Source: Leptotrichia sp. oral taxon 212
Lineage (GTDB): Bacteria; Fusobacteriota; Fusobacteriia; Fusobacteriales; Leptotrichiaceae
Length of the DNA: 64,000 nucleotides
NCBI RefSeq assembly: GCF_001274535.1
Contig: NZ_CP012410.1
Coordinates: forward strand, 186,001 to 250,000
Reading direction: 5' to 3'
Made by a program: the position numbers and the translations under genes. How positions within the stretch are numbered: position 1 is the first letter of the stretch; every line of letters starts with the position of its first letter. Below the pieces are notes generated by a model. The model did not search any database. It was not told where the DNA came from and saw only the letters and a program-made list of their open reading frames with translations. Shown here one piece after another: positions 1 to 64,000 of the stretch.

Positions 1-1095
1 ACTAAGAATGATGCCTTTTATTCAGAAAATTTTGATGACGAGATATTTATGCACTGGATGCTAAAGTGGCTTGTGATTGATACGCAAGGAGATAAGAGTA
101 AAACAGCTTTAAAGAATATGGTAAAAAAATTTATTGAAGAGACTACGGGAGAAAAACTGGATACAGAAGAGATTGAAATATATTTTGCAGGTTCTTTTGA
201 TAGCCTTATATATGGCGATACTATTATTCAGAGACTTTTAAGTGATTCATCAATTTTATTGATTTTAAATAGACAAGATAAGAAGGCAAGGAAATATCTA
301 TATTTTAGAAATTATTTTGATGACGAATATTCGGAAGATTTTTTAGAGTATAGGGGAAAAATATTTAGATTACTTAAAAAATATGAAAATTTAGAAGATG
401 ATGAGGAAGAAAAAATTAAAATTGTACATTTTACACATGAAAAAGTATCCAGATATGTTCGTGAAGAAATTGGAGAAACAACGGTTGTATATGACAGGGA
501 AGATTTTCTGAAATTGTTTGAAACTTTTGGAAAAGATATAGATGACAGCATATTTGACAGCTATTATAACTATAAGAAAATAAATAGGAAGGATTCAGTA
601 GATGATATAAAGGAAATTGTAGATTTACATGATATTCTACAAAAATATATAGAAACAAAGAATGATAAATATGATGTTTATAAGAATTTTACTTACATGG
701 AATGGGTTAAAGATGAATTTTTTCTGCAATTTACATATACCAGAGATGAAGATTTGAATCCGATTGAAGTGATTGAATTGTGTTACTATACTTTGGAATC
801 TCTGGAAGACGGTTTTTTAAAATTAATGCAGGATGAGTTAAAAGAAGTATTTGATGATTTTAAAATAATTGAAGAATTCTATCGCAGAAGAGAGAAACTT
901 GCATTAATGTATATGAAATTTAATAAGGACACTACATTAAAGGAAATAGAGAAAAAAATAGACGAAATAATCGAAAAATTAGAGAAGTATAATAAACAGA
1001 ATGAAAGTTTGGATATAAGAAATGAGTATGCTGACATGAGATATAGGAGAAAGAAATCAAAACCTAAAATAAAAAGAGTATCAATTCGCCGTTGA
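1..1095 (+). CDS. Unknown acidic helical protein, 5' truncated by the window edge
   Basis: The reading frame is open from the first base and ends at TGA 1093-1095, so the visible part (about 364 codons) is probably a C-terminal portion; an internal ATG at 49 is not a convincing start because no Shine-Dalgarno precedes it. The protein is rich in Glu, Asp, Lys and aromatic residues, has no membrane segment, and ends in a basic tail (RYRRKKSKPKIKRVSIRR). Residues about 290-335 look like coiled coil. I do not recognise the family. It sits directly upstream of a WYL regulator and an Mrr-type nuclease, which makes a defence-related role possible but unproven. Confidence 0.6.
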   Translation, partial: TKNDAFYSENFDDEIFMHWMLKWLVIDTQGDKSKTALKNMVKKFIEETTGEKLDTEEIEIYFAGSFDSLIYGDTIIQRLLSDSSILLILNRQDKKARKYLYFRNYFDDEYSEDFLEYRGKIFRLLKKYENLEDDEEEKIKIVHFTHEKVSRYVREEIGETTVVYDREDFLKLFETFGKDIDDSIFDSYYNYKKINRKDSVDDIKEIVDLHDILQKYIETKNDKYDVYKNFTYMEWVKDEFFLQFTYTRDEDLNPIEVIELCYYTLESLEDGFLKLMQDELKEVFDDFKIIEEFYRRREKLALMYMKFNKDTTLKEIEKKIDEIIEKLEKYNKQNESLDIRNEYADMRYRRKKSKPKIKRVSIRR

Positions 1096-1120
1096 CAAAA
1101 AGCAAAATCAAAGATATAAT
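1092..1120 (+). promoter_or_regulatory. Consensus sigma-70 promoter of the WYL regulator gene
   Basis: TTGACA (1092-1097), 17-base spacer, TATAAT (1115-1120). Both hexamers are perfect. The -35 box overlaps the TGA stop codon of the preceding gene, so the regulator is transcribed independently. Confidence 0.85.
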
Positions 1121-1157
1121 TAAGTAAAATATAAAAATATACAAAGGCTTAGTTATA

Positions 1158-2099
1158 ATGGAAAAAATTAAAGATTCAGAAGGAAAAATATTTAGAATAC
1201 TAAAAATGATAAAGAGGTTAGAGCAGAAAGAAGTATTAAATGGAGAAAATCTGGCAAATGAATTTAATGTTGATGTAAAAACAATACAGAGGGATATAAA
1301 AACTTTAAGAGATTATCTTTTTGAGGAAAGTGATTCAGATATAGAATATTCCAGAGCTAAAAATGGATATTACCTGAAAAGTAATGATAAGAAATCCCTT
1401 ACAAATGAGGAAATCTTGGCTATAAGTAAGATAATACTTGAAAGCAGGGCTTTTAATAAAGATGAAACTGATAATCTGATAGACAAGTTGATTAATCAGA
1501 TGTCAGGGAATGACAGGAATCTTATAAAAGACCTGATAAGCAACGAAAAATTTAATTATATTCCTCTGCAGCATGGAAAAGATTTGCTTTCAGTTATATG
1601 GAATTTGGCACAGAGCGTAAAAAATCAGAAATGGCTTTGCTTAAATTACATTACGAAAAGCAATGAAGGCAGAAAATACAATGTAAAACCTTTATCCATA
1701 ATGTTTTCAGAATATTATTTCTATCTGATTGCATATATTGAAGACAAGGAAGAATATCCTGCTATTTTCAGAATAGACAGAATTACTGAAATAAAGGATA
1801 TAAATAAAAAATTTAAGATTAACTATTTGGAAAAATTTAAAGATGGAGAATTTAGAAAATATATACAGTTCATGCATTCAGGGCCTCTCACAAAAATAAA
1901 ATTCAGATATAGGGGTTATCTTGAATATGTTCTGGACAGATTTCCAACAGCAGAAGTGTTGTCTGAAGAAGTGGTTGGAAAAGGGAATTCAAGCTATACG
2001 GTCTACACAGTTTCAATTGAAGTTTATGGAAACTTTGGAGCAGAAATGTGGCTAAGAAGTCAGGGAGATTATGTTGTTGATTATGAAATATTGAAATAA
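1158..2099 (+). CDS. HTH/WYL-domain transcriptional regulator
   Basis: A 313-residue DNA-binding regulator. Residues about 8-60 form a DeoR-like winged helix-turn-helix (ANEFNVDVKTIQRDIKTLRD), and residues about 155-225 match the WYL ligand-sensing domain (LNYITKSNEGRKYNVKPLSI followed by a YYFYLIAYIEDKE core and an FRIDRI motif). The C-terminal part resembles the WCX extension. WYL domains are thought to sense nucleic-acid ligands or nucleotides and often control defence, CRISPR or DNA-repair loci. It has its own strong promoter and lies 95 bases upstream of an Mrr-type nuclease, which it may regulate. Family call is firm; the target is inference. Confidence 0.88.
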   Translation: MEKIKDSEGKIFRILKMIKRLEQKEVLNGENLANEFNVDVKTIQRDIKTLRDYLFEESDSDIEYSRAKNGYYLKSNDKKSLTNEEILAISKIILESRAFNKDETDNLIDKLINQMSGNDRNLIKDLISNEKFNYIPLQHGKDLLSVIWNLAQSVKNQKWLCLNYITKSNEGRKYNVKPLSIMFSEYYFYLIAYIEDKEEYPAIFRIDRITEIKDINKKFKINYLEKFKDGEFRKYIQFMHSGPLTKIKFRYRGYLEYVLDRFPTAEVLSEEVVGKGNSSYTVYTVSIEVYGNFGAEMWLRSQGDYVVDYEILK

Positions 2100-2194
2100 G
2101 GTAAGATTTATAGAAATTATAAAAAAATGACTCGGATAAAATGTTTAAGTAGTTTACAATAAAATAAAATATATGAGGAAAGAAGGGATTTAAA

Positions 2195-3220
2195 ATGGGA
2201 AAAAATGAAGAAAGAGAAAAGAATTACTGGGGGTACAGAATTGATGTAAAAAATCAGGATTTCTTTTTTAAGGAATTAGAACAAGGACGTTTACGACAAG
2301 GTTGGGGGTATGCTGAAAATCAAAAATTACCTGATACAAAAGACAGTGATGCCAGAAAAAATTTGAGTATGTATAATAATGTAAAAAAAGGAGACATACT
2401 ACTGATACCTAGATTACCAGATTGGGGTAGTGTTGCTATAGCTGAAGCAGCTGAAGACTGGGATAAAGGATATAAATTTCAAATTGATGATGAAAAAAAA
2501 GATTTTGGACATATTTTTCCTGCAAGATATATTGGATGTTTTAATAGACACGGAAAAGATGTTTCTGGAAATATACAAAGTACGTTAAAAGCAAGAAATA
2601 GATTTTGGAATATCAGTCGTCTTTCAGAAGATATTGAAAAAATTATGAAAAATTTAGAAGGAAACAAGGAATCAACAAGTGTCATTGAAAATATAAAAAA
2701 CATTGTATCAGAGAAAGTAAAAACTTATTTTGATTTAAAAGAATGTTGTGATAAAATTGTTGATGAATATAATCAAAAATTTACAGCTTCTCAGTGGGAA
2801 GAGGTATTAAAAGATGTTTTAGAAAAAATCTATCCTGAATATAAGATTAAAAAAACGGGTGGTAGTAAAGAAGAAGAACACGGAACAGATGTTTTAGTAA
2901 ATGTACATGGAATTTCAGAAAATTATAACATAGCTATACAAGTAAAAAATTACATAGGTGAGATTTCTGATGAAAATATTAATATAATTATAGACCAAGT
3001 AAATAAAGCCGAAGAATATGGATGGGAAGATGGAAAACTAATTGATAAAATTTTGGTTATAACTCCAGCTAAAGAAGAAGAGAATCCAAAATTAATTGAG
3101 AAATGTAAAAAAGAAAATATAAAAGTTATTTTTTCAGAAGAACTAAAAAAATTAATTTTTCAATCAATTATTGAAAGTATTGACTTAAAAGAAATCTTTG
3201 AAGAAATGTTGATGGATTAA
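2195..3220 (+). CDS. Two-domain PUA/EVE-like plus Mrr-type restriction endonuclease
   Basis: A 341-residue protein. Residues about 10-150 (WGYRIDV, GRLRQGWGY, NVKKGDILLIPRLPDWGSVA) resemble the PUA/EVE-like modified-base readers found at the N-terminus of type IV restriction enzymes. Residues about 195-340 form an Mrr_cat PD-(D/E)XK nuclease: GGS at 222-224, HGTD with catalytic Asp232, and IQVKNY with Gln249 and Lys251, the usual Mrr variant of (D/E)xK. The start at 2195 follows a strong GAAGGG site. A modification-dependent restriction enzyme is the best reading: the sensor recognises modified invading DNA and the nuclease cuts it. Specificity cannot be read from sequence. The WYL regulator just upstream may control it. 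Confidence 0.82.
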   Translation: MGKNEEREKNYWGYRIDVKNQDFFFKELEQGRLRQGWGYAENQKLPDTKDSDARKNLSMYNNVKKGDILLIPRLPDWGSVAIAEAAEDWDKGYKFQIDDEKKDFGHIFPARYIGCFNRHGKDVSGNIQSTLKARNRFWNISRLSEDIEKIMKNLEGNKESTSVIENIKNIVSEKVKTYFDLKECCDKIVDEYNQKFTASQWEEVLKDVLEKIYPEYKIKKTGGSKEEEHGTDVLVNVHGISENYNIAIQVKNYIGEISDENINIIIDQVNKAEEYGWEDGKLIDKILVITPAKEEENPKLIEKCKKENIKVIFSEELKKLIFQSIIESIDLKEIFEEMLMD

Positions 3221-3231
3221 CTATAAACTGC

Positions 3232-3285
3232 AAGCCTATTTCAAAAGTAATAAATTATTGCTTTAAAGAAGTAGGCTTTTATTAT
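3232..3285 (+). terminator. Rho-independent terminator after the Mrr-type nuclease gene
   Basis: AAGCCTA (3232-3238) pairs with TAGGCTT (3272-3278), with a second inner stem (AAAGTAAT with ATTGCTTT), followed by TTTTATTAT. Confidence 0.75.
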
Positions 3286-3369
3286 ATTCTGTTATTCAAA
3301 ATACAACATTAAACTCAAAAATGAAATTTTTAACTATTCATTTTACTTATACACCATAAGAAAATCAAA

Positions 3370-3425
3370 TTGGACTAAACTAAAATTCTAAACTATAATG
3401 TAATTAATAGAGTTTGTTTTAGTTT
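3370..3425 (+). promoter_or_regulatory. Probable promoter and operator of the ABC importer operon
   Basis: The 335-base gap before the importer holds a possible promoter, TTGGAC (3370-3375), 18 bases, TATAAT (3394-3399). An exact inverted repeat AAACTAAAA (3377-3385) / TTTTAGTTT (3417-3425) surrounds the -10 box, as an operator would. The remaining leader to 3540 is AT-rich; no riboswitch or Fur-like box was recognised. Confidence 0.45.
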
Positions 3426-3555
3426 GTAATATAAAAATGGTGTAATATATTAATGTATATACACATGATATAGATAGGGTAGCATTTTTATAAAAATATA
3501 AACTAAAATAAATTTAATAATAAAATTATAATACAAAATCAAGGAGGAGAACAGA

Positions 3556-4590
3556 ATGAGTAAAGCATTTAAAAGAATAATGTTATTAGTTTTATTAGTA
3601 GTAGGTCTTTTGACAGCATGTCAGAAGAGCAGTGAACCAAAAGAGGAAAAAAAGGAAAATGCTGATGGTGGAAAAGGAACATTAAAAGTTATAGCCGCTT
3701 ATGATGCAAAAGAAAAGGTTTTTGAGGAATTTACAAAGAAAACAGGAATAAAAGTGGAATTTTTAGATATATCTTCAGGAGAAGTTTTATCCAAACTGAG
3801 CGCACAGAATGGTAAAATAGGTGCAGACGTATGGTTCGGTGGTGGAGCAGACAGCTTTATCGTTGCAGGGGAAAAAGGATATCTTGAAAATTATGTATCA
3901 CCTGAAGAAAAGGAAATGGATCAGAGATTTATTGGAAATGATTTCTGGACAGGTGTTTCTATCGTAACAGCAGGATTTTTAGTAAATACTGATGTGCTTG
4001 CAAAGAAAAACTTGCCTGAACCAAAATCATGGGCAGATTTAAAAAATCCTAAATATAAAGATGAATTAATCATGGCTGACCCAGCAATTTCAGGGACAAA
4101 CTATGCAGTTGTATACAATCTTTTACAGTCAATGGGAGAAGAAGCAGGATGGGCTTATCTTGAATCAATAAAAGGAAATATTCCTTTCTATGCGCAGCGT
4201 GGTTCAGAACCTACAGCAAAAGTTAAGAATGCAGAAATGGCAGTAGGAATAATACCTCTTGGTGGAGATACTTATAAAATGGAAAAAGAATTTAAAGTTA
4301 AAAATGTAATTCCTTCTGACGGACTTCCATGGGTTCCTGCAGGAATGGCAATATTCAAGGAAGCTGAAAACAAAGATGCCGCAAAAGCATTTGTTGACTG
4401 GGCATTATCAAAAGAAGGTCAGGAATTCCTTAAAACAGTTGCTCCACGTATGATGGTAAGAAAAGATGTTACTCCTCCGGAAGAATTAAAAGGAATGACT
4501 GTTGATAAACTTATGAAAATGGACATTGCTGGAATGGGAACAAGAAGAGAAGAAATATTGAAATTATGGAAAGAAAAAATGGGGAAATAG
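3556..4590 (+). CDS. ABC importer substrate-binding lipoprotein, AfuA/FbpA-like
   Basis: A 344-residue extracytoplasmic solute-binding protein. It has a lipoprotein signal peptide with lipobox LTAC and Cys22 as the predicted lipidated residue, then a Ser/Glu/Lys-rich linker, then a type II periplasmic-binding fold (GTLKVIAAYDA, GADVWFGGGADSF). The ATG at 3556 follows AAGGAGGAG. It is the first gene of a binding protein-permease-ATPase operon. The family is usually annotated as iron(III) transport. However, the paired iron-ligand tyrosines of FbpA are not evident in the corresponding region (around AQRGSEPTAKV), so iron is not assured; other members of this family bind sugar phosphates or other anions. 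Confidence 0.87.
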   Translation: MSKAFKRIMLLVLLVVGLLTACQKSSEPKEEKKENADGGKGTLKVIAAYDAKEKVFEEFTKKTGIKVEFLDISSGEVLSKLSAQNGKIGADVWFGGGADSFIVAGEKGYLENYVSPEEKEMDQRFIGNDFWTGVSIVTAGFLVNTDVLAKKNLPEPKSWADLKNPKYKDELIMADPAISGTNYAVVYNLLQSMGEEAGWAYLESIKGNIPFYAQRGSEPTAKVKNAEMAVGIIPLGGDTYKMEKEFKVKNVIPSDGLPWVPAGMAIFKEAENKDAAKAFVDWALSKEGQEFLKTVAPRMMVRKDVTPPEELKGMTVDKLMKMDIAGMGTRREEILKLWKEKMGK

Positions 4591-4593
4591 ATT

Positions 4594-6309
4594 ATGAATT
4601 TGTTTCGGAAAAATATTAGTGAAAGAGCCCAAAAGAAAGATTTTGGGCATTCTTTCTTTTATATGGAAATATTAGACAGATTATTTTATATTATTGCAGT
4701 TGTACCAATAATAATATTTATATTTTGGCCAATAGTTGCACTGTTTCTAAGGAGCATTTCTCCTGACGGGGAATTTACGTTGGAACTGTATAACTCCCTG
4801 TTTAAGGAAAACTTTACTGTAATAAGGGATAGCATATGGGTGTGTCTTTTATCCACAGCTTTATCAGTGATAATAGGTACTGTAATAGCAGTTTACATAA
4901 CTTATGCATCAAAATGGGTAAAAAGAATGCTAATGCTGCTTCTGATGCTTACAATGATATCACCGCCTTTCCTGTCTTCCCTTTCATATATACTGTTATT
5001 TGGAAAGAGGGGGATAATAACTGCCGATCTGCTACATCTTAATTTCAATCCATATGGATGGCATGGGATTGTAATTATGCAGACCTTCAGTGAAATCTCA
5101 TTGGCAGCTCTTATTTTAACGGGTGGACTGTCTTCAATACCTTCATCGGTCATAGAGGCTGCAAAGGATTTAGGATCAAAATCCGGAGAGATACTTTACA
5201 GAGTAATATTACCAATGCTGAAATCATCATTAACTGCAGTGTTCTTTCTTATTTTTGTAAAAAATATTGCAGATTTCGGAACTCCGATTATAGTAGGAGG
5301 TAATTTCAAGATGCTTGCTACCGAGGCTTACAAAGGCGTAATTTCATATGGTGAAATTGAAAAAGCCTCTGCAATCAGTTTTCTTATATTTCTTCCTATA
5401 GTTTTTATTTTTCTTATATACAGGCATCAGCTGACTGTAACCAATGTTATGGGAAATTTTTCAGAAAAATCGGGTCATACGGAAGAAAAAACTTATAAGC
5501 TTCCATTTTATCTGAAAGTTATTTTTGGCCTGATTACATTGTGTTTTGCTGTATATATGCTGCTTCAGTATATTTCGATTTTTGTTTCGGCGGTATCGAG
5601 CAACAGCGGAGGGCATTTTCACTGGACAATGGAGTTTTTTCAGTCCTTTTCCCTTACAAAAATTCCAAGCATGGTAAGAAGTATTGTATATTCGTTAATA
5701 GCTGGAATTACTGCAAGTTTTCTTGGAGTTCTTTTTGCGTACTATATAGACAGAAGGAACATAAGGTTTTCTAAAAGTTTTGATTTTATTGCCACATTAC
5801 CTTATATACTTCCGGGACCGTTTTTTGGAATAGCATATCTGCTGGCATTTCAGAATCCCCCTTTATTGCTGACAGGAACAGGGGCGATAGTGGTGCTGAA
5901 CTGTATTTTCAGACAGATTCCTGTAACGACAAGGGCTGCAAGTGCCAATCTTAGTCAGATAAGTTCGCTGACGGAAGATGCAGCAAGAGATTTAGGGACA
6001 CCTAGGATAGCAGTATTTTTCAGGATAATACTGCCACAGCTGAAGCCTGCATTTCTTGTAGGATTTATAAATACCTTCACTACAACAATGACTACAGTAG
6101 GTGCAATCATATTCCTGATTACTCCTTCAGCAAAGGTTGCAACAGTTGAACTGTTTAATGAAATTCGTGACGGAGATTACAGGATGGCATCAGTTATCGC
6201 GACTCTGCTCATTTTGGTAATATTATCCGTAAATATTTTATTTTCAATATTCATATTAAGAAAGAAGAAGGAGGGAAAACATGTATCTTCAGCTGAAAAA
6301 TCTGTATAA
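4594..6309 (+). CDS. ABC importer permease, fused two-domain FbpB/AfuB type
   Basis: A 571-residue inner-membrane permease with about twelve membrane segments in two homologous halves. Each half carries the EAA-type loop that docks on the ATPase: EAAKDLGSKSGEILYRVILP in the first half and EDAARDLGTPRIAVFFRIIL in the second. The fused-permease arrangement is typical of FbpB-like iron and phosphonate importers. The gene starts three bases after the binding-protein stop codon and overlaps the ATPase gene by 29 bases, so the three genes are almost certainly translated from one message. Substrate follows that of the binding protein and is unresolved. Confidence 0.92.
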   Translation: MNLFRKNISERAQKKDFGHSFFYMEILDRLFYIIAVVPIIIFIFWPIVALFLRSISPDGEFTLELYNSLFKENFTVIRDSIWVCLLSTALSVIIGTVIAVYITYASKWVKRMLMLLLMLTMISPPFLSSLSYILLFGKRGIITADLLHLNFNPYGWHGIVIMQTFSEISLAALILTGGLSSIPSSVIEAAKDLGSKSGEILYRVILPMLKSSLTAVFFLIFVKNIADFGTPIIVGGNFKMLATEAYKGVISYGEIEKASAISFLIFLPIVFIFLIYRHQLTVTNVMGNFSEKSGHTEEKTYKLPFYLKVIFGLITLCFAVYMLLQYISIFVSAVSSNSGGHFHWTMEFFQSFSLTKIPSMVRSIVYSLIAGITASFLGVLFAYYIDRRNIRFSKSFDFIATLPYILPGPFFGIAYLLAFQNPPLLLTGTGAIVVLNCIFRQIPVTTRAASANLSQISSLTEDAARDLGTPRIAVFFRIILPQLKPAFLVGFINTFTTTMTTVGAIIFLITPSAKVATVELFNEIRDGDYRMASVIATLLILVILSVNILFSIFILRKKKEGKHVSSAEKSV

Positions 6310-7309
6310 AAAGTATCAGAATAATACTGTAGTGAATAATTTTAATATAGACGTGGAAAAAGGGGAACTGATAAGCATTCTCGGACCGAGCGGATGTGGA
6401 AAAACTACAACATTGAGAATGATAGCGGGATTTATAGCCCCTACATCAGGAGAAATATTTCTTTCAGAGGAGAAAATAACTGACTATCCGCCTGAAATCC
6501 GTCCTGTAAGTACGGTTTTTCAAAATTATGCACTGTTTCCTCATTTAACTGTTCATGAAAATATTGAATATGGACTAAGATATCCTTTAAAGGTTGGAAA
6601 GAAGCTGAATAAAAAGGAAAAAAAGGAAAGAACTCAGAAAATGATAAATCTTGTAAATCTGAAGGGACTGGAAAACAGGAGAATAGATCAGCTGAGCGGT
6701 GGGCAGCAGCAGAGGGTAGCACTTGCAAGATCCCTTGTGCTTGAGCCGAAAGTCCTTCTGCTTGACGAACCTCTTTCAAATATTGATACAAAACTAAGAG
6801 AAACCGTAAGAAATGAAATAAAAAAGATACAGAAAGAGTTAGGAATAACAATGATTTTTGTCACTCATGACCAGGAAGAGGCGATGAGTATTTCTGACAG
6901 GATAATTGTCATGAATGAAGGGAATATAGAGCAGATAGGAACTCCCCGTGAGATTTACACTTTTCCTGAAACAGTTTTTGTTGCCGAATTTATAGGAAAA
7001 GCAAATATTATGGAAATAAATAAAAAAAGCTTTATAATTCGTCCTGAAAATGTTAATATATCCTATAATGAAAAAGATAATGAAAAGATAAATAATGAAA
7101 TTGGAAAAGATGTAATTTCAGGAGAAGGGAAAATTATCGGAAAGGAATATCAGGGTTCGCTAACTTCCTATGAAATTGAGGTTACTGATGAATTATTCAG
7201 GAAAAAAAAGCTGAATGCTGTTATGATTTCCGGAAAAAAGGAATATGAAACAGGGCAGACGGTGGAATATTCTATAGATAAAAGTAATTTATATGAAATA
7301 AAGTCATAA
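6281..7309 (+). CDS. ABC importer ATPase, FbpC/AfuC/PotA type
   Basis: A 342-residue ATPase energising the preceding permease. Walker A is GPSGCGKTT, the Q-loop is TVFQNYALFP, the signature is LSGGQQQR, Walker B is KVLLLDEPLSN and the switch histidine lies in FVTHDQEE. Residues after about 235 form a TOBE-like regulatory domain. The start at 6281 is preceded by GAAGGAGGG inside the end of the permease gene, a 29-base overlap that suggests translational coupling. It is the last gene of the operon; an AT-rich gap of 77 bases follows before cobU. Confidence 0.93.
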   Translation: MYLQLKNLYKKYQNNTVVNNFNIDVEKGELISILGPSGCGKTTTLRMIAGFIAPTSGEIFLSEEKITDYPPEIRPVSTVFQNYALFPHLTVHENIEYGLRYPLKVGKKLNKKEKKERTQKMINLVNLKGLENRRIDQLSGGQQQRVALARSLVLEPKVLLLDEPLSNIDTKLRETVRNEIKKIQKELGITMIFVTHDQEEAMSISDRIIVMNEGNIEQIGTPREIYTFPETVFVAEFIGKANIMEINKKSFIIRPENVNISYNEKDNEKINNEIGKDVISGEGKIIGKEYQGSLTSYEIEVTDELFRKKKLNAVMISGKKEYETGQTVEYSIDKSNLYEIKS

Positions 7310-7386
7310 AATATAAAATGTAAGAAGTTGAAACACAAAAAGTATAAATATTGGATAAAAATATAAAAGTTGAAAATGGGGGAAAT

Positions 7387-7956
7387 ATGGCACTGATTTA
7401 TGTAACAGGAGGAGCTAAGAGTGGAAAAAGCAGGTTTGCTGAAGATTTACTGCTTGGCATGAATAACGGAAATCAGAAAAATATTTATCTGGCGACTTCC
7501 ATTGTATTTGATGAAGAAATGAAGTCAAAAGTGGCTCTACATAAGGAAAGAAGACAGGATAAATGGATTACGGCAGAAAGCTATAAAAATTTCAGTGAAA
7601 CTCTGAAAGATGTACTTTCAGATGAAAGAAAGAATAATATGCTTGTCGACTGCCTTACAAATATGATAAGCAATATTATTTTTGAGGAACAGGACATAAA
7701 CTGGGATAAGCCTTCAGAAAAAGATTTTGAAAAATGTAATATTTCAGTGGAAAAACAGGTAAATGAGCTCATAAATGTTATAAATAGATTTGAAAATACT
7801 GTCATTGTCTCAAATGAACTGGGAATGGGTATTGTTCCCGGTTATCCTCTTGGAAGATATTTCAGGGAAATAGCAGGGAAAATGAATCAGAAAATTGCAG
7901 AAATTGCTGATGAAGTATATTTCGTAGTATCAGGAATACCTATGAAGATAAAATAG
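7387..7956 (+). CDS. cobU: Adenosylcobinamide kinase / adenosylcobinamide-phosphate guanylyltransferase
   Basis: A 189-residue bifunctional enzyme that phosphorylates adenosylcobinamide and transfers GMP to it in the nucleotide-loop pathway of cobalamin synthesis or salvage. The P-loop GGAKSGKS is at residues 8-15, followed by DCLTNMISN and the family signature VSNELGMGIVPGYPLGRYFR with a C-terminal VVSGIPMKIK. I chose the ATG at 7387, which follows GGGGG and gives the normal family N-terminus, over an in-frame TTG at 7351. No other cobalamin gene is in the window, so it probably serves salvage of imported corrinoids or belongs to a pathway encoded elsewhere. Confidence 0.92.
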   Translation: MALIYVTGGAKSGKSRFAEDLLLGMNNGNQKNIYLATSIVFDEEMKSKVALHKERRQDKWITAESYKNFSETLKDVLSDERKNNMLVDCLTNMISNIIFEEQDINWDKPSEKDFEKCNISVEKQVNELINVINRFENTVIVSNELGMGIVPGYPLGRYFREIAGKMNQKIAEIADEVYFVVSGIPMKIK

Positions 7957-8022
7957 AAATAGGGGGATTTTATGCTGAAAAAAGTGATTCTAATTCTTTA
8001 CATGAAAGGAGTTTTGTAAACA

Positions 8023-8955
8023 ATGAATATTGACATTATAAGAATATTTGCCTTTGTGTTTATTGTCATGTTACACACTCTGAACAGGCAATATGGACTG
8101 ACTGTATGGATGAGCGGATATGCAGTTATTTCAACAGGAGTAAATCTTTTTATTATGATAAGCGGATATCTGTTGCTGGATAAAAAAGAAACAGTCAAGG
8201 ATTTTTTTAAGAAAAGATTTTTTAGCATACTGCCATTGTTTGTAGTTTTCAATATAGTCTATATTTATTTTTATAATCATTCCTTCATAACAATAAAAAA
8301 AATATCAGCACCTCATTTCTGGTATATTTATATGATTCTAGGACTTTATTTGCTGACTCCATGGCTGAGAAAGGTTTTGCAGTATGCTGAAAAAGAGACT
8401 TTCTATGTTGTGATATTGTGGTTTTTATGTAATGTACTTAATCCATACATACAGTTTTTCAGATTACCCAAAATACCGTTTTCCCACTTTCCTATAACAG
8501 GATTTATAGGGTATTATATACTGGGATATTACTTCAAAAAATATAGACATAAATTGGAAAAAATACCGTTCATGTATATAATAGCAGTTTATCTGGCAGG
8601 ATTTTTCATAAGTGTCCTGTCTACAAAATATGTTCTGGTCACAACTGGAAATAGAATATCGGATTTTTTTGATAAAAATTCACTGGGAACATTTTTTATG
8701 AGCATTTCATTCTTTGCTTTCTGGATAAAATTTAACTTTAAGAGCAGGAACAGGATTATAAGAGTGATTTCAGATTCGACATATTTTGCATATCTGATTC
8801 ACATAATAGTCCTCCATCATGCTATTGAGATAAAAGATGAAATGATTTTTAAATCAGTTGTAACAATCATAGAAAGCATCATCATGGGAGTTCTGTATAA
8901 TTATATTAAAAGGATATTTGATGAATTTTGTAAAAGATATAAAAAAAATAGATAA
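8023..8955 (+). CDS. Acyltransferase 3 family membrane protein
   Basis: A 310-residue integral membrane protein with about ten hydrophobic segments, matching the acyltransferase 3 / OafA-like family that O-acylates surface glycans or lipids. The N-terminal IDIIRIFAFVFIVMLH, carrying the family histidine, and the ISGYLLLDK segment are characteristic. The start at 8023 lacks the usual short hydrophilic N-terminal extension. Upstream lies a 15-codon ORF (7972-8019) with a good Shine-Dalgarno, in the same frame but ending in TAA one codon before ATG 8023. This may be a leader peptide, or the 5' end may have decayed. Acceptor substrate is unknown. Confidence 0.85.
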   Translation: MNIDIIRIFAFVFIVMLHTLNRQYGLTVWMSGYAVISTGVNLFIMISGYLLLDKKETVKDFFKKRFFSILPLFVVFNIVYIYFYNHSFITIKKISAPHFWYIYMILGLYLLTPWLRKVLQYAEKETFYVVILWFLCNVLNPYIQFFRLPKIPFSHFPITGFIGYYILGYYFKKYRHKLEKIPFMYIIAVYLAGFFISVLSTKYVLVTTGNRISDFFDKNSLGTFFMSISFFAFWIKFNFKSRNRIIRVISDSTYFAYLIHIIVLHHAIEIKDEMIFKSVVTIIESIIMGVLYNYIKRIFDEFCKRYKKNR

Positions 8956-8982
8956 TACAAAAATATATTTTATGATTATGTT

Positions 8983-9016
8983 GGGGGAGAAGAAATTTAC
9001 GGTTTTTCTCCTTTTT
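8983..9016 (+). terminator. Rho-independent terminator after the acyltransferase gene
   Basis: GGAGAA (8986-8991) pairs with TTCTCC (9006-9011), followed by a run of five T. Confidence 0.7.
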
Positions 9017-9106
9017 ATATTGTAAATATTTCGAATATTTTTCACAAAAGCATTATATAAATATAAATTATATAATAATAAAAAATCATTAACTATAATT
9101 TGTATG

Positions 9107-9115
9107 TGGTATAAT
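9107..9115 (+). promoter_or_regulatory. Extended -10 promoter in the 510-base gap before the alcohol dehydrogenase
   Basis: TGGTATAAT forms a consensus extended -10 element (TGn followed by TATAAT) with only weak -35 matches. It could serve a short untranslated transcript or a long leader for the dehydrogenase. A stretch resembling AAGGAAAG follows at about 9144 but leads to no credible gene; apart from this and the promoter at 9383 the gap shows only AT-rich sequence. Confidence 0.4.
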
Positions 9116-9382
9116 ATATTGTGCCTTTAAAATAATTTGATAAGGAAAGAAAAAAGAAAATACAAATAATACATATAAATGTCGCAAATATTAGGAAAAT
9201 AAGAGTTTCTGTCATATAAAAAATTCTGAAAAAAAAAAAAGATAATTAATTAAAAATAACAAGAAAGTTATAAAAATAACAAAGTATATCGTATAATTTT
9301 ATGCGAAAAAAGTATTTTAAGTTAATAAAGGTTGATAATACTAGCTTCTTAAAAAAATAAAAAATTTTTTTAATTTTTATAT

Positions 9383-9411
9383 TTGCATGTGAGCATATAT
9401 CGAGATATACT
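9383..9411 (+). promoter_or_regulatory. Promoter of the alcohol dehydrogenase gene with a palindrome in its spacer
   Basis: TTGCAT (9383-9388), 17 bases, TATACT (9406-9411). The spacer and -10 contain the inverted repeat TATATC-GA-GATATA (9396-9409), which is well placed to be a repressor site. Confidence 0.55.
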
Positions 9412-9465
9412 GTAATAGTATAGGGTTACTTTATACTGTAAACAATTAATTCAGGAGGTTTTTTT

Positions 9466-10554
9466 ATGGCAGAGCAAATGAAAGCATTTGTAATGAAAAA
9501 AATAGGAGAGGTTGGTTGGATTACAAAAGATAGACCTGTATGTGGACCGACAGACGCAATTATAAAACCATTGGCACTGGCTCCATGTACTTCAGATATA
9601 CACACTGTATATGAAGGTGGAGTAGGAGAAAGATTTGACATGGTTTTAGGGCATGAAGCCTGTGGAGAAATCGTTGAAGTTGGATCTTTAGTAAAAGATT
9701 TTAAAGTTGGAGATAGAATTTTAGTTGCGGCAATTACTCCAGACTGGAATTCAGTTGAAGCACAGGCTGGATTCCCTATGCATGGCGGAGGAATGCTGGC
9801 AGGATGGAAATTTTCAAACGTAAAAGATGGAGTTTTCGGAGAATATTTCCATGTTAACGATGCAGATGGAAATCTGGCTTTAATTCCTAAGGGAATGGAT
9901 TATGGAACAGCCTGCATGTTAAGTGACATGGTTCCTACAGGATTCCACAGTGCTGAATTGGCAGATGTTCAATATGGTGACGTAGTTGCAGTATTTGGAT
10001 TAGGGCCTGTTGGACTTATGGGAGTTGCAGCTGCGGCATTGAAGGGTGCAGGAAGAATAATAGCTGTTGATTCAAGACCTCAGGTAGTTCCAATAGCAAA
10101 AGCTTACGGAGCAACTGATATAGTTGACTTCAAAGTAGCTCCTACAGAAGATCAGATTATGGAACTTACTAATGGGCAAGGTGTAGACAGAGTTATTTTA
10201 GCTGGTGGAGATCAGAGATTATTTGCAACTGCAATGAAAGTATTAAAACCGGGTGGACGTTTAGGAAATGTCAACTATTTAGGAAGTGGTGAATTTATCC
10301 AGATACCTAGAGTTGAATGGGGAGCTGGAATGGGTCATAAAAGAATTTATGGTGGATTAATGCCTGGAGGAAGATTAAGACTTGAAAAGCTTGCAAGACT
10401 TATAGAATTTGGTAAATTAGATCCTAGCCTGTTAATTACTCATAGATTTGACGGATTTGAAAATGTTGAAAAAGCCTTAGAATTAATGAGAACAAAAGAA
10501 GATGGAGTAATTAAGCCGGTAGTATATATGACTTCACAGAAAGTAAATGAATAG
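9466..10554 (+). CDS. Zinc-dependent secondary alcohol dehydrogenase, TbADH/CbADH family
   Basis: A 362-residue medium-chain dehydrogenase that should interconvert secondary alcohols and ketones such as 2-propanol/acetone or acetoin-type compounds. Catalytic zinc ligands align with Thermoanaerobacter TbADH: Cys41 (APCTSD), His63-Glu64 (LGHEA) and Asp154 (MLSDM), numbered four higher than in TbADH. The Rossmann motif is GLGPVG (178-183). At the cofactor site it has Asp202-Ser203-Arg204 and Phe222, where the NADP-specific TbADH has Gly198-Ser199-Arg200 and Tyr218; an acidic residue here usually excludes NADPH, so NADH use is predicted. The structural zinc site is absent, as normal for this group. 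A monocistronic gene with strong AGGAGG and a following terminator. Confidence 0.93.
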   Translation: MAEQMKAFVMKKIGEVGWITKDRPVCGPTDAIIKPLALAPCTSDIHTVYEGGVGERFDMVLGHEACGEIVEVGSLVKDFKVGDRILVAAITPDWNSVEAQAGFPMHGGGMLAGWKFSNVKDGVFGEYFHVNDADGNLALIPKGMDYGTACMLSDMVPTGFHSAELADVQYGDVVAVFGLGPVGLMGVAAAALKGAGRIIAVDSRPQVVPIAKAYGATDIVDFKVAPTEDQIMELTNGQGVDRVILAGGDQRLFATAMKVLKPGGRLGNVNYLGSGEFIQIPRVEWGAGMGHKRIYGGLMPGGRLRLEKLARLIEFGKLDPSLLITHRFDGFENVEKALELMRTKEDGVIKPVVYMTSQKVNE

Positions 10555-10569
10555 TACAAAATATATTTT

Positions 10570-10660
10570 AAAGGAGCTGTCTTAAAATTAAAAAATATGA
10601 ATGAATAATTTGTAAATTATGCTTAAAAAATATTTTTTAATATATAGGCAGCTTTCTTTT
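10570..10660 (+). terminator. Terminator after the alcohol dehydrogenase gene
   Basis: AAAGGAGCTG (10570-10579) pairs with CAGCTTTCTTT (10649-10659), allowing one bulge, across a long AT-rich loop, then TTTT. Confidence 0.55.
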
Positions 10661-10714
10661 ATACAGTTGTGTATAAAAATATTATAATTTTTATAAGAGG
10701 GAGGAATAAAAAAC

Positions 10715-11656
10715 ATGAAAATACTTGTTATTTCAGGTTTCCTTGGAGCAGGTAAAACGACATTTATTAAAGAGATGGTCAAAAGTACAGGAAGAGAATA
10801 TGTCATATTTGAAAATGAATTTGGGGATGTAAACATTGATGGTGAAATATTGAAAAATAATTTTGAAACTGTTGATGAAAAGGAAATAGAACTCAATGTA
10901 TGGGAGCTGACAAGTGGTTGCGCATGCTGTAGTACAAAAGCAGACTTCATGTCTTCACTCCTTGCCATAGACAATACCCTGAATCCAGATTTTTTAATAG
11001 TTGAACCTTCAGGAATAGCTGTTTTAAGTAATATCTTAAATAATGTGAATAATGTGGGATATGAAAGAATAAAAGTACTCTCTCCGGTAACTATAATAGA
11101 TGCGGGAACATATTTTAAATATAAGAATAAATATGAAGAAGTATTTATAGATCAAGTTAAAATGGCATCACATATTCAGCTTTCCAAAGTGGAAAATATG
11201 ACAGAGGAAGAACTTAATATAATTTTTGAAGACATAAGAAAAATTAATCAAAATGCTGAAATTCATACATCTGACTATCATAATCAGGATATAAGTTATT
11301 GGAACAGTCTTTTCAGTGGAGAGCTTGTCAAGATGGAAAGTTCTGACCTGATAGATGTAAAAAAGAAAATGCAGAATGTAAGTTATAAAAATGCCTGTGC
11401 CAAAAATCCTGCTGCTCTTGCTTTTTTTCTGGATAAGCTGATATTAGGCTATTACGGAGATATAAACAGGGCAAAGGGAGTTTTTAGAAATTCTGATTAT
11501 AATATGCATTTTGATGTAGTTGATACTGGGTACAATATATATTTTTCGGAGGGGGAAGCAGAGAATAATACAGTTTTTATAGGGAATCCGATTGATAAGG
11601 AATTGCTTCTGAAGGAACTTGAAGAAATGACAGCCGGAAACAGCTTCTACAGATAA
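10715..11656 (+). CDS. CobW/P47K (COG0523) family metal GTPase
   Basis: A 313-residue P-loop GTPase of the COG0523 group, proteins that act as metallochaperones or metal insertases for zinc, cobalt or nickel enzymes. Walker A GFLGAGKT lies at residues 8-15, the diagnostic metal-binding CxCC motif is Cys69, Cys71 and Cys72 (TSGCACC), and EPSG is at 97-100. The C-terminal domain is only weakly like CobW_C, and the NKxD guanine motif is degenerate (SKVE). The start follows GAGGGAGGAA. It lies just downstream of a zinc-dependent dehydrogenase and 3 kb from cobU; either association could be meaningful, but neither is shown. Confidence 0.87.
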   Translation: MKILVISGFLGAGKTTFIKEMVKSTGREYVIFENEFGDVNIDGEILKNNFETVDEKEIELNVWELTSGCACCSTKADFMSSLLAIDNTLNPDFLIVEPSGIAVLSNILNNVNNVGYERIKVLSPVTIIDAGTYFKYKNKYEEVFIDQVKMASHIQLSKVENMTEEELNIIFEDIRKINQNAEIHTSDYHNQDISYWNSLFSGELVKMESSDLIDVKKKMQNVSYKNACAKNPAALAFFLDKLILGYYGDINRAKGVFRNSDYNMHFDVVDTGYNIYFSEGEAENNTVFIGNPIDKELLLKELEEMTAGNSFYR

Positions 11657-11675
11657 TTTTATAATTTCAGGTAAT

Positions 11676-11914
11676 TATACAGTTTTATACTGGTTCCCGA
11701 AAGCCCGCCCTCGATACTATTAAAACAGTGCACGGTAGTAACATTAAATCTATTGAAAGATATATAACTGTACACATGTGACAATACTGAGGATAAAAAT
11801 AAAGAAGTTAAATCTCCTCCTGATTCCCATAAGCGTGACAGGCTTGTTTAAAATTCCGTAGAATTTTAGTTGCACTCGCTTTTAATAATATCTACACCGA
11901 ATATAAACTGTATA
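11676..11914. ncRNA. Stem-closed non-coding element of unknown class
   Basis: The 292 bases between two convergent genes are richer in G and C than their surroundings. An exact 10-base inverted repeat closes the element (TATACAGTTT 11676-11685 with AAACTGTATA 11905-11914). Inside are a 7-bp hairpin with a CGTA loop (AAAATTC/GAATTTT, about 11850-11868), framed by AAGCG and CGCTT and followed by TTTTAATAAT. The minus strand also has about 60 open codons without a start. It could be a structured RNA or a degenerate mobile-element remnant; it does not match the FMN, cobalamin, TPP, SAM, lysine, glycine or T-box motifs I know, nor tmRNA or RNase P signatures. Strand undecided. Confidence 0.35.
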
Positions 11915-11948
11915 GTGAAGTTTTTAAAATGATTTCAAAAAATAAATA

Positions 11949-12407
11949 TTAGTCTTCAATAAGCTCAGTCAGCCAGTTTGCCTGCTGGAGTTCAGTATCA
12001 GTTTCCCTGATTTTTTTTGAAAGCTGATCAAGTTCTTTCTGTAAAGCAGGAACATCTACTGTGCTCATTATTTTTATTTCTGTAGTTGAGTACAGGTTTA
12101 CTTTCTGACCTGCAATATTTAAAAATCCTCTTAAAATATTGGATTTTAAAGTCAGAGTATCTCTTTCGGCAATCAGATCGGCAAGGGTCTGACCATTTGA
12201 AACAGTAACACAGTTAGTTCTGTTAATCTGTTTAATAAGAATTTTAAGCTGATTAATATTGTTATCAAGTTCATTCAGAAGTTCTTCAGGATTTTCTGAA
12301 GGTTCGTCGTTTTCCTGAACTTTTGCATTATTATTAAGTCTTACTCTTAACTGTTCTATTCTTTTTTGTAAATCTGATCTTAAAATCAGAGCTTCAGCCA
12401 GTTTCAT
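11949..12407 (-). CDS. DIP1984 family protein
   Basis: A 152-residue soluble helical protein matching the DIP1984 family: N-terminal KLAEALILRSDLQKRIEQL, central GQTLADLIAERDTL, and a C-terminal half ending QQANWLTELIED. Heptad-like Leu/Ile spacing over residues 5-70 suggests coiled coil. The biochemical role of the family is not established to my knowledge. The gene stands alone on the minus strand with its own perfect promoter and a CGGAGG ribosome site, divergent from the riboflavin operon. Confidence 0.88.
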   Translation of the reverse strand: MKLAEALILRSDLQKRIEQLRVRLNNNAKVQENDEPSENPEELLNELDNNINQLKILIKQINRTNCVTVSNGQTLADLIAERDTLTLKSNILRGFLNIAGQKVNLYSTTEIKIMSTVDVPALQKELDQLSKKIRETDTELQQANWLTELIED

Positions 12408-12446
12408 ATATAACCTCCGTCTATTATTTTATATTTATATAAATGA

Positions 12447-12475
12447 ATTATACCCAATAGATTTTTTTATGTCAA
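12447..12475 (-). promoter_or_regulatory. Consensus promoter of the DIP1984 gene
   Basis: On the minus strand, TTGACA (12475-12470), 17 bases, TATAAT (12452-12447). It sits back to back with the riboflavin promoter, with only five bases between the two -35 boxes. Confidence 0.85.
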
Positions 12476-12480
12476 TATGA

Positions 12481-12509
12481 TTGACAAAAAAACAAAAAAA
12501 GAGTATTAT
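12481..12509 (+). promoter_or_regulatory. Promoter of the riboflavin operon
   Basis: TTGACA (12481-12486), 17 bases, TATTAT (12504-12509). The transcript would start about 12516, just before the first base of the FMN aptamer. Confidence 0.85.
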
Positions 12510-12527
12510 AGATTTATAAAACAATTA

Positions 12528-12639
12528 AACTTCAGGGCAGGGTGAAATTCCCGACCGGTGGTATATAAGTCCACGCGATTGAGAAATCATGAACTGGTGT
12601 GATTCCAGTACCGATAGTATAGTCTAGATGAAAGAAGTT
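12528..12639 (+). ncRNA. FMN riboswitch (RFN element)
   Basis: The conserved core is plain: CAGGGCAGGGTGAAATTCCC, then GACCGGTGGTA, GTCCACGCG, CTGGTGTGATTCCAG, ACCGATAGTATAGTC and GATGAAAGAAG. The closing P1 helix is AACTTC (12528-12533) with GAAGTT (12634-12639). FMN binding is expected to shut off the downstream ribHDE-BA operon. Over 200 bases of expression platform follow before ribH. Confidence 0.96.
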
Positions 12640-12751
12640 GGAATATGGTAATAGTGTGAGTGTAACGAATATGCTGATATTGTCATAGATTTTTTTAACA
12701 TAATATGTATAAAGACATAAAATATGTAAATGATATCAGATATTGAAAATA

Positions 12752-12810
12752 AATAGGAGCTATTACAGATATTTAAAGTCCCGGGGTTTTAATTAATCCT
12801 GTTTTTTTAT
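12752..12810 (+). terminator. Possible expression-platform terminator of the FMN riboswitch
   Basis: A G/C-containing hairpin around AAAGTCCC/GGGGTTTT (12775-12790), with an outer AGGA/TCCT pair, precedes GTTTTTTTATT (12801-12811). The fold is not clean by eye; the T-tract and its position between aptamer and ribH are the main support. Confidence 0.4.
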
Positions 12811-12853
12811 TACCTGAAAAATTGTTTTAAATAAAATTATTTTAGGAGGAAAA

Positions 12854-13318
12854 ATGAAAAAATTTGAAGGGAAATTTAATGGAAAAGGTATAAAAATCGG
12901 TATTGTAGCAGGGAGATTTAACGAGTTTATTACGTCAAAATTAGTAGGTGGAGCGGTAGATGTGCTGAAAAGAAATGATGTAAATGATGAAGATATTGAT
13001 ATCGCCTGGGTGCCAGGCGCATTCGAAATACCGCTGATTACAAAAAAGATGGCTGAATCGAAAAAATATGATGCGATAATAACATTGGGAGCAGTTATAA
13101 AAGGATCTACTCCTCATTTTGACTATGTATGTGCAGAAGTGTCGAAAGGAGTGGCTCAGATTTCATTACAGACAGGACTGCCTATAATGTTTGGGGTACT
13201 AACTACAAATAATATAGAAGAGGCGATAGAAAGAGCTGGAACAAAGGCAGGAAATAAAGGTTCTGATGTTGCATTTGGTGCATTGGAAATGATTGATTTG
13301 ATAAAAAATATTGGATAG
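12854..13318 (+). CDS. ribH: 6,7-dimethyl-8-ribityllumazine synthase
   Basis: A 154-residue lumazine synthase that condenses the ribityl-aminouracil intermediate with dihydroxybutanone phosphate, the penultimate step of riboflavin synthesis, normally in a 60-subunit shell or pentamer. Family motifs are visible: [21 protein letters not shown], the catalytic-loop region [15 protein letters not shown] with the active-site His, and [11 protein letters not shown]. The ATG follows AGGAGG. It is the first gene of the riboswitch-controlled operon, an unusual position, since ribH is often last. Confidence 0.97.
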
Positions 13319-13334
13319 AGCTAAGGAAAATAAG

Positions 13335-14483
13335 ATGGAAGAAAATATTAATGAAAAATATATGCGGATGGCAATTGAACTGGCAAAAAAGGGTGCAGGT
13401 GCAGTAAATCCTAATCCAATGGTTGGAGCTGTTGTGGTGAAAAATGGAGAAGTAATTGGAGAAGGATATCACAAGTTTTTTGGTGGACCTCATGCGGAAG
13501 TCTATGCATTGGAAGATGCCGGCAAGGAAGCTGAAGGAGCTGCAATTTATGTGACTTTGGAGCCATGTTCCCATTATGGGAAGACGCCGCCTTGTGCAAA
13601 AAAAATAATAGATATGGGAATAAAGAAATGTTTTATCGGTTCAAGTGACCCAAATCCGAAAGTAGCCGGTAAAGGTGTGGCAATGCTTAAAGAAGCAGGA
13701 ATTGAAGTTGTTGAAAACGTGTTAAAAGAGGAATGTGATGAGATAAACCAGGTTTTCTTTAAATATATAAAAACGAAGATTCCTTATTTGTTTGTAAAAT
13801 GCGGAATAACGCTGGACGGAAAAATAGCCTTGTCAAACGGGATTTCAAAGTGGATAACAAATAGTATCGCCAGGGAGAAAGTACAGTTTTACCGAAATAA
13901 ATTTATGGGAATAATGGTTGGGATAAATACAGTTCTTACTGACAATCCAAGTTTGACGGCGAGAATTGAAAATGGTGTGAATCCCTTCAGAATCATTGTT
14001 GATCCGCATTTGAAAATTGATGAGAACTGTAAAATTGTGGAAAATAATGAGGATGAGAAAACAGTAATCATTACTTCGCAAAAAAATCTGTTTGATGAAG
14101 ATGCTGAAAATAATGAAATTCAACTAAAACAAGAGAGACTTTGTAAAGAAAATAAATTGAAGTTTATTTTTATTGATGGTGAAAAATTTTCTTTTCAAAA
14201 AATGCTTGAAGAGATAGGAAAAACAGGAATTGACAGTGTTCTGCTGGAAGGTGGGGAAACCCTTATTTCTCTTGCGTTTGAAGAAAATGTAATTGATGGC
14301 GGAGAAATTTTTATTGCAAATAAAATTTTAGGTGACAGCAGTGCAAAACCCTTTATTTCAGGATTTGTGAGGAAGAAAATGGATGAAGCTGTTCAATTGA
14401 CCAATGTGAGAAATAATATTTATGGCGAAAATGTAGGAATGGAGTTCTATTTTAAGAAATACAGTGAAATGGAACAGGATTAG
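13335..14483 (+). CDS. ribD: Bifunctional pyrimidine deaminase / uracil reductase
   Basis: A 382-residue enzyme catalysing the second and third steps of riboflavin synthesis from the GTP cyclohydrolase II product. Residues 1-145 are a cytidine-deaminase-like zinc domain: His53-Ala-Glu55 plus Cys78 and Cys87 (PCSHYGKTPPC). Residues about 148-380 are a dihydrofolate-reductase-like domain (VKCGITLDGKIA, SVLLEGGETL). I prefer ATG 13335, preceded by AAGGA, to the upstream TTG at 13311, which overlaps the ribH end and would have no ribosome site. Seventeen bases separate it from ribH. Confidence 0.96.
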   Translation: MEENINEKYMRMAIELAKKGAGAVNPNPMVGAVVVKNGEVIGEGYHKFFGGPHAEVYALEDAGKEAEGAAIYVTLEPCSHYGKTPPCAKKIIDMGIKKCFIGSSDPNPKVAGKGVAMLKEAGIEVVENVLKEECDEINQVFFKYIKTKIPYLFVKCGITLDGKIALSNGISKWITNSIAREKVQFYRNKFMGIMVGINTVLTDNPSLTARIENGVNPFRIIVDPHLKIDENCKIVENNEDEKTVIITSQKNLFDEDAENNEIQLKQERLCKENKLKFIFIDGEKFSFQKMLEEIGKTGIDSVLLEGGETLISLAFEENVIDGGEIFIANKILGDSSAKPFISGFVRKKMDEAVQLTNVRNNIYGENVGMEFYFKKYSEMEQD

Positions 14484-14491
14484 GAGAAATT

Positions 14492-15163
14492 ATGTTTACA
14501 GGTTTAGTCGAAGAAATGGGAAAAATAGTGAATATTTCTAAAAAAGCGACAGGTTTAGGAATAACAATAAAAGGGGATAAAGTCGTTGAAAAGATAAAAA
14601 TTGGAGACAGTATAGCGGTAAATGGAGTCTGTCTGACAGTTACGGAATTTAGCGGAAACACTTTTACAGCAGATGTGATGTACGAAACAATTGAAAGAAG
14701 TGGATTGAAACGGATAACTGCCGGAGAAACTGTAAATCTTGAAAAATCATTGACTTTAACTACATTTTTAGGTGGGCATCTTGTAATGGGAGATGTTGAC
14801 AGCGAGGCAGAAATTATTTCAATTGTTCCGAAAGGGATTGCCAAACTGTATAAATTTCAGCTGGAAGAAAAACATAGGCAGAATATAAAATATGTAGTTG
14901 AAAAAGGGCGTGTGACAATAGATGGAGCAAGTCTTACAGTCATTGATACAGATGACGCTTCAGGGACTTTTTCTGTGTCGCTTATTCCGCATACTTTGGA
15001 AAATATAACGCTTGGAAAAAAGAAAGTTGGAGATTTTGTTAATATAGAGACAGATTTATTTGGAAAATATGTGGAGAAAATCCTGAAATTTAATAATACA
15101 GAAAGTGAAAAAAAAGAAAAAACCGGTATTACAATGGATTTTTTACAAAAAAATGGGTTTTAA
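14492..15163 (+). CDS. ribE: Riboflavin synthase, alpha-subunit type
   Basis: A 223-residue enzyme that dismutates two lumazine molecules into riboflavin and the pyrimidine precursor. It has the characteristic start MFTGLVEEMG and two homologous lumazine-binding barrels (about 1-95 and 96-195), with GDSIAVNGVCLTV in the first and GRVTIDGASLTV in the second. A charged tail of about 20 residues beyond the second barrel (SEKKEKTGIT) is slightly longer than usual. The gene begins nine bases after the ribD stop codon. Confidence 0.96.
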   Translation: MFTGLVEEMGKIVNISKKATGLGITIKGDKVVEKIKIGDSIAVNGVCLTVTEFSGNTFTADVMYETIERSGLKRITAGETVNLEKSLTLTTFLGGHLVMGDVDSEAEIISIVPKGIAKLYKFQLEEKHRQNIKYVVEKGRVTIDGASLTVIDTDDASGTFSVSLIPHTLENITLGKKKVGDFVNIETDLFGKYVEKILKFNNTESEKKEKTGITMDFLQKNGF

Positions 15164-15194
15164 GGTATAAATATATCTGAAAAGAGGTAGGAAA

Positions 15195-16406
15195 ATGGAA
15201 AGAAAATTTAATACAATAGAAGAAGCAATAGAAGAAATAAAAAATGGGAGACCAATAGTTATAGTAGATGATGAAGACAGGGAAAATGAGGGGGATTTAT
15301 TTTTACCTGCAGAAGCGGCTACATATGAAACGATAAATTTCATGATAAACAGTGCAAGAGGATTAATGTGTGTGCCTATTACTGAAAAAAGGGCTGAAGA
15401 ACTAAAACTTGCATTTATGACAGAACATAATACTGACAATCATGGGACAGCGTTTACAGTATCAGTTGATGCAGTGGAAGGAACAACTACAGGAATATCT
15501 ACAGGTGATAGGCTTAAAACAATAAAAGACCTTGTAAATCCTTCAAAAAAAGCGGAAGATTTCAGAAGACCTGGGCATATGTTTCCGCTTGTTGCAAAAA
15601 ATGGTGGAGTTATAGAGAGAAAAGGGCATACAGAAGCTGCTGTTGATTTATCTGGAATTGCAGGATTTTCAAAAGTTGGAGTAATAATGGAAATTTTAAA
15701 TGAAGACGGAACGATGGCAAGAAGGGATCAGCTGTTTGAATTCTGTAAAAAAAATGAACTTAAGATAATAACTATAGAAGATTTGATTATATATAGAAAA
15801 AAATACGAAAAACTTGTAAAAATGGAAGCGGAAGTAAAAATTGCGACTAAATTTGGAGATTTTGACTTTGCAGGATATAGCGACAAGATTGAAAACAAGG
15901 AATATATAGCTGTTATTAAAGGAAATATAAGGAATAAGGAAAATGTGAGCGTCAGATTGCATTCAGAATGCCTGACGGGAGATGTTTTCGGTTCTAAACG
16001 TTGTGACTGCCAGGATCAGCTTCACAGGGCCCTACATGAAATAGAGGAAAAAGGCGAAGGACTTCTAATTTACTCGAGACAGGAAGGCAGAGGAATAGGA
16101 ATCCTTAATAAACTGAAGGCATACAAGCTGCAGGATGAAGGTTATGACACAGTTGAAGCAAATCATCAGCTTGGTTTTGAAGATGATTTGAGGGATTATG
16201 CAATAGCTGCACAGATTATAAAAGATCTTGGAGTGAAATCAGTTTCCCTTAAAACAAATAATCCGCTAAAAATAAAAGGACTGGAACAGTATGGTGTAAA
16301 TGTTGCATCAAGAGAGGAAATTGAGATAGAAGTTAATATACATGATAAGAAATATTTAAAGACAAAAAAGGAAAAAATGGGACATATATTGAGACAGGAG
16401 TTATAA
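15195..16406 (+). CDS. ribBA: 3,4-dihydroxy-2-butanone-4-phosphate synthase / GTP cyclohydrolase II
   Basis: A 403-residue fusion supplying both precursors of riboflavin synthesis. Residues 1-200 are the RibB domain with the acidic metal loop DDEDRENEGDL and the RPGHMFPL and GHTEAAVDL motifs. Residues about 207-400 are the RibA domain, whose zinc ligands are the cysteines of SECLTGDVFGSKRCDCQ (about 259, 270, 272), followed by RQEGRGIG. Both halves look intact. It completes the pathway set and closes the operon; AAAGAGGTAGG precedes the start. Confidence 0.97.
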   Translation: MERKFNTIEEAIEEIKNGRPIVIVDDEDRENEGDLFLPAEAATYETINFMINSARGLMCVPITEKRAEELKLAFMTEHNTDNHGTAFTVSVDAVEGTTTGISTGDRLKTIKDLVNPSKKAEDFRRPGHMFPLVAKNGGVIERKGHTEAAVDLSGIAGFSKVGVIMEILNEDGTMARRDQLFEFCKKNELKIITIEDLIIYRKKYEKLVKMEAEVKIATKFGDFDFAGYSDKIENKEYIAVIKGNIRNKENVSVRLHSECLTGDVFGSKRCDCQDQLHRALHEIEEKGEGLLIYSRQEGRGIGILNKLKAYKLQDEGYDTVEANHQLGFEDDLRDYAIAAQIIKDLGVKSVSLKTNNPLKIKGLEQYGVNVASREEIEIEVNIHDKKYLKTKKEKMGHILRQEL

Positions 16407-16428
16407 AGTAAATTATAGATAACATACT

Positions 16429-16735
16429 TAAAAAACTCAGTTTTTGCAGAAAATTTAATAATATGAAATAGGTTATCCTGAAATAGAAAAATATAAATAG
16501 AATGTATAAAAACTATATTTATGAGTTATTTAAAATTTCACAATAAAAAACAGAAAATGAATTTAGAAAAAGTCATCAGCCTAATTTTTTAGGCGAATTT
16601 TGACTTTTTCTTGATGAATAACTGTTTTGTATAAGTGGAATTTTAGTAAACGAAGAAATATAGTTTTTATCATTCTTAAAAATTTTCTTTTAAGTAAGTT
16701 ATTTATTTTATTTTCTAAAAACTGAGTTTTTAAGG
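16429..16735. repeat. MITE-like long imperfect palindrome
   Basis: The 330-base gap between the convergent ribBA and sufU genes is nearly all one element. Its ends match as inverted repeats (CTTAAAAAACTCAGTTTTT at 16428-16446 with AAAAACTGAGTTTTTAAG at 16717-16734), each flanked inwards by AGAAAAT/ATTTTCT. The arms remain similar almost to the centre, where AAAAAGTCA and GCCTAA pair with TTAGGC and TGACTTTTT around 16567-16608. No ORF is present. The form fits a non-autonomous miniature transposable element; it may also end transcription from both sides. No clear target duplication was found by eye. Confidence 0.6.
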
Positions 16736-16738
16736 ATA

Positions 16739-17176
16739 TTATTTTTCATATTTTTCTGTGATAACTCTTAATGAATGCCAGCTGAGAGTGGCACATTTTA
16801 CTCTTGCAGGCATATTTGCAACATATTCCATAAGAACAGCATCTCCAAGTTTTTTACTTTCTTCAGGAGTAAGTTTTTCTTCCTGTTTCATCATTTTAAA
16901 GAACAGATTTACCTTTTCTTCAGCTTCGACCATTGTCTTCCCTTTTATAAGGTCAATAAGCATTGCTGTAGAGGCACTTGAAATGGCACATCCGCTTCCA
17001 AGAAAGGCTGCATCTTCAATAATATCTCCGTTAAGTTTAACTTCAAGTGTAAGGTCGTCTCCACAGTTTGGATTATGTCCTCTTTCAATATATGTAGGTT
17101 CTTCAATTTCTTTTTTAAGTTCTTTTCTGTTACTGTATTCCAGTATTGTCTGCTGATATATTTTCTCTAAATTCAT
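16739..17176 (-). CDS. sufU: SufU zinc-dependent sulfurtransferase
   Basis: A 145-residue IscU-like protein that accepts persulfide sulfur from SufS and passes it to the SufBCD scaffold. Zinc ligands Cys38 and Asp40 (NPNCGDD), Cys63 (GSGCAISSAS) and Cys128 (VKCATLSW) are all present, and the Gly-rich insertion between the first and second cysteines marks SufU rather than IscU. It overlaps sufS by four bases (ATGA), so the two are translationally coupled. SufBCD are encoded 17 kb away rather than adjacent. Confidence 0.94.
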   Translation of the reverse strand: MNLEKIYQQTILEYSNRKELKKEIEEPTYIERGHNPNCGDDLTLEVKLNGDIIEDAAFLGSGCAISSASTAMLIDLIKGKTMVEAEEKVNLFFKMMKQEEKLTPEESKKLGDAVLMEYVANMPARVKCATLSWHSLRVITEKYEK

Positions 17177-18372
17177 ATTTTAAACACTTCCTTTATTTTT
17201 AAAAGTCCTTCAACCAATTTTTCTATATCCTTTTCATCATTGTATATGCTGAAACTTGCCCGGCAGCATGAGGGAACGCCAAAATAACTCATAAGTGGCT
17301 GGGCACAATGATGTCCAGATCTTACCGCCACATGATAGGAATCCAGAATGAATGCAACATCGTGAGAATGTACACCTTTTACATTGAAGGCGATAACTCC
17401 TGTTCTGGAAACATTCTCTGTGCAGTATGTTTCTATGAATCCTAGCTTTTTCATTTCATCTAATGCCTTTGAAGTCAGACTGTCTTCAATTTCAGAAATT
17501 TTATCATAACCTATTTCTTCAATATATTCGATAGCTGCCTTTAATGTAACAGCACCTTCCACATTCTGCGTTCCGCCTTCAAATTTATTTGGCAATGGTG
17601 CAAATGTGGAACTTTCTTCAGTTACAAATTCTATCATGTCACCGCCATATAGGAACGGCGGCATTTTATCAAGCAGTTCCTTTTTTCCGTATAGTACTCC
17701 TATTCCCATTGGAGAAAAGAGCTTATGACCTGAAAATACAAGAAAATCGGCATTCATTTTTTGTACATCATGTCTGTAGTGGAGCATTGACTGGGCAGCA
17801 TCAATTACAGCTAATGCACCACATTCATGAGCAAGTTTTACAATTTCTTCAACAGGCTGGATTACTCCTGTAACATTTACTACGGCTGAAACTGCCACGA
17901 TTTTTGTTTTTTCTGATAATTTATTTTTGAAATCATTTATATCAAACTGTCCGTTATCATCCAGATATACAAATTTTATTCCGGCATTTTTCTTTTTTGC
18001 AACAAACTGCCATGGAACGATGTTTGCATGGTGATTCGATATTCCAAGTATAATTTCATCGCCTTCATTTATAAATTCCAGTCCATATGAATATGCAATG
18101 AGATTGATTGCTTCGGTAGTATTTTTAGTAAAAATAACTTCTTCAGTCTTTTCTGCATTAATAAAGCTTTTTACTCTTTCCCTTGCATCTGAAAGCAGAC
18201 CTGCAGCCTCCATAGACAGGGCATGTGAACCTCTACCAGGATTTCCGTTATATTTTTCATAGTATTCCATAATTTTATCAAGCACTATTTTTGGCTTTTG
18301 TGAAGTAGCCGCTGTATCTAAATAATGATTTATAATGTTTTGAAATATAGGAAAATCTTTTTTATAGTTCAT
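17173..18372 (-). CDS. sufS: Cysteine desulfurase SufS, group II
   Basis: A 399-residue PLP enzyme that removes sulfur from cysteine for Fe-S cluster assembly. The PLP lysine is Lys217 (FSGHKLFSP), and the persulfide cysteine is Cys356 in the short group II loop RSGHHCAQP. Other motifs are LDTAATSQKP near the N-terminus and NTTEAINLIA. A strong GAAAGGAGT site precedes the start. Its promoter region contains a palindrome over the predicted transcription start, which may make the sufSU pair responsive to iron or oxidative status. Confidence 0.96.
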   Translation of the reverse strand: MNYKKDFPIFQNIINHYLDTAATSQKPKIVLDKIMEYYEKYNGNPGRGSHALSMEAAGLLSDARERVKSFINAEKTEEVIFTKNTTEAINLIAYSYGLEFINEGDEIILGISNHHANIVPWQFVAKKKNAGIKFVYLDDNGQFDINDFKNKLSEKTKIVAVSAVVNVTGVIQPVEEIVKLAHECGALAVIDAAQSMLHYRHDVQKMNADFLVFSGHKLFSPMGIGVLYGKKELLDKMPPFLYGGDMIEFVTEESSTFAPLPNKFEGGTQNVEGAVTLKAAIEYIEEIGYDKISEIEDSLTSKALDEMKKLGFIETYCTENVSRTGVIAFNVKGVHSHDVAFILDSYHVAVRSGHHCAQPLMSYFGVPSCCRASFSIYNDEKDIEKLVEGLLKIKEVFKI

Positions 18373-18417
18373 GCTGAACTCCTTTCACTTCACTTTTTGT
18401 GTTTTCTAAATCTTATA

Positions 18418-18469
18418 GTAAAGGGTTTTCCTTTACATTTATTATACTTTTTATTTACTGTAATTTCAA
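18418..18469 (-). promoter_or_regulatory. sufSU promoter with a start-site palindrome
   Basis: Minus strand: TTGAAA (18469-18464), 17 bases, TATAAT (18446-18441). The perfect inverted repeat GTAAAGG-N5-CCTTTAC (18418-18436) covers the expected transcription start, a classic operator position; it could also fold as a 5' hairpin. Confidence 0.7.
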
Positions 18470-18524
18470 GTGGTTTTTAAGTATGGCAATGAAATTGTTA
18501 TGAAGTATTAATTTTATAATTATA

Positions 18525-18553
18525 TTGACATTGAATATTTTCTAGGTTATTAT
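18525..18553 (+). promoter_or_regulatory. Promoter of the rpiR-family regulator
   Basis: TTGACA (18525-18530), 17 bases, TATTAT (18548-18553), divergent from the sufSU promoter. Confidence 0.8.
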
Positions 18554-18593
18554 GTGCATATAAGAATGGATTTAAATAAGTTAGGAGAATAAT

Positions 18594-19466
18594 ATGGATT
18601 CAGAGAATAATTTTGGGAACAAAATTAAGAAAATATATAATGAATTAAGAAAGTCTGAGAAGAAAGTAGCAGATTATATTTTGGCAAATAGATATGAAAT
18701 AGAAGAGATGGGATTGGAAGAAATTGCTAAAAATAGTAATGTAAGTACGCCAACAGTAATAAGATTTACTAAAGCTATGGGATTTGAGGGATTCAAGGAA
18801 TTTAAAACGGAACTTTTAAAGTCAGGAAGAGACAATACTGCCGAGCTTGAAAATATAAACTTACTTTTAGATTTACATGTAAATGCAGATGACAAACTTA
18901 AAGATATACCTTTAAAAATAATAGGTCTTACCATAAAAGCTCTTGAAGAAACTTTTAAATTTATAAATTATGAAACATACGCAAAGGCTGTTAAAATGAT
19001 TACAGATGCCAATATAATTGATATTTATGGTGTAGGAAATTCAGGAAGTATAGGAAATGATTTTATGAGTAAACTTCTCAGAATAGGATTGAATTGCAGA
19101 GCATATTCAGATAATCATTTGCAGCAGTTATGTGCTTGTCATCTGAGAAAAAATGACTTAGCTATAGGTATTTCACATTCAGGAGAAACAAAGGATACAG
19201 TAGATGCTATTAGGATTGCCAAGGAATCAGGAGCAAAGACATTAGTTCTTACAAATTTTAAGGCTTCAGTAATAACAAAATATGCTGATATTGTTATGTT
19301 TACAGGTGACACTGAAAGTAGCTTTTATAGTGAAACAATGTCTTCGCGAATGTCTCAGCTTGCAATAGTAGATATGCTTTATATGGGAGTGGTAGTAAGT
19401 GATTACAGGAAATACACCAAAAGACTGGATAAAATTAATAATATGACAATAGGAAAAATATATTAA
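18594..19466 (+). CDS. RpiR/MurR-family transcriptional regulator with SIS domain
   Basis: A 290-residue regulator. Residues 1-80 are the RpiR-type helix-turn-helix (EKKVADYILANRYEIEEMGL, AKNSNVSTPTVIRFTKAMGF). Residues about 125-270 are a SIS sugar-phosphate-binding domain (IDIYGVGNSGSIGNDF, IGISHSGETKDT). Such proteins sense phosphorylated sugars and act as repressors or activators. The next genes, 350 bases on, encode a GatZ-like protein, a PHP phosphatase and a PTS, so this is the likely sensor for at least the first transcription unit of that locus. A 14-bp terminator stem follows it. Confidence 0.92.
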   Translation: MDSENNFGNKIKKIYNELRKSEKKVADYILANRYEIEEMGLEEIAKNSNVSTPTVIRFTKAMGFEGFKEFKTELLKSGRDNTAELENINLLLDLHVNADDKLKDIPLKIIGLTIKALEETFKFINYETYAKAVKMITDANIIDIYGVGNSGSIGNDFMSKLLRIGLNCRAYSDNHLQQLCACHLRKNDLAIGISHSGETKDTVDAIRIAKESGAKTLVLTNFKASVITKYADIVMFTGDTESSFYSETMSSRMSQLAIVDMLYMGVVVSDYRKYTKRLDKINNMTIGKIY

Positions 19467-19522
19467 AATAAAAAGAAATGGTCCAAGATGCTTAAAATTT
19501 TGAGACAGTTTCTTTTTATTTT
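19465..19522. terminator. Terminator after the rpiR-family gene
   Basis: A perfect 14-bp stem, AAAATAAAAAGAAA (19465-19478) with TTTCTTTTTATTTT (19509-19522). The stop codon of the regulator lies at its edge. The loop has TTTTGAGACAG, also found in two other hairpins of this window. Confidence 0.7.
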
Positions 19523-19690
19523 AATATACTTATACAATTTACTAATTCATATCCATTAAAATTTTAATAATTTTTCCATATTTTTTATACCTAAACAAAT
19601 ACAAGTTATTTTATTCGTTATATTTTTCCCCGAAAATTCTAAATTATTTTCAATATTATGTTATTTTTAAGCAATTTTTTCTATCATGAC

Positions 19691-19748
19691 AAGTTTTTGT
19701 ATTTTTTTTACAAAAACTTATTGACTTTGTAAAAAAATGTGATATACT
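19691..19748 (+). promoter_or_regulatory. Promoter and upstream inverted repeat for the GatZ-like gene
   Basis: TTGACT (19721-19726), 16 bases, TATACT (19743-19748). Immediately upstream is a perfect 11-bp inverted repeat, AAGTTTTTGTA (19691-19701) with TACAAAAACTT (19709-19719), a candidate operator for the RpiR-type regulator. The rest of this 349-base gap is AT-rich. Downstream, ATACAAATA occurs twice before the ribosome site. Confidence 0.65.
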
Positions 19749-19815
19749 TTTAATGTAATAAAAATACAAATATTGATATAATATGTATATAAAATACAAA
19801 TAGGAGGAAAATATT

Positions 19816-21075
19816 ATGAGTAAAATGACGTTGACAGAAGTTGTAAAAAAAGGATTGAAATTAAAAAAAGAAGATAGAGCTTCTATGCTTGGGATAGGAC
19901 CTATGTCCAAAATGCTGATAAAAGCAAGTATTTTATTAGCTAAAGAAAAAGATTTTCCTTTAATATTTATAGCAAGTAGAAATCAGGTAGATGCACAGGA
20001 ACTTGGTGGAGGATATGTTTGTAACTGGGATCAGAAAGGATTTGCAGAAGCAATAAAAAAAGTAGCAGACGAAGTAAGATTTGATGGACTTTACTACTTA
20101 TGTAGAGATCATGGTGGACCTTGGCAAAGAGACAAAGAAAGAAAAGATCACCTTCCTGAGGAAGAAGCAATGAGATTAGGGAAAATTTCCTATGTATATG
20201 ACTTAGAAAATGGATTTGATTTGTTGCATATCGATCCAACAAAAGATCCTTATGTTGTAGGAAAAGTTATAGATGTAAATGTAGTTTTAAGAAGAACTGT
20301 GGAATTAATAGAATATGTGGAAAAAGAAAGAATAGCAAGGGGACTTCCTGAAATAAGTTATGAAGTAGGAACAGAAGAAACAAATGGAGGACTTACCTCA
20401 GTAGAATCATATGAATTTTTTATACAGGAACTTATTAAAGAGCTTGATAAAAAGAACTTACCTCATCCTTGTTTCATAGTAGGTCAGACGGGAACTCTTA
20501 CAAGACTTACGGAAAATATTGGACATTTTGATGCGAAAACATCAAGAGAACTTGCAGCAGTTGCAGAAAAATATCAAGTAGGATTAAAGGAGCATAATGG
20601 AGATTATCAAGATGAAGGAATACTTCTTGCACATCCAGCATTAGGAATAACTGCAATGAATGTAGCTCCTGAATATGGTACAGTTGAAACAAGAGCTTAT
20701 TTAAAATTGATTGAATTGGAAGAAATACTGTTTAAAGAAGGTCTTATTTCAAAAAAATCGGATTTAAAAAATTGTATAAGACGTGAATCAGTAATGAGCA
20801 GAAGATGGGAAAAATGGATGACAGACGATACCGTTTCAAAAACAACTGAAGAACTTCTTCAGGATGAAGAAATAATAAGTGTAATAACTGATATTAGTGG
20901 ACATTACACATTTAACAATGATAATGTAAAAGAAGAAATAGAGACTCTATTTGAAAATCTTTCAGAAGCAGGAGTAAATGCTGAAGAATATGTAATATAC
21001 AAATTGAAAGAATCATTAGATAGATATGTAGAATGCTTTAATTTAAAAGGATACACAAGTAGATTAAAAAAATAG
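19816..21075 (+). CDS. GatZ/KbaZ-like protein (tagatose-bisphosphate aldolase subunit family)
   Basis: A 419-residue soluble protein matching the GatZ/KbaZ family: ASRNQVDAQELGGGY, FDGLYYLCRDHGGPWQRDKE, LLHIDPTKDP, YEVGTEETNGGLTS and VGLKEHNGDYQDEG correspond to the conserved substrate-site segments. In GatYZ/KbaYZ it supports the class II aldolase, but no GatY/KbaY catalytic partner is encoded here. GatZ-like proteins have also been reported to carry ketohexose C4-epimerase activity, which would fit this setting. It is the first gene of the PTS/glycyl-radical locus and is followed after 34 bases by a PHP phosphatase. Family call is firm, activity is inferred. Confidence 0.85.
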   Translation: MSKMTLTEVVKKGLKLKKEDRASMLGIGPMSKMLIKASILLAKEKDFPLIFIASRNQVDAQELGGGYVCNWDQKGFAEAIKKVADEVRFDGLYYLCRDHGGPWQRDKERKDHLPEEEAMRLGKISYVYDLENGFDLLHIDPTKDPYVVGKVIDVNVVLRRTVELIEYVEKERIARGLPEISYEVGTEETNGGLTSVESYEFFIQELIKELDKKNLPHPCFIVGQTGTLTRLTENIGHFDAKTSRELAAVAEKYQVGLKEHNGDYQDEGILLAHPALGITAMNVAPEYGTVETRAYLKLIELEEILFKEGLISKKSDLKNCIRRESVMSRRWEKWMTDDTVSKTTEELLQDEEIISVITDISGHYTFNNDNVKEEIETLFENLSEAGVNAEEYVIYKLKESLDRYVECFNLKGYTSRLKK

Positions 21076-21109
21076 ATATTATAAAATAAAAAGTTAAGAA
21101 GGTTGAAAT

Positions 21110-21907
21110 ATGGAAGTAGTAGATTATCATGTTCATTCAAATAATTCATTTGATGGGAAAAATTCAATAGAAGAAATGTGCAGAAAAGCAATAGAAAAAA
21201 ATCTTTCTGAGATATGTTTTACTGAGCATTTCAGTGTAGACCCAAGAGATGTTAGTTATCGTGTCTTAGATTACGAAAAGTATTTTTCAGAAATCATAAA
21301 AGCAAAGGAAAAGTTTTCTGACAGAATAAGAATAAAATGTGGAATGGAAATAGGAGAACCTCATTTGAAACAGTATCAAGAAGACCTTGTGAAAGAAATA
21401 GAAAACATGAATCTTGATTTTATAATTGGGTCAGTTCATAATATAGATGGTATCAAATTGAGACTTTATATGCAGAATAAAAATAAATATGATATTTACT
21501 ACGATTATTTCAGTGAAATATATGAAATGGTCAAAAGTTCAGACATTGATATAGTTGGACATATGGATCTGATGAAAAGATATGCATATGAAGCGCATGG
21601 AAATTATACTTTTGATGATTACAAAGAAATTATAGAAAAAATACTGAAAGAAGTAATTTCAAGAGGAATAGGATTAGAAATAAATGGCTCAGGATACTCA
21701 AATAAAGTTGGAGAACCTTATCCTGGTAAGAAAGTTCTTGATCTTTATAGAAATCTTGGTGGAGAAGTAATGACAGTAGGTTCAGACTCTCATTTTTGCG
21801 AAAGTTTAGCTATACATAATATAAAAATGATAAATTTACTTAAGGAAACAGGCTTCAAGTATATATTTACATATGAAAAGAGGAAGAAAATTCCTTTGAA
21901 GATATAA
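21110..21907 (+). CDS. PHP-domain phosphatase, HisJ-like
   Basis: A 265-residue PHP-fold metal-dependent phosphoesterase with the trinuclear site motifs His7-x-His9 (DYHVHS), TEH ending at His40, CGMEIGEPH, GSVHNI, GHMDLMKR and VGSDSHF. Length and motifs fit HisJ histidinol phosphatase, but no histidine gene is nearby; it sits between a GatZ-like gene and PTS genes, so a sugar or polyol phosphate is a more likely substrate, possibly for clearing dead-end or toxic phosphates. About 34 bases separate it from the GatZ-like gene, indicating cotranscription. Confidence 0.85.
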   Translation: MEVVDYHVHSNNSFDGKNSIEEMCRKAIEKNLSEICFTEHFSVDPRDVSYRVLDYEKYFSEIIKAKEKFSDRIRIKCGMEIGEPHLKQYQEDLVKEIENMNLDFIIGSVHNIDGIKLRLYMQNKNKYDIYYDYFSEIYEMVKSSDIDIVGHMDLMKRYAYEAHGNYTFDDYKEIIEKILKEVISRGIGLEINGSGYSNKVGEPYPGKKVLDLYRNLGGEVMTVGSDSHFCESLAIHNIKMINLLKETGFKYIFTYEKRKKIPLKI

Positions 21908-21944
21908 TTTAAACAATAGTAAAAAATAAAAATAAATAATAAAC

Positions 21945-21972
21945 TTGACAAAACAATAAACCGAGGTATAAA
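21945..21972 (+). promoter_or_regulatory. Internal promoter for the PTS genes
   Basis: TTGACA (21945-21950), 16 bases, TATAAA (21967-21972). AACAATA occurs at 21912-21918 and at 21952-21958, the same word that is duplicated upstream of the glycyl radical enzyme promoter, so both may be bound by the DeoR-type regulator encoded between them. Confidence 0.65.
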
Positions 21973-22007
21973 TTAAATATAGCTATTATAAAATTGCGGG
22001 AGGAATT

Positions 22008-22499
22008 ATGAATGTAAATGAACTGATAAATGAAGAGCTCATTTTCCTTGATTTTGATGCAAAAAACAAATTGGAAGTCTTGAATAAATTGGGAAAACTC
22101 ATATCTAAAGCAGGAAAACTACATGATGAAAAATATGGAATAGTAGATGCACTAGAAGGATTTATAAAATCTGTACAGGAAAGAGAAAAAATATTTGCAA
22201 CAGCAGTAGGATTTTCTTTTGCCATACCTCATGGAAAATCTGATTATGTAAAACAGTCTTCAATTGCCTATGCAAGACTAATAGAAAAGATAGAATGGTC
22301 TGAAGATGAAAAAGTACATCATGTTTTTATGATAGGTGTTCCTGAAGAAAAAGCAGGAAATGAACATTTAGAAATACTTATAAAATTATCAACTGCAATA
22401 CTGGAAGATGATTTTAGAGAAAGGCTTGAAAAAGCAAAAACTAATATGGAAGTGATGAAGTTAATAAAGGAATATTCTGAAAGGGAAAGAAATATTTAA
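22008..22499 (+). CDS. PTS fructose-type EIIA component
   Basis: A 163-residue cytoplasmic phosphocarrier of the PTS fructose/mannitol EIIA-2 family. It receives phosphate from HPr on His75 in the motif FAIPHGKS and passes it to the separate IIB protein encoded next. The C-terminal half (HVFMIGVPEEKAGNEHLEIL) is typical. A GGGAGGA site precedes the start, and the gene has its own promoter. Together with IIB and IIC it forms a complete, unfused fructose-like permease, like the Frw-type systems that accompany PflD in enteric bacteria. Confidence 0.93.
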   Translation: MNVNELINEELIFLDFDAKNKLEVLNKLGKLISKAGKLHDEKYGIVDALEGFIKSVQEREKIFATAVGFSFAIPHGKSDYVKQSSIAYARLIEKIEWSEDEKVHHVFMIGVPEEKAGNEHLEILIKLSTAILEDDFRERLEKAKTNMEVMKLIKEYSERERNI

Positions 22500-22550
22500 A
22501 TTAAATATTAATATAGAAAGGAATGAGAAAATCTCATTAAAGGTGAAAAT

Positions 22551-22868
22551 ATGAAAATAGTGGGAGTAACAGCATGTCCTTCAGGAGTTGCTCATACTTA
22601 TATGGCGGCAGAAGCATTAAAAAAAGCGGCTATTGCAAAAGGGCATGAAATTAAAGTTGAAACTCAAGGGCAAATAGGACTGGAAAATGAAATAACTCAG
22701 AGTGAAGCTGATGCTGCAGATGTTGTTGTTCTAACAACAGATATTGGTTTAAAAAATACGGAAAGATTTAAAGGGAAACCGATTGTTAGAATAGGTATAA
22801 GTGACTTGGTAAAAAAAGCGCCCGCTTTAATTGAAAAAATAGAAGAAGCATTGCAAAAAAGAAAATAA
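22551..22868 (+). CDS. PTS fructose-type EIIB component
   Basis: A 105-residue EIIB of the fructose family. The phosphorylated residue is Cys9 in TACPSGVAHTYMAA. It is a free-standing domain, as in FrwB. The 51-base gap after IIA contains a 7-bp hairpin with a three-base loop (AATGAGA/TCTCATT, 22522-22538) immediately before the AAAGGTG ribosome site, which could adjust IIB expression relative to IIA or stabilise the message. Confidence 0.94.
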   Translation: MKIVGVTACPSGVAHTYMAAEALKKAAIAKGHEIKVETQGQIGLENEITQSEADAADVVVLTTDIGLKNTERFKGKPIVRIGISDLVKKAPALIEKIEEALQKRK

Positions 22869-22891
22869 ATTAGAATAATAAGGAGGCATTT

Positions 22892-23950
22892 ATGTTAGGA
22901 TTATTAAAAAATACTAAGCAACATTTGATGACAGGAGTTTCCTATATGATTCCCTTTTGTGTTGCAGGTGGAGTATTATTGGCATTGGCGGTTATGATTT
23001 CAGGAAAGGCTGCAGTTCCTGAAACAGGATTTTTAAAACATATGTCTGATATTGGGATTGCAGGATTAACACTATTTATTCCAGTTTTAGGTGGATTTAT
23101 AGCTTATTCAATGGTAGACAGACCAGGAATAGCACCTGGAATGATAGGAGCATATTTAGCAAATTCTAAAGGTGGAGGTTTTTTAGGTGCTATAGTGGCA
23201 GGACTTTTGGCTGGAATAGTAGTTCATTATCTTAAAAAGATAAAAGTTCCAAAAGTTATGAGTTCAGTAATGCCAATTTTTATTATTCCTTTAGTTGGAA
23301 CATTTGTAGTTGGAATGTTGATACTTTTATTTATCGGTGAACCAATAGGTGCATTCATGGCAGCATTATCAAGCTGGTTAAATGGAATGCAGAATAGTTC
23401 AAAAATAATATTGGGTATAATCCTTGGAGCAATGATTACATTTGATATGGGAGGACCACTTAATAAAACAGCTTTCTTTTTTGCAGTAGCTATGATCCCT
23501 ACTAATCCAACATTAATGGCTGCAGTTGCTACTGCTGTATGTACACCTCCTCTAGGATTGGCATTGGCAACATTCATATTTAAAAAGAAATTTACTGTTG
23601 CAGAACAGGAATCAGGAAAAGCGGCTTTAATTATGGGATGTATAGGAATAACTGAAGGTGCAATTCCTTTTGCGGCGGCAGATCCAATAAAAGTTCTTCC
23701 ATCAATAATGATAGGAGGAGCTGCAGCTTCAGTAACTTCACTTTTGCTGGGGCCTACAAGTCAGGCAGCTTGGGGAGGATTAATTGTATTGCCAGTTGTA
23801 ACAAATAAAATAGGTTATCTAATTGCAATTACAGTAGGAACTGTTATAACAGCATTAGTTGTATCTGTATTAAAAAAACCAGTAACAGAAGAAGTTAAAA
23901 CTGAAGAAAAAGTAAATAATGACGATTTAGAATTGGATATAACATTCTAA
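22892..23950 (+). CDS. PTS fructose-type EIIC permease
   Basis: A 352-residue membrane permease of the fructose-family EIIC type with about nine membrane segments, beginning NTKQHLMTGVSYMIPFCVAGG. The conserved GAMITFDMGGPLNKTA and IGITEGAIPFAAADP segments form the sugar site. It imports and presents the sugar for phosphorylation by IIB. A short hydrophilic tail rich in Lys, Glu and Asp ends the protein. The substrate is predicted from context to be a 1,5-anhydrohexitol or related compound rather than fructose. Confidence 0.94.
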   Translation: MLGLLKNTKQHLMTGVSYMIPFCVAGGVLLALAVMISGKAAVPETGFLKHMSDIGIAGLTLFIPVLGGFIAYSMVDRPGIAPGMIGAYLANSKGGGFLGAIVAGLLAGIVVHYLKKIKVPKVMSSVMPIFIIPLVGTFVVGMLILLFIGEPIGAFMAALSSWLNGMQNSSKIILGIILGAMITFDMGGPLNKTAFFFAVAMIPTNPTLMAAVATAVCTPPLGLALATFIFKKKFTVAEQESGKAALIMGCIGITEGAIPFAAADPIKVLPSIMIGGAAASVTSLLLGPTSQAAWGGLIVLPVVTNKIGYLIAITVGTVITALVVSVLKKPVTEEVKTEEKVNNDDLELDITF

Positions 23951-23961
23951 TGAAAGAAAAT

Positions 23962-24018
23962 AAAGAGGACTGAGATAATAATCTGTATAGTTATGATTTG
24001 TTTAAAACAGTCCTTTTT
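23962..24018. terminator. Bidirectional terminator between EIIC and the DeoR gene
   Basis: AAAGAGGACTG (23962-23972) pairs with CAGTCCTTTTT (24008-24018), flanked by A-rich and T-rich tracts on the two sides, so it can serve both convergent genes. Confidence 0.75.
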
Positions 24019-24020
24019 AT

Positions 24021-24788
24021 TTATATGATTTTTACTTTATATTTTTTAAATTCTTTTGATTTATCCTTTGAAATATCATCGTCTATAATAATATAATCAA
24101 AAAATTTTAAATTTGAAAAGTTATATTGTCCATCCTGGTCAATTTTTCTTTTTTCTGTAATTAAATATTTATTTTTGCTCATACTTATTATAGCTGATTT
24201 AGTCAACCCATCTTCCTGATCGTAAGTTGAAACATTTCCATTATATAAATTTACTCCAATTGCACCTATGAAACAGCGATCAATATTGAAATGATTAATT
24301 TGATTTATGGCAGAAATACCTACAAAACCATCAATTATGTTATTACAGTTTCCCCCTATTCCTACAAGTTTTGTTTTTGAATTTGGATTTAGAGAGAATA
24401 AATGCATAATATCAATCATATTTGTAATAATAGTAAGACTGGAGTTGTTTTTTATGATTTCCTGAGCTAAAATATAATTTATTGAAGATATATCAAGGAA
24501 TATGCTTTCATATTCTTTAATTTCATTTAATGCTTTTAGTGCAATTTTCTTTTTTATTTCAACATTTTCTAATATTCTTGAGGCAATAGTTATAGTTTTT
24601 GCAAATTGACGTTTTTTTATTGCGCCACCATAAGTTCTTTCAAGTAAACCCTGTTCTTCAAGTTTACTTAAATCCTTTCTTATTAAATCTTTTGAAACTT
24701 TAAAAAAATTACTTAAATTATTTACTTCAACTTTTCCTTTTTCTTCTATTAATTTTAAAATTTCATTTAGTCGTTCAGATACAAACAT
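24021..24788 (-). CDS. DeoR-family transcriptional regulator
   Basis: A 255-residue repressor-type protein. Residues 5-58 are the DeoR winged helix (RLNEILKLIEEKGKVEV, VSKDLIRKDLSKLEEQGLLE, RTYGGA). Residues about 75-235 are the DeoR C-terminal sensor domain (IFLDISSINYILA, LVGIGGNCNNIIDGFVG, RCFIGAIGVNLYNG), which binds sugar phosphates. It is transcribed opposite to the genes on both sides, divergently from the glycyl radical enzyme. AACAATAAAA repeats upstream of that gene and of IIA are plausible targets. Confidence 0.92.
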   Translation of the reverse strand: MFVSERLNEILKLIEEKGKVEVNNLSNFFKVSKDLIRKDLSKLEEQGLLERTYGGAIKKRQFAKTITIASRILENVEIKKKIALKALNEIKEYESIFLDISSINYILAQEIIKNNSSLTIITNMIDIMHLFSLNPNSKTKLVGIGGNCNNIIDGFVGISAINQINHFNIDRCFIGAIGVNLYNGNVSTYDQEDGLTKSAIISMSKNKYLITEKRKIDQDGQYNFSNLKFFDYIIIDDDISKDKSKEFKKYKVKII

Positions 24789-24827
24789 ATAAATCCCTTC
24801 AAATTCGTTATATTATTATTTACAAAT

Positions 24828-24856
24828 ATTATATAGTAAACCTATATTTTTATCAA
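24828..24856 (-). promoter_or_regulatory. Promoter of the DeoR-family gene
   Basis: Minus strand: TTGATA (24856-24851), 17 bases, TATAAT (24833-24828). Confidence 0.7.
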
Positions 24857-24867
24857 CAAAAAATTAA

Positions 24868-24919
24868 AACAATAAAAAACAATAAAAAACTTGACAAAAA
24901 AATAAAAAAAAGATAGTAT
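24868..24919 (+). promoter_or_regulatory. Glycyl radical enzyme promoter with tandem operator-like repeats
   Basis: AACAATAAAA occurs twice in exact tandem (24868-24877 and 24878-24887), ending four bases before TTGACA (24891-24896). The -10 is probably TAGTAT (24914-24919) after 17 bases. The 10-base period puts both repeats on one face of the helix, suiting a DeoR-type regulator. Confidence 0.6.
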
Positions 24920-24978
24920 ATAAATGAATAGAAATATAATAAATATAGGTTATAAAATAAAATTTAGGAGGTTATACA

Positions 24979-27273
24979 GTGAATGAGAGAATAGAATTTT
25001 TAAAAAAAGAACTGTTCAGAAATAAAAGAGAAATATCAATTGAAAGAGCAGTTCTTTACACTGAAAGCCATAAGCAGACAGAAAATTTACCTGAAATAAT
25101 TAGGCGTGCAAAAGCTACAGAAAATATTTTAAAAAAGATGGAAATAGGAATTAGAGAAAAAGAAATTATAGCAGGAAATAGAACAATAAAACCAAGAGCA
25201 GGTATTATCTCTCCTGAGATGGATCCCTACTGGATATTAAAGGAAATAGATACAATAGATACAAGACCTCAAGATAGATTTATATTTAAAGAAGATGACA
25301 AAAAGATTTTTTTAGAAGAGTTATATACTTATTGGGAAAAAAAATCTTTGAAAGATTCTCTAAATGGAGTAATACCTCCATATATAAGGAATGCTGTGAA
25401 CGAAAAAATAGTTAACTTAAATCAGACAGATAAAGGTCAGGGGCACATAATTCCAGATTTCGAAGAAGTATTAAAGAAAGGTTATCAAAATATAAAGAAA
25501 GAATTAGAAGAAAACTTAAAAAAAGATTCTGAAAATGACTTTTTCAAAGCTTCCTTGATAGTATTAAATGCGACTATAGAACATATTAGAAGATATGAAA
25601 AACTGGCAAGAGAATTAGCAGAAAAAGAAAATGACCCAGACAGAAAATATGAACTGGAAATAATTAGTAGAGTGTCAGGTAAAATAGCAACTGAACCAGC
25701 TGAAACATTTTTAGAAGCCCTTCAGCTGCTTTGGTATACAAGTATAGTTTTACAGATGGAATCAAATGCAAGTTCAATTTCCCTTGGAAGAATAGACCAG
25801 TATCTGTATCCTTACTATAAAAAAGATATTGAAAAAGGAGAAAGTAAAGAAAAATTAAAAGAATATCTTGAAGCATTTTATATAAAAACAAATGATGTTG
25901 TACTGCTTAGAAGTGAACATAGTGCAAAATTTTTTGCAGGATTTCCTTCAGGATATACAGCTCTTTTAGGTGGAGTGTCAATATATGGACAATCAGCAGT
26001 TAATGAACTTTCCTATCTATGTTTAGAAGCCTATCAGGATACAAGATTGCCTCAACCTAATTTAGGAGTTAGGGTAAATGAAATAGAACCAAAAAAATTT
26101 ATTAAAAAAACATGTGAAACAATAGCTTTAGGAACAGGAATACCACAACTATTTAATGATGAAGTTGTAATTCCATCTTTTTTATCAAGAGGAGTATCTC
26201 TTGAAGATGCAAGAGATTATTCTGTAGTAGGTTGTGTAGAACTTTCCATTCCTGGTAAAACTTACGGTTTACATGATATTGCAATGTTAAATATTTTAAA
26301 AATAATGGAAAAAGTATTATATAACAACGAATTAGAAATGGATTTGAATCTAGACAAGATTATTGAAAAAATCAAAGAAGCTATTTCGCATTATGTAAAA
26401 TTGATGGCTGAAGGGAGTAATATTGTTGATGAGGGACATGAAAAATATGCTCCTGTTCCTTTATTGTCCACATTAGTTAAAGATTCTTTAGAAAAAGGAA
26501 AAGACATAACATCAGGTGGGGCAAGATATAATTTTTCAGGAGTACAGGGAATTGGATTACCCAATTTATGTGATTCATTAATGATAATAAAAAAATTTAT
26601 TTTTGATAATAAAAAATATACATATAAAGAATTAATGGAAGCTCTTAGAAACAATTACGAAGGGAAGTACAGTGCTATAAGAGAAGAATTTGTAAATGAT
26701 GAAACAAAATATGGAAATGACATTGATGAAGTTGATAACATAAGTGCTGAAATATTAAGATATTATTGTAAAGAAGTGGAAAAATATTCAAATCCTAGAG
26801 GGGGGAAATTTATTCCAGGTTCATATACTGTTTCTGCACATATTCCATTAGGAGAAGTAGTAGGAGCGACACCTGATGGAAGATATTCTGGAGAACAATT
26901 AGCAGATGGAGGACTTTCTCCTATGTTTGGTAGAGATATATTTGGACCGACAGCAGTACTGAAAAGTTTAAGTAAATTAGATAATGTTTTACTTACAAAT
27001 GGAAGTTTATTAAATGTAAAATTGACTCCTAGTGTAGTAAATACAGATGAAGGAATAAATAAATTTGTAGATTTTATATATGCCTATATGAAATTAAAAC
27101 TTACACATATTCAGTTTAATGTAATCGGTGTGGACACATTAAAAAAAGCTCAGTTGAATCCAGAAAAATACGGTAATTTAGTAGTAAGAGTTGCAGGATA
27201 TAGTGCTTTCTTTACTGAACTCAATAAAAAAATACAGGATGATATTATTCATAGAACTGAGCATCGGTTGTAA
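24979..27273 (+). CDS. pflD: Glycyl radical enzyme, PflD-type (1,5-anhydrohexitol-6-phosphate C-O lyase)
   Basis: A 764-residue enzyme, aligning end to end with my memory of E. coli PflD (765 residues). The radical glycine is Gly740 (RVAGYSAFF), the thiyl cysteine Cys419 and base Glu421 (GCVELS), with Asp433 (KTYGLHD) and His156 (GQGHIIPDF). Where diol dehydratases have NGHS, this protein has NASS (263-266), exactly as in PflD, so it is not a glycerol or propanediol dehydratase. E. coli YbiW and PflD open the ring of 1,5-anhydroglucitol- and 1,5-anhydromannitol-6-phosphate to 1-deoxyfructose-6-phosphate. It starts at GTG 24979 after AGGAGG. Activase and aldolase follow in the same operon. Confidence 0.9.
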   Translation: MNERIEFLKKELFRNKREISIERAVLYTESHKQTENLPEIIRRAKATENILKKMEIGIREKEIIAGNRTIKPRAGIISPEMDPYWILKEIDTIDTRPQDRFIFKEDDKKIFLEELYTYWEKKSLKDSLNGVIPPYIRNAVNEKIVNLNQTDKGQGHIIPDFEEVLKKGYQNIKKELEENLKKDSENDFFKASLIVLNATIEHIRRYEKLARELAEKENDPDRKYELEIISRVSGKIATEPAETFLEALQLLWYTSIVLQMESNASSISLGRIDQYLYPYYKKDIEKGESKEKLKEYLEAFYIKTNDVVLLRSEHSAKFFAGFPSGYTALLGGVSIYGQSAVNELSYLCLEAYQDTRLPQPNLGVRVNEIEPKKFIKKTCETIALGTGIPQLFNDEVVIPSFLSRGVSLEDARDYSVVGCVELSIPGKTYGLHDIAMLNILKIMEKVLYNNELEMDLNLDKIIEKIKEAISHYVKLMAEGSNIVDEGHEKYAPVPLLSTLVKDSLEKGKDITSGGARYNFSGVQGIGLPNLCDSLMIIKKFIFDNKKYTYKELMEALRNNYEGKYSAIREEFVNDETKYGNDIDEVDNISAEILRYYCKEVEKYSNPRGGKFIPGSYTVSAHIPLGEVVGATPDGRYSGEQLADGGLSPMFGRDIFGPTAVLKSLSKLDNVLLTNGSLLNVKLTPSVVNTDEGINKFVDFIYAYMKLKLTHIQFNVIGVDTLKKAQLNPEKYGNLVVRVAGYSAFFTELNKKIQDDIIHRTEHRL

Positions 27274-27319
27274 TAATTGTAGAATAATATAGAAAAAGAG
27301 AGGTGTGCTATGTTTTGAT

Positions 27320-28057
27320 ATGGAAAATCTTAAAAAAAAAGGACTGATATTTAATATACAGAGATATTCGTTAAATGACGGGAACGGAATAAGGACGATA
27401 GTATTTTTTAAAGGTTGCCCGCTCAGATGTCCATGGTGTTCTAATCCTGAATCTCAAAGTATGGAAATAGAAGAAATGAAAAGTAATATAAATAAAAATA
27501 AAAAGACAGTTGGCAAATGGTATACTATTGATGAAATAATAAAAGAAGTATTAAAAGATGAAGTTTTTTTTAATACATCAGGTGGAGGAGTAACTTTGTC
27601 AGGAGGAGAGATATTACTTCAAGGAGAATTTATTACCGAACTTTTAAAAGAATTAAAAGAAAATATGATAAATACTGCTGTAGAAACATGCGGATATGGA
27701 AGTACAGAAGTATTTAGAAAAATGTTACCTTATATAGATACAGTATTTTTTGATTTAAAAATAATGGATAATAAAAAATCAAAAGAGATATTAAAAGGAG
27801 ATTTTCAAACTATAAAAAATAATTTTTTAGAAGCTGTAAGAAATAATAAAGTAATTCCAAGATTTCCTTATATTCCTGGATATACAGATGATATTGAAAA
27901 TATAAATAAAATGTTAGAAATTATAAAAAAATGTAATCTATCAGAAATACACGTTTTACCATATCATAATTATGGTATATCTAAATATGAACAGCTTAAT
28001 AGAAAATATGAGTTAGAAGATACTGAAATTCCAAAAAAGAAAAAATGGAAGAAATAA
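27320..28057 (+). CDS. pflC: Glycyl radical enzyme activase, frameshifted near its 3' end
   Basis: A radical SAM enzyme that installs the glycyl radical on the preceding protein. The cluster motif is Cys33, Cys37, Cys40 (GCPLRCPWC), with GGGVTLSGGE and VETCGYG. It lacks the extra cysteine-rich ferredoxin insert usual in PflC-type activases. In frame it stops at 28057 after PKKKKWKK. The heptamer A-AAA-AAG (28033-28039) precedes; reading on in the -1 frame adds MEEIKRYIEDKGLKVLIGG, the expected family C-terminus, ending 28104. This is either programmed frameshifting or a one-base loss. The start is also unclear: ATG 27310 with the best ribosome spacing is out of frame by one T; ATG 27320 or GTG 27305 are in frame. 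Confidence 0.82.
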   Translation: MENLKKKGLIFNIQRYSLNDGNGIRTIVFFKGCPLRCPWCSNPESQSMEIEEMKSNINKNKKTVGKWYTIDEIIKEVLKDEVFFNTSGGGVTLSGGEILLQGEFITELLKELKENMINTAVETCGYGSTEVFRKMLPYIDTVFFDLKIMDNKKSKEILKGDFQTIKNNFLEAVRNNKVIPRFPYIPGYTDDIENINKMLEIIKKCNLSEIHVLPYHNYGISKYEQLNRKYELEDTEIPKKKKWKK

Positions 28058-28155
28058 AGAGATATATTGAAGATAAAGGACTTAAAGTATTAATAGGCGG
28101 ATAAATAAAAAAGAAAGGAGAGGTAACGTAAATTTAAAAGTTACCAGATAAAATT

Positions 28156-28872
28156 ATGGAATATTTTTTAGATACTGCAAATTTAGATGAGATAAAAAAA
28201 ATTAATGATATTTTTCCTATAAAAGGTGTTACAACAAATCCTTCGATTATAGCAAAGGAAAATAGAAATTTTAAAGAGATTATAAATGATATATTTAGTA
28301 TTATAGGTAAAGAAAAAATTATTCATGTACAAGCTGTAGGAAATACAGCTGAGTTTTTGATTAAAGAAGTTAACCTTTTGAGAGATACTTTTGGGGAGAA
28401 TGTTTATGTGAAAATTCCTGTAACATTTGAAGGAATAAAAGCAATGAAAATACTTACAAAAGACGGACATAAAATAACTGCAACAGGTATACTTTCACCT
28501 CAACAGATAATAATGGCTGTAGAAGCAGGAGCAGAATATATGGCGCCTTATATAAACAGATCAGATAATATAGGTGAAAATGGAATAGAAATAGTAAAAG
28601 AAGCTTTTAAAATATTAGAAATAAATAAAAAATCCGATGTAGAATGTCAGGAAAAATTTAAAAGAATATTTGAACCTAAAATTCTAGGAGCCTCATTTAA
28701 GAATGTCAGACAAGTGCATGAAACAATGCTTGCAGGTTCAAAATCAGTAACGGTTTCTTTTGATGTATTTGAAAAATTGATATATCATCCCTATACAGAT
28801 TGGAGTATGGATAAATTTAATTCTGACTGGGAAAAAGTATACGGAAATAAAACGTTATTAGAATTACTTTAG
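28156..28872 (+). CDS. fsa: Fructose-6-phosphate-aldolase-type transaldolase
   Basis: A 238-residue class I aldolase of the FSA/TalC group. The Schiff-base lysine is Lys86 (YVKIPVT), Gln59 lies in HVQAVG and Tyr132 in APYINR, the tyrosine that marks FSA rather than true transaldolase. It is about 18 residues longer than E. coli FsaA, mainly through an insertion at about 158-170 before LGASFKN. In the predicted pathway it cleaves 1-deoxyfructose-6-phosphate to hydroxyacetone and glyceraldehyde-3-phosphate. The gene closes the operon behind the activase and is followed by a terminator. Confidence 0.92.
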   Translation: MEYFLDTANLDEIKKINDIFPIKGVTTNPSIIAKENRNFKEIINDIFSIIGKEKIIHVQAVGNTAEFLIKEVNLLRDTFGENVYVKIPVTFEGIKAMKILTKDGHKITATGILSPQQIIMAVEAGAEYMAPYINRSDNIGENGIEIVKEAFKILEINKKSDVECQEKFKRIFEPKILGASFKNVRQVHETMLAGSKSVTVSFDVFEKLIYHPYTDWSMDKFNSDWEKVYGNKTLLELL

Positions 28873-28881
28873 TATTATTAA

Positions 28882-28945
28882 AACATGTACCTTTAAGCTT
28901 TTCAAAATAAATTGACTACTCTTTTGGTACATGTTCTTGATTTTC
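28882..28945 (+). terminator. Terminator after the aldolase gene
   Basis: AACATGTACC (28882-28891) pairs perfectly with GGTACATGTT (28926-28935); the T-tract is interrupted (CTTGATTTT). Confidence 0.65.
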
Positions 28946-29046
28946 CTTATAACTTTTCAAAGATTAAATAAACAATAAATTAATTTATATATGGTTTAAT
29001 ATAACAAATGTATTTTTATTAAATTTCAAATGATGATGGAGGTTTT

Positions 29047-30231
29047 ATGAAAAAGAAGTTTGTTATATTAATAATAGGAATTTTAACTCTTACTTTTTGT
29101 GTAAATTCCTGTTCAAAGAAAAATGACAATAAGAGTGAAATTGTAAAAAATAAAAATTCAAAAGTTAACAATAGTGAAATGACAGTTCCAGGTTATGCCT
29201 TGGGGGAAGTACCTATTATTCAAATACCTGAAATACCAAATCTTTCTGTGACAGAAAATCCAGCTGCAAAAATTACTTTGGATATGACAAAAAAAATATC
29301 TTCTGTTCCTGGAATTACAATAACACCTGTAAAAGTTGAAAATGGTGATATTCTAGGAGGAAACTATACTGCGCAAATCGGAAAGGATGGAAAAGGTCAG
29401 CTAAGTGAGGGAAATAAAGTTGTTCAAAGTGATGGAAATGGAGCAGGACAATATACTGATGAAAAAGTAACTATTCAAAGAGATCAAAATGGAGCAGGAC
29501 AATATATAAATAATGTTACAGGAGTTACACTCCAAGTTGATTCTAAAGGAGCAGGACAGTATACTGATGAAAAAAATGGAATTTCTTTACAGGTAAATGA
29601 TAACGGAACAGGAATGTATAAAAATGAAAATAATGGAATAGATATAATGATAAATGAAGAAGGTGCCACTTACACTAGTGCTAATCTGGTAATTGAAAAT
29701 AATAGTGATGGTAGTGGGGAATATCATGATAAATCTAAAAATCTTTTAATTGAAAATAACGGAAAAGGTAAAGCAATAATAACATATAATGGGAAAACTG
29801 TTGAAGTAGATGCAAAACCTCTTGGAAAACCACCAAGATTTTTAAAATTAGAAATGGTTCCACCTGTTCCTGCTATAGAAGCAAATAGTCTTTTAATAAC
29901 TTTAGATTCAGGAGTTCTTTTTGATGTAGATAAATACAATCTTCGTCCTGAAGCTCAGGAAATTCTTAAAAATCTTGCAGTTGTATTGAAAGAAGCAGAT
30001 ATAAAATCTTTTGAAATTGATGGGCATACAGATTCTGATGCAAGTGATGAGTATAATAAGACACTGTCGGATAATCGTGCCAAATCTGTCAAAGAATTTC
30101 TATCCTCTCAAGGAGTAAAGGCCAATATTATAACAAATGGTTATGGAGAGAGTAAGCCAATAGCTTCAAATGATACGCCGGAAGGTAAGCAAAAAAATCG
30201 CCGTGTTGAAATTATAATTCCTACAATGTAG
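29047..30231 (+). CDS. OmpA-family outer-membrane lipoprotein with internal repeats
   Basis: A 394-residue protein with a signal peptide ending in VNSC (Cys22, probable lipidation). Residues about 115-250 hold degenerate tandem repeats of roughly 20 residues built on NGAGQYTDEK and related sequences (GKGQL, NGAGQY, KGAGQY, NGTGMY, DGSGEY), probably a beta-repeat stalk. Residues about 285-394 form an OmpA peptidoglycan-binding domain (FEIDGHTDSD, LSDNRAKSVKEFL, NGYGESKPIASN, NRRVEI) with the usual diaminopimelate-binding Asp and Arg. It is likely a Pal-like anchor between outer membrane and cell wall. It stands alone between terminators. Confidence 0.88.
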   Translation: MKKKFVILIIGILTLTFCVNSCSKKNDNKSEIVKNKNSKVNNSEMTVPGYALGEVPIIQIPEIPNLSVTENPAAKITLDMTKKISSVPGITITPVKVENGDILGGNYTAQIGKDGKGQLSEGNKVVQSDGNGAGQYTDEKVTIQRDQNGAGQYINNVTGVTLQVDSKGAGQYTDEKNGISLQVNDNGTGMYKNENNGIDIMINEEGATYTSANLVIENNSDGSGEYHDKSKNLLIENNGKGKAIITYNGKTVEVDAKPLGKPPRFLKLEMVPPVPAIEANSLLITLDSGVLFDVDKYNLRPEAQEILKNLAVVLKEADIKSFEIDGHTDSDASDEYNKTLSDNRAKSVKEFLSSQGVKANIITNGYGESKPIASNDTPEGKQKNRRVEIIIPTM

Positions 30232-30285
30232 TTCCAGTTTAAATTTTAGAATTTAATTTAAGTACTATCTTATTTGCTTCACAAT

Positions 30286-30345
30286 AAAAAAAGTGATTTT
30301 TATCAGATAATTATATAAAAAATCCATGATAAATTTACTTTTTAA
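30286..30345 (+). terminator. Terminator after the OmpA-family gene
   Basis: AAAAAAGTGATTTTTATCA (30287-30305) pairs with TGATAAATTTACTTTTT (30327-30343), then AAATA. Confidence 0.65.
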
Positions 30346-30364
30346 ATAGAAAATAAATACAACG

Positions 30365-30442
30365 AAAAAACTGTTATAAGTGTACTATATCTGTAATTTA
30401 ATTTTCAGGATTTTGGGTGCAGTATACTTAGGCAGTTTTTTA
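30365..30442 (+). terminator. Second terminator-like hairpin
   Basis: AAAAAACTG with ATAAGTGTACT (30365-30386) pairs with AGTATACTTA and CAGTTTTTT (30421-30440). It lies upstream of the next promoter in this 436-base gap, so it probably backs up the first terminator. Confidence 0.55.
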
Positions 30443-30519
30443 TTATATGAAATCTCTTTAATTTAACCTTTAATAAATTAAAAAAATCACTAAAATAAGA
30501 GAAATTTTTCATAAAGTAC

Positions 30520-30548
30520 TTGACAATATAGTAAAATATATTTAAAAT
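30520..30548 (+). promoter_or_regulatory. Promoter of the trans-sulfuration operon
   Basis: TTGACA (30520-30525), 17 bases, TAAAAT (30543-30548). In the 115-base leader, AAGGAGA (30611-30617) precedes the start-stop pair ATGTAA (30628-30633), a possible minimal upstream ORF. Confidence 0.7.
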
Positions 30549-30667
30549 GCTATAATGAGAAATAGTCATTAATTTTAAAATACAAAGCCAAATCTTAAAT
30601 ATTAAAACAGAAGGAGATTGTTAAGTGATGTAAGTAACATAAAATAATATAAAGGAGAGTAACGGCT

Positions 30668-31816
30668 ATGAAATTTGGAACAAAAATTATACACGGGTAT
30701 AATATGATTGACGAGTCGACAGGAGCTTCTTCCATATCTATATGTCAGGCATCGACATTTCATCAGAATGATATAGATGATGATCAGAAGTACACATATT
30801 CGAGATTTGGGAATCCTACGAGGGAAGCACTTGAAGATGCAATCGCAAGTCTTGAAAAAGCAAAATACGGACTTGCTTTTTCATCAGGGATGGCAGCAAT
30901 AACAGCAGTTCTACTTTCGTTTTCAAAAGGAGATCACATTGTAATGTGTAAGGATGTGTACGGAGGAGCATTTCAGCTTGTAATGGAAGTTTTTCCGCGT
31001 TTTGGAATAGAAGTAAGTTTTGTTGATGAAACAGATGTTTCAGAATGGGAAAGCGCAATAAAGGAAAATACAAAAGCCTTCTATATGGAAACTCCATCCA
31101 ATCCTCTGTTAAAAATTACAGATATAGAAGCTGTAGTAAGTATTGCGAAAAAGCATAATCTGAAAACTATAATAGACAATACTTTCATGACACCTCAATA
31201 TCAGAATCCGATTCCAATGGGAGTGGACATTGTTATTCACAGTGCGACAAAATTTCTTAATGGACACAGTGATGTAGTTTTAGGAATGATAGTTACTGAT
31301 GATGAAACTTTGTACAAAGAGATGAAAAAACAGCAGATAATTTTAGGTGCATTGCCTGGAGTTGAAGAATGCTGGCTAGTTTTACGTGGAATGAAAACAA
31401 TGGAAATAAGAATGAATAAAAGTTCGGAAACAACTTTAAAAATAGCTGAATATCTTCAAAGACACCCTAAAATTCAAAAGGTGTACTATCCTGGACTGAA
31501 AAATCATGAAGGATATGAAACTAACAAAAAACAATCTTCTGGCGGTGGAGCGGTCCTGTCCTTTGATTTAGGATGCTGTGAAAAAGTAAGGAAATTCTTT
31601 AAGCTTGTGAAATATCCTATTGTTGCAGTGAGTTTAGGAGGAGTTGAATCAATATTGTCATATCCCTACAAAATGTCTCATGCCTGTGTACCTGAAGAAG
31701 AAAGAATTAGAATGGGAGTAACTTCCGGACTTATAAGACTTTCTGTCGGAATAGAAGATAGTGAAGATCTGATAAATGATATAGAAAATGCATTGAGTAA
31801 GATGGACGAAGAGTAA
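30668..31816 (+). CDS. PLP-dependent trans-sulfuration lyase (cystathionine gamma/beta-lyase family)
   Basis: A 382-residue fold-type I PLP enzyme of the Cys/Met metabolism family. The PLP lysine is Lys195 (IHSATKFLNGHSD), the ring-nitrogen aspartate Asp170 (IIDNTF), and the tyrosine and arginine of the neighbouring subunit lie in YTYSRFGNPT. Sequence alone does not separate cystathionine gamma-lyase, beta-lyase and methionine or cysteine lyase. It is followed by a gamma-glutamyl hydrolase and an amino-acid permease, which suggests breakdown of a gamma-glutamyl sulfur amino acid, releasing a 2-oxo acid, ammonia and a thiol or hydrogen sulfide. Confidence 0.9.
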   Translation: MKFGTKIIHGYNMIDESTGASSISICQASTFHQNDIDDDQKYTYSRFGNPTREALEDAIASLEKAKYGLAFSSGMAAITAVLLSFSKGDHIVMCKDVYGGAFQLVMEVFPRFGIEVSFVDETDVSEWESAIKENTKAFYMETPSNPLLKITDIEAVVSIAKKHNLKTIIDNTFMTPQYQNPIPMGVDIVIHSATKFLNGHSDVVLGMIVTDDETLYKEMKKQQIILGALPGVEECWLVLRGMKTMEIRMNKSSETTLKIAEYLQRHPKIQKVYYPGLKNHEGYETNKKQSSGGGAVLSFDLGCCEKVRKFFKLVKYPIVAVSLGGVESILSYPYKMSHACVPEEERIRMGVTSGLIRLSVGIEDSEDLINDIENALSKMDEE

Positions 31817-31840
31817 AAAAAGAATATGGAGGAGAGAATT

Positions 31841-32584
31841 ATGTCAAAAAAGCCTGTTATTGGTATATCTTCAAGCGTAATAACTGATCAGGGAGGTATG
31901 TTTCCAGGTTATAAAAGAACTTATGTAAATAAAGATTACGTAGATGCTGTTATAAAAAATGGAGGATTGCCGGTAATACTTCCTTTCAATGAAGATGAAG
32001 AAATTATCAGGGGACTTGTATCCCGTGTAGACGGTCTTATTCTGTCAGGAGGACATGATGTAGCTCCTTTTAATTACGGCGAGGAGCCTGAGCAAAAATT
32101 AGGTGAAATATTTCCTGAAAGGGATAAATTTGATTACATGCTTTTATCAGAAGCAAAAAAGAAAAAAATCCCTATTTTAGGAATATGTAGAGGACTGCAA
32201 GTTATAAATACTTGTGAAGGAGGAACGCTTTATCAGGATCTTTCATACATTGATTCTGTTCCTGTATACAAGCATTCACAGGGACACAGTCCTGAATTAA
32301 GAACACACAGTATAGAAATTGATGAAAACTCTATTTTACATGGGATATTTGGAGTTAAGGAAATGAAAGTGAATTCCTTTCATCATCAGACGTTAAAAAA
32401 AGTGGCACAGGGATATAAAGTTACGGCAAAGGCAAAGGATGGAGTCATTGAAGCGATTGAAGCAGAAAACTATCCTTTTCTGATAGGCGTACAATGGCAC
32501 CCTGAAATGCTGTTTAAAGTACATGAAGATATGAATAAGCTGTTTTCAGCATTAGTGAGTAAAGCAGAAGAAGGGATGAGATAA
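31841..32584 (+). CDS. Gamma-glutamyl hydrolase, class I glutamine-amidotransferase-like (peptidase C26)
   Basis: A 247-residue hydrolase of the PuuD/peptidase C26 family, which cleaves gamma-glutamyl amide bonds. The catalytic triad is Cys116 (LGICRGLQ), His220 and Glu222 (GVQWHPE). LILSGGHDVAP near residues 67-76 is typical. I chose ATG 31841, which has GGAGGAGA at the right distance, over ATG 31826, which overlaps that ribosome site. In this operon it probably removes the glutamyl group from a peptide or conjugate before the lyase acts; the amine need not be GABA. Confidence 0.9.
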   Translation: MSKKPVIGISSSVITDQGGMFPGYKRTYVNKDYVDAVIKNGGLPVILPFNEDEEIIRGLVSRVDGLILSGGHDVAPFNYGEEPEQKLGEIFPERDKFDYMLLSEAKKKKIPILGICRGLQVINTCEGGTLYQDLSYIDSVPVYKHSQGHSPELRTHSIEIDENSILHGIFGVKEMKVNSFHHQTLKKVAQGYKVTAKAKDGVIEAIEAENYPFLIGVQWHPEMLFKVHEDMNKLFSALVSKAEEGMR

Positions 32585-32585
32585 A

Positions 32586-33965
32586 ATGGCAGAAAAGCAG
32601 AAAATGAAATTTTGGTCAATAGTACTACTTACAATAAACTCAATAATAGGAACAGGGATATTCCTGTCTCCTGGAAGTGTTGCAAAATTATCGGGAAGCT
32701 TAGCTCCCTGGATATATTTATGTGCGGCGGTATTTGCCTCTGTACTGGCAATAACTTTTGCTTCGGCAGCAAAATATGTTACAAAAAACGGAGCTGCATA
32801 CGCCTATTCAAAAGCCGCATTTGGAGAAAATGCCGGTCTATATGTAGGAATTACAAGATTCGTGGCAGCGAGTATTGCATGGGGAGTTATGGCTACAGGA
32901 GTAGTAAAAACAACTCTTTCAATCTTTGGTTATGACAGTAATAACACTTTATATATAACAATCGGATTTCTTGTTTTAATGATAATTCTTATGATTATAA
33001 ATTTAACTGGAACTGGAATACTGACATTCGTAAGTGACCTTTCCACAATAGGAAAACTTTTAGCTCTTGGAATTACAATTATTGCTGGGATTATTATCTT
33101 GCTTCAGACAGGACATACTAATCTTTCTGAAATAAATTTACTTAAGGATGCATCAGGGGAAAATTTAATTCCTAGTATGACTGTTACAGGTTTTGTTACA
33201 GCGGTAATATCAGCATTCTATGCATTTACAGGATTTGAAAGTATTGGAAGTGGAGCAAGTGACATGGAAAACCCTGAAAAGAATTTACCACGTGCAATTC
33301 CTCTGGCTATAGGAATTGTAGCAGCCATATATTTTGGAATAGTTCTTGTTTCAATGTTTATAGACCCTAAGGCACTTATTACTTCTAAAGAGGTTGTTGT
33401 CCTGGCTTCAGTTTTCAAAAGTAAGATTATTTCAAATATAATAATATATGGAGCACTTGTTTCAATGTTTGGTATAAACGTAGCGGCTTCATTCCATACT
33501 CCGAGAATATTTGAAGCGATGGCAAAGGAAAAACAGATTCCTGCATATTTTGACAAGCGTACAGCTAACGGGGTACCTATGAGAGCATTCTTTATAACAG
33601 CATTACTGGCTATAGTAATACCAATGGCATTTGGTTATAATATGATGGGAATAATGATAATCAGCTCAATTTCAAGATTTATTCAGTTTATAGTAGTTCC
33701 TCTGGGAGTAATTTCATTCTTTTATGGAAAAAATAAGGAAGAAGTACTGGATGCGAAAAAGAATTTTGTTACAGATGTATTCTTTCCATTACTGTCAGTA
33801 GTTTTAACTATATTCTTACTAGTTAAATTTAACTGGGCTGCACAATTCTCCTTAAAAACAGAATCAGGAGAAATGGTTACTAACTGGTATGCAATTTCAG
33901 CAATGGTAATTGGATATGTAGTTCTTCCTCTAGCTCTGTTTATGTCTAGAAAAAATGAAAAATAA
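32586..33965 (+). CDS. APC-family amino acid permease
   Basis: A 459-residue permease with about twelve membrane segments. The first segment carries the substrate-backbone motif TINSIIGTGIFLSPG, and FYAFTGFESIGSGASDMENP is the conserved TM6 region. It begins one base after the C26 hydrolase stop codon, so it is cotranscribed and coupled. The likely cargo is the amino acid or gamma-glutamyl conjugate processed by the two enzymes upstream. A strong bidirectional terminator follows. Confidence 0.93.
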   Translation: MAEKQKMKFWSIVLLTINSIIGTGIFLSPGSVAKLSGSLAPWIYLCAAVFASVLAITFASAAKYVTKNGAAYAYSKAAFGENAGLYVGITRFVAASIAWGVMATGVVKTTLSIFGYDSNNTLYITIGFLVLMIILMIINLTGTGILTFVSDLSTIGKLLALGITIIAGIIILLQTGHTNLSEINLLKDASGENLIPSMTVTGFVTAVISAFYAFTGFESIGSGASDMENPEKNLPRAIPLAIGIVAAIYFGIVLVSMFIDPKALITSKEVVVLASVFKSKIISNIIIYGALVSMFGINVAASFHTPRIFEAMAKEKQIPAYFDKRTANGVPMRAFFITALLAIVIPMAFGYNMMGIMIISSISRFIQFIVVPLGVISFFYGKNKEEVLDAKKNFVTDVFFPLLSVVLTIFLLVKFNWAAQFSLKTESGEMVTNWYAISAMVIGYVVLPLALFMSRKNEK

Positions 33966-33982
33966 TTAAGATATAGTATTAT

Positions 33983-34076
33983 AAAAAGACTATCTCAAAA
34001 TAGTAAAATTTTAAATAATTCAAAAATATAGTTTTTACACTAATTTTTAAGTTTTCTTTTTGAGACAGTCTTTTTT
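33983..34076. terminator. Bidirectional terminator, repeat-like
   Basis: AAAAAGACTATCTCAAAA (33983-34000) pairs with TTTTGAGACAGTCTTTTT (34058-34075), one G-U pair, between the convergent permease and sufD genes. The loop includes AAATATAGTTTTTACAC, related to the MITE-like element at 16.5 kb. Confidence 0.8.
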
Positions 34077-34110
34077 ATTACTTTTCAATTTTTTAGAGAT
34101 AGTTCTTTTA

Positions 34111-35238
34111 TTATATTCTTCTTTCCAGTTCTTCCATCAGATGTTCTTTTATTGCTTCATCATCGATGTTGTCAAGTATTGGTCTGAAAGAAGATTCAAC
34201 TATAAGTTTTTTTGCCCTGCTTTCAGAAAGACCTCTGCTCATCAGATAGAAAAGTTTTGCTTCGTCAACTTTTCCTACAGAAGCGGCATGTTCTCCTATT
34301 ACATCATCTTCATTACAGAATAGTGTTGGAATGGAGTGAGCCTTTACTTTCTTATCAAGAAGAATTGCAAATTCCCCTTCTCTTCCTTCAGATTTTGCAG
34401 CACCTCTTTCAAAATAGAGGTTTCCTCTGAAAACTTTCTGAGCAGTATCTTTAACCGCTCCTCTTCCCTGGATTTCACCTATTGCACGTCTACCTTTAAA
34501 TACGATTGAATACTCCAGATCAAGTTTTCTGTCAGAATCAGCAAGGTATGCAGGCTTTATATATATTTCAGCAGAATCTTCCTCAAGATAGGATTTATGG
34601 CTTATACCATTTACCTTTGCTCCAAGTTCTACACTGTAATATTCAACTTTTCCCTGTCCAAGCGCTTCTATTTTTGAAGATTCAAAGTTCTCGGAATTAG
34701 TATTCAATGTCTGTATCTTTATAAGTTTAACTTCAGAATTTCTTCCGGCTATCACTCTTATTATTCCGTTACGGTAGGCTTTTTCCTCATCCTCAGAATT
34801 ATAAGTTATTATTACAGTAGCCTTTGCAAAATCTTCAACTTCAATAATATTATAATCTATAAGAAAATTATTTTCCTTATTGAAGTTGTAATTTATATAA
34901 ATTGGTTTTTCCACTTTTTTTCTTTCACTTATTTTTATATATTTTCCTTCATTGTAAAATGTATAATTCTGCAGTTTAAAAAAGTCACCCAGTCCATATT
35001 CATTATCATTTGAAAGTCTTTCCAGATCTTTCAGGGAATCATTCAGTACTCTTATGGCTACACCATCCTGATCAGCATTTTTTATGACAGTACTGTTGAA
35101 AGGTTTAAATTCTCCCGGTTCCTCATATTTATATCCAACTCTTTTCCAGTTAGGTTTTTTAAGGGAAGCATATTTTTTAAAACTTTCTTTTCTATAACTG
35201 TTGTTATCAAGATTTTGTAAACTTGCTTCATTTAGCAT
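34111..35238 (-). CDS. sufD: SufD-type Fe-S assembly protein
   Basis: A 375-residue beta-helix scaffold subunit of the SufBCD complex. The C-terminal SufBD core is recognisable: RGAVKDTAQKVFRGNLYFER, LCNE-like FCNEDDVIGEHAASVGKVDE and LFYLMSRGLSESRA. It lacks the cysteine-containing core of SufB, as expected for SufD, and its N-terminal 100 residues are divergent. It ends the sufC-sufB-sufD operon, 33 bases after sufB. SufD supports iron acquisition in the complex. Confidence 0.92.
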   Translation of the reverse strand: MLNEASLQNLDNNSYRKESFKKYASLKKPNWKRVGYKYEEPGEFKPFNSTVIKNADQDGVAIRVLNDSLKDLERLSNDNEYGLGDFFKLQNYTFYNEGKYIKISERKKVEKPIYINYNFNKENNFLIDYNIIEVEDFAKATVIITYNSEDEEKAYRNGIIRVIAGRNSEVKLIKIQTLNTNSENFESSKIEALGQGKVEYYSVELGAKVNGISHKSYLEEDSAEIYIKPAYLADSDRKLDLEYSIVFKGRRAIGEIQGRGAVKDTAQKVFRGNLYFERGAAKSEGREGEFAILLDKKVKAHSIPTLFCNEDDVIGEHAASVGKVDEAKLFYLMSRGLSESRAKKLIVESSFRPILDNIDDEAIKEHLMEELERRI

Positions 35239-35271
35239 TATATATTCCTCCTAAAATTACTTCTATATTTC

Positions 35272-36687
35272 TTATCCGATTGTCCCTTCAAGTTCAAGTT
35301 CAATCAGTTTATTCAATTCTACTGCATATTCAAGCGGTAATTCCTTTGAGATAGGTTCAACAAATCCTCTTACTATCATGGCTTTTGCCTCATCCTTGCT
35401 TATACCCCTTGACATGAGATAAAATATTGCTTCATCGCTTATTCTTCCTATCTTAGCTTCGTGCCCTATATCTACACTGTCGTTATTTATCTCAATTATA
35501 GGAATAGTGTCAGATCTTGATTCATTATCAAGCATCAGTGATTCACACTCAACTGTAGCTTTTGCTCCTGTTGCATTTGCCGCAATATTTAACAGACCTC
35601 TATAAAAAGATGTTCCTCCATTTTTAGAGATTGATTTTGAATGTACTGTTGAAGATGTATTTGGTGCGGCATGAACTATTTTACATCCTGTGTCCAGATA
35701 TTGTCCTGATGATGCAAATGTAACACCTGTAAATTCACATCTTGAACGTTCACCTTTCAAAATAGTCATAGGATAAAGCATTGAAACCCTTGATCCAAAT
35801 GATCCTGATACCCATTCCATTACACCATCTTCCTCAACTATAGCTCTTTTTGTATTAAGATTGTACATATTTCTTGACCAGTTTTCTATTGTGGAGTATC
35901 TCATTCTTGCCCCTTTTTTTACAATCAGTTCAACTGCTCCGGCATGCAGTACGTTCTTTTTATATTTTGGTGCAGAACATCCTTCGATGAAGTGAAGATC
36001 TGCCCCTTCTTCAACGATTATTAGTGTGTGCTCAAATTGCCCTGCTTCTGCAGCATTAAGCCTGAAATAAGATTGCAGTGGCATATTGACTTTTACTCCT
36101 TTAGGAACATATACAAATGATCCTCCTGACCATACGGCACCATGCAATGCAGAAAATTTATGGTCATGCATAGTAATAACTTTCATAAAATATTGTTTTA
36201 CAAGGTCTTCATGCTCCTTTATGGCAGTTTCTATGTCTGTATATATTACTCCCTGGTCTGTAAGTTCCTTGTGAACACTATGGTAGACAACCTCTGAATC
36301 ATACTGTGCTCCTACTCCCGCAAGTGACTGTCTTTCAGCTTCAGGTATTCCCAGTCTGTCAAAAGTTGATTTTATATAATCAGGTACATCATCCCAGTTG
36401 TCACTCATTATTTTTGCATCAGGCTCAAGATAATGAACTATATCATTTATATCCAGATCAGATAAATCAGGTCCCCATGTAGGCACAGGCTTAGAATTGA
36501 ATACTTCCAGTGCTTTAAGTCTATACTCAAGCATCCATTGAGGCTCATTTTTCTTTTCGGAAATTTTTCTTACGATTTCTTCTGTAAGTCCTTTTCCTGT
36601 TGTAAATTTATGCTGCATTTCATCTTTAATGTCATAGACACCTCTTTCAATGTCTGCAACATAGGTTTTTTTTCTACTATCTTCCAT
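35272..36687 (-). CDS. sufB: SufB Fe-S cluster assembly scaffold
   Basis: A 471-residue protein close to the usual SufB length. It shows the strongly conserved N-terminal EPQWMLEYRLKALEVF and the core segments SGGSFVYVPKGVKVNMPLQS, HFIEGCSAPKYK, MEWVSGSFGSRVSMLYP, GQYLDTGCKIVH and RGLLNIAANATGAKATVECE. The cysteine in VECES matches the one implicated in persulfide acceptance. It accepts sulfur from SufS-SufU and assembles the cluster together with SufC ATPase and SufD. Confidence 0.97.
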   Translation of the reverse strand: MEDSRKKTYVADIERGVYDIKDEMQHKFTTGKGLTEEIVRKISEKKNEPQWMLEYRLKALEVFNSKPVPTWGPDLSDLDINDIVHYLEPDAKIMSDNWDDVPDYIKSTFDRLGIPEAERQSLAGVGAQYDSEVVYHSVHKELTDQGVIYTDIETAIKEHEDLVKQYFMKVITMHDHKFSALHGAVWSGGSFVYVPKGVKVNMPLQSYFRLNAAEAGQFEHTLIIVEEGADLHFIEGCSAPKYKKNVLHAGAVELIVKKGARMRYSTIENWSRNMYNLNTKRAIVEEDGVMEWVSGSFGSRVSMLYPMTILKGERSRCEFTGVTFASSGQYLDTGCKIVHAAPNTSSTVHSKSISKNGGTSFYRGLLNIAANATGAKATVECESLMLDNESRSDTIPIIEINNDSVDIGHEAKIGRISDEAIFYLMSRGISKDEAKAMIVRGFVEPISKELPLEYAVELNKLIELELEGTIG

Positions 36688-36747
36688 TTTTGTTATTCTC
36701 CTCTTTAATTATTCCAAATTTTAGAAAGATTTGGTTATATAGAAATA

Positions 36748-37494
36748 TTATAATCCAAGTTCTTCTCTCATTTTTCCATATCCATCTTTTTCTATGGCTT
36801 CTACAATTTCGATTCCACCACTTTTAACTATTTTTCCATCCATAAGAACATGTACAAAGTCAGGTTTTAAATATTCCAGTACTTTGTCATAGTGAGTTAT
36901 AATAAGTAATGCCGTATCTTTTGTCTTTAATTTCTGCACTCCTTCAAAAACAATTTTTGTAGCATCAATGTCAAGTCCTGAATCTGTTTCATCAAGAATT
37001 GCCAGTTTAGGTTCAAGTACAGCCATTTGTAAAATTTCATTCTTCTTCTTTTCTCCTCCTGAGAATCCAACATTCAAATGTCTTTCAGCATATTCAGGAT
37101 TAATGTGTAATTTTTCCATTTTTTCAACTAATTCATTATGAAATTGCATTATATACTGCTTTTCTCCTGTAACAGCTTCTTTTGCCGTTCTTAAAAAGTC
37201 TTCAACAGTAAGTCCCGGTATTTCTTCAGGATACTGGAATGATAGAAATATACCTTTCTGTGCTCTTTCGTCTACTTCAAGTTCAGTTATGTCTTCACCT
37301 TCCAGTAAAATCTGACCACCAACGACTTCGTGTTTAGGATGCCCAACAAGAATACTTGCCAAAGTTGATTTTCCGGCACCGTTAGGTCCCATAATCACAT
37401 GTACTTCTCCTTTATTAATTGTTAAATCTACCCCTTTCAGTATTTCCTTACCTTCTACTTCAGATTTAACATTTTTTAAATTTAACAAACTCAT
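36748..37494 (-). CDS. sufC: SufC ATPase of Fe-S cluster assembly
   Basis: A 248-residue soluble ABC-type ATPase of the SufBCD complex. Walker A is GPNGAGKST, the signature is the SufC-specific FSGGEKKKNEI, Walker B is LAILDETDSGLDID and the switch histidine lies in LLIITHYDK. It leads the sufCBD operon on the minus strand with its own promoter and a GGAGG ribosome site. Sixty bases separate it from sufB. Confidence 0.97.
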   Translation of the reverse strand: MSLLNLKNVKSEVEGKEILKGVDLTINKGEVHVIMGPNGAGKSTLASILVGHPKHEVVGGQILLEGEDITELEVDERAQKGIFLSFQYPEEIPGLTVEDFLRTAKEAVTGEKQYIMQFHNELVEKMEKLHINPEYAERHLNVGFSGGEKKKNEILQMAVLEPKLAILDETDSGLDIDATKIVFEGVQKLKTKDTALLIITHYDKVLEYLKPDFVHVLMDGKIVKSGGIEIVEAIEKDGYGKMREELGL

Positions 37495-37516
37495 TTTCTT
37501 TTACCTCCAAAATTTA

Positions 37517-37577
37517 TATTAAAACACTTTTAATAAGTTTACTCTTACATTTTACAGAAAAATTGTAATAAAGTCAA
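37517..37577 (-). promoter_or_regulatory. sufCBD promoter with leader palindrome
   Basis: Minus strand: TTGACT (37577-37572), 17 bases, TAAAAT (37554-37549). A perfect inverted repeat TATTAAAA-CAC-TTTTAATA (37517-37535) lies a few bases after the expected transcription start. It does not resemble the sufSU palindrome. Confidence 0.65.
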
Positions 37578-37836
37578 ATTTAAAAATATTATATTTTGAT
37601 TTATGAGAATATATATTCATATATATTTTATATACTTATCATATATTGAATGAATTTTACAATTGCTTATATTTATAGTAAACTTAACTAGAGTAATATT
37701 TTATCTAATCATGTATAAAATGGATATATGGGGAATATCAATATTTTATACAAATTTTTTTAAAAATAAAAATACGTATGTGATTTATTTAAAAAATTAC
37801 TGCTTATTGTGCTGTTTATGTGTGAAAGATGATTTC

Positions 37837-37864
37837 AGAACCTATTAAAACAGGTTCTTTTTTT
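37837..37864 (+). terminator. Orphan rho-independent terminator upstream of metF
   Basis: AGAACCT (37837-37843) and AGGTTCT (37852-37858) form a tight stem with an ATTAAAAC loop, then eight T. No convincing gene precedes it on this strand; the 466-base gap between sufC and metF otherwise holds only AT-rich sequence and two promoters. It may end a small RNA or a decayed gene. Confidence 0.75.
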
Positions 37865-37878
37865 ATTGTACGATTTGC

Positions 37879-37907
37879 TTTACAAGTTTCCTATCTTGTA
37901 GTAAAAT
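37879..37907 (+). promoter_or_regulatory. Promoter of metF
   Basis: TTTACA (37879-37884), 17 bases, TAAAAT (37902-37907). Confidence 0.65.
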
Positions 37908-37960
37908 ACCAGTATAGGAGAAATTCAAGATAATATTTAAAGAAAGGAATATTAAATTAA

Positions 37961-38830
37961 ATGAAAATAAAAGATATATTTGAGGAAAAAGAACATATAA
38001 TTTCATTTGAGATTTTTCCACCAAATAAAAATTTTTCAGAAGAAAGGCTGAAAGAAGTTACAAGTGAGCTTATAAAACATAAACCTGATTTTATAAGTGT
38101 AACTTACGGTGCAGGAGGTACAACAAAATCAGGAACTATTGAAATGTCCTCCCATATAAAAAACAATTTAAAATCTGAAGTTTTAGCCCATCTGACATGT
38201 GTCGGAAGTAAAAAAACAGAAATTGCAAGTTTTCTTGAAGAGGCAAAAAATCACAATATTAAAAATATAATGGCACTTAGGGGAGATATACCTCAGGGGG
38301 AAGATGAATCCATTTATGAGAAAGGTGATTACAGATATGCTTCAGACCTTATAAGAAACATAAAAGAAACTCATGATGATTTTTCCATAGGGGCGGCCTT
38401 TTATCCTGAAACTCATTATGAAAGTAATGATCTTGCTGATATAGTCCATTTAAAGAAAAAAGTGGATGAAGGAGTGGATTTTCTTATATCTCAGGTGTGC
38501 TTTGATAACAGGATGTTCGTAGATTTCAGAGAAAAGACAGAGAAACTGAATATCAAAGTCCCTCTAATTGCAGGTATTATGCCAGTTACGAATGCGGCTC
38601 AAATTAAAAGAATAGTCCAGCTGTGTAAGAGCAGTATTCCTTCCGGTCTTGAAAAAATACTGGATAAATATGGAAGTAATCCAGAATCAATGAAAAAGGC
38701 AGGAATTATCTATGCGACTGAACAGATAATAGAACTGCTTTCATATGGAATCAGGGGAATACATCTTTATACAATGAATAAGACAGATACAACAGAGGAA
38801 ATTATGAAAAATATTTCCTTTGCCAGATAA
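37961..38830 (+). CDS. metF: 5,10-methylenetetrahydrofolate reductase
   Basis: A 289-residue flavoprotein reducing methylene-THF to methyl-THF for methionine synthesis. Family motifs are ISFEIFPPNKN (catalytic Glu17), DFISVTYGAGG, AHLTCVG, NIMALRGDIPQ and GAAFYPETH. It is slightly shorter than E. coli MetF, as in most Firmicutes and Fusobacteria. It is monocistronic with its own promoter; no SAM riboswitch or other methionine gene is visible beside it. Confidence 0.95.
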   Translation: MKIKDIFEEKEHIISFEIFPPNKNFSEERLKEVTSELIKHKPDFISVTYGAGGTTKSGTIEMSSHIKNNLKSEVLAHLTCVGSKKTEIASFLEEAKNHNIKNIMALRGDIPQGEDESIYEKGDYRYASDLIRNIKETHDDFSIGAAFYPETHYESNDLADIVHLKKKVDEGVDFLISQVCFDNRMFVDFREKTEKLNIKVPLIAGIMPVTNAAQIKRIVQLCKSSIPSGLEKILDKYGSNPESMKKAGIIYATEQIIELLSYGIRGIHLYTMNKTDTTEEIMKNISFAR

Positions 38831-38879
38831 TTTTATTTAAAATTTAATATAAAATAAATTACTTTGAGTAACTTAATAA

Positions 38880-38908
38880 TTGACATTCTAAGAAATAAAA
38901 TGTACAAT
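38880..38908 (+). promoter_or_regulatory. Promoter of the secreted beta-helix-like protein gene
   Basis: TTGACA (38880-38885), 17 bases, TACAAT (38903-38908). Confidence 0.75.
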
Positions 38909-38949
38909 AGTATAAATGAACATAATTTTTTATAGGAGGTCACAGCAAC

Positions 38950-39981
38950 ATGAAAATAGAAAAAACATTGAAAAAAGGACTACTTGTACTGGCAAGTGCG
39001 GCATTGATGGGAATGACCCTGTTTGCAGGAGAAACAAAAACCTATCCTAAAGATGGAAAAGGAAATCAGATTCTGGGATATAAAAGTCTGGAAAATTCTT
39101 ACGGAATTTCAACAAGCTTTGAAGGGAACACAGTTTATGTAAATAGAGGTGGAGCACCACTTGAGCGTGTTTTTGGAGCCGGTGAAACGGAAACTGAAAA
39201 AGCAGAAGTAATGAAGAATAACAAAGTAATTATAAATGGTGGAGTTCTGGCAACAAACGGAGTATGGGAAAAAGACAAATCCATAAGAGGTGGAAGTGTT
39301 TACGGAGCTGCAGGTCAGGCTACGCTGGTAAGTGACAATACAGTAATAATAAGAGGGAATTCTAATGTGCAGGGAAATGTTTATGGTGGATACAGCCATA
39401 GAGGATCTGTAATAAATAATAAGATAATAATAGAAGGAACTCCAAAGTTTGGAGCCGGAACTGTATTATTTGGTGGAAGAGGAAGCCGTAATGTAAATCT
39501 TAAGGATGGAAAAGTTGCACCGTTTGATGTTGTTACAGGAAATGCTCTTGAAATAAAAACTAAAAATGTAATCGTAAAAGATGTTAAAAACTTTGAAAAA
39601 TTTATATTTGCTGTAGCTGTGAATCAGGTAAAATCAAATGATAAATTATTAGTGCTTACAAATACTGAAGGTGTAGAACTGCAAAAGCCTGAAATTGTCA
39701 AAGTTTCAGGAAAAGCTCAAATTTCTGATGAAGAAAAAGACAAAATATTAAAAGAAAAAAATAAAGATATAAATGTAAATATTGATGTTATTCTTCAAGG
39801 GAAACCTTCAAAAGATATAAAAAATTTAAAAGTAGTTCTTATAAATGCAGAAGGAGGACTCAAACTGGATAAGTTGCCTGAAGATATAAGCAGAACAGAA
39901 AAAGGTTATAAATATCAGATTAAGTTCCAGAAGGATACGAAAAATCTATATGCCATAATAAATGCACAACTTGTAAAATAG
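38950..39981 (+). CDS. Secreted beta-helix-like surface protein
   Basis: A 343-residue exported protein of no recognised family. A signal peptide (GLLVLASAALMGMTLFAGE) probably ends after Ala or Gly near residue 26. Residues about 55-170 contain Gly/Asn/Val-rich repeats (NNKVIINGG, GGSVYGAAG, NTVIIRGNSNVQGNVYGGYS, NNKIIIEGTPKFGAG), the pattern of beta-helical passenger domains of fusobacterial autotransporters, but no beta-barrel follows. The C-terminal half is more charged and may be globular. A role at the surface or in adhesion is possible. It has its own consensus promoter and a terminator. Confidence 0.75.
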   Translation: MKIEKTLKKGLLVLASAALMGMTLFAGETKTYPKDGKGNQILGYKSLENSYGISTSFEGNTVYVNRGGAPLERVFGAGETETEKAEVMKNNKVIINGGVLATNGVWEKDKSIRGGSVYGAAGQATLVSDNTVIIRGNSNVQGNVYGGYSHRGSVINNKIIIEGTPKFGAGTVLFGGRGSRNVNLKDGKVAPFDVVTGNALEIKTKNVIVKDVKNFEKFIFAVAVNQVKSNDKLLVLTNTEGVELQKPEIVKVSGKAQISDEEKDKILKEKNKDINVNIDVILQGKPSKDIKNLKVVLINAEGGLKLDKLPEDISRTEKGYKYQIKFQKDTKNLYAIINAQLVK

Positions 39982-40007
39982 CCTAATAACTAACAATCAT
40001 ACATAAC

Positions 40008-40043
40008 AAAAAAGAGAGAATTCATTAAAAAATCTCTCTTTTT
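40008..40043. terminator. Bidirectional terminator
   Basis: AAAAAGAGAGA (40009-40019) with TCTCTCTTTTT (40033-40043), between convergent genes. Confidence 0.8.
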
Positions 40044-40141
40044 AATTATATAAAATATCATAAATTAAGAATTAATTTAATTACTGTTTCACTTTATCAA
40101 AAGTAAAACTTCAAAACAGATTTAAAGTATTATTTGAAGTA

Positions 40142-40807
40142 TTACTTAAGAAGTCCGATTAAATCAGTCAAAAGAAAAGGGATAAACATCTGTTTGTCAC
40201 CAAAATCAGTTGCTTCATCTTGATTAAAAATAAATACTATTGCATCATCTTCCATATAAAATTTTTGTTTTTTATCTACACCTTCAAATTTTCTTTTCTT
40301 TTCATCCAAAGTAGTTATACCAAACTGTTTTACTCTATCATTAACAGCTGCATTTAGTGCGCTTTCATAGTTTTGAACAAATATATCTTTCATCAGCAAA
40401 GCTTTACCACTTTTTGCGTTAAAGGAGATGGCTTCATTGTAAGTAAGTGTTTCATTTGTAGTTTTGTTTTTACGTTCAACATTGAAAAGTACACTTACAA
40501 AATAAGCATTATTTCCTGTAACGGAATAAGTTACTTTGTAGACATAGTTTTTAGTTTCCTTGAAATCATTAATAAATTTATCCATTTCCTTGTTCATGGC
40601 GGTAACAACCTGATTGTTTCCTGAAAAAGAAGGATATTCAATACGGGAAGAACCTAAAAGTTTTGTTCTGTGAAACTCTTTCACTGCATCAGGTGAAGAA
40701 GGAACAAAATTCTGGAAAGTGAATGTTGTATCAACTTTTGTCTTTTTTGCTACAAGGGTTGTGTTAAATACTGTTAATGTCATTAAAATAAGTAATAATT
40801 TCTTCAT
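40142..40807 (-). CDS. Exported DUF3298/DUF4163-like protein
   Basis: A 221-residue protein with an N-terminal signal peptide (KLLLILMTLTVFNTTLVA) and a body resembling the DUF4163-DUF3298 pair seen in RsiV-like and PdaC-like extracytoplasmic proteins. Examples are RIEYPSFSGNNQVVTAMNKE, YVYKVTYSVTGNNAYFVSVL, LTYNEAISFNAKSGKALLMK and FYMEDDAIVFIFNQDEATDF. Related domains bind lysozyme or act in cell-wall processes, but the function here is unknown. It is monocistronic, with its own promoter and a shared terminator. Confidence 0.8.
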   Translation of the reverse strand: MKKLLLILMTLTVFNTTLVAKKTKVDTTFTFQNFVPSSPDAVKEFHRTKLLGSSRIEYPSFSGNNQVVTAMNKEMDKFINDFKETKNYVYKVTYSVTGNNAYFVSVLFNVERKNKTTNETLTYNEAISFNAKSGKALLMKDIFVQNYESALNAAVNDRVKQFGITTLDEKKRKFEGVDKKQKFYMEDDAIVFIFNQDEATDFGDKQMFIPFLLTDLIGLLK

Positions 40808-40850
40808 TTATAAATCACCTCAAAAGTTTATTAGTTTATGTTACTTAGTT

Positions 40851-40879
40851 ATTATATCCTAAAATTGTCAAATAATCAA
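40851..40879 (-). promoter_or_regulatory. Promoter of the DUF3298-like gene
   Basis: Minus strand: TTGATT (40879-40874), 17 bases, TATAAT (40856-40851). Confidence 0.65.
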
Positions 40880-41121
40880 ATTACTAATTGTAAAAAAATT
40901 ATAATTTATATATTTTTTATAATTCATTTCTATAACCATAAATTAAATATATAATATTTCAAAAAAAAATATGAAAAAATACTTTGAAATATAAACTAAT
41001 TTTAGAGCAAAATGCCTAGAATTAAAGTAATTATGAAATAATTACAAATAAAGAATAGTTTGAATGACAAAATATATACTTTTCAAACTAAATAAAAAAA
41101 GCTTCAAAGCTAATAAAACAC

Positions 41122-41150
41122 TTGACTAGAGGGAGTTAAAATTGTATTAT
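41122..41150 (+). promoter_or_regulatory. Promoter of nifJ
   Basis: TTGACT (41122-41127), 17 bases, TATTAT (41145-41150). The 402-base divergent gap otherwise holds AT-rich sequence with a short AGCTTCAAAGCT palindrome just upstream of the -35 box. Confidence 0.7.
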
Positions 41151-41209
41151 TGTATAGTAAATAAAGATAGTTAAATAAATATTTTAATAATAATTTTTTA
41201 GGAGGAACA

Positions 41210-44200
41210 ATGGCTAAAGTGATGAAAACGATGGATGGAAGTCAGGCAGCAGCTCATGCAGCATATGCATTTACTGAGGTTGCTGGAATATATCCTATTA
41301 CTCCTTCATCGAATATGGCAGAATTTGTAGATCAATGGGCTGCTTATGGTAAAACAAACCTATTTGGTGCGCCAGTAAAAGTAGTAGAAATGCAGTCGGA
41401 AGCAGGTGCAGCAGGAACAGTTCATGGATCATTACAGGCAGGAGCTTTAACGACAACATTTACCGCATCACAGGGATTGTTGCTTAAAATACCTAATATG
41501 TATAAAATCGCAGGAGAATTATTACCAGGAGTTATACATGTATCTGCGAGAGCGATATCAGCACAAGCATTATCAATTTTCGGAGATCACCAAGATATTT
41601 ATGCAGCAAGAATGACAGGGTGGACAATGTTGGCAACAGGATCAGTACAGGAAGTAATGGATTTGGCAGGAGTTGCACATTTGGCAGCGATTAAATCAAG
41701 AGTGCCTGTATTACATTTTTTTGATGGATTCAGAACTTCACATGAAATAAACAAAGTAGAAGTAATGGATTATGAAGTATATGACAGACTATTAGACAGA
41801 AAGGCAGTTCAGGAATTCAGGGAAAGAGCGATAAATCCTGAAAAACCTGTAACAAGAGGAACTGCACAAAATGATGATATTTACTTCCAGGCAAGGGAAG
41901 CACAGAACAAATTTTATGATGCAGTGCCTGATATAGTAAATGACTATATGAAAGAAATAAACAAAGTAACTGGAAGACATTATGCACCATTTGTATATTA
42001 CGGAGCAGAAGATGCTGAAAGAGTAATTGTAGCAATGGGATCAGTTACTGAAACAATTAAGGAGACAATAGATTTCTTAGCCAAACAGGGAGTAAAAGTA
42101 GGGCTTCTGTCTGTTCATCTGTACAGACCATTCTCTGAAAAATACTTCTTTGATGTGATGCCTAAAACTGTAAAGAAAATAGCAGTATTAGACAGAACAA
42201 AAGAACCTGGAGCTTTAGGAGATCCTTTATATCTTGATGTAAAATCACTTTATTATGGAAAAGAAAATGCACCTATTATAGTTGCAGGAAGATACGGACT
42301 GTCTTCGAAAGACACTACTCCTGAACAGATGATAGCTGTTTATAAAAACTTGGCTCAACCTGAGCCAAAAGACCACTTTACAGTAGGTATCGTAGATGAC
42401 GTTACATTTACATCATTACCTCTTGAAGATGAAATCTTTGCAGGAAATGAAGATTCAAAAGAATGTCTGTTCTTTGGACTTGGATCTGATGGAACAGTAG
42501 GGGCAAATAAAAACTCAATAAAAATAATTGGAGATAAGACAGACTTATATGCTCAGGGATATTTTGCATATGATTCAAAGAAATCAGGAGGAGTAACAAG
42601 ATCACACCTTAGATTCAGTAAAGATCCAATAAGATCTACTTATCTAGTTACAAAACCTAACTTTGTAGCATGTTCGGTTCCGGCATATATGGGAAAATAT
42701 GATATGATTTCTGGATTAAGGGAAGGTGGAACATTCCTTCTTAACACAATCTGGGATAAAGATAAAGTTGTTGAAACTATACCAAACGAAATAAAAAGAG
42801 AACTTGCAAGAAAGAAAGCAAAATTCTTCATTATAAATGCAACAGAGCTTGCTAAGGAAGTTGGACTTGGAAACAGAACAAATACAATAATGCAGTCAGC
42901 TTTCTTCTATCTGACACAGGTAATACCTTATGAAAAAGCTAAGGATTATATGAAAGATTATGCTGAAAAGACTTATGGAAGAAAAGGACATGATGTAGTT
43001 GAGAAAAACTGGGCTGCAGTAGATAAAGGAACTGAAGGACTTGAAGAAATCCCTGTAGATCCTTCATGGGCAGATTTACCTGTAAATGAAGAAATTGTAG
43101 AATCTAATAAACCGGAATTTGTAAAAAGAATAGCAGATCCTGTTAATGCAATAAAAGGATATGATTTACCTGTATCAGCATTTATAGGATATGAAGACGG
43201 TACATTTGAAAATGGTACAACACATTATGAAAAAAGAGGAATCGCAGTTGAAGTACCTGAATGGCAACCTGATATGTGTATTCAATGTAACCAGTGTGCT
43301 TACGTATGTCCTCATGCGGTAATAAGACCATTCCTAATTGATGAAAAGGAAATGGCTGCAGCACCTGAAGGAATGCCTACAATAAAAGCTATTGGAAAAG
43401 GATTTGAAAATCTGCAGTTTAAGATACAGGTATCACCTTTAGATTGTACAGGATGCGGATCATGTGTTAACGTGTGTCCGGCACCAAAAGGAAAAGCAAT
43501 TGTAATGAAACCGATTGATTCACAATTGGAAAGAAAAGAAGATATAAATACAGATTATCTGTTTAATAATGTTTCATATAAAGATAAGATAATGGGTAAA
43601 GGAACTGTAAAAGGATCACAGTTTGCAAAACCATTGTTTGAATTTTCTGGAGCATGTGCGGGATGTGGAGAAACTCCTTATGTTAAGCTTGTAACACAGC
43701 TATTTGGAGAAAGAATGATAATTGCGAATGCAACAGGATGTTCTTCAATTTATGGAGGTTCGGCACCATCTACACCATATACTACAAATTCATGTGGTGA
43801 AGGTCCGGCATGGGCGTCTTCATTGTTTGAAGATAACGCAGAGTACGGATACGGAATGTATCAGGCTGTAAATACTGTAAGACAGAGAATAGCGAAAATA
43901 ATGACTGAGTGTGAAAGTGAAGTAGCACCAGAATTAGCCGACTTATTTGTTGAATGGAGAGAAAACATTAATGACGGTGACAAAACAACTGAATTAAGAG
44001 ATAAAATGATTCCATTACTTGAAAAGGAATCAGGAGCAAAAGCAAAAGAAATTCTTGAGCTGAAACAGTATCTTGTTAAAAAATCAATATGGATGTTCGG
44101 TGGAGATGGATGGGCATATGATATTGGTTATGGAGGACTTGATCACGTATTGGCATCAGGAGACGATGTAAATATACTTGTACTTGATACGGAAGTCTAT

Positions 44201-44749
44201 TCAAATACAGGTGGACAGGCATCTAAATCTTCACCTGCAGGATCAGTTGCAAAATTTGCTTCTGCCGGAAAACCAGTTAAGAAAAAAGACTTGGCAGCAA
44301 TTTCTATGACATATGGAAATATCTATGTTGCAAGAATTTCAATGGGAGCTAACCAGAACCAGGCATTGAAGGCAATAAGAGAAGCTGAAGCTTATCCAGG
44401 GCCTTCAATAATAATAGCTTACTCACCATGTATAGCACATGGATTGAAAGAAGGTATGGGAAAATCTCAAACTGAAGAAAAACTTGCTACTGAAGTAGGA
44501 TACTGGCCAATCTTAAGATTCGATCCAAGATTAGCTGAAAAAGGAAAAAATCCTTTACAGTTAGATTCAAAATCACCTGCATGGGATAAATATGAAGAAT
44601 TTCTGAAGAGAGAAAGAAGATATACTACATTACTTGCAGAGTTCCCTGATCATGCAAAAGTATTGTTTGAAATGAACCTTAAAAATGCAAAAGATACATG
44701 GAACTTCTATAAGAGAATGGCAGCAATGGATTACTCAACAGAAGAATAA
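41210..44749 (+). CDS. nifJ: Pyruvate:ferredoxin (flavodoxin) oxidoreductase
   Basis: A 1179-residue single-chain PFOR that converts pyruvate and CoA to acetyl-CoA, carbon dioxide and reduced ferredoxin, the central step of anaerobic energy metabolism. Domain order is standard: N-terminal pyrimidine-binding domain (AYAFTEVAGIYPITPSSNMA), transketolase C-like domain, EKR-type linker domain, two [4Fe-4S] motifs (CIQCNQCAYVC and CTGCGSCVNVC), the proximal-cluster cysteines (SGACAGCGETPY), and a TPP domain (GDGWAYDIGYGG, NILVLDTEVYSNTGGQ). The ATG follows AGGAGG. It is monocistronic with a strong promoter and terminator. Confidence 0.98.
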   Translation: MAKVMKTMDGSQAAAHAAYAFTEVAGIYPITPSSNMAEFVDQWAAYGKTNLFGAPVKVVEMQSEAGAAGTVHGSLQAGALTTTFTASQGLLLKIPNMYKIAGELLPGVIHVSARAISAQALSIFGDHQDIYAARMTGWTMLATGSVQEVMDLAGVAHLAAIKSRVPVLHFFDGFRTSHEINKVEVMDYEVYDRLLDRKAVQEFRERAINPEKPVTRGTAQNDDIYFQAREAQNKFYDAVPDIVNDYMKEINKVTGRHYAPFVYYGAEDAERVIVAMGSVTETIKETIDFLAKQGVKVGLLSVHLYRPFSEKYFFDVMPKTVKKIAVLDRTKEPGALGDPLYLDVKSLYYGKENAPIIVAGRYGLSSKDTTPEQMIAVYKNLAQPEPKDHFTVGIVDDVTFTSLPLEDEIFAGNEDSKECLFFGLGSDGTVGANKNSIKIIGDKTDLYAQGYFAYDSKKSGGVTRSHLRFSKDPIRSTYLVTKPNFVACSVPAYMGKYDMISGLREGGTFLLNTIWDKDKVVETIPNEIKRELARKKAKFFIINATELAKEVGLGNRTNTIMQSAFFYLTQVIPYEKAKDYMKDYAEKTYGRKGHDVVEKNWAAVDKGTEGLEEIPVDPSWADLPVNEEIVESNKPEFVKRIADPVNAIKGYDLPVSAFIGYEDGTFENGTTHYEKRGIAVEVPEWQPDMCIQCNQCAYVCPHAVIRPFLIDEKEMAAAPEGMPTIKAIGKGFENLQFKIQVSPLDCTGCGSCVNVCPAPKGKAIVMKPIDSQLERKEDINTDYLFNNVSYKDKIMGKGTVKGSQFAKPLFEFSGACAGCGETPYVKLVTQLFGERMIIANATGCSSIYGGSAPSTPYTTNSCGEGPAWASSLFEDNAEYGYGMYQAVNTVRQRIAKIMTECESEVAPELADLFVEWRENINDGDKTTELRDKMIPLLEKESGAKAKEILELKQYLVKKSIWMFGGDGWAYDIGYGGLDHVLASGDDVNILVLDTEVYSNTGGQASKSSPAGSVAKFASAGKPVKKKDLAAISMTYGNIYVARISMGANQNQALKAIREAEAYPGPSIIIAYSPCIAHGLKEGMGKSQTEEKLATEVGYWPILRFDPRLAEKGKNPLQLDSKSPAWDKYEEFLKRERRYTTLLAEFPDHAKVLFEMNLKNAKDTWNFYKRMAAMDYSTEE

Positions 44750-44781
44750 TTACATAATGTATTAAGATTTTCAGAATAAAT

Positions 44782-44825
44782 AGCCTACGTCAAAATCATT
44801 TCTGGTTTTGATGTGGGCTTTTATA
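44782..44825 (+). terminator. Terminator after nifJ
   Basis: A 14-bp stem AGCCTACGTCAAAA (44782-44795) with TTTTGATGTGGGCT (44806-44819), including two G-U pairs, followed by TTTATA. Confidence 0.8.
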
Positions 44826-44913
44826 CTTATTGGCTATAGCTTTGTCAATACTTCCAATAATTGGATTTATATGGAGCTGGGAAAAACTTGGAAAAGATAT
44901 TTACAAGCTATAA
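44812..44913 (+). pseudogene. Possible remnant of a membrane-protein C-terminus
   Basis: A start-less frame encodes a hydrophobic helix and charged tail (LLAIALSILPIIGFIWSWEK, then LGKDIYKL) and stops at 44913, overlapping the nifJ terminator. It looks like the end of a decayed membrane-protein gene within the otherwise AT-rich 396-base gap before the Nudix gene. The evidence is weak, since short hydrophobic frames arise by chance in AT-rich DNA. Confidence 0.2.
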
Positions 44914-45080
44914 AAAATCTATAAAAGACAGGTTATCAGTATTGACAAATGGCATAAATAAAGGTATCATTTGGAAAAGAGAAAATGTGGAGTAGACATA
45001 TAACCTGAAATGATATAATTACTAAAATTTTTATTCATTTTTATAAGTAAAATACATTATAAGATAGATATTTAATGAAG

Positions 45081-45122
45081 ATATGGTTTACATTCCAAAA
45101 AGAAGTGTAAGCCATATTTTAA
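45081..45122 (+). terminator. Hairpin directly upstream of the Nudix gene
   Basis: ATATGGTTTACA (45081-45092) pairs with TGTAAGCCATAT (45106-45117) with one G-U pair and a 13-base loop, followed by TTTTAATATT. It lies 13 bases before the ribosome site AAAGGGAGGG, so it could attenuate or simply terminate. Confidence 0.5.
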
Positions 45123-45145
45123 TATTAAAAAAGGGAGGGAAAAAT

Positions 45146-45913
45146 ATGATTACAACATTGTGTTATCTTGAAAAGGATAATAAATATCTGATGTTACATA
45201 GAAATAAAAAGGAAATAGATATAAATAAAGGGAAATGGCTTGGTGTAGGCGGAAAGCTGGAAAATGGGGAAACTCCTGAAGAATGTCTGAGAAGGGAAGT
45301 CAGGGAAGAAACAGGCTATGACCTTAATAGCTTTGAGTACAGGGGACTTGTGATTTTCAACTATAATGCTGATGAGCCTTTATTTATGTATCTTTATACG
45401 AGTTCCGATTTTAATGGAGTAGAGAAGGAATGTGATGAAGGGGATTTAAAATGGATTTCAAAAAATGAAATTCTTAATCTTAAGTTATGGGAAGGAGATA
45501 AGATTTTCCTGAAACTGCTATTTGAAAACTCTCCATTCTTTTATCTGACTTTAGATTATGAAAATGATGACTTAATAGGGACAAAATTGGAATTTAAGCA
45601 GGAATACAGTTCTTTTGAGGTTTTTGTTCCAGAAAAATATGTAGAGAAAATTGTGAAAAATCTGCAGAGATATTCATTGTTGACAGAAGGGTTTTATGCT
45701 GATGTCTATTCTACATCTGATACAGTCGGACATTGGAAAACTCTGGAAGGTGGAAGTCCTTTTGATGGAGAAGCGGGGAAATCAAGTGTTGCCCATGAAA
45801 AAATAATGAAGTTCAGGGTAAAAAGAGAATTCGAGGAACTGGCGTATTATTTAGTGAAGGAAGCACATCCTTATGAAACTGCGGTTATTAATGTATTCAG
45901 GATGGAAGTGTAG
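45146..45913 (+). CDS. Nudix hydrolase fused to a YqfO/NIF3-insert-like domain
   Basis: A 255-residue fusion. Residues 1-140 form a MutT-like Nudix domain: the Nudix box runs from GKLENGETPEECLRREVREE to TGYD (GX5EX7REUXEEXG satisfied), so it should hydrolyse nucleoside-diphosphate derivatives such as oxidised dGTP. Residues about 175-255 match the CutA/PII-like insert of YqfO/NIF3 proteins: FEVFVPEKYVEKIVKNL, GGSPFDGEAGKSS and EAHPYETAVINVF. The start at 45146, after AAAGGGAGGG, is preferred over the in-frame ATG-less extension from 45083. What the second domain senses or binds is unknown. Confidence 0.86.
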   Translation: MITTLCYLEKDNKYLMLHRNKKEIDINKGKWLGVGGKLENGETPEECLRREVREETGYDLNSFEYRGLVIFNYNADEPLFMYLYTSSDFNGVEKECDEGDLKWISKNEILNLKLWEGDKIFLKLLFENSPFFYLTLDYENDDLIGTKLEFKQEYSSFEVFVPEKYVEKIVKNLQRYSLLTEGFYADVYSTSDTVGHWKTLEGGSPFDGEAGKSSVAHEKIMKFRVKREFEELAYYLVKEAHPYETAVINVFRMEV

Positions 45914-45939
45914 AAAGTTTTAAGAAGAGGTTTAAAAAT

Positions 45940-47547
45940 ATGAAAAAGAATTTTATTAAAATATTTTTATTGATATTTTTAATTAGTAATCTGATTTTTT
46001 CAGAAAATAAAAAATTAAATGAAAATTATGGAATAGAAGATGGAGAAGTTTATTACATAAATAGAAAAATTGAGGGAGCTGATGCAAAGACTTTTGAAAT
46101 ATTTGAAGATGATGAATATGCAAAAGATAAGAAAAATATTTATTATGGAAGCAAAGTTCTTAATGAAGCAGATCCTAAAAGTTTTAAATCATTATCAAAA
46201 ATTAGTTCTGGATTGGGAAAAGATAAAAATAATCTTTATTTTTTTGAGTATAAGGTAAATAATATAGATATAAAAACTCTTGAAATAATGGCAGATGAAT
46301 TTTTGATTTATTTAAAGGACAAAAATGGATTATATATTTTATTGCCAACTAGTGGAGGATTTCCTGCCGATTTAGATAATGGGATAATATCTCCAAAAAT
46401 TTTAAAAAATATTGACAAACAAACTTTTCAACTAATTGGTGGAAGGTATTCAAAAGATAAAAATAGTGTCTATTATATTGGTAAAAAAATAGAGGAAGTA
46501 AATCCGAAAAACTTTAAAGTTTTAAAAGACTATATTTTTACAGATGGAAAAAATGTGTATCTTTATGGAGAAAAAAAAGAAGAAATAGATTTACAGACAT
46601 TAAAATTTTTTGATGATAATTCCAGTTATTTTTTTGACAAAAATAATATTTATTTTCAAGGAGATAAACTGGAAAATGCTGATTTTAAAAGTTTTAAAAT
46701 AATTGAGTTGAATTTTTCAAAAGATAAAAATAATGTTTATGCAGGAAATGAAAAAATAGATGGAGCAGATGCAAAAACTTTTCAAGTAATTGATACTTAT
46801 GCAGGATTTGCGAGAGATAAAAATTATTTGTATTATTCTAATGAAAGAATAAAAAATTCTGATCCGTATACTTTTCAAAGAATTAATGAACATTTGGTAA
46901 GAGATAAAAATCAATTTTATTCTAAGGGAAAAGTTTTAGATGTGGATGGAAAAACTTTTCAAATAGTAAAAGATTATGAAAAAGATTATTTTATGTATGC
47001 AAAAGATAAAAACAAAGTATATTACATAAATTTTATGGATGGAAAAGATGAAATGGTAAAAGAGCTGAAAGGATTAAATCCTAAAAATTTTCAAGTGCTA
47101 AATCCTTATTATACAAAAGACGATAAAAAAGTTTATTTTAGTAAAGAATATGCGGATATACAAGAAGTTCAAAATGTAGATGTAAAATCATTTGAAGTAT
47201 TATATTTTGAAAATATAGAAAATAAAGATGATTTTGGAAAAGATAAAAATAAAGTTTATTTGTTTGGTCTTGAATTAAAAGATGTAAAACCTGAAAAATT
47301 TCAAGTTGTGAAAGAGCCAATAACGGAAAAAATTATATATGTTCGAGATGAAAATAATTTATTTGTAATTTTTTATGATTATTTTTCAGGATTTAATTTT
47401 GTAAAGACTAAAAAAATTGAAAATATAGATTTTAAAACACTCAAGTGGAAATCAGCAAGAGAAATGGAAGATAAAAATGGAAAATATATTGTGAATGGCA
47501 GCGTAATTGATGAAGATAAAATAGGAATTGAATTTATAAAAAAATAG
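45940..47547 (+). CDS. Secreted DKNYY-repeat protein
   Basis: A 535-residue protein with a signal peptide (IKIFLLIFLISNLIFSE) and about a dozen repeats of the DKNYY family, roughly 22-45 residues each, such as YAKDKKNIYYGSKVLNEADP, GKDKNNLYFFEYKVNN and FSKDKNNVYAGNEKIDGADA. The repeats alternate an aspartate-rich turn with an aromatic strand and a (D/N)xK(T/S)F phrase, implying a regular beta structure. The family is common in Leptotrichia and Fusobacterium but its role is unknown; cell-surface location is likely. It is followed 16 bases later by another exported protein. Confidence 0.88.
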   Translation: MKKNFIKIFLLIFLISNLIFSENKKLNENYGIEDGEVYYINRKIEGADAKTFEIFEDDEYAKDKKNIYYGSKVLNEADPKSFKSLSKISSGLGKDKNNLYFFEYKVNNIDIKTLEIMADEFLIYLKDKNGLYILLPTSGGFPADLDNGIISPKILKNIDKQTFQLIGGRYSKDKNSVYYIGKKIEEVNPKNFKVLKDYIFTDGKNVYLYGEKKEEIDLQTLKFFDDNSSYFFDKNNIYFQGDKLENADFKSFKIIELNFSKDKNNVYAGNEKIDGADAKTFQVIDTYAGFARDKNYLYYSNERIKNSDPYTFQRINEHLVRDKNQFYSKGKVLDVDGKTFQIVKDYEKDYFMYAKDKNKVYYINFMDGKDEMVKELKGLNPKNFQVLNPYYTKDDKKVYFSKEYADIQEVQNVDVKSFEVLYFENIENKDDFGKDKNKVYLFGLELKDVKPEKFQVVKEPITEKIIYVRDENNLFVIFYDYFSGFNFVKTKKIENIDFKTLKWKSAREMEDKNGKYIVNGSVIDEDKIGIEFIKK

Positions 47548-47563
47548 AAAAATAGGAGAAAAA

Positions 47564-48580
47564 ATGAAAAAAATATTTTTATTACTAACATTATTATGTA
47601 TTATAAATTTAAATGCTTTAACAATGAAAGAGAAAATTCAGCAGGATTTGTCAAAAATTGGGGTGAAGCAGGAAATTATTGATGAAACTGTGAAATTGGA
47701 TAAAAAATTTGCAGAAGGATTTGTAAAAGAGGATGATAAAGATGAGAAGGCAACTGAAAGTAAGGATGAATGGGAAAAACTTTATCAGAAAGATAAAAGA
47801 AATTATGTTGCCTTGGAAAGATTAATAGAATCATATTTTTTGACTGAAATATCAAATGATTCTCAGAAGAAAAAATATGTTTCAGAATATTTGAAAATGG
47901 ATATTCCTGAAGATAGAAAAAATTTTGTTTTGGGAAGGGACTTCTGGAATTATTCTGAAAACAAAGAGATAAAAAATGAGTATTTTGAAAAAGTTAAGAA
48001 AATTAGCGATAATCAGTATTATTTGAAAACAATAGATTTTTTTGAATATATATTAAAAGAAACGGAAAATATAAAAGAAAATGGGAATCCTAAGTTAATG
48101 AAACAGAAAATAGATGAAATTACACAAAAAATGGATGAAATTGATAAAATACTTGATAATAAAAATTTACTAGAAAAATATAGAATTTCTGATGAAGAAG
48201 CCTATTCTGCTCAATTAACTTTTTTTATGGTTGGCGGTATTCTAAAAGCGGTTACAGGTGATACTGAAGAAATGGTCAATGATTTTATAAAAAAAATTGC
48301 AAATAAGCAGATTTCTAAAGAAGTGGCTGAGTATAATCAAAATAAAGAAATAATTATTGATTTGTTAATTAAAGTGGTACTGGCTTTTAAAGAATTTTCT
48401 GGAGAGGTACCGAAAGAAAGAAAAAACTTTGAAAAACTTATGAAAAGACTGCAAGAAACTGAAATGTATAAAAGAATTACGGAAAATTCTGAAAATGATG
48501 AAGGTAATGCAAACTTTGAGTCTACGGAAGATAAGGAAAGCAATATTTATCATGAAGAAAAAAAGAAATATGATAAATAA
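47564..48580 (+). CDS. Exported Lys/Glu-rich protein of unknown function
   Basis: A 338-residue protein with a signal peptide (KIFLLLTLLCIINLNA). The mature part is strongly helical and charged, beginning MKEKIQQDLSKIGVKQEIID, with a hydrophobic patch around residues 215-235 (AQLTFFMVGGILKAVTG) and a hydrophilic C-terminal tail. I recognise no family. It shares a short 16-base junction with the DKNYY-repeat gene and a GGAG ribosome site, so the two are probably cotranscribed and may act together at the cell envelope. Confidence 0.65.
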   Translation: MKKIFLLLTLLCIINLNALTMKEKIQQDLSKIGVKQEIIDETVKLDKKFAEGFVKEDDKDEKATESKDEWEKLYQKDKRNYVALERLIESYFLTEISNDSQKKKYVSEYLKMDIPEDRKNFVLGRDFWNYSENKEIKNEYFEKVKKISDNQYYLKTIDFFEYILKETENIKENGNPKLMKQKIDEITQKMDEIDKILDNKNLLEKYRISDEEAYSAQLTFFMVGGILKAVTGDTEEMVNDFIKKIANKQISKEVAEYNQNKEIIIDLLIKVVLAFKEFSGEVPKERKNFEKLMKRLQETEMYKRITENSENDEGNANFESTEDKESNIYHEEKKKYDK

Positions 48581-48600
48581 CAAACTTATATTCTTTAAAA

Positions 48601-48619
48601 TTATCATATAATATGATAA
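48601..48619. promoter_or_regulatory. Palindrome upstream of recG
   Basis: TTATCATATAATATGATAA is a perfect 9+1+9 palindrome that includes a TATAAT hexamer, 42 bases before the recG start. It could be a repressor-bound -10 region; no clear -35 box accompanies it. Confidence 0.4.
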
Positions 48620-48660
48620 TATAGTGGAAGGTAAGTATTATATTAAAACGGAAGTGTGAA

Positions 48661-50739
48661 ATGGCAACATATAATTTATTATTTAAAAATTTGGAAGAAT
48701 TAAAAATAAAAGGTGTCGGAAAAACAAATATAAGTAAATTTAATAAACTTGGGGTATTCACTTTACATGATTTACTCTATTTTTTCCCGAGGGCCTATGA
48801 AGACAGGACAAACAGTAAAAACATTGTAGATATTCTGCCAGATGAGTTTGTCGCTGTAAGGGGAGTTATTGTAAATGTCATAACTCAATATATAAAAGCA
48901 GGAAGGACAATGTTCAGGGCTATATTGAAGGATGATACAGGAATTATGGAATTAGTCTGGTTTAATAACAGATATATAAAGAGTTATATAAAAATAGGTG
49001 ATGACCTTCTTGTATATGGAAAGGTAAAAAAATCGGCAAAATTCCAGATGGTGAATCCTGAGTATAAAAGACTGGATGAAAATGGACTTATAAAGGGGAA
49101 AAGCGGCGAACAGATACTGCCCATTTATCCTTCAACAGCTTCATTAAGGCAGGAATCAATAAGGAAAATAATAAATGATGCACTGCTTGATTATGGATAT
49201 CTGCTGGAGGAAAATATTCCTGAGGAGCTGCTGAAGAGAGGAAATCTTCTTCCAAGAAAGGAAGCCATATTAAATGTCCATTTTCCTGAAAGTTTTGAAA
49301 AGAAGGAAGAGGCAAAGAGAAGATTTATGCTGGAGGAAATTCTTCTTCTGGAAATGGGGATACTCCAGAACAGGTTTGAAACAGACAAAGCAAATAACAA
49401 TATTTATGAAATAGAAGATAACAAAAAGCTTGTAAGTAAATTTATAGACAGCCTTGAATATGATCTTACAAAGGCACAGAAACGTGTAGTTGCAGAAATC
49501 TATAAAGAACTGAAGGCAGGAAAAATAGTAAACAGGCTTATACAGGGGGATGTAGGTTCAGGAAAAACAATAGTTTCGCTGATTATGCTGCTGTATATGG
49601 CAGAAAACAGTTATCAGGGAGTCATAATGGCACCTACGGAAATTCTTGCAACACAGCATTATCTTGGAATTGTGGATGAATTTATGAACCTTGATGTGAG
49701 GGTGGAGCTGCTGACTGGAAGTGTAAAAGGGAAAAAAAGGGAAAAACTTCTGGCAGAGATAGAAAATGGACTTGTGGATATTGTCATAGGAACACATGCC
49801 CTTATTGAAAATGATGTTATATTTAAAAATCTTGGATTAATTATAATAGATGAGCAGCACAGGTTTGGGGTAACACAGAGAAAGCTTCTCAGGGAAAAGG
49901 GAAGTCTTGCCAATCTTATTGTAATGAGTGCAACTCCGATTCCACGTTCGCTGGCACTTACAATATATGGAGATCTGGATGTTTCGATTATTGATGAACT
50001 GCCAGCTGGAAGAATGCCCATAAAGACAAAGTGGATTAAGGATGAAACTGAAAGACAGAAAATGTATAATTTCATTGCAAAAAAGATTAAGGAAGGCAGA
50101 CAGGCATATGTCGTTTCTCCGCTTATTGAAGAAAGTGAAACCTTAAATGTGAAGTCAGCTCAGGAAACGTTTGAAGAGTACAGTAAAATATTTCCTGACA
50201 GGAGAATAGGATTGATTCATGGAAAGCAGAATTATAAGGAGAAACAGGAAGTCATGAGAAAATTTAAAAACCATGAGTTTGATATACTGATTTCCACAAC
50301 AGTAATCGAGGTGGGAGTCAATGTTCCAAACGCTTCAATAATGGTAATACGTGATGCCCAGAGATTTGGTCTTTCATCCCTTCACCAGCTGCGTGGAAGA
50401 GTAGGGAGAGGTCAGTATCAGTCATACTGTTTTCTGGAGTCGGAAACTGATAATGAACTTTCTGCAAGACGTCTGGAAGTAATGGAAAAGACAACAGACG
50501 GATTTAAAATAGCCGAGGAAGATCTGAAATTGAGAAATTCAGGTGAAATAATGGGAACACGTCAGAGCGGAGTTTCAGACATGGTACTTACAGATATTGT
50601 TAAAAATGTAAAGGAAATAAAGTACATACGTGATTATGTAGTAAAATATCTTGAACAGAATAACGGAAAAATAAAAAATGAATATCTGAGACTTGATATA
50701 TATGAAAAGTTTCATAAAAAGGGAAAGATAGAAAACTAG
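48661..50739 (+). CDS. recG: ATP-dependent DNA helicase RecG
   Basis: A 692-residue branch-migrating helicase that remodels stalled forks and Holliday junctions. Residues about 55-150 form the OB wedge domain, Walker A is QGDVGSGKT near 293-301, the DExx box is DEQHRFG near 397, motif III is SATPIPRSLA and the C-terminal helicase domain has STTVIEVGVNVPNA and QLRGRVGRG. The N-terminal IKGVGKTNISKFNKLGV is a RecG-type helix-hairpin-helix. Length matches the family. No promoter was clearly identified apart from the palindrome upstream. Confidence 0.97.
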   Translation: MATYNLLFKNLEELKIKGVGKTNISKFNKLGVFTLHDLLYFFPRAYEDRTNSKNIVDILPDEFVAVRGVIVNVITQYIKAGRTMFRAILKDDTGIMELVWFNNRYIKSYIKIGDDLLVYGKVKKSAKFQMVNPEYKRLDENGLIKGKSGEQILPIYPSTASLRQESIRKIINDALLDYGYLLEENIPEELLKRGNLLPRKEAILNVHFPESFEKKEEAKRRFMLEEILLLEMGILQNRFETDKANNNIYEIEDNKKLVSKFIDSLEYDLTKAQKRVVAEIYKELKAGKIVNRLIQGDVGSGKTIVSLIMLLYMAENSYQGVIMAPTEILATQHYLGIVDEFMNLDVRVELLTGSVKGKKREKLLAEIENGLVDIVIGTHALIENDVIFKNLGLIIIDEQHRFGVTQRKLLREKGSLANLIVMSATPIPRSLALTIYGDLDVSIIDELPAGRMPIKTKWIKDETERQKMYNFIAKKIKEGRQAYVVSPLIEESETLNVKSAQETFEEYSKIFPDRRIGLIHGKQNYKEKQEVMRKFKNHEFDILISTTVIEVGVNVPNASIMVIRDAQRFGLSSLHQLRGRVGRGQYQSYCFLESETDNELSARRLEVMEKTTDGFKIAEEDLKLRNSGEIMGTRQSGVSDMVLTDIVKNVKEIKYIRDYVVKYLEQNNGKIKNEYLRLDIYEKFHKKGKIEN

Positions 50740-50824
50740 AAAATTATTTTAAAAACTGGTACTTTTAATAATTTCCACTGAAAAGATGAAATAATTTTTA
50801 TTTAAACGGAAAGGATTTTAATAG

Positions 50825-51736
50825 ATGAGAAAATTAGTAAAAAAATATTTAGCAGAATCAGGATTACTTTTGATAGGAATTCTCTGGGGACTAGGTTTTG
50901 TTTCTGTAAAGATTGGACTAAATGAAGGAATGAACAGGTTTTATCTTACAGGACTTAGATTTCTAGGGAGTTTTGTGTTATTGTCCATATTGTTCAGAAA
51001 AAAAATAAAGAAAATTTCACGGGATGATTTAAAGGCTGGCCTAGTATTAGGAATTATTCAATATTTTGGATATGTTTTCCAGACATATGGAGCGGAGCAT
51101 ACTACAGTAGGGAAGAATGCCTTTTTTACAGCAATTAATGTAATAATAGTGCCTTATGTATTTTGGATGCTAAATAAGAAAAGGCCTGATATATTTTCTT
51201 TTTCTGCTTCAATTATCTGTCTGATTGGAGTAGGAGTAATGAGTCTTGACACTAATTTAAATTTCACTCATCTTAATAAAGGAGATGTAACGACAATCAT
51301 ATCGGCGTTCTTTTTTGCACTGCAGGTAGGCTATACAGGATATTTTGGAAGAAAAGTTCATCCAATGAATCTGGTACTTTTACAGATGCTTGTTGGAGGT
51401 CTGATGTTTGCAGTGACACAGCTTGTAACTTCAGGAATAAGCGAAGTGACTCCGTTACATGGGAAAACTTTGATAGCAATGATTTACATAATAGTATTTT
51501 CCACAGCAATACCTATGCTGCTTCAGACATATTGTCAAAGATTGACAACTGCTACAAGGGCTTCTATACTGATGTCTACTGAATCAATGTTTGCACCTGT
51601 GTTTGCTTTTTTTATTTTAGGAGAGATGATGTCATTGCGTGTTGCGCTGGGAGCTGCTTTAATACTGTTTGCGGTAATTGTTTCTGAAACGAAGCTGGGA
51701 CTGGTAAAGGAAGAGGATTTAGAAACATTGAAATAA
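50825..51736 (+). CDS. EamA/DMT-family transporter
   Basis: A 303-residue inner-membrane protein with ten predicted helices in two EamA repeats. It starts with LLLIGILWGLGFVSVKIGLN, and the second repeat has ISAFFFALQVGYTGYFGRKV. RASILMSTESMFAPVFAFFILGE near residue 255 is characteristic of drug/metabolite exporters. The substrate cannot be deduced. The gene is 85 bases after recG and ends at a bidirectional terminator. Confidence 0.92.
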   Translation: MRKLVKKYLAESGLLLIGILWGLGFVSVKIGLNEGMNRFYLTGLRFLGSFVLLSILFRKKIKKISRDDLKAGLVLGIIQYFGYVFQTYGAEHTTVGKNAFFTAINVIIVPYVFWMLNKKRPDIFSFSASIICLIGVGVMSLDTNLNFTHLNKGDVTTIISAFFFALQVGYTGYFGRKVHPMNLVLLQMLVGGLMFAVTQLVTSGISEVTPLHGKTLIAMIYIIVFSTAIPMLLQTYCQRLTTATRASILMSTESMFAPVFAFFILGEMMSLRVALGAALILFAVIVSETKLGLVKEEDLETLK

Positions 51737-51743
51737 ATGTATA

Positions 51744-51805
51744 AAAAAGAACATGGTTCAGAAAACTTGTAAAATTTAAAAGTTTCTATAAATCATGTTC
51801 TTTTT
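51744..51805. terminator. Bidirectional terminator between EamA and the GHKL cassette
   Basis: Perfect 12-bp stem AAAAAGAACATG (51744-51755) with CATGTTCTTTTT (51794-51805). Confidence 0.85.
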
Positions 51806-51821
51806 ATTGAAAATAGATTTC

Positions 51822-52568
51822 TTAATCCATTGTCAGTAGAAGACTATCTATTTTTTCCGTAATTTTTTCCTTAAGTTCACTTTCTTCAAAATAATCAAGA
51901 AGATATGTCCCGCCTAAAATATTAAGGTATATGATAATTTCGTTAAACAGTTTAGTCTTTATATTTACTCCATTTTTTTCAAAATCATGGATTGCAGACA
52001 AAAAGGCTTTTGTAACAGTAGGACTGTTGCTGAAATTACTTGAAAAAAGATATAGAAGTTTTGTTCTGAAATCTGTTTTAAAAACATTAAGCAGTTCAAA
52101 CGGATCTGCACGTGTTCCATCATAAACAAGATGTCCTGTCCACCATAATCTTGCTAAAGGATGCATAATAAGAGATTTTCTTTTTCCGTGTGAAAAGAAA
52201 AAAGTATTTTTTATCAAATTTTCAGTTGCTTCTTTTTTATCAAAAGAATTTCTATATTTTACATAATCCCAGAAATCGCTATGTGCCATTCCTGCCCATA
52301 AATTTTCATTTGCTGCTTCCACAACTGATAAATGTTTCATAGAAGAATAAAGAATTCTTACATTCTCCAGATCAGTCTGCTCAGGTCTCTCAGAAGACGT
52401 ATCAAGATTAAATTGAGGGACATCCTTTTTAAACTCGAGAAAAGGGGAACTATCGTCAAAGAATTTAAAAATCCAGTCATTTGTAGTTGCTTTATAGTTT
52501 TCAAGATTAATTTCAATGTTTTTTCTCAATGTTTCAAGGGAAATTTCTTTTAAAAAATTCAGTATCAT
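51822..52568 (-). CDS. DUF6339-like protein, third gene of the GHKL cassette
   Basis: A 248-residue soluble protein. The segment VVEAANENLWAGMAHSDFWD, then FFFSHGKRKSLIMHPLARLW, then WTGHLVYDGTRADPFELLNV is the pattern I associate with the DUF6339 family. Members sit in operons with ATPases and are suspected, not shown, to act in defence. Its start overlaps the stop of the preceding gene by four bases (ATGA), so translation is coupled. No catalytic motif is obvious; conserved Trp, His and Arg residues cluster at 100-145. The family assignment is from memory and moderately certain. Confidence 0.65.
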   Translation of the reverse strand: MILNFLKEISLETLRKNIEINLENYKATTNDWIFKFFDDSSPFLEFKKDVPQFNLDTSSERPEQTDLENVRILYSSMKHLSVVEAANENLWAGMAHSDFWDYVKYRNSFDKKEATENLIKNTFFFSHGKRKSLIMHPLARLWWTGHLVYDGTRADPFELLNVFKTDFRTKLLYLFSSNFSNSPTVTKAFLSAIHDFEKNGVNIKTKLFNEIIIYLNILGGTYLLDYFEESELKEKITEKIDSLLLTMD

Positions 52569-53431
52569 CCTAGTTCCTCCTCACTCTGTTCGAGTTCCAT
52601 CATTGCATTGAAACTTCTGCTCACAGGGAAATTTATTATTTTCTGTGCAAGATCATAGGAAAATTCCCTTTCAAGTGTTTCTTTGTTCAGCTCAATATTC
52701 ATGTTGGAAAGAACTTTTTTAATTGTTTTAAACCAGCTGTATTCCTCAAAATTTTCCAGTTCGGAATTTTTCAGATTTTCAAAGACATAGATTAATGTCG
52801 GGAAAATAACGGAAGAATGAAGCAGTGGCTGAAAAACACCCCTTGATAAAATAGAATATTGCTCATATTCAGTTTTGTAAAGGGAAATTCCAATTCTGTC
52901 ATTCATCATGTCAATTTCCATTCCGCTTTTATTTTCAGAATTTTTTTTCAATATTAAAAATATTGAAGGCATCTGAACAAGATCATCTTTTTCCTTTTCA
53001 ATTTCAATATTGAAAGGCTTTGCAATTGCAAGAATGTTAGCTTTTTCAAGATTGAAAAGGATATCCTGATAATCGGCATTGAAATTTTTATTTGTATAGT
53101 TGTCAATCTGTGTTTTTGCTATAATGAAAAAACAGATATTTATCCTGTTGTTAAGTAAGGATTCGTGTATGGAAATATTTTCAAATCCAAGTTTTGATTT
53201 TACTATGGTTCTATAAGAAGTAGAAGGACATTCTATGTGAAATACAAATTCAGCATATTCCTCCTTTATAAGTTTTAATAATTTTTCATCATCAGTATTT
53301 GCAGTCAGGTGAAAAATTATTTCTTCACCTTTTCTTCCAACTTTCAGGTTTGAAGTGAAGGAAGAATTTACATAATCATCTGAAAAATAAGTAAGTACAG
53401 GGTAAGGATAAAGTCTATACTCTATATTCAT
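52565..53431 (-). CDS. Unrecognised protein, middle gene of the GHKL cassette
   Basis: A 288-residue soluble protein of no family I recognise. It starts IEYRLYPYPVLTYFSDDYVN, appears beta-rich in the first 120 residues and helical near the C-terminus, and ends in an acidic tail (ELEQSEEELG). I prefer ATG 53431, which follows GGAGGTGG, to ATG 53458. The start lies 17 bases inside the end of the GHKL ATPase gene, and the end overlaps the DUF6339-like gene by four bases. Obligate co-translation suggests it is a stoichiometric partner, perhaps an adaptor between the ATPase and the third protein. Confidence 0.7.
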   Translation of the reverse strand: MNIEYRLYPYPVLTYFSDDYVNSSFTSNLKVGRKGEEIIFHLTANTDDEKLLKLIKEEYAEFVFHIECPSTSYRTIVKSKLGFENISIHESLLNNRINICFFIIAKTQIDNYTNKNFNADYQDILFNLEKANILAIAKPFNIEIEKEKDDLVQMPSIFLILKKNSENKSGMEIDMMNDRIGISLYKTEYEQYSILSRGVFQPLLHSSVIFPTLIYVFENLKNSELENFEEYSWFKTIKKVLSNMNIELNKETLEREFSYDLAQKIINFPVSRSFNAMMELEQSEEELG

Positions 53432-55421
53432 ATAATTCCACCTCCATCGAACATTCATCAGAATAATTTAAAATAAAGGTCATAATAAATTTTTCATCTT
53501 TTTTCAAATTTTCAATGTATATTTTATCCTGATTCAGGAAAAGAGAATTATCAATAACATCGTCCTTATATGCATTTCTTATTTTTGACTTAAGATTATT
53601 CTGCTCACCTGAAAGGCTTATACGTACACAGGCTTTTTCAATATCTCTCTGAGGAGATATTACAAGTCTGTATTTTTTCAATTTTTTATTTAATATTATT
53701 AAACGCATACCGGCATCTTCAACACGTTTTATTTCATGTATCTCAGTAATATTACTGTCAGAATTCAGTAAAGAAAATTCATTTTTCAGATATTGTTCCT
53801 CTTCAGTTATATTTGATACATTTCCAAATACTGAATCAGCAACTTCCATAATTTCATCATTAAAATCATCTGTACTGTTTATTTTAGAATTGTTGAAATC
53901 CTCACTGCTTTTAGGTGTAGTTTTTACATTTCTCTTTTTAGGATTTTCACTAATCTGTTCAGCAAAAATTTTTCTAGTTTCATCGCTTATCTTGTCAATT
54001 TTATTATTTTCAATACTTGTATCAAGGAGAAGAAGATCATCCGGAAGGAATTTTCCTATTCCTTCAACATCCATGTGTTCATCCACATTACTTTTTCCAA
54101 GTTCTATAATTTTATTTATAATCAGCTGTTTCAGTTCTCTGAGAACATTTTTTGCATTTTTGTCAGGATGTCTGTCAGGCTCCCAACTGTCATGCTGAGG
54201 TGCTTCCATCTGCTTAAAGTAATTATTAAGATTATCTCCACTTAAAATAAAGATGGCAGAAAATCTAATATTTGACGGCAATCTATCCAAGTCAAATATT
54301 TTCATACCATTTGCACGTGAAATGAGAACTTTTCTGTTTAAGTTGTCGTATAAAATTTTCAGTTCAAAAGCTCCTAAATCCCTGAACGTATCTCCAAGGA
54401 AAAAACTGTTAGGATTTTCTGCAGGATTATCAGTGGATGTAAGGACCTGATAGTAGCTCCATATAGACTGATATTTTTTCTTTTCACTTATTTTAAAGCT
54501 TTCAATTATGTTTTTTAATGTATTTTCTGAAATTGTCATATTTCCGATTTTTACAATAAGATTTTTGTTGTAAATTGCAACAAGGAAATTATCCAGTATG
54601 GCTATAACAAGTTCTTCCTGCCACTTGCTGTCATTCAGGAATCCTGCTATATAAAGATCTGTTCCTGTAGTACCGTTTCTTCTGAATGAAGAATCAAGAT
54701 TAAGCTCTTCAAATAAAGGAGTATTTTTTTCAGTTTCTCCGTAATATCCTATTCCCTGTGTAAATCTTTCAGTATTTCCGACCTTCCATTTAGGAGGGCC
54801 TGACATTGAAATCTGATATCCCATTCCCTGTGTATTTTTATCATCTTCCAGCGGGAAGGAAATGAGCCTTGAAACACCTTGTGAAGCAAGAATTCCTTCA
54901 GTGTCATAACTTGTATAGAAGACAGTTCTTATATCTGAACACGCAAAAGGAGCAGATTTACCAATACCGTAACTTCCACCCATTGCACCCTGTTTATCAG
55001 AAATACCTGAAGATTTTATAAGGCTTTGCCATGGATTTACTGCATATGGCTCCTTTGAACCTGTAAGTCCAGTAGTATTGAAATCACTGATTCTTAAAAT
55101 ATCTATATTTTTGTCATTCATTCTGGCACATGCATTTTCAAAGAAAATTCTTGACTTCTGATCTGTTTCAAAATGAAGACATGTGTTTAAAGCTTCGCTT
55201 AATTTTGCATAACCCGGTATATTTTTTGTCTTTATCTGGAATTTAGAAAATTCCACAGTCACCGGGACTGAAGCATCAAGACGTGCATCCAGTGAATTTT
55301 GGCATACCTCCTTAGCCAAAGAAGAAAACAGAGTTCCTCTGTAAGTTTCAATTCCTGCTTCACTTATTCCATGTCTTTGGGAAAAGTTACTTTCAGGAAA
55401 ATTCCAATCTATATTGCTCAT
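53415..55421 (-). CDS. GHKL (HSP90/MutL/MORC-like) ATPase, first gene of a three-gene cassette
   Basis: A 668-residue protein with an N-terminal GHKL ATPase. The N-box is Glu38-x3-Asn42-x2-Asp45 (KEVCQNSLDAR), the G1 box is ISDFNTTGL (Asp113, Gly118) and the G2 box is GGSYGIGKSAPFA (148-160). Residues about 270-450 resemble the transducer region of such ATPases; residues 480-560 are acidic, Asn/Ser-rich and probably flexible; the C-terminal 100 residues look beta-rich. Similar ATPases occur in MORC/MutL-linked restriction and MZA-type defence loci, but no Z1 helicase, AIPR or methylase gene is here. It begins the operon with an unusual structured leader. Confidence 0.82.
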   Translation of the reverse strand: MSNIDWNFPESNFSQRHGISEAGIETYRGTLFSSLAKEVCQNSLDARLDASVPVTVEFSKFQIKTKNIPGYAKLSEALNTCLHFETDQKSRIFFENACARMNDKNIDILRISDFNTTGLTGSKEPYAVNPWQSLIKSSGISDKQGAMGGSYGIGKSAPFACSDIRTVFYTSYDTEGILASQGVSRLISFPLEDDKNTQGMGYQISMSGPPKWKVGNTERFTQGIGYYGETEKNTPLFEELNLDSSFRRNGTTGTDLYIAGFLNDSKWQEELVIAILDNFLVAIYNKNLIVKIGNMTISENTLKNIIESFKISEKKKYQSIWSYYQVLTSTDNPAENPNSFFLGDTFRDLGAFELKILYDNLNRKVLISRANGMKIFDLDRLPSNIRFSAIFILSGDNLNNYFKQMEAPQHDSWEPDRHPDKNAKNVLRELKQLIINKIIELGKSNVDEHMDVEGIGKFLPDDLLLLDTSIENNKIDKISDETRKIFAEQISENPKKRNVKTTPKSSEDFNNSKINSTDDFNDEIMEVADSVFGNVSNITEEEQYLKNEFSLLNSDSNITEIHEIKRVEDAGMRLIILNKKLKKYRLVISPQRDIEKACVRISLSGEQNNLKSKIRNAYKDDVIDNSLFLNQDKIYIENLKKDEKFIMTFILNYSDECSMEVELYEYRV

Positions 55422-55467
55422 ATTTATGAAAAACTGAAATTTATTTCACTTTCAGTTTAAACCCTCC
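55421..55467 (-). promoter_or_regulatory. Hairpin-bridged ribosome binding site of the GHKL gene
   Basis: The only strong Shine-Dalgarno (GGAGGG, 55467-55462 on the minus strand) is 40 bases from ATG 55421. Between them a perfect 9-bp stem AAACTGAAA/TTTCAGTTT (55458-55450 and 55439-55431) would bring the site to about 12 bases from the start. An in-frame TGA and the absence of other start codons rule out an upstream start. A TTGACT box (about 55526-55521) with a weak -10 lies further upstream. Confidence 0.5.
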
Positions 55468-55649
55468 TTTAATTTTATATATTATTACATCTTAAATTTA
55501 TCATAAATAATTTACAATAGTCAATAGTTTTTAAAAAAATATTTGAAAAACTAGTCATTTTAGTCAAATTATGTTAAAATACTAAATAGATTATAAAATA
55601 AAAAACATAAAACAGACAGAAATTTTAAAGAGTAGTTGGAGGAAAAAAC

Positions 55650-57815
55650 TTGGAAATTTTAAGTAGTGTGGCAAAGGAATTAAATCTAAAATTGTCACAG
55701 GTTGAAAACACTGTAAGCCTCTTTGATGAAGGTGCTACAGTTCCATTTATAGCACGTTACAGAAAAGAAGTTACGGGAAATCTTGATGAAGAGCAGATAA
55801 GGGAAGTAATTGAAAAAGTTACATACTACAGAAATCTTGAAAAAAGAAAAGAAGAAGTTATAAGGCTTATAGAAGAACAGGGAAAACTTACTGAAGAGCT
55901 GAAAACAAGTATAACTAAGGCTTTAAAGCTGCAGGAAGTGGAAGACCTGTACTTGCCGTATAAGAAGAAAAAAAAGACAAAAGCCGATATTGCAAAGGAT
56001 CAGGGACTGGAACCCCTATCAATATTTGCATTATTGCCTAAAACAACGATGGATTCCTTAAAGGCTGAAGCGGAAAAATATATTACAGAAGAAGTTATTA
56101 CAGTGGAAGCTGCAATTGAAGGAGTACATTTAATTATTGCACAGAATATATCAGAAGACATAAAAGTAAGGGAATTTTTAAGGGAAAGAATTGCAAAATA
56201 TGGAATACTTACTTCAAAAGTAATTGAAAAGAATAAAGGCGAAGATGAAAAAGGTGTTTATCAGGATTATTATGAATATTCAGAAGCTATTGAAAAGGCG
56301 GCTTCAAATAGAATTCTGGCATTAAACAGAGGAGAAAAAGAAAAAATTCTGAAAGTTGATATAGAAATAGATGAAAAAACGGAAGAATTTATAATGAATT
56401 TTATACTCAAATCATTCGGAAATAAAAATTTGACGGATTTTTACAGGGAAATTATAAAAGATTCCCTTGACAGGCTTGCATATCCGTCAATAAAAAATGA
56501 AGTGAGAAATATATATACTGAAAAAGCTGAAGCGGAAGCAATAAATATATTTTCTGAAAATCTGGAAAAACTGCTGCTGCAACCTCCATTATCTAAAAAA
56601 ACTCTTATGGGTCTTGATCCGGGATACAGAACTGGATGTAAAATGGTTGTAATAAACAAGGACGGATTCTATGAAACAAATGATGTGCTTTATCTGGTTG
56701 AGGAAATGCATAACCAGAGACAGCTTGACGAAGCTAAGAAGAAAATATTGAACTATATTGATAAATACGGTGTTGATATAATAGCAATAGGAAACGGTAC
56801 TGCATCAAGGGAAACAGAAAGTTTTGTAGCAAAGATAATAAAAGAAGCAAAAAGACAGGTATCCTATCTGATAGTAAGTGAAGCGGGAGCATCGGTGTAT
56901 TCTGCATCAAAGCTTGCAATAGAAGAATTTCCTGAACTTGATGTTACTGCAAGAGGTGCGATTTCAATAGCTAGAAGAATACAGGATCCTATGGCTGAGC
57001 TAGTAAAAATAGATCCGAAGTCAATAGGAGTTGGAATGTACCAGCATGATGTAAATCAGAAAAAGTTGAATGAAACTCTGGAGCAGACAATAGAGCATGT
57101 GGTAAATAACGTGGGAGTGAATATCAATACTGCGTCATGGGCACTTCTGAGCTTTGTATCAGGAATTAAGAAAAATGTGGCTAAAAATCTTGTGGATTAT
57201 AGACATGAAAATGGGGACTTTAAAGACAGAAAACAGCTGAAGAAGGTAAAAGGTCTTGGGGATAAGGCGTTTGAGCAGATGGCAGGATTTGTAGTAGTGC
57301 CTGACAGTGAAAATCCTCTTGATAATACAATAATTCACCCTGAATCCTATCACGTTGCGGAAACAATATTGAAGGAAGCAGGATGTAAGGTTTCCGACCT
57401 GAAGGAAAATCTGGATGAAGTAAGACAGAAACTGAAAACAGTCAATCTGGAAAAAGTTATAAAGGAAAATGATTTTGGTCCTCAGACTGCAAAGGATGTA
57501 TATGAAGCGCTTCTGAAGGACAGAAGAGATCCAAGGGATGAATTTGAGAAGCCTTTATTGAGATCTGATATATTGAATATGGATGATCTTAAGGAAGGGA
57601 TGGTTTTGGAAGGTACAGTAAGAAATGTTGCGAAATTTGGGGTTTTCGTAGATATCGGACTGAAAAATGATGCATTGATTCATATATCTCAGATATCTGA
57701 TAAATTTGTATCAGATCCTACAAAAGTATTATCTGTAGGACAAATAATAAAAGTTAAAATCCTGTCGCTTGACAGGGAAAGAGGAAGAGTGGGGCTTACA
57801 AGAAAAGGTATTTAA
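55650..57815 (+). CDS. tex: Tex-family RNA-binding transcription accessory protein
   Basis: A 721-residue protein of full family length, implicated in transcription and RNA handling. Domains in order: N-terminal helical domain (VSLFDEGATVPFIARYRKEV), YqgF-like RNase fold (TLMGLDPGYRTGCKMVVINK), helix-hairpin-helix repeats (LKKVKGLGDKAFEQMAGF) and a C-terminal S1 domain (LEGTVRNVAKFGVFVDIGLK). The start is TTG at 55650, supported by GGAGGA seven bases upstream and by alignment of MEILSSVAKEL with other Tex N-termini. No ATG is close by. Confidence 0.96.
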   Translation: MEILSSVAKELNLKLSQVENTVSLFDEGATVPFIARYRKEVTGNLDEEQIREVIEKVTYYRNLEKRKEEVIRLIEEQGKLTEELKTSITKALKLQEVEDLYLPYKKKKKTKADIAKDQGLEPLSIFALLPKTTMDSLKAEAEKYITEEVITVEAAIEGVHLIIAQNISEDIKVREFLRERIAKYGILTSKVIEKNKGEDEKGVYQDYYEYSEAIEKAASNRILALNRGEKEKILKVDIEIDEKTEEFIMNFILKSFGNKNLTDFYREIIKDSLDRLAYPSIKNEVRNIYTEKAEAEAINIFSENLEKLLLQPPLSKKTLMGLDPGYRTGCKMVVINKDGFYETNDVLYLVEEMHNQRQLDEAKKKILNYIDKYGVDIIAIGNGTASRETESFVAKIIKEAKRQVSYLIVSEAGASVYSASKLAIEEFPELDVTARGAISIARRIQDPMAELVKIDPKSIGVGMYQHDVNQKKLNETLEQTIEHVVNNVGVNINTASWALLSFVSGIKKNVAKNLVDYRHENGDFKDRKQLKKVKGLGDKAFEQMAGFVVVPDSENPLDNTIIHPESYHVAETILKEAGCKVSDLKENLDEVRQKLKTVNLEKVIKENDFGPQTAKDVYEALLKDRRDPRDEFEKPLLRSDILNMDDLKEGMVLEGTVRNVAKFGVFVDIGLKNDALIHISQISDKFVSDPTKVLSVGQIIKVKILSLDRERGRVGLTRKGI

Positions 57816-57867
57816 TATCTGGTGTAGTTTAATTAAAATTATGAAATAGAGAAAGAAGGTAAAAGAG

Positions 57868-59442
57868 ATGAGTTTATTTTTAATCGGGCTTGTGCCCATA
57901 ATATTGTTTTTGGTTTTATTGGCAGGTCTTAAAAAATCTGCTATGTTCAGTGCGTATACAAGTTTGGTCACTGCGATTATCTTGACATTTATTGTTCCAG
58001 CGTGGAGAATGCCGGTACAGGGAATACTTGCTTCGATACTGGAAGGATTTGCAGTGGCATGGATGCCAATAGGATTTGTAGTTATTGCGGCGTTATTCGC
58101 GTATGATCTGTCAGTAAAAACAGGGAAAATAGAAACAGTTAAAAAAATGCTGGGAAATATAACAACAGATAAAAGAGCACAGGCATTGGTTCTGGCGTGG
58201 GGATTTGGAGGATTTATAGAAGGTATAGCAGGATATGGAACTGCAGTTGCAATTCCGGCGGCAATAATGGTGTCATTAGGATTTAATCCATTAAATGCGG
58301 CATTGATATGCCTTATAGCAAACTCAACACCTACGGCATTTGGTACGGTGGGACTGCCTGTTACTACAATGGTTTCAAAACTGGGGCTTGACAAGGCAGG
58401 AAACTTTACACCTCTATTTACTTCATTGTTATTGCTGCTGCTTACATGCCTGATTCCGTTTATTATCGTTCAAATGGCAAACAAGGAAATAGAAGGCGGG
58501 AAAAATCCTGCATTTGGAAAAGGAATAGTTCCGGTAATTATAGCTTCAATTTTGGGATATCTTATACAGCCTGCAATAGCAATTACAATGGGAGCAGAGC
58601 TGACAACAATATTATCAAGCTTGCTTGCAATGATATTAATGATAGTATCTATAAAAATGTTTGTTAAGAATGATGAAGGATTTGAAAAAGCCCATGTTAC
58701 AGGGCAGGAAGCATTTCTCGCATGGCTGCCTTATATTCTAATGATAGTGCTTATAGTAGGAACAAGTCCTGTTGTGGCGCATATACATGAAATGCTGGAA
58801 CCTACTACTACTAAATTTAACTTTGCCTTAGGAAATCAGGCAGCATGGTTTAAGGATGGAGGAGATCCGAGTGTAACATTTAAGTGGTTACTGGCTCCTG
58901 CGGCACCATTATTTTTAGCAACAGTAATTGCAGGATTTATACAGAGGGCTAAAATAAAGGACATGGGGGAAGTGTTATGGAATACGACAGTCCATAAAAT
59001 ACCTTCATTAACAGTAATCATGGGAATAGTTGCATTGTCTGTCGTTATGAAGCACAGTGGAATGATACAGAGCATAGCTGATGGTTTTGTAAACCTTACA
59101 GGAAAAGGATTCCCGCTGATTTCGCCATTCCTTGGAACAATAGGAACTTTTGTTACAGGAAGCGACCTGTCATCAAATCTGCTGTTTGGGGATCTTCAGC
59201 ATAGCGTTGCTGAAGGATTGAAACCTGGAAGTGATATGTTGAAATCATTGTTTATAGCTTCAAACACCGCAGGTGCAACTGGAGGAAAGATGATATCACC
59301 TCAGAATATTGCCATAGCGGCTTCTACTGTTGGACTTGTAGGACAGGAAGGGGATATGCTGAAATTTACTATTAAATATTCAGTGGTTTACGCAATAATT
59401 TTAGGTATACTTGTATTTGTCGGAAGTGGAATGATAGCTTAA
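57868..59442 (+). CDS. lctP: L-lactate permease, LctP family
   Basis: A 524-residue membrane permease with about thirteen hydrophobic segments. Family signatures include LVLAWGFGGFIEGIAGYGTA and LICLIANSTPTAFGTVGLPV, plus GTFVTGSDLSSNLLFGDLQ and SNTAGATGGKMISPQNIAIA near the C-terminus. It moves lactate or glycolate with protons; in a lactate-producing fermenter it may work mainly as an exporter or for cross-feeding. No lactate dehydrogenase gene is adjacent. It is preceded by an AGAAAGAAGG site 52 bases after tex. Confidence 0.95.
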   Translation: MSLFLIGLVPIILFLVLLAGLKKSAMFSAYTSLVTAIILTFIVPAWRMPVQGILASILEGFAVAWMPIGFVVIAALFAYDLSVKTGKIETVKKMLGNITTDKRAQALVLAWGFGGFIEGIAGYGTAVAIPAAIMVSLGFNPLNAALICLIANSTPTAFGTVGLPVTTMVSKLGLDKAGNFTPLFTSLLLLLLTCLIPFIIVQMANKEIEGGKNPAFGKGIVPVIIASILGYLIQPAIAITMGAELTTILSSLLAMILMIVSIKMFVKNDEGFEKAHVTGQEAFLAWLPYILMIVLIVGTSPVVAHIHEMLEPTTTKFNFALGNQAAWFKDGGDPSVTFKWLLAPAAPLFLATVIAGFIQRAKIKDMGEVLWNTTVHKIPSLTVIMGIVALSVVMKHSGMIQSIADGFVNLTGKGFPLISPFLGTIGTFVTGSDLSSNLLFGDLQHSVAEGLKPGSDMLKSLFIASNTAGATGGKMISPQNIAIAASTVGLVGQEGDMLKFTIKYSVVYAIILGILVFVGSGMIA

Positions 59443-59460
59443 TTATAAAAAAATGGTAAA

Positions 59461-59484
59461 ATAAGGGCGGCGATGAGCCCTTAT
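59461..59484 (+). other. Hairpin between lctP and ileS
   Basis: Perfect 8-bp stem ATAAGGGC (59461-59468) with GCCCTTAT (59477-59484) and an eight-base loop, without a following T-tract. It is not a T-box: no AGGGTGGNACCGCG motif is present. It could be a processing or stability element. Confidence 0.45.
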
Positions 59485-59511
59485 ATAAACAACAAAAAAA
59501 TTGGAGGAGAA

Positions 59512-62307
59512 ATGTCGGAAGAACAGAATGTTGAAAAGGTGGATTATGCCGGAACGCTAAATCTACCGAAAACAAGCTTTAAAATGAAAGCAAATCTGGC
59601 TCAGAAAGAGCCAATTACTTTAAGGGACTGGAATAAGGCAAATATCTATGAAAAATCTCTGAAAGAAGATAAAGGTTTTTTCATATTGCATGACGGACCG
59701 CCATATGCAAATGGTAATATTCATATAGGGCATGCCTTAAATAAGGTACTTAAGGATATAATTCTAAAATACAAGAGGCTAAGAGGCTATAATGCTCCAT
59801 ATATTCCCGGATGGGATACACATGGACTGCCGATAGAATGGAAAATCATGGAGGAACTTGGAGAAAAAGCAAAGACTATGTCTCCGCTTCAGATAAGACA
59901 GGAGTGTAAGAAATGCGCACTTAAATGGGTAGAAAAGCAGAAGGCTGAATTTATAAGATTAGGAGTTTTAGGAAACTGGGAAAATCCTTATATTACACTA
60001 AAACCTGAATATGAGGCAGAACAGCTGAAAGTATTCAAGGAAATATATGAAAATGGATATGTATATAAAGGACTGAAACCTGTATACTGGTCACCAACAA
60101 CAGAAACGGCACTTGCTGAAGCGGAAATTGAGTATAAAGATGTAGAATCCCATTCGATTTATGTAAAATTTGAAGGAAAACAGGATTTGTTGGATAAATT
60201 AGGAATAGATGAAGGAAGTATCCTGATATGGACAACTACACCATGGACATTGCCTGCGAATCTGGGAGTTTTTCTGCACCCTGAATTTGATTATGGTGTT
60301 TATAAGACAGAAAAAGGAAACCTGATTTTAGCAAAAAGTCTTGCTGAAACAGTATTTTCAACACTAGGATTATCCTATGAACTGCTTAAGGAATTCAAGG
60401 GAACAGAGCTTGAAAGAACTCATTACAGACATCCGTTTTTAGACAGGGATGGATTGGTAATGATAGGAGACTATGTAACCGCAGATGCAGGAACAGGAGC
60501 AGTACATTCTGCACCTGGACATGGGGTGGACGACTATAATTATGCGTTAAAATATAACATAGGAGTATTGTCTCCTGTTGATGATAAAGGACATATGACA
60601 AAGGAAGCAGGAAAATATGAGGGAATGTTTTATGCAAAGGCAAGTAATGTAATAGTGGAAGATCTTACAGAAAGCGGACATCTGCTTCACCACAGTAAAT
60701 TCACCCACTCATACCCTCACGACTGGAGAAGTAAAAAACCTGTAATTTTCAGGGCTACTGAACAGTGGTTCATAAGTGTTGATGAAAGTGATATCAGACA
60801 GAATGCGCTGGATGCATTGAAAGATGTGGAATTTGTTCCTGAATGGGGAAAAAACAGAATCAATGCAATGCTTGAAACAAGACCGGACTGGACTATTTCA
60901 AGACAGAGAGTATGGGGGGTGCCAATACCTATATTCTATAACAGGGAAACAAATGAAGTTATATATGAACCTGAAATAATGGATAAAGTTATTGAATTAG
61001 TAAAAAAAGAAGGAACAGATATATGGTGGAAATACGAAGCTGAAGAAATTATAGGAGAAGAACTGCTTGAAAAATACAATCTGAAAAATATTCCATTAAG
61101 AAAAGAAAGAAGTATTATGGACGTATGGTTTGACTCAGGGGTTTCACATAGAGGAGTTCTTGTGCCAAGGGAATTACCTAGACCGGCAGACCTTTATCTT
61201 GAAGGAAGTGACCAGCATAGAGGATGGTTCCAGTCATCACTGCTGACATCAATAGCAAGTACAAAGGACGCGCCATATAAAAGAATACTTACTCATGGAT
61301 TTGTAATGGACGGACAAGGTAGAAAAATGTCCAAGTCATTAGGGAACACAATACTTCCTAAAGATATTACTGAAAAATATGGAGCTGATATTTTAAGACT
61401 TTGGGTATCTTCAGTAGATTACAGGGAAGATGTAAGAATTTCTGAAAATATATTACAGCAGATGTCCGATGCATATAGAAGAATAAGAAATACAGCAAGA
61501 TTCCTCATGGGAAATTTAAGTGATTTCAACTATTCAGAAGACAAGGTTGAATACAGTGAAATGTTCGAAATAGACAGATGGGCAATGCATAAGCTTGAAG
61601 AACTGAAGGAAAAAACTACAAAATATTATGACAGATATGAATTTTACAGTTTATTCCAGGAAATAACGTATTTCTGCTCAATCGAAATGTCTTCCTTCTA
61701 TTTGGATATAGTAAAAGACAGACTTTACTGTGAAAATAAGAAGTCGCCTGAAAGAAGAAGTGCACAGACTGTACTTACAGAAGTATTAAGAGTACTTGTA
61801 AGGGTGATTTCTCCTGTGCTGTCATTTACGGCAGAAGAAATCTGGGAAAGAATACCTGAAAGCATAAAAGAGGAAGAAAGTGTTCATTTGAGTTCATGGA
61901 TTGAAGCAAATCCTGAATACAAAAACGAAGAACTTGCTAAAAAATGGGAAAAGATATATCATTTAAGAAAAGAAGTTAATAAAAAACTTGAAGCTGAAAG
62001 ACAGAATGGAATGATAGGGCACTCACTTGATGCAAGAGTTCTTCTTAATATATCAAATGGTGAATATGCATTCCTGAAAGAGTATACAGAAGCTGAAGTT
62101 TCTGATCTTTTCATTGTTTCACAGGTAAAATTTGTAAATGAAGGGCTGCAGGAAACTGAAATAGAAGCAATTACTATTGCTGTAGAAAAAGCATCTGGAG
62201 AAAAATGTGAAAGATGCTGGAAATATGATGAAGAAGTTGGACATGACCATGAACATAATGATGTATGTCCAAGATGTGCTAAAGTTCTTAATTCTTTGGA
62301 AAAATAA
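59512..62307 (+). CDS. ileS: Isoleucyl-tRNA synthetase
   Basis: A 931-residue class I aminoacyl-tRNA synthetase. The HIGH motif is in [16 protein letters not shown], the editing domain has [15 protein letters not shown] and [16 protein letters not shown], and the KMSKS loop is [10 protein letters not shown]. The C-terminal zinc finger ([24 protein letters not shown]) marks the bacterial mupirocin-sensitive type. I start it at ATG 59512, behind GGAGGAG, not at ATG 59473, which lies in a hairpin and overlaps the ribosome site. It is followed by lspA, a common bacterial pairing. Confidence 0.98.
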
Positions 62308-62322
62308 TAATAAGAATGACTT

Positions 62323-62351
62323 ATTTATGGGGATTCTAAATCCTCATAAAT
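62323..62351. other. Strong hairpin between ileS and lspA
   Basis: A 13-bp stem ATTTATGGGGATT (62323-62335) with AATCCTCATAAAT (62339-62351), one G-U pair and a three-base loop, not followed by a T-tract. It may be a partial terminator or a message-processing site separating ileS from lspA. Confidence 0.5.
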
Positions 62352-62403
62352 ATTTCAGAAAATAAATTTATTTTTTCGAAAATGAAGAAAAAAGGAAGGA
62401 AAT

Positions 62404-62871
62404 ATGCTTTATATAATAATTATTACAGTCCTTACAATAATTGACCAGTTTACAAAATCTGAGATGCTGGCTGCGGCTGAAGGAAATATCGGATATTCGA
62501 TACCGGTTATACAGGGATTTTTTCACTTTACCTATGTAGAAAATCATGGTGGAATTTTTGGACTGTTTCAAGGGAAAATTGGGGTCTTTACAGTTGTCAG
62601 CTTAATTTTATTAGGGTATATAGTATTTACAGAGTATAAAAATTTTAAAAATTATACTAAATGGACAAAAATAGGAGTTTCAGTAATAGCAGCAGGTGCC
62701 ATAGGAAATATGATTGACAGAATATTCAGGGGCTTTGTCGTGGATATGATAGATTTTAACGGATTATGGCATTTTGTATTCAATGTTGCTGATATGTATG
62801 TTCATATTGGTATTTATATTATTGTAATTGACTACTTGGCAAGAAAATATATGGAAAAGAATAGAAAATAG
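62404..62871 (+). CDS. lspA: Lipoprotein signal peptidase (signal peptidase II)
   Basis: A 155-residue integral membrane aspartyl protease with four helices that removes signal peptides from diacylglyceryl-prolipoproteins. Catalytic aspartates lie in AIGNMIDRIFRGFVVDMID and FNVADMYVHIG; the other conserved patches are TIIDQFTKS and the YVENHGGIFG loop, a slight variant of the usual ENxGAAF. Lipoproteins processed by it would include the binding protein at 3.5 kb and the OmpA-like protein at 29 kb. It lies 96 bases downstream of ileS. Confidence 0.96.
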   Translation: MLYIIIITVLTIIDQFTKSEMLAAAEGNIGYSIPVIQGFFHFTYVENHGGIFGLFQGKIGVFTVVSLILLGYIVFTEYKNFKNYTKWTKIGVSVIAAGAIGNMIDRIFRGFVVDMIDFNGLWHFVFNVADMYVHIGIYIIVIDYLARKYMEKNRK

Positions 62872-62880
62872 TCTATGTGG

Positions 62881-62952
62881 ATGTCTCAAAACAGTAAAAA
62901 TATAATATATAAAACTATATTTTTCAAGTTTTCTTTTTGAAATACCCTCATG
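62881..62952. repeat. Degenerate hairpin related to the 34-kb terminator
   Basis: ATGTCTCAAAACAGTAAAAA begins one arm and AAGTTTTCTTTTTGAAATA ends the other, closely resembling the arms at 33.98-34.08 kb; the shared loop core is AAACTATATTTTT. It lies between lspA and glyQ and may end lspA transcription weakly. Confidence 0.45.
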
Positions 62953-63016
62953 CTGATTTTAACTGATACATATTTAAAAACATTTAAATAAAAAAATAAG
63001 GAAAGGATGGAGACAA

Positions 63017-63886
63017 ATGACTTTTCAGGAAATAATACTTACATTGCAGAAATTCTGGGGAGAAAAAGGTTGTGTAATCGGGAATCCTTATGATGTGGAG
63101 ACAGGAGCAGGAACATTTAATCCTGACACATTTTTAATGTCCTTAGGACCTGAACCTTGGAAGGTTGCATATGTTGAACCGTCAAGAAGACCGAAAGACG
63201 GGAGATATGGAGAAAATCCTAACAGAGTTTATCAACATCACCAGTTTCAGGTAATTATGAAACCGTCACCTGAGAATATTCAGGAGCTTTATCTGGAAAG
63301 CATGATGGCTTTAGGTATAGATCCAAAAAAACATGACATAAGATTTGTTGAGGATAACTGGGAAAGCCCTACGCTTGGTGCATGGGGACTAGGCTGGGAA
63401 GTGTGGCTTGATGGAATGGAAATTACACAGTTTACTTATTTTCAGCAGGTAGGTGGACTTGAAGTTGAAATAACACCGGCTGAACTGACTTATGGACTTG
63501 AAAGAATAGCGTTGTATCTTCAGGACAAGGAAAATGTGTATGACCTTGAATGGACAAAAGGCGTAAAATACGGAGAAAGACGTTTCCAGTATGAATATGA
63601 AATGTCCAAGTACAGTTTTGAAGTGGCTGATGTGCCTATGAATTTCCAGCTGTTTGATATGTATGAAAAGGAGGCACAGAACTGCCTTGAACATAAACTT
63701 GTGTTACCGGCATATGACTATGTCCTGAAATGTTCCCATACATTCAATAATCTTGATGCAAGAGGAGCCATCAGTACAACTGAAAGAATGTCATACATTC
63801 TTAGAGTCAGGGATTTAGCGAAAAAATGTGCAGAACAGTTTGTAGAAGTTAGAAAAGGATTGGGATATCCTTTATTGAAGAAGTAA
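63017..63886 (+). CDS. glyQ: Glycyl-tRNA synthetase alpha subunit
   Basis: A 289-residue alpha subunit of the bacterial heterotetrameric class II glycyl-tRNA synthetase, carrying the catalytic site. Motifs include [54 protein letters not shown] and [20 protein letters not shown]. The start follows GGAAAGGATGG. The beta subunit begins 21 bases after its stop codon. No T-box leader is present in the short upstream gap. Confidence 0.98.
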
Positions 63887-63907
63887 AAAAGAAAGAGAGG
63901 AGATTAC

Positions 63908-64000
63908 ATGGATTTTCTTTTTGAAATAGGACTGGAAGAGCTTCCTTCCAGATATGTAGATGAAACTGAAGCAAATTTGAAAAGGATAATGACAGAAGAG
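63908..64000 (+). CDS. glyS: Glycyl-tRNA synthetase beta subunit, 3' truncated by the window edge
   Basis: Only the first 31 codons are visible. They start DFLFEIGLEELPSRYV, the invariant beginning of GlyS, which binds the tRNA and completes the enzyme with GlyQ. GAGAGGAG lies at the normal distance before the ATG. Confidence 0.93.
   Translation, partial: MDFLFEIGLEELPSRYVDETEANLKRIMTEE

Follow-up and report, generated by a model that had tools for sequence, protein, structure and literature searches.

The window analysed here, 64,000 nucleotides of the Leptotrichia sp. oral taxon 212 genome, contains a ten-gene sugar locus (Table 1) that probably comprises two catabolic modules with one common Frw-type PTS, the first built on a PflD-type glycyl radical enzyme (GRE) and the second a C4-epimerase branch acting on a ketose phosphate. 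The first would extend the recently published radical anhydrohexitol route to the Leptotrichiaceae, here in a genome without a GldA homologue; the second, a separately controlled sugar pathway around a GatZ-like protein (GatZl), is apparently undescribed. All ten open reading frames that an earlier note had placed at 18594–28872 were found there, and in profile searches all ten matched the gene families that it had named. No Rfam families were found in 14000–34000 and no tRNAs in the 64 kb window.

Table 1. Features of the locus, in window positions
Feature	Position	Strand	Remarks
RpiR-family regulator, SIS domain	18594..19466	+	adjoins GatZ-like gene in relatives
RpiR-type palindrome TTTGTA-N7-TACAAA	19696..19714	.	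exact; motif delineated by eye in this promoter set
Second RpiR-type palindrome	19782..19800	.	1 mismatch
GatZ-like protein (GatZl)	19816..21075	+	class II aldolase fold, metal-dependent; proposed C4-epimerase of ketose phosphates
PHP phosphatase	21110..21907	+	HisJ family
DeoR-type box before PTS IIA	21910..21932	+	17.2 bits
PTS IIA, fructose type	22008..22499	+	separate gene
PTS IIB, FrwB type	22551..22868	+	66% to E. coli FrwB
PTS IIC, FrwC type	22892..23950	+	54% to E. coli FrwC; IIC tree
DeoR-family regulator	24021..24788	-	adjoins GRE in relatives
DeoR-type box before GRE	24866..24888	+	two ACAATAAA repeats; 30.9 bits
PflD-type GRE	24979..27273	+	proposed 1,5-anhydromannitol-6-phosphate lyase
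Radical SAM activase	27305..28057	+	CX3CX2C present, cysteine-bearing insert shortened
Fructose-6-phosphate-aldolase (FSA) type enzyme	28156..28872	+	FSA state Q59, A129, Y131 (FsaA numbering)

The radical enzyme module

The GRE scores 1271.3 bits against a cut-off of 1109 for PRK09983, is 60% identical to E. coli PflD and 35% to YbiW, and has E. coli PflD (8yjo) as its closest solved structure. In the phylogeny that the earlier note had proposed as a check (one of three quick trees with long-branch warnings, the IIC tree being another; the L110 GRE was omitted), it falls in a 20-row clade with E. coli PflD (SH-aLRT 99) and not in the YbiW clade, which lies elsewhere. The motifs quoted in that note are all present, among them the catalytic Cys and glycyl radical motifs (GCVELS and RVAGYSAFF), and follow the same division: NASS, GCVELS, RVAGYSAFF and KTYGLHD occur in 20, 19, 17 and 12 of the 20 PflD-clade rows and in 0, 0, 2 and 0 of the 7 YbiW-clade rows. 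Forty positions are fixed in the PflD rows and fixed otherwise in the YbiW rows, a partly circular count as the window is 1 of the 20. PflD-type GREs (E <= 1e-220) are rare in the sampled classes, with 1 in 299 genomes, the centre genome itself, and 3 in 341, the centre included.

YbiW specificity as a first guess for the enzyme was set aside on the basis of the tree. Action on 1,5-anhydroglucitol-6-phosphate or another polyol phosphate is highly improbable, given the clade placement, the identities of 60% and 35%, and the presence in a relative (G006) of a YbiW-type GRE accompanied by an FSA of its own, a GldA homologue and a PTS read as glucose-type; it draws on the fact that specificity is extrapolated for PflD-clade members far from E. 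coli, and on a second GRE (~40% identity) in G006, G009, G015 and G019, with which roles could shift.

The activase adjoining the GRE exceeds TIGR02494 (263.5 bits, cut-off 174.35) and stays below the PflC-type equivalog PRK10076 (267 vs 326). IIB and IIC exceed PRK10474 (155.7 vs 135) and PRK10478 (487.5 vs 426), which we take to be the FrwB and FrwC models. Although the aldolase is below the FSA equivalog TIGR00875 (208.6 bits vs 245.95), it has Tyr131, Gln59 and Ala129, the FSA state, instead of the Phe, Glu and Ser of transaldolase, Gln or Glu being one marker of the two enzymes. The same three residues are found in the six other GRE-linked FSAs examined, and E/S/F in the three GatZl-linked FSA-type enzymes examined. 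The available text of PMC3962226 covers the meaning of Ala129 and of Tyr/Phe for FSA and transaldolase, and judged by these residues our enzyme is a predicted FSA of the hydroxyacetone-using kind.

The anhydrohexitol route that the earlier note had read into the locus is supported by the place of the GRE in the PflD clade and by PTS, activase and FSA, all of which fit the published scheme; on sequence grounds, the PflD-type part adds one more ordinary member to the 1,5-anhydromannitol-6-phosphate route. In this first module (DeoR, PTS, GRE, activase and FSA), a known anaerobic route, the PTS would take up 1,5-anhydromannitol and phosphorylate it at position 6, the activated GRE would open the ring to give 1-deoxyfructose-6-phosphate, and FSA would cleave this to glyceraldehyde-3-phosphate and hydroxyacetone. 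The published route reportedly continues with reduction of hydroxyacetone by GldA. The earlier note had seen no GldA in the locus, and the observation extends to the whole genome (no match at E <= 1e-10); among the nine PflD-type genomes examined, seven have a homologue, the other two being that of the window (G000) and G005, where none was found at the same threshold. No transaldolase besides FSA was found in the window genome.

The GatZ-like protein and its operon family

GatZl matches the Pfam family GatZ_KbaZ-like (PF08013, 58.9 bits, cut-off 26.7) and scores far below the GatZ/KbaZ equivalog TIGR02810 (43.8 bits vs 568.8); the family named in the earlier note stands, with the correction that the protein is only a far relative of GatZ/KbaZ (22–23% identity). 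Its predicted structure has the GatZ fold, with GatZ-type structures as best matches (Z 36.2 and 34.2) and a tagatose 4-epimerase also matched (Z 27.2). D98, H99, E187 and H260 are invariant in 44 of 44 rows and equal D87, H88, E171 and H257 of GatZ/KbaZ, whereas the family-specific C20, E44 and K279 states of GatZ are replaced by G, I and N. The available text of PMC11907403 proposes the metal/acid residues of GatZ from modelling and describes GatZ and KbaZ as epimerases interconverting tagatose-6-P and fructose-6-P at C4; for GatZl we propose a metal-dependent retro-aldol ketose-phosphate C4-epimerase. A role as non-catalytic subunit of a tagatose-bisphosphate aldolase was dropped, because the ten locus genes include no GatY/KbaY homologue and because of those reported epimerase activities. 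PMC9007349, examined for GatZ and KbaZ, mentions neither. The three residues missing in GatZl are counted against the two-branch view, as are the lack of GldA and of a transaldolase besides FSA. The PHP protein scores 163.3 bits with the HisJ-family model TIGR01856 (cut-off 90.2) and reaches none of the listed equivalog cut-offs.

For the GatZl family, 158 loci were found and 80 kept, with hosts including Enterococcus, Streptococcus, Listeria, Clostridioides difficile, Klebsiella, Pantoea and Pelosinus. The operons hold a PTS, GatZl, usually a phosphatase, from any of three phosphatase families, and in half of the loci a transketolase or transaldolase. Four of the 80 had no full GatZl frame from the ORF caller (L124, L136, L137, L139) and 12 of the other 76 were set aside for too short a flank; within 6 kb of GatZl in the 64 others, a phosphatase was present in 51 and a transketolase or transaldolase in 32, raw counts without a background rate and lower bounds, since only genes inside that distance and phosphatases of three sequence clusters were counted. 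In the IIC tree (without L062, L063 and L103, duplicates of L055, L056 and L164), 60 GatZl-linked rows belong to another PTS subtype and 17 are Frw-type, the Frw-like group having a support of 93, not starred. A literature search on GatZ-like operons, heptuloses and FrwC did not find the substrate of the GatZl operon in print.

The earlier note had regarded GatZl and the PHP protein as extra steps of the anhydrohexitol route. We do not favour this, because the widespread GatZl operon occurs without PflD, PflD loci occur without GatZl and PHP, and the promoter boxes differ. A PflD-type GRE is absent (E <= 1e-150) from 41 of the 50 GatZl genomes examined, and four of these 41 hold another GRE (38–44% identity); the 50 come from the 80 loci, with 2 more covered separately, 1 sharing a record with an examined locus and 27 loci outside the check. 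Conversely, PflD occurs in five relatives that lack an intact GatZl.

Co-occurrence is nevertheless counted against two branches, as it suits a joint route: each of the five Fusobacteriota genomes in which GatZl is intact, all Leptotrichiaceae, also carries a PflD-type GRE (split over two frames in G009), and in one genome from another phylum GatZl and PflD lie within 8 kb. In a linear route, 1,5-anhydrogalactitol (or -talitol) would enter by the PTS, the GRE would form 1-deoxytagatose-6-phosphate, and GatZl would epimerise it at C4 to 1-deoxyfructose-6-phosphate for FSA. The chemistry would be that of GatZ/KbaZ on tagatose-6-P and fructose-6-P (PMC11907403, available text), applied to the 1-deoxy analogue; PflD is present in all five Leptotrichiaceae with intact GatZl, and L103/L164 likewise bring PflD, PTS, GatZl and PHP together. 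Yet we consider the linear route unlikely in view of the 41 PflD-less genomes, the transketolase or transaldolase at 32 of 64 loci and the separate promoter boxes.

That GatZl and PHP are chance neighbours of the GRE locus, with no functional tie to the PTS, is very unlikely. In G006 both also occur with a second IIB-IIC of a GatZl-only clade and GatZl lies 48 kb from the GRE, and in the draft genomes G009 and G019 the two lie on separate contigs; against this, GatZl precedes the Frw-type IIA-IIB-IIC in 5 of 5 Leptotrichiaceae and is paired with Frw-type PTS genes in other phyla. In four Enterobacterales, GatZl sits in a frw-like gene set at the place of PflD/PflC. Across lineages the Frw-type PTS pairs with PflD, with GatZl or with both, and one transporter type serving a radical or an epimerase-like enzyme is a clue to the substrate that leaves a short list of compounds.

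Promoter boxes and candidate substrates

Different boxes precede the two modules, an RpiR-type palindrome upstream of GatZl (seen at this place in 5 of 5 genomes) and a DeoR-type box ahead of the PTS and the GRE. The RpiR gene adjoins GatZl in the three relatives with that side on the contig (L040, L054, L056); we take the RpiR-family protein as the probable regulator of the GatZl module and the DeoR-family protein as that of PTS and GRE. The palindrome was derived by visual inspection of the very promoters that it describes and is weak by itself, as versions with gaps of 3–8 number 10 in the window and 2–8 in random sequences; its repeated position is the argument. The exact form occurs three times in the genome, twice inside ORFs elsewhere (reversed control pattern, 1), and this whole-genome search found no wider RpiR regulon. 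With a matrix from six relatives, the DeoR-type box before the GRE is the best site in the window, a score that is not independent, because the consensus used to pick the sites was identical to the window site; the box before IIA is second best in the 64 kb, eight random sequences peaking at 15.0. Against 300 shuffles preserving base composition only, the IIA box ranks at <=2 in 7 of 10 genomes and is weaker in G023, G009 and G016 (4, 13 and 17). The GatZl promoter of G015 has a DeoR-like site (14.7 bits, 1 of 300 shuffles). This site, the weaker IIA boxes and the weak RpiR motif also count against two branches.

Under the two-branch reading that we prefer, RpiR, GatZl and the PHP phosphatase, read into the PTS, would form a separately regulated branch, in which GatZl converts a PTS-delivered ketose phosphate to a central intermediate by retro-aldol C4 epimerisation and the phosphatase takes off excess sugar phosphate. 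The ketose may tentatively be D-tagatose, compatible with two branches, its 6-phosphate being turned into fructose-6-phosphate by the known GatZ chemistry (PMC11907403, available text). The gene set of L073 (Priestia endophytica: regulator, IIA, IIC, IIB and GatZl, no other recognised pathway genes) suggests that one step after uptake may suffice, and the match to tagatose 4-epimerase agrees; however, a hexulose needs no transketolase or transaldolase, which half of the 64 loci have, and GatZl lacks the three GatZ states. More speculatively, and with little probability, GatZl operons would serve an undescribed ketoheptose pathway, e.g. for D-mannoheptulose, and a single transporter would serve both routes in the window organism. 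D-manno-heptulose and sedoheptulose differ at C4 only, as do tagatose and fructose, so a GatZ-type C4-epimerase would give sedoheptulose-7-phosphate from mannoheptulose-7-phosphate, for transaldolase and transketolase; a PTS for manno-configured pyranoses would account for PflD also receiving 1,5-anhydromannitol through this type of transporter.

Comparison with known systems

The E. coli ptsA / frwCB-pflDC-frwD locus and its 1,5-anhydromannitol route, work of Ma et al. that section 5.1 of PMC12441222 summarises, share with the window a PflD-type GRE, activase, FrwB/FrwC-type PTS and FSA-type aldolase. In E. coli, however, IIA is part of the PtsA fusion and the regulator is YijO, whereas the window has a separate IIA, a DeoR protein beside the GRE, GatZl and PHP ahead of the PTS, and no GldA in its genome. 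GatZl shares its fold and the metal/acid residues with E. coli GatZ/KbaZ, but differs in its low identity, in the three replaced residues and in having no GatY/KbaY-type aldolase in its locus. The Bacillota and Enterobacterales operons of GatZl, PTS, phosphatase, transketolase and transaldolase resemble the window in the first three (GatZl 55–73% identical), although they more often use the other PTS subtype and, unlike the window locus, include the last two. Finally, the Leptotrichiaceae YbiW-type loci (e.g. G006, L170) differ in GRE clade, in a PTS read as glucose-type and in having a GldA homologue, but share with the window a GRE, an activase, an FSA (84% identity) and a DeoR-like regulator.

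The radical enzyme, its activase and its aldolase

All ten genes that the earlier note had claimed at 18594-28872 are confirmed as real and open reading frames, in a genome assembled as a single contig of 2.44 Mb. The glycyl radical enzyme (GRE) shares 60% identity with E. coli PflD, against 35% with YbiW, passes the cut-off of PRK09983, which we take to be the PflD model, and finds its best solved-structure match in PflD (8yjo). In a tree of 39 GREs it falls inside a 20-row PflD clade (support 99), with seven YbiW-type rows, including E. coli YbiW, in a separate clade (support 91). Of the 120 genomes searched, our own among them, 33 belong to the Leptotrichiaceae, and ten of these carry a PflD-type enzyme (our own and nine at 69–86% identity). 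The window activase is cut short in the stretch where E. coli PflC (10) and YbiY (11) have their additional cysteines; the activases of six further Leptotrichiaceae and the one from Enterococcus that was compared show the same shortening.

The E. coli enzymes YbiW and PflD convert 1,5-anhydroglucitol- and 1,5-anhydromannitol-6-phosphate by ring opening to 1-deoxyfructose-6-phosphate (PMC12441222, section 5.1). At FsaA positions 59/129/131 the window aldolase has Gln/Ala/Tyr, shared with E. coli FsaA and five FSAs from PflD, YbiW and third-clade GRE loci, whereas all three aldolases compared from loci of the GatZ-like protein (GatZl; L091, L125, L133) show Glu/Ser/Phe, the transaldolase state. 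A Phe-to-Tyr change confers FSA activity on transaldolase, and the preference of FSA for hydroxyacetone is partly due to Ala129 (PMC3962226). In the few cases compared, each kind of locus therefore has its own kind of aldolase.

The FSA and GldA steps are reportedly treated by Ma et al., the primary paper on the E. coli route. The lack of a GldA gene in the locus, already remarked on, extends to the whole genome: with a GldA homologue of the relative G006 as query, no match was obtained at E <= 1e-10, even though the genome has the PflD-type GRE and FSA. G005, another PflD-type genome, likewise gave no match; seven of the nine PflD-type genomes examined have the homologue.

Features of the window and of the compared loci (L-numbers), with coordinates
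Feature	Location	Remarks
Activase	27305-28057	window; 250 residues, 6 cysteines
Third GRE subgroup (Pelosinus, Pectinatus)	L162:8074-10428; L163:7999-10362; L172:8392-10749	42–44% identity to window enzyme; sister of PflD clade; FSA in all three loci, Frw-type PTS in L162 and L163
PflD-type GRE of G009	L048:8337-10650	split over two frames on draft contig; decay or sequencing error
YbiW-type gene set of G006	L170:8199-18617	GRE, activase, FSA (84% to window FSA), GldA homologue; PTS looks glucose-type; the other anhydrohexitol route
Gfo/Idh/MocA oxidoreductases adjoining PflD, two clostridial genomes	L168:6455-7576; L169:11786-12916	levoglucosan dehydrogenase model nearest, score far under its cut-off; possibly feed anhydrosugars to PflD route
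ManA-type isomerase and 1-phosphofructokinase-type kinase in PflD loci, two genomes	L169:1051-2052; L169:10848-11786; L164:5097-7021	isomerase model-confirmed in L169 only; one of the two genomes also has GatZl
GatZl remnant of G016	L057:5854-10730	between PfkB kinase-PTS-class II aldolase-IIA cluster and PHP gene (56% identity to window PHP)

The GatZ-like protein and its operons

GatZl is a distant member of PF08013, intact in five of the 120 genomes (G000, our own; G006, G009, G015 and G019) and reduced in G016 to a 40-residue remnant next to a PHP gene. Its predicted structure (pLDDT 88, pTM 0.90; low confidence at 189–191, close to E187) best matches 2fiq (Z 36.2) and 3txv (Z 34.2), followed by UxaE (28.1), a tagatose 4-epimerase (Z 27.2) and, at about 26, class II aldolases. 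None of the four metal/acid positions put forward for GatZ varies in any of the 44 rows. Relatives occur at 158 loci of the genome collection, of which 80 were kept (55–86% identity); in their tree the Leptotrichiaceae form a single clade (support 100), with Clostridium and Selenomonadaceae rows nearby at modest support.

The common operon order, in part or whole, is regulator, IIA, IIB, IIC, GatZl, phosphatase, transketolase, transaldolase. Among the 64 loci with enough flank, 51 have a phosphatase (HAD of two kinds, 28 and 17; PHP, 6), 27 a transketolase and 17 a member of the transaldolase/FSA family, 32 having either of the latter two and 12 both. By analogy with GatZ, GatZl may be a C4-epimerase acting on a ketose phosphate, and the transketolase and true transaldolase suggest a product of five or seven carbons. 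D-manno- and D-altro-heptulose differ solely at C4, so mannoheptulose would be a fitting candidate substrate; tagatose-6-phosphate is the plain alternative. Our genome has a split transketolase and no transaldolase other than FSA. Cellulolytic clostridia reportedly do without transaldolase by way of a sedoheptulose bisphosphate route (PMC7029132).

Two proposed modules on one transporter

The earlier note had the GatZ-like and PHP proteins adding steps to the anhydrohexitol route, that is, a single linear pathway. A PflD-type GRE (at least 56% identity) does accompany GatZl in nine of the 50 GatZl genomes examined, and at L103/L164 (Eubacteriales) the PflD and activase genes, together with an ORF that reads as DeoR-like, lie 6–8 kb from IIA-IIC-IIB-GatZl-PHP. 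We nevertheless do not favour a single route, since the other 41 genomes have no such GRE and the promoter boxes of the two gene sets differ. Five of the ten PflD-type family genomes lack an intact GatZl; GatZl and GRE are 48 kb apart in G006 and on different contigs in the drafts G009 and G019.

With a matrix built from six relatives, a DeoR-type box was found upstream of the window GRE (30.9 bits, a score not independent of how the sites were picked) and of IIA (17.2 bits, the runner-up across the window, where eight random sequences reached 15.0 at best). Seven of ten genomes share the box before IIA at a level of at most 2/300 shuffles, and it is weaker in G023 (4/300), G009 (13/300) and G016 (17/300). 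Upstream of GatZl, all five genomes carry an RpiR-type palindrome in two or three copies with at most one mismatch. At the same stringency the rest of the scanned upstream regions had it nowhere but ahead of IIA in G016; the GatZl promoter of G015 has a DeoR-like site as well (1/300 shuffles). PTS and GRE therefore look like one regulon and GatZl-PHP like a second, and we infer that the DeoR and RpiR regulators bind these boxes.

The IIC tree (101 rows) places 36 rows of mixed linkage in a Frw-like group (support 93): 13 PflD-linked, 17 GatZl-linked, three doubly linked, two third-clade-linked and one unlabelled. A second group of 61 rows (support 96) is all GatZl-linked except one unlabelled. 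Next to its GatZl, G006 retains a second IIC, of this GatZl-only type. This suggests that GatZl-PHP was acquired together with a PTS of its own and only later came to work with the Frw-type one.

Four Enterobacterales loci (L091, L097, L109, L119) have a frw-like set of PtsA, FrwC and GatZl, followed by FrwB (in L119 no FrwB was found), a transaldolase (L091, L109), a YijO-like regulator and a FrwD-like IIB; PflD and PflC are absent from the sets. This set is paralogous rather than an altered version of the same locus, because the L119 genome also holds an E. coli-like PflD locus (L158); the genomes of the other three yielded no PflD-type GRE. A literature search, with most subscription papers outside its reach, gave no description of the GatZl operon. 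The core of the window locus is a new member of an already known route, and its combination of modules, under apparently separate control, a new variant.

What the first reader, a model, noticed from the sequence alone, without database searches (positions are those of the whole stretch)
51822..55421. Uncharacterised GHKL ATPase cassette, candidate defence system
Three tightly overlapping genes (17- and 4-base overlaps) encode a GHKL ATPase with intact N, G1 and G2 boxes, an unrecognised protein and a DUF6339-like protein. GHKL ATPases of the MutL/MORC type are known in restriction and MZA-like systems, but the usual Z1, AIPR, nuclease and methylase partners are missing. The set is self-contained between housekeeping genes, as mobile defence cassettes often are, and has no close described counterpart I can name.
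Basis: partly seen in the sequence, partly recalled or inferred. Interest (0 to 1): 0.7.

Follow-up and report, generated by a model that had tools for sequence, protein, structure and literature searches.

The report
Known candidate defence cassette, PDC-M33
Three overlapping genes in an oral Leptotrichia-type bacterium form a mobile cassette that is already catalogued, without published experimental proof, as candidate anti-phage system PDC-M33; its ATPase carries the signature of a family described in 2008 (paraMORC2), and how it works is still unknown.

Summary
Genes at 55421-53415, 53431-52565 and 52568-51822 (minus strand) overlap by 17 and 4 bases and encode an ATPase with GHKL motifs, an unannotated protein and a DUF6339 protein. 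'No close described counterpart' is wrong. All three match PADLOC's candidate system PDC-M33 end to end (E=2e-202, 2.7e-100, 1.8e-88), and the ATPase carries the ExxxH signature of paraMORC2 (Iyer et al. 2008), invariant in 102/102 sequences.

The defence reading is well supported but was not tested. The trio is found in 9/98 Fusobacteriota genomes at different sites, at least 387 places in GTDB genomes, plasmids and prophage-like contigs. Its order and strand are kept in all 89 loci that contain all three genes. The methylase, Vsr, Z1 and AIPR partners missing here do flank relatives: a C5-methylase lies within 6 kb in 45/100 loci, and one locus has the trio between Zorya and MZA genes.

Structure prediction gives a beta-sandwich plus helices for the middle protein and an all-helical fold without relatives for DUF6339; no nuclease was recognised in either.

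Best model: an ATP-gated DNA clamp with two accessory subunits, R-M-linked. New member of a known, uncharacterised kind.

The parts
53415..55421 (-). Gene A, 668 aa: GHKL-motif ATPase, PDC-M33A, paraMORC2-type (N box E38/N42/D45, G1 D113xNTxG118, G2 G149xxGxGK155, GT at 253-254, R369, E406xxxH410)
   Evidence: (PDC-M33A E=2e-202); signature from PMC2292703
52565..53431 (-). Gene B, 288 aa: PDC-M33B; predicted N-terminal Ig/FN3-like beta-sandwich (about 1-145), a further beta part and a helical C-terminus; conserved H65xEC68xxTxxR74; no recognised catalytic site. An in-frame ATG at 53458 would add 9 aa.
   Evidence: E=2.7e-100; pLDDT 92.4, pTM 0.58
51822..52568 (-). Gene C, 248 aa: DUF6339, PDC-M33C; predicted all-helical single domain without a match in PDB
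   Evidence: PF19866 E=1.5e-53; E=1.8e-88; pLDDT 95.7, pTM 0.91
53415..53431 (-). 17-base A/B overlap, found exactly in 49 of 89 other complete trios
52565..52568 (-). 4-base B/C overlap (ATGA type), found exactly in 27 of 89 other complete trios
51737..51821 (.). Intergenic gap between the convergent EamA gene and gene C holding a hairpin with T-rich flank, probably a terminator for both sides
   Evidence: sequence; fold of 51730-51825 minus strand z=-4.9

Best explanation
This is a chromosomal copy of PDC-M33, a three-gene accessory cassette of the epigenetic, R-M-linked defence world. Proposed working: protein A dimerises on binding ATP through its GHKL domain and closes as a clamp on DNA, as MutL and MORC do; B (beta-sandwich plus helices) and C (all-helical) bind A as fixed-partner recognition and effector subunits; the closed complex blocks or compacts invading DNA, or recruits a nuclease encoded elsewhere, where DNA lacks or carries the wrong methylation. 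Shown: the trio, its gene order, the ATPase motifs, mobility, and enrichment next to C5-methylases and defence genes. Inferred: defence function, ATP-gated clamping, complex formation, methylation dependence. Unknown: the effector step; no nuclease was recognised in B or C.
For: End-to-end PADLOC matches of all three proteins, and 62/62 sampled A proteins match PDC-M33A. A, B and C lie in the same order on one strand in all 89 loci holding all three; the other loci are short contigs or stretches that end within or soon after the cassette, or divergent forms. C5-methylases within 6 kb in 45 of 100 loci; in 31 loci with long flanks they concentrate 0-6 kb downstream and are nearly absent further out. 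Vsr in 10, Z1 in 6, a second GHKL (MzaB) in 3. Paenibacillus L102: ZorABCD, then C5-methylase, trio, C5-methylase, MzaB, MzaC. Lactococcus conjugative plasmid: trio beside annotated abiGI/abiGII. R-M genes beside it on Ligilactobacillus, Priestia, Planococcus and Paenarthrobacter plasmids. Sporadic: 9/98 Fusobacteriota genomes, different sites within the family, prophage-like contigs. paraMORC families were placed in R-M systems by Iyer et al. 2008 (PMC2292703).
Against: No phage experiment was found: PDC-M33 and DUF6339 occur in no held paper, and PADLOC's PDC systems are described as mostly unvalidated (PMC12988326). This copy has no methylase or nuclease beside it, and 42 of 100 loci have none of the R-M-type genes I modelled within 6 kb. 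A's GHKL fold rests on motifs; profile methods did not confirm it. Clamp and complex formation are by analogy.
Confidence: 0.66

Rival explanations
1. The trio is an accessory of C5-cytosine methylases, repairing T:G mismatches from deaminated 5-methylcytosine (a MutL-like helper of Vsr) rather than a defence system.
For: C5-methylases within 6 kb in 45/100 loci and Vsr in 10/100; MutL works with Vsr in E. coli, as reviewed in PMC2292703; own genome holds three C5-methylases elsewhere.
Against: Vsr is absent from 90% of loci; over half of loci have no methylase nearby; plasmid and prophage carriage and linkage to Zorya, MZA and abiG fit defence better.
Confidence: 0.1
2. The trio is a selfish stability or abortive module: C or B is a toxin held in check by A and released when the neighbouring R-M or defence system fails or is inhibited.
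For: Mobile carriage; three obligately linked overlapping genes; clustering with complete R-M systems of varied type.
Against: No known toxin fold or motif in B or C; the HEPN-like R-x6-H in C is not conserved and is lost in this copy (N89); a large obligate ATPase is unusual for toxin-antitoxin pairs.
Confidence: 0.15
3. A housekeeping function of the lineage, unrelated to conflict.
For: Flanked by housekeeping genes here; carried by all three held genomes of one neighbouring genus.
Against: 5 of 33 family genomes, 9 of 98 phylum genomes, different chromosomal sites, plasmids and prophage-like contigs.
Confidence: 0.04

Closest known systems
PADLOC PDC-M33 (PDC-M33A, PDC-M33B, PDC-M33C)
   Same: All three proteins match over nearly full length, same order.
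   Different: Nothing in the trio itself. This copy lacks the neighbouring C5-methylase and the 77-aa gene common in other members.
paraMORC2 family of GHKL ATPases (Iyer, Abhiman, Aravind 2008, PMC2292703)
   Same: GHKL motifs, ExxxH motif invariant after the GHKL region, sporadic distribution mostly in Gram-positive bacteria, R-M neighbourhoods.
   Different: The text and figure legends I read name no fixed B and DUF6339 partners; the figure itself and its gene lists could not be read, so identity rests on signature and description.
MZA system (MutL, Z1, AIPR and others)
   Same: GHKL ATPase with C5-methylase and Z1 surroundings in some loci (L102, L105); an AIPR gene beside a divergent trio (L017).
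   Different: The trio's A is not MzaB; Z1, AIPR and the MzaD-type protein are absent here, and where both occur they are separate adjacent sets.
VcSduA, a Shedu protein with an N-terminal GHKL ATPase (PMC12137116)
   Same: GHKL ATPase in an experimentally shown phage-defence protein.
   Different: VcSduA carries its own PD-(D/E)xK nuclease (DUF4263); none was found in this trio.
HEF_HK / Response_reg_2 pairs (PMC8011034)
   Same: paraMORC-related ATPases beside C5-methylases and Vsr.
   Different: Neither Pfam domain is present in this trio.

Membership tests
PADLOC PDC-M33 | A protein matching PDC-M33A | tested here: met
   E=2e-202
PADLOC PDC-M33 | Adjacent proteins matching PDC-M33B and PDC-M33C | tested here: met
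   E=2.7e-100 and 1.8e-88, overlapping genes
PADLOC PDC-M33 | Anti-phage activity | not testable with these tools
   No experiment found in held literature
paraMORC2 | GHKL ATP-binding motifs in order | tested here: met
   N box, G1, G2 and GT motif conserved in 96-102 of 102 sequences; G1 is DxN, not DxG
[quoted passage not shown]
   E406 and H410 invariant 102/102; motif defined in PMC2292703. Its placement in an S5 domain is inferred from position.
paraMORC2 | Bergerat GHKL fold plus S5 fold | tested here: inconclusive
paraMORC2 | R-M gene neighbourhoods | tested here: met
   Met in relatives (45/100 with C5-methylase within 6 kb), not at this copy
MORC proper | GhXhhpXXRhl motif in the S5 domain | not tested
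   Stated absent from paraMORCs by PMC2292703; not scanned here
MZA | Z1, AIPR and other Mza partners in the operon | tested here: not met
   Neighbours at 48661-51736 and 55650-62307 are recG, transporters, tex and a tRNA synthetase by sequence
Shedu type I-D (VcSduA-like) | DUF4263 PD-(D/E)xK domain | tested here: not met
   No Pfam hit to it in A, B or C

The most novel reading that the evidence does not exclude
PDC-M33 is a nuclease-free defence system: a prokaryotic MORC-like ATP-gated clamp that, with a beta-sandwich partner and a new all-helical protein, topologically traps and silences invading DNA according to its cytosine methylation, a bacterial parallel to eukaryotic MORC transposon silencing.
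Probability: 0.15. Interest if true: 0.75.

Novelty: new member of a known kind. Interest (0 to 1): 0.3.

Why it matters
The find itself is a further copy of a catalogued candidate. It matters because the family is large (at least 387 places among about 85,000 species genomes), its three genes are inseparable, its partners have no recognised catalytic site, and it sits beside C5-methylases far more often than in more distant flanks. It is therefore a good test of whether bacterial MORC relatives defend by clamping or silencing DNA rather than by cutting it.

Tried and rejected
Close-relative scan of GTDB with protein A alone: no hits; the alignment worked. NCBIfam: no hits. PDB by sequence: nothing meaningful for A, B or C. 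PDB by fold: C none below E 1, B only generic beta-sandwich matches at E about 2e-3 with low TM-scores; viral fold library for C: nothing. GHKL confirmation by hhalign against MutL and a MORC-like set failed while the MutL versus MORC-like control worked (96.9%). HEPN RNase reading of C (R89-x6-H) rejected: the H is not conserved and this copy has N89. Empty-site comparison: EamA and tex are not neighbours in relatives, so there is no clean empty site; the cassette lies at a junction between a recG-EamA block and a tex-transporter block. Promoter scan not above shuffles in a useful way. One malformed family search, one script with a syntax error.

Full report
Observation. B has an upstream in-frame ATG (53458); the start at 53431 is the one shared with homologues, and the 17-base overlap recurs exactly in 49 of 89 complete trios elsewhere. 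The intergenic gap between the convergent EamA gene and C folds into a strong hairpin, so the cassette looks like its own transcription unit.

Identity. PADLOC-DB names all three: PDC-M33A (E=2e-202), PDC-M33B (2.7e-100) and PDC-M33C (1.8e-88). Pfam knows only C (DUF6339, 1.5e-53). PADLOC's PDC systems are candidates found by 'guilt by embedding' and are mostly unvalidated (PMC12988326; called unpublished candidates in PMC11811056). No held paper mentions PDC-M33 or DUF6339. So the cassette is catalogued but, as far as could be found, not studied.

The ATPase. In 102 sequences E38, Q41, D45, D113, T116, G118, G149, G152, G154, R369, M373, E406 and H410 are invariant and N42 is N in 101. This is the ordered N, G1, G2 set of GHKL ATPases, with DxN instead of DxG in G1. 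E406xxxH410 is the feature Iyer et al. [quoted passage not shown] Caution: no profile search recovered a GHKL domain, so the fold is argued from motifs only.

B and C. AlphaFold2 with 64 sequences gives B an N-terminal Ig/FN3-like beta-sandwich followed by a further beta part and helices (pLDDT 92.4, pTM 0.58). C, with 52 sequences, is all-helical, very confident (pLDDT 95.7, pTM 0.91) and without a PDB match. B has a conserved H65xEC68xxTxxR74 stretch; C has invariant N69, W91, R106 and W143. Neither resembles a known nuclease. This copy of C departs from the family at N89 (R in 48/52).

Distribution. One copy in its own genome. In the family 5 of 33 genomes and in the phylum 9 of 98 carry A. 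Sites differ: in this genome between recG-EamA and tex; in a neighbouring genus elsewhere beside a glycerol-kinase-like gene; in the relative G015 elsewhere again. recG-EamA and tex-transporter blocks are separate in the relatives checked. That contradicts a syntenic housekeeping role. At least 387 places in GTDB species genomes encode relatives, in Bacillota mostly, also Herbaspirillum, Fibrobacter, Treponema and others; 26 plasmid records and 7 IMG/VR contigs, one with tail, holin, endolysin and integrase genes beside the trio.

The unit. Of 103 loci with A, 89 have A, B and C on one strand in that order. The rest are short contigs or stretches in which the contig or record ends within or soon after the cassette, or divergent forms whose third gene has the right size but no significant C match.

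Neighbourhood. Of 100 loci, 45 have a C5-cytosine methylase within 6 kb, 44 a small (~77 aa) gene, nearly always just upstream, 16 a ~1000-aa protein with RNA-polymerase-alpha-CTD-like and sigma-region-4-like matches, 10 Vsr, 6 Z1 (domains). In 31 loci with long flanks the methylase counts in 2-kb bins downstream are 9, 4, 4, then 1, so the association is local. These counts treat related loci as independent, so they are descriptive. Paenibacillus L102 has ZorA, B, C, D, then C5-methylase, trio, C5-methylase, MzaB, MzaC; L105 adds MzaD. Divergent Fusobacteriota copies lie beside ZorA/ZorB-like genes (for L034; L035 by similarity of its neighbour). On a conjugative Lactococcus plasmid the trio adjoins genes annotated abiGI/abiGII.

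Mechanism. The most economical model is an ATP-gated DNA clamp with two obligate partners that acts on DNA according to its methylation. MORC proteins trap and compact DNA (stated for C. elegans MORC-1 in the abstract of PMC8277788), and MutL-type clamps activate separate nucleases (PMC2292703). Whether PDC-M33 silences, recruits a nuclease or kills the cell is open. Rivals: methylation-linked repair, a stability or abortive toxin module, housekeeping.

Verdict. Real, correctly described, correctly suspected to be defence, but already catalogued: a new member of a known and uncharacterised kind. Interest 0.3; the family as a whole deserves more.

Noticed in passing
L054:3661-5223, L070:12799-14343, L048:12725-13747, L052:3363-4382: DUF6339 proteins with C-terminal extensions: about 260 extra residues of unknown type in L054 and L070, an HTH-like tail in L048 and L052 (by eye). 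Such fusions could hint at the function of C.
   Followed up: partly
L113:4049-4282 and 43 other loci: A small (~77 aa) gene of unknown function lies directly upstream of A in most of 44 of 100 loci; it is absent in this window.
   Followed up: partly
L095:6816-9815 and 15 other loci: A ~1000-aa protein with RNA polymerase alpha-CTD-like and sigma-70 region-4-like matches lies next to the trio; possible further partner.
   Followed up: partly
L034:7826-11391, L035:7976-9946, L017:5899-9449: Divergent trio with an unrecognisable third protein of the same size, beside ZorA/ZorB-like genes (Fusobacteriota) or an AIPR gene (Enterococcus plasmid): probably a second subtype.
   Followed up: partly
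Listeria and Enterococcus plasmids, e.g. NC_022045.1 61099-61610: Many plasmids hold a DUF6339 gene split into two annotated pieces without a match to A or B: apparent remnants of the cassette.
   Followed up: no
L069, L072, L074, L078: A proteins 97-99% identical in MAGs labelled Bacillota, Bacteroidales, Clostridiales and Spirochaetales: very recent transfer or binning contamination.
   Followed up: no
L061:9998-11935: Gene A appears broken into two ORFs in an Epulopiscium single-cell assembly while B and C are intact.
   Followed up: no
window 47564-48580: A 338-aa predicted exported protein upstream of recG has relatives (37-39% identical) close to the trio in two genomes of a neighbouring genus (L028:6109-7107, L029:4347-5366); may be coincidence.
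   Followed up: no
L032:421-8430: Fusobacteriota locus with ATPase plus TOPRIM-like protein, type IIG-like enzyme and PDC-M30 genes directly before the trio: a dense defence island.
   Followed up: partly
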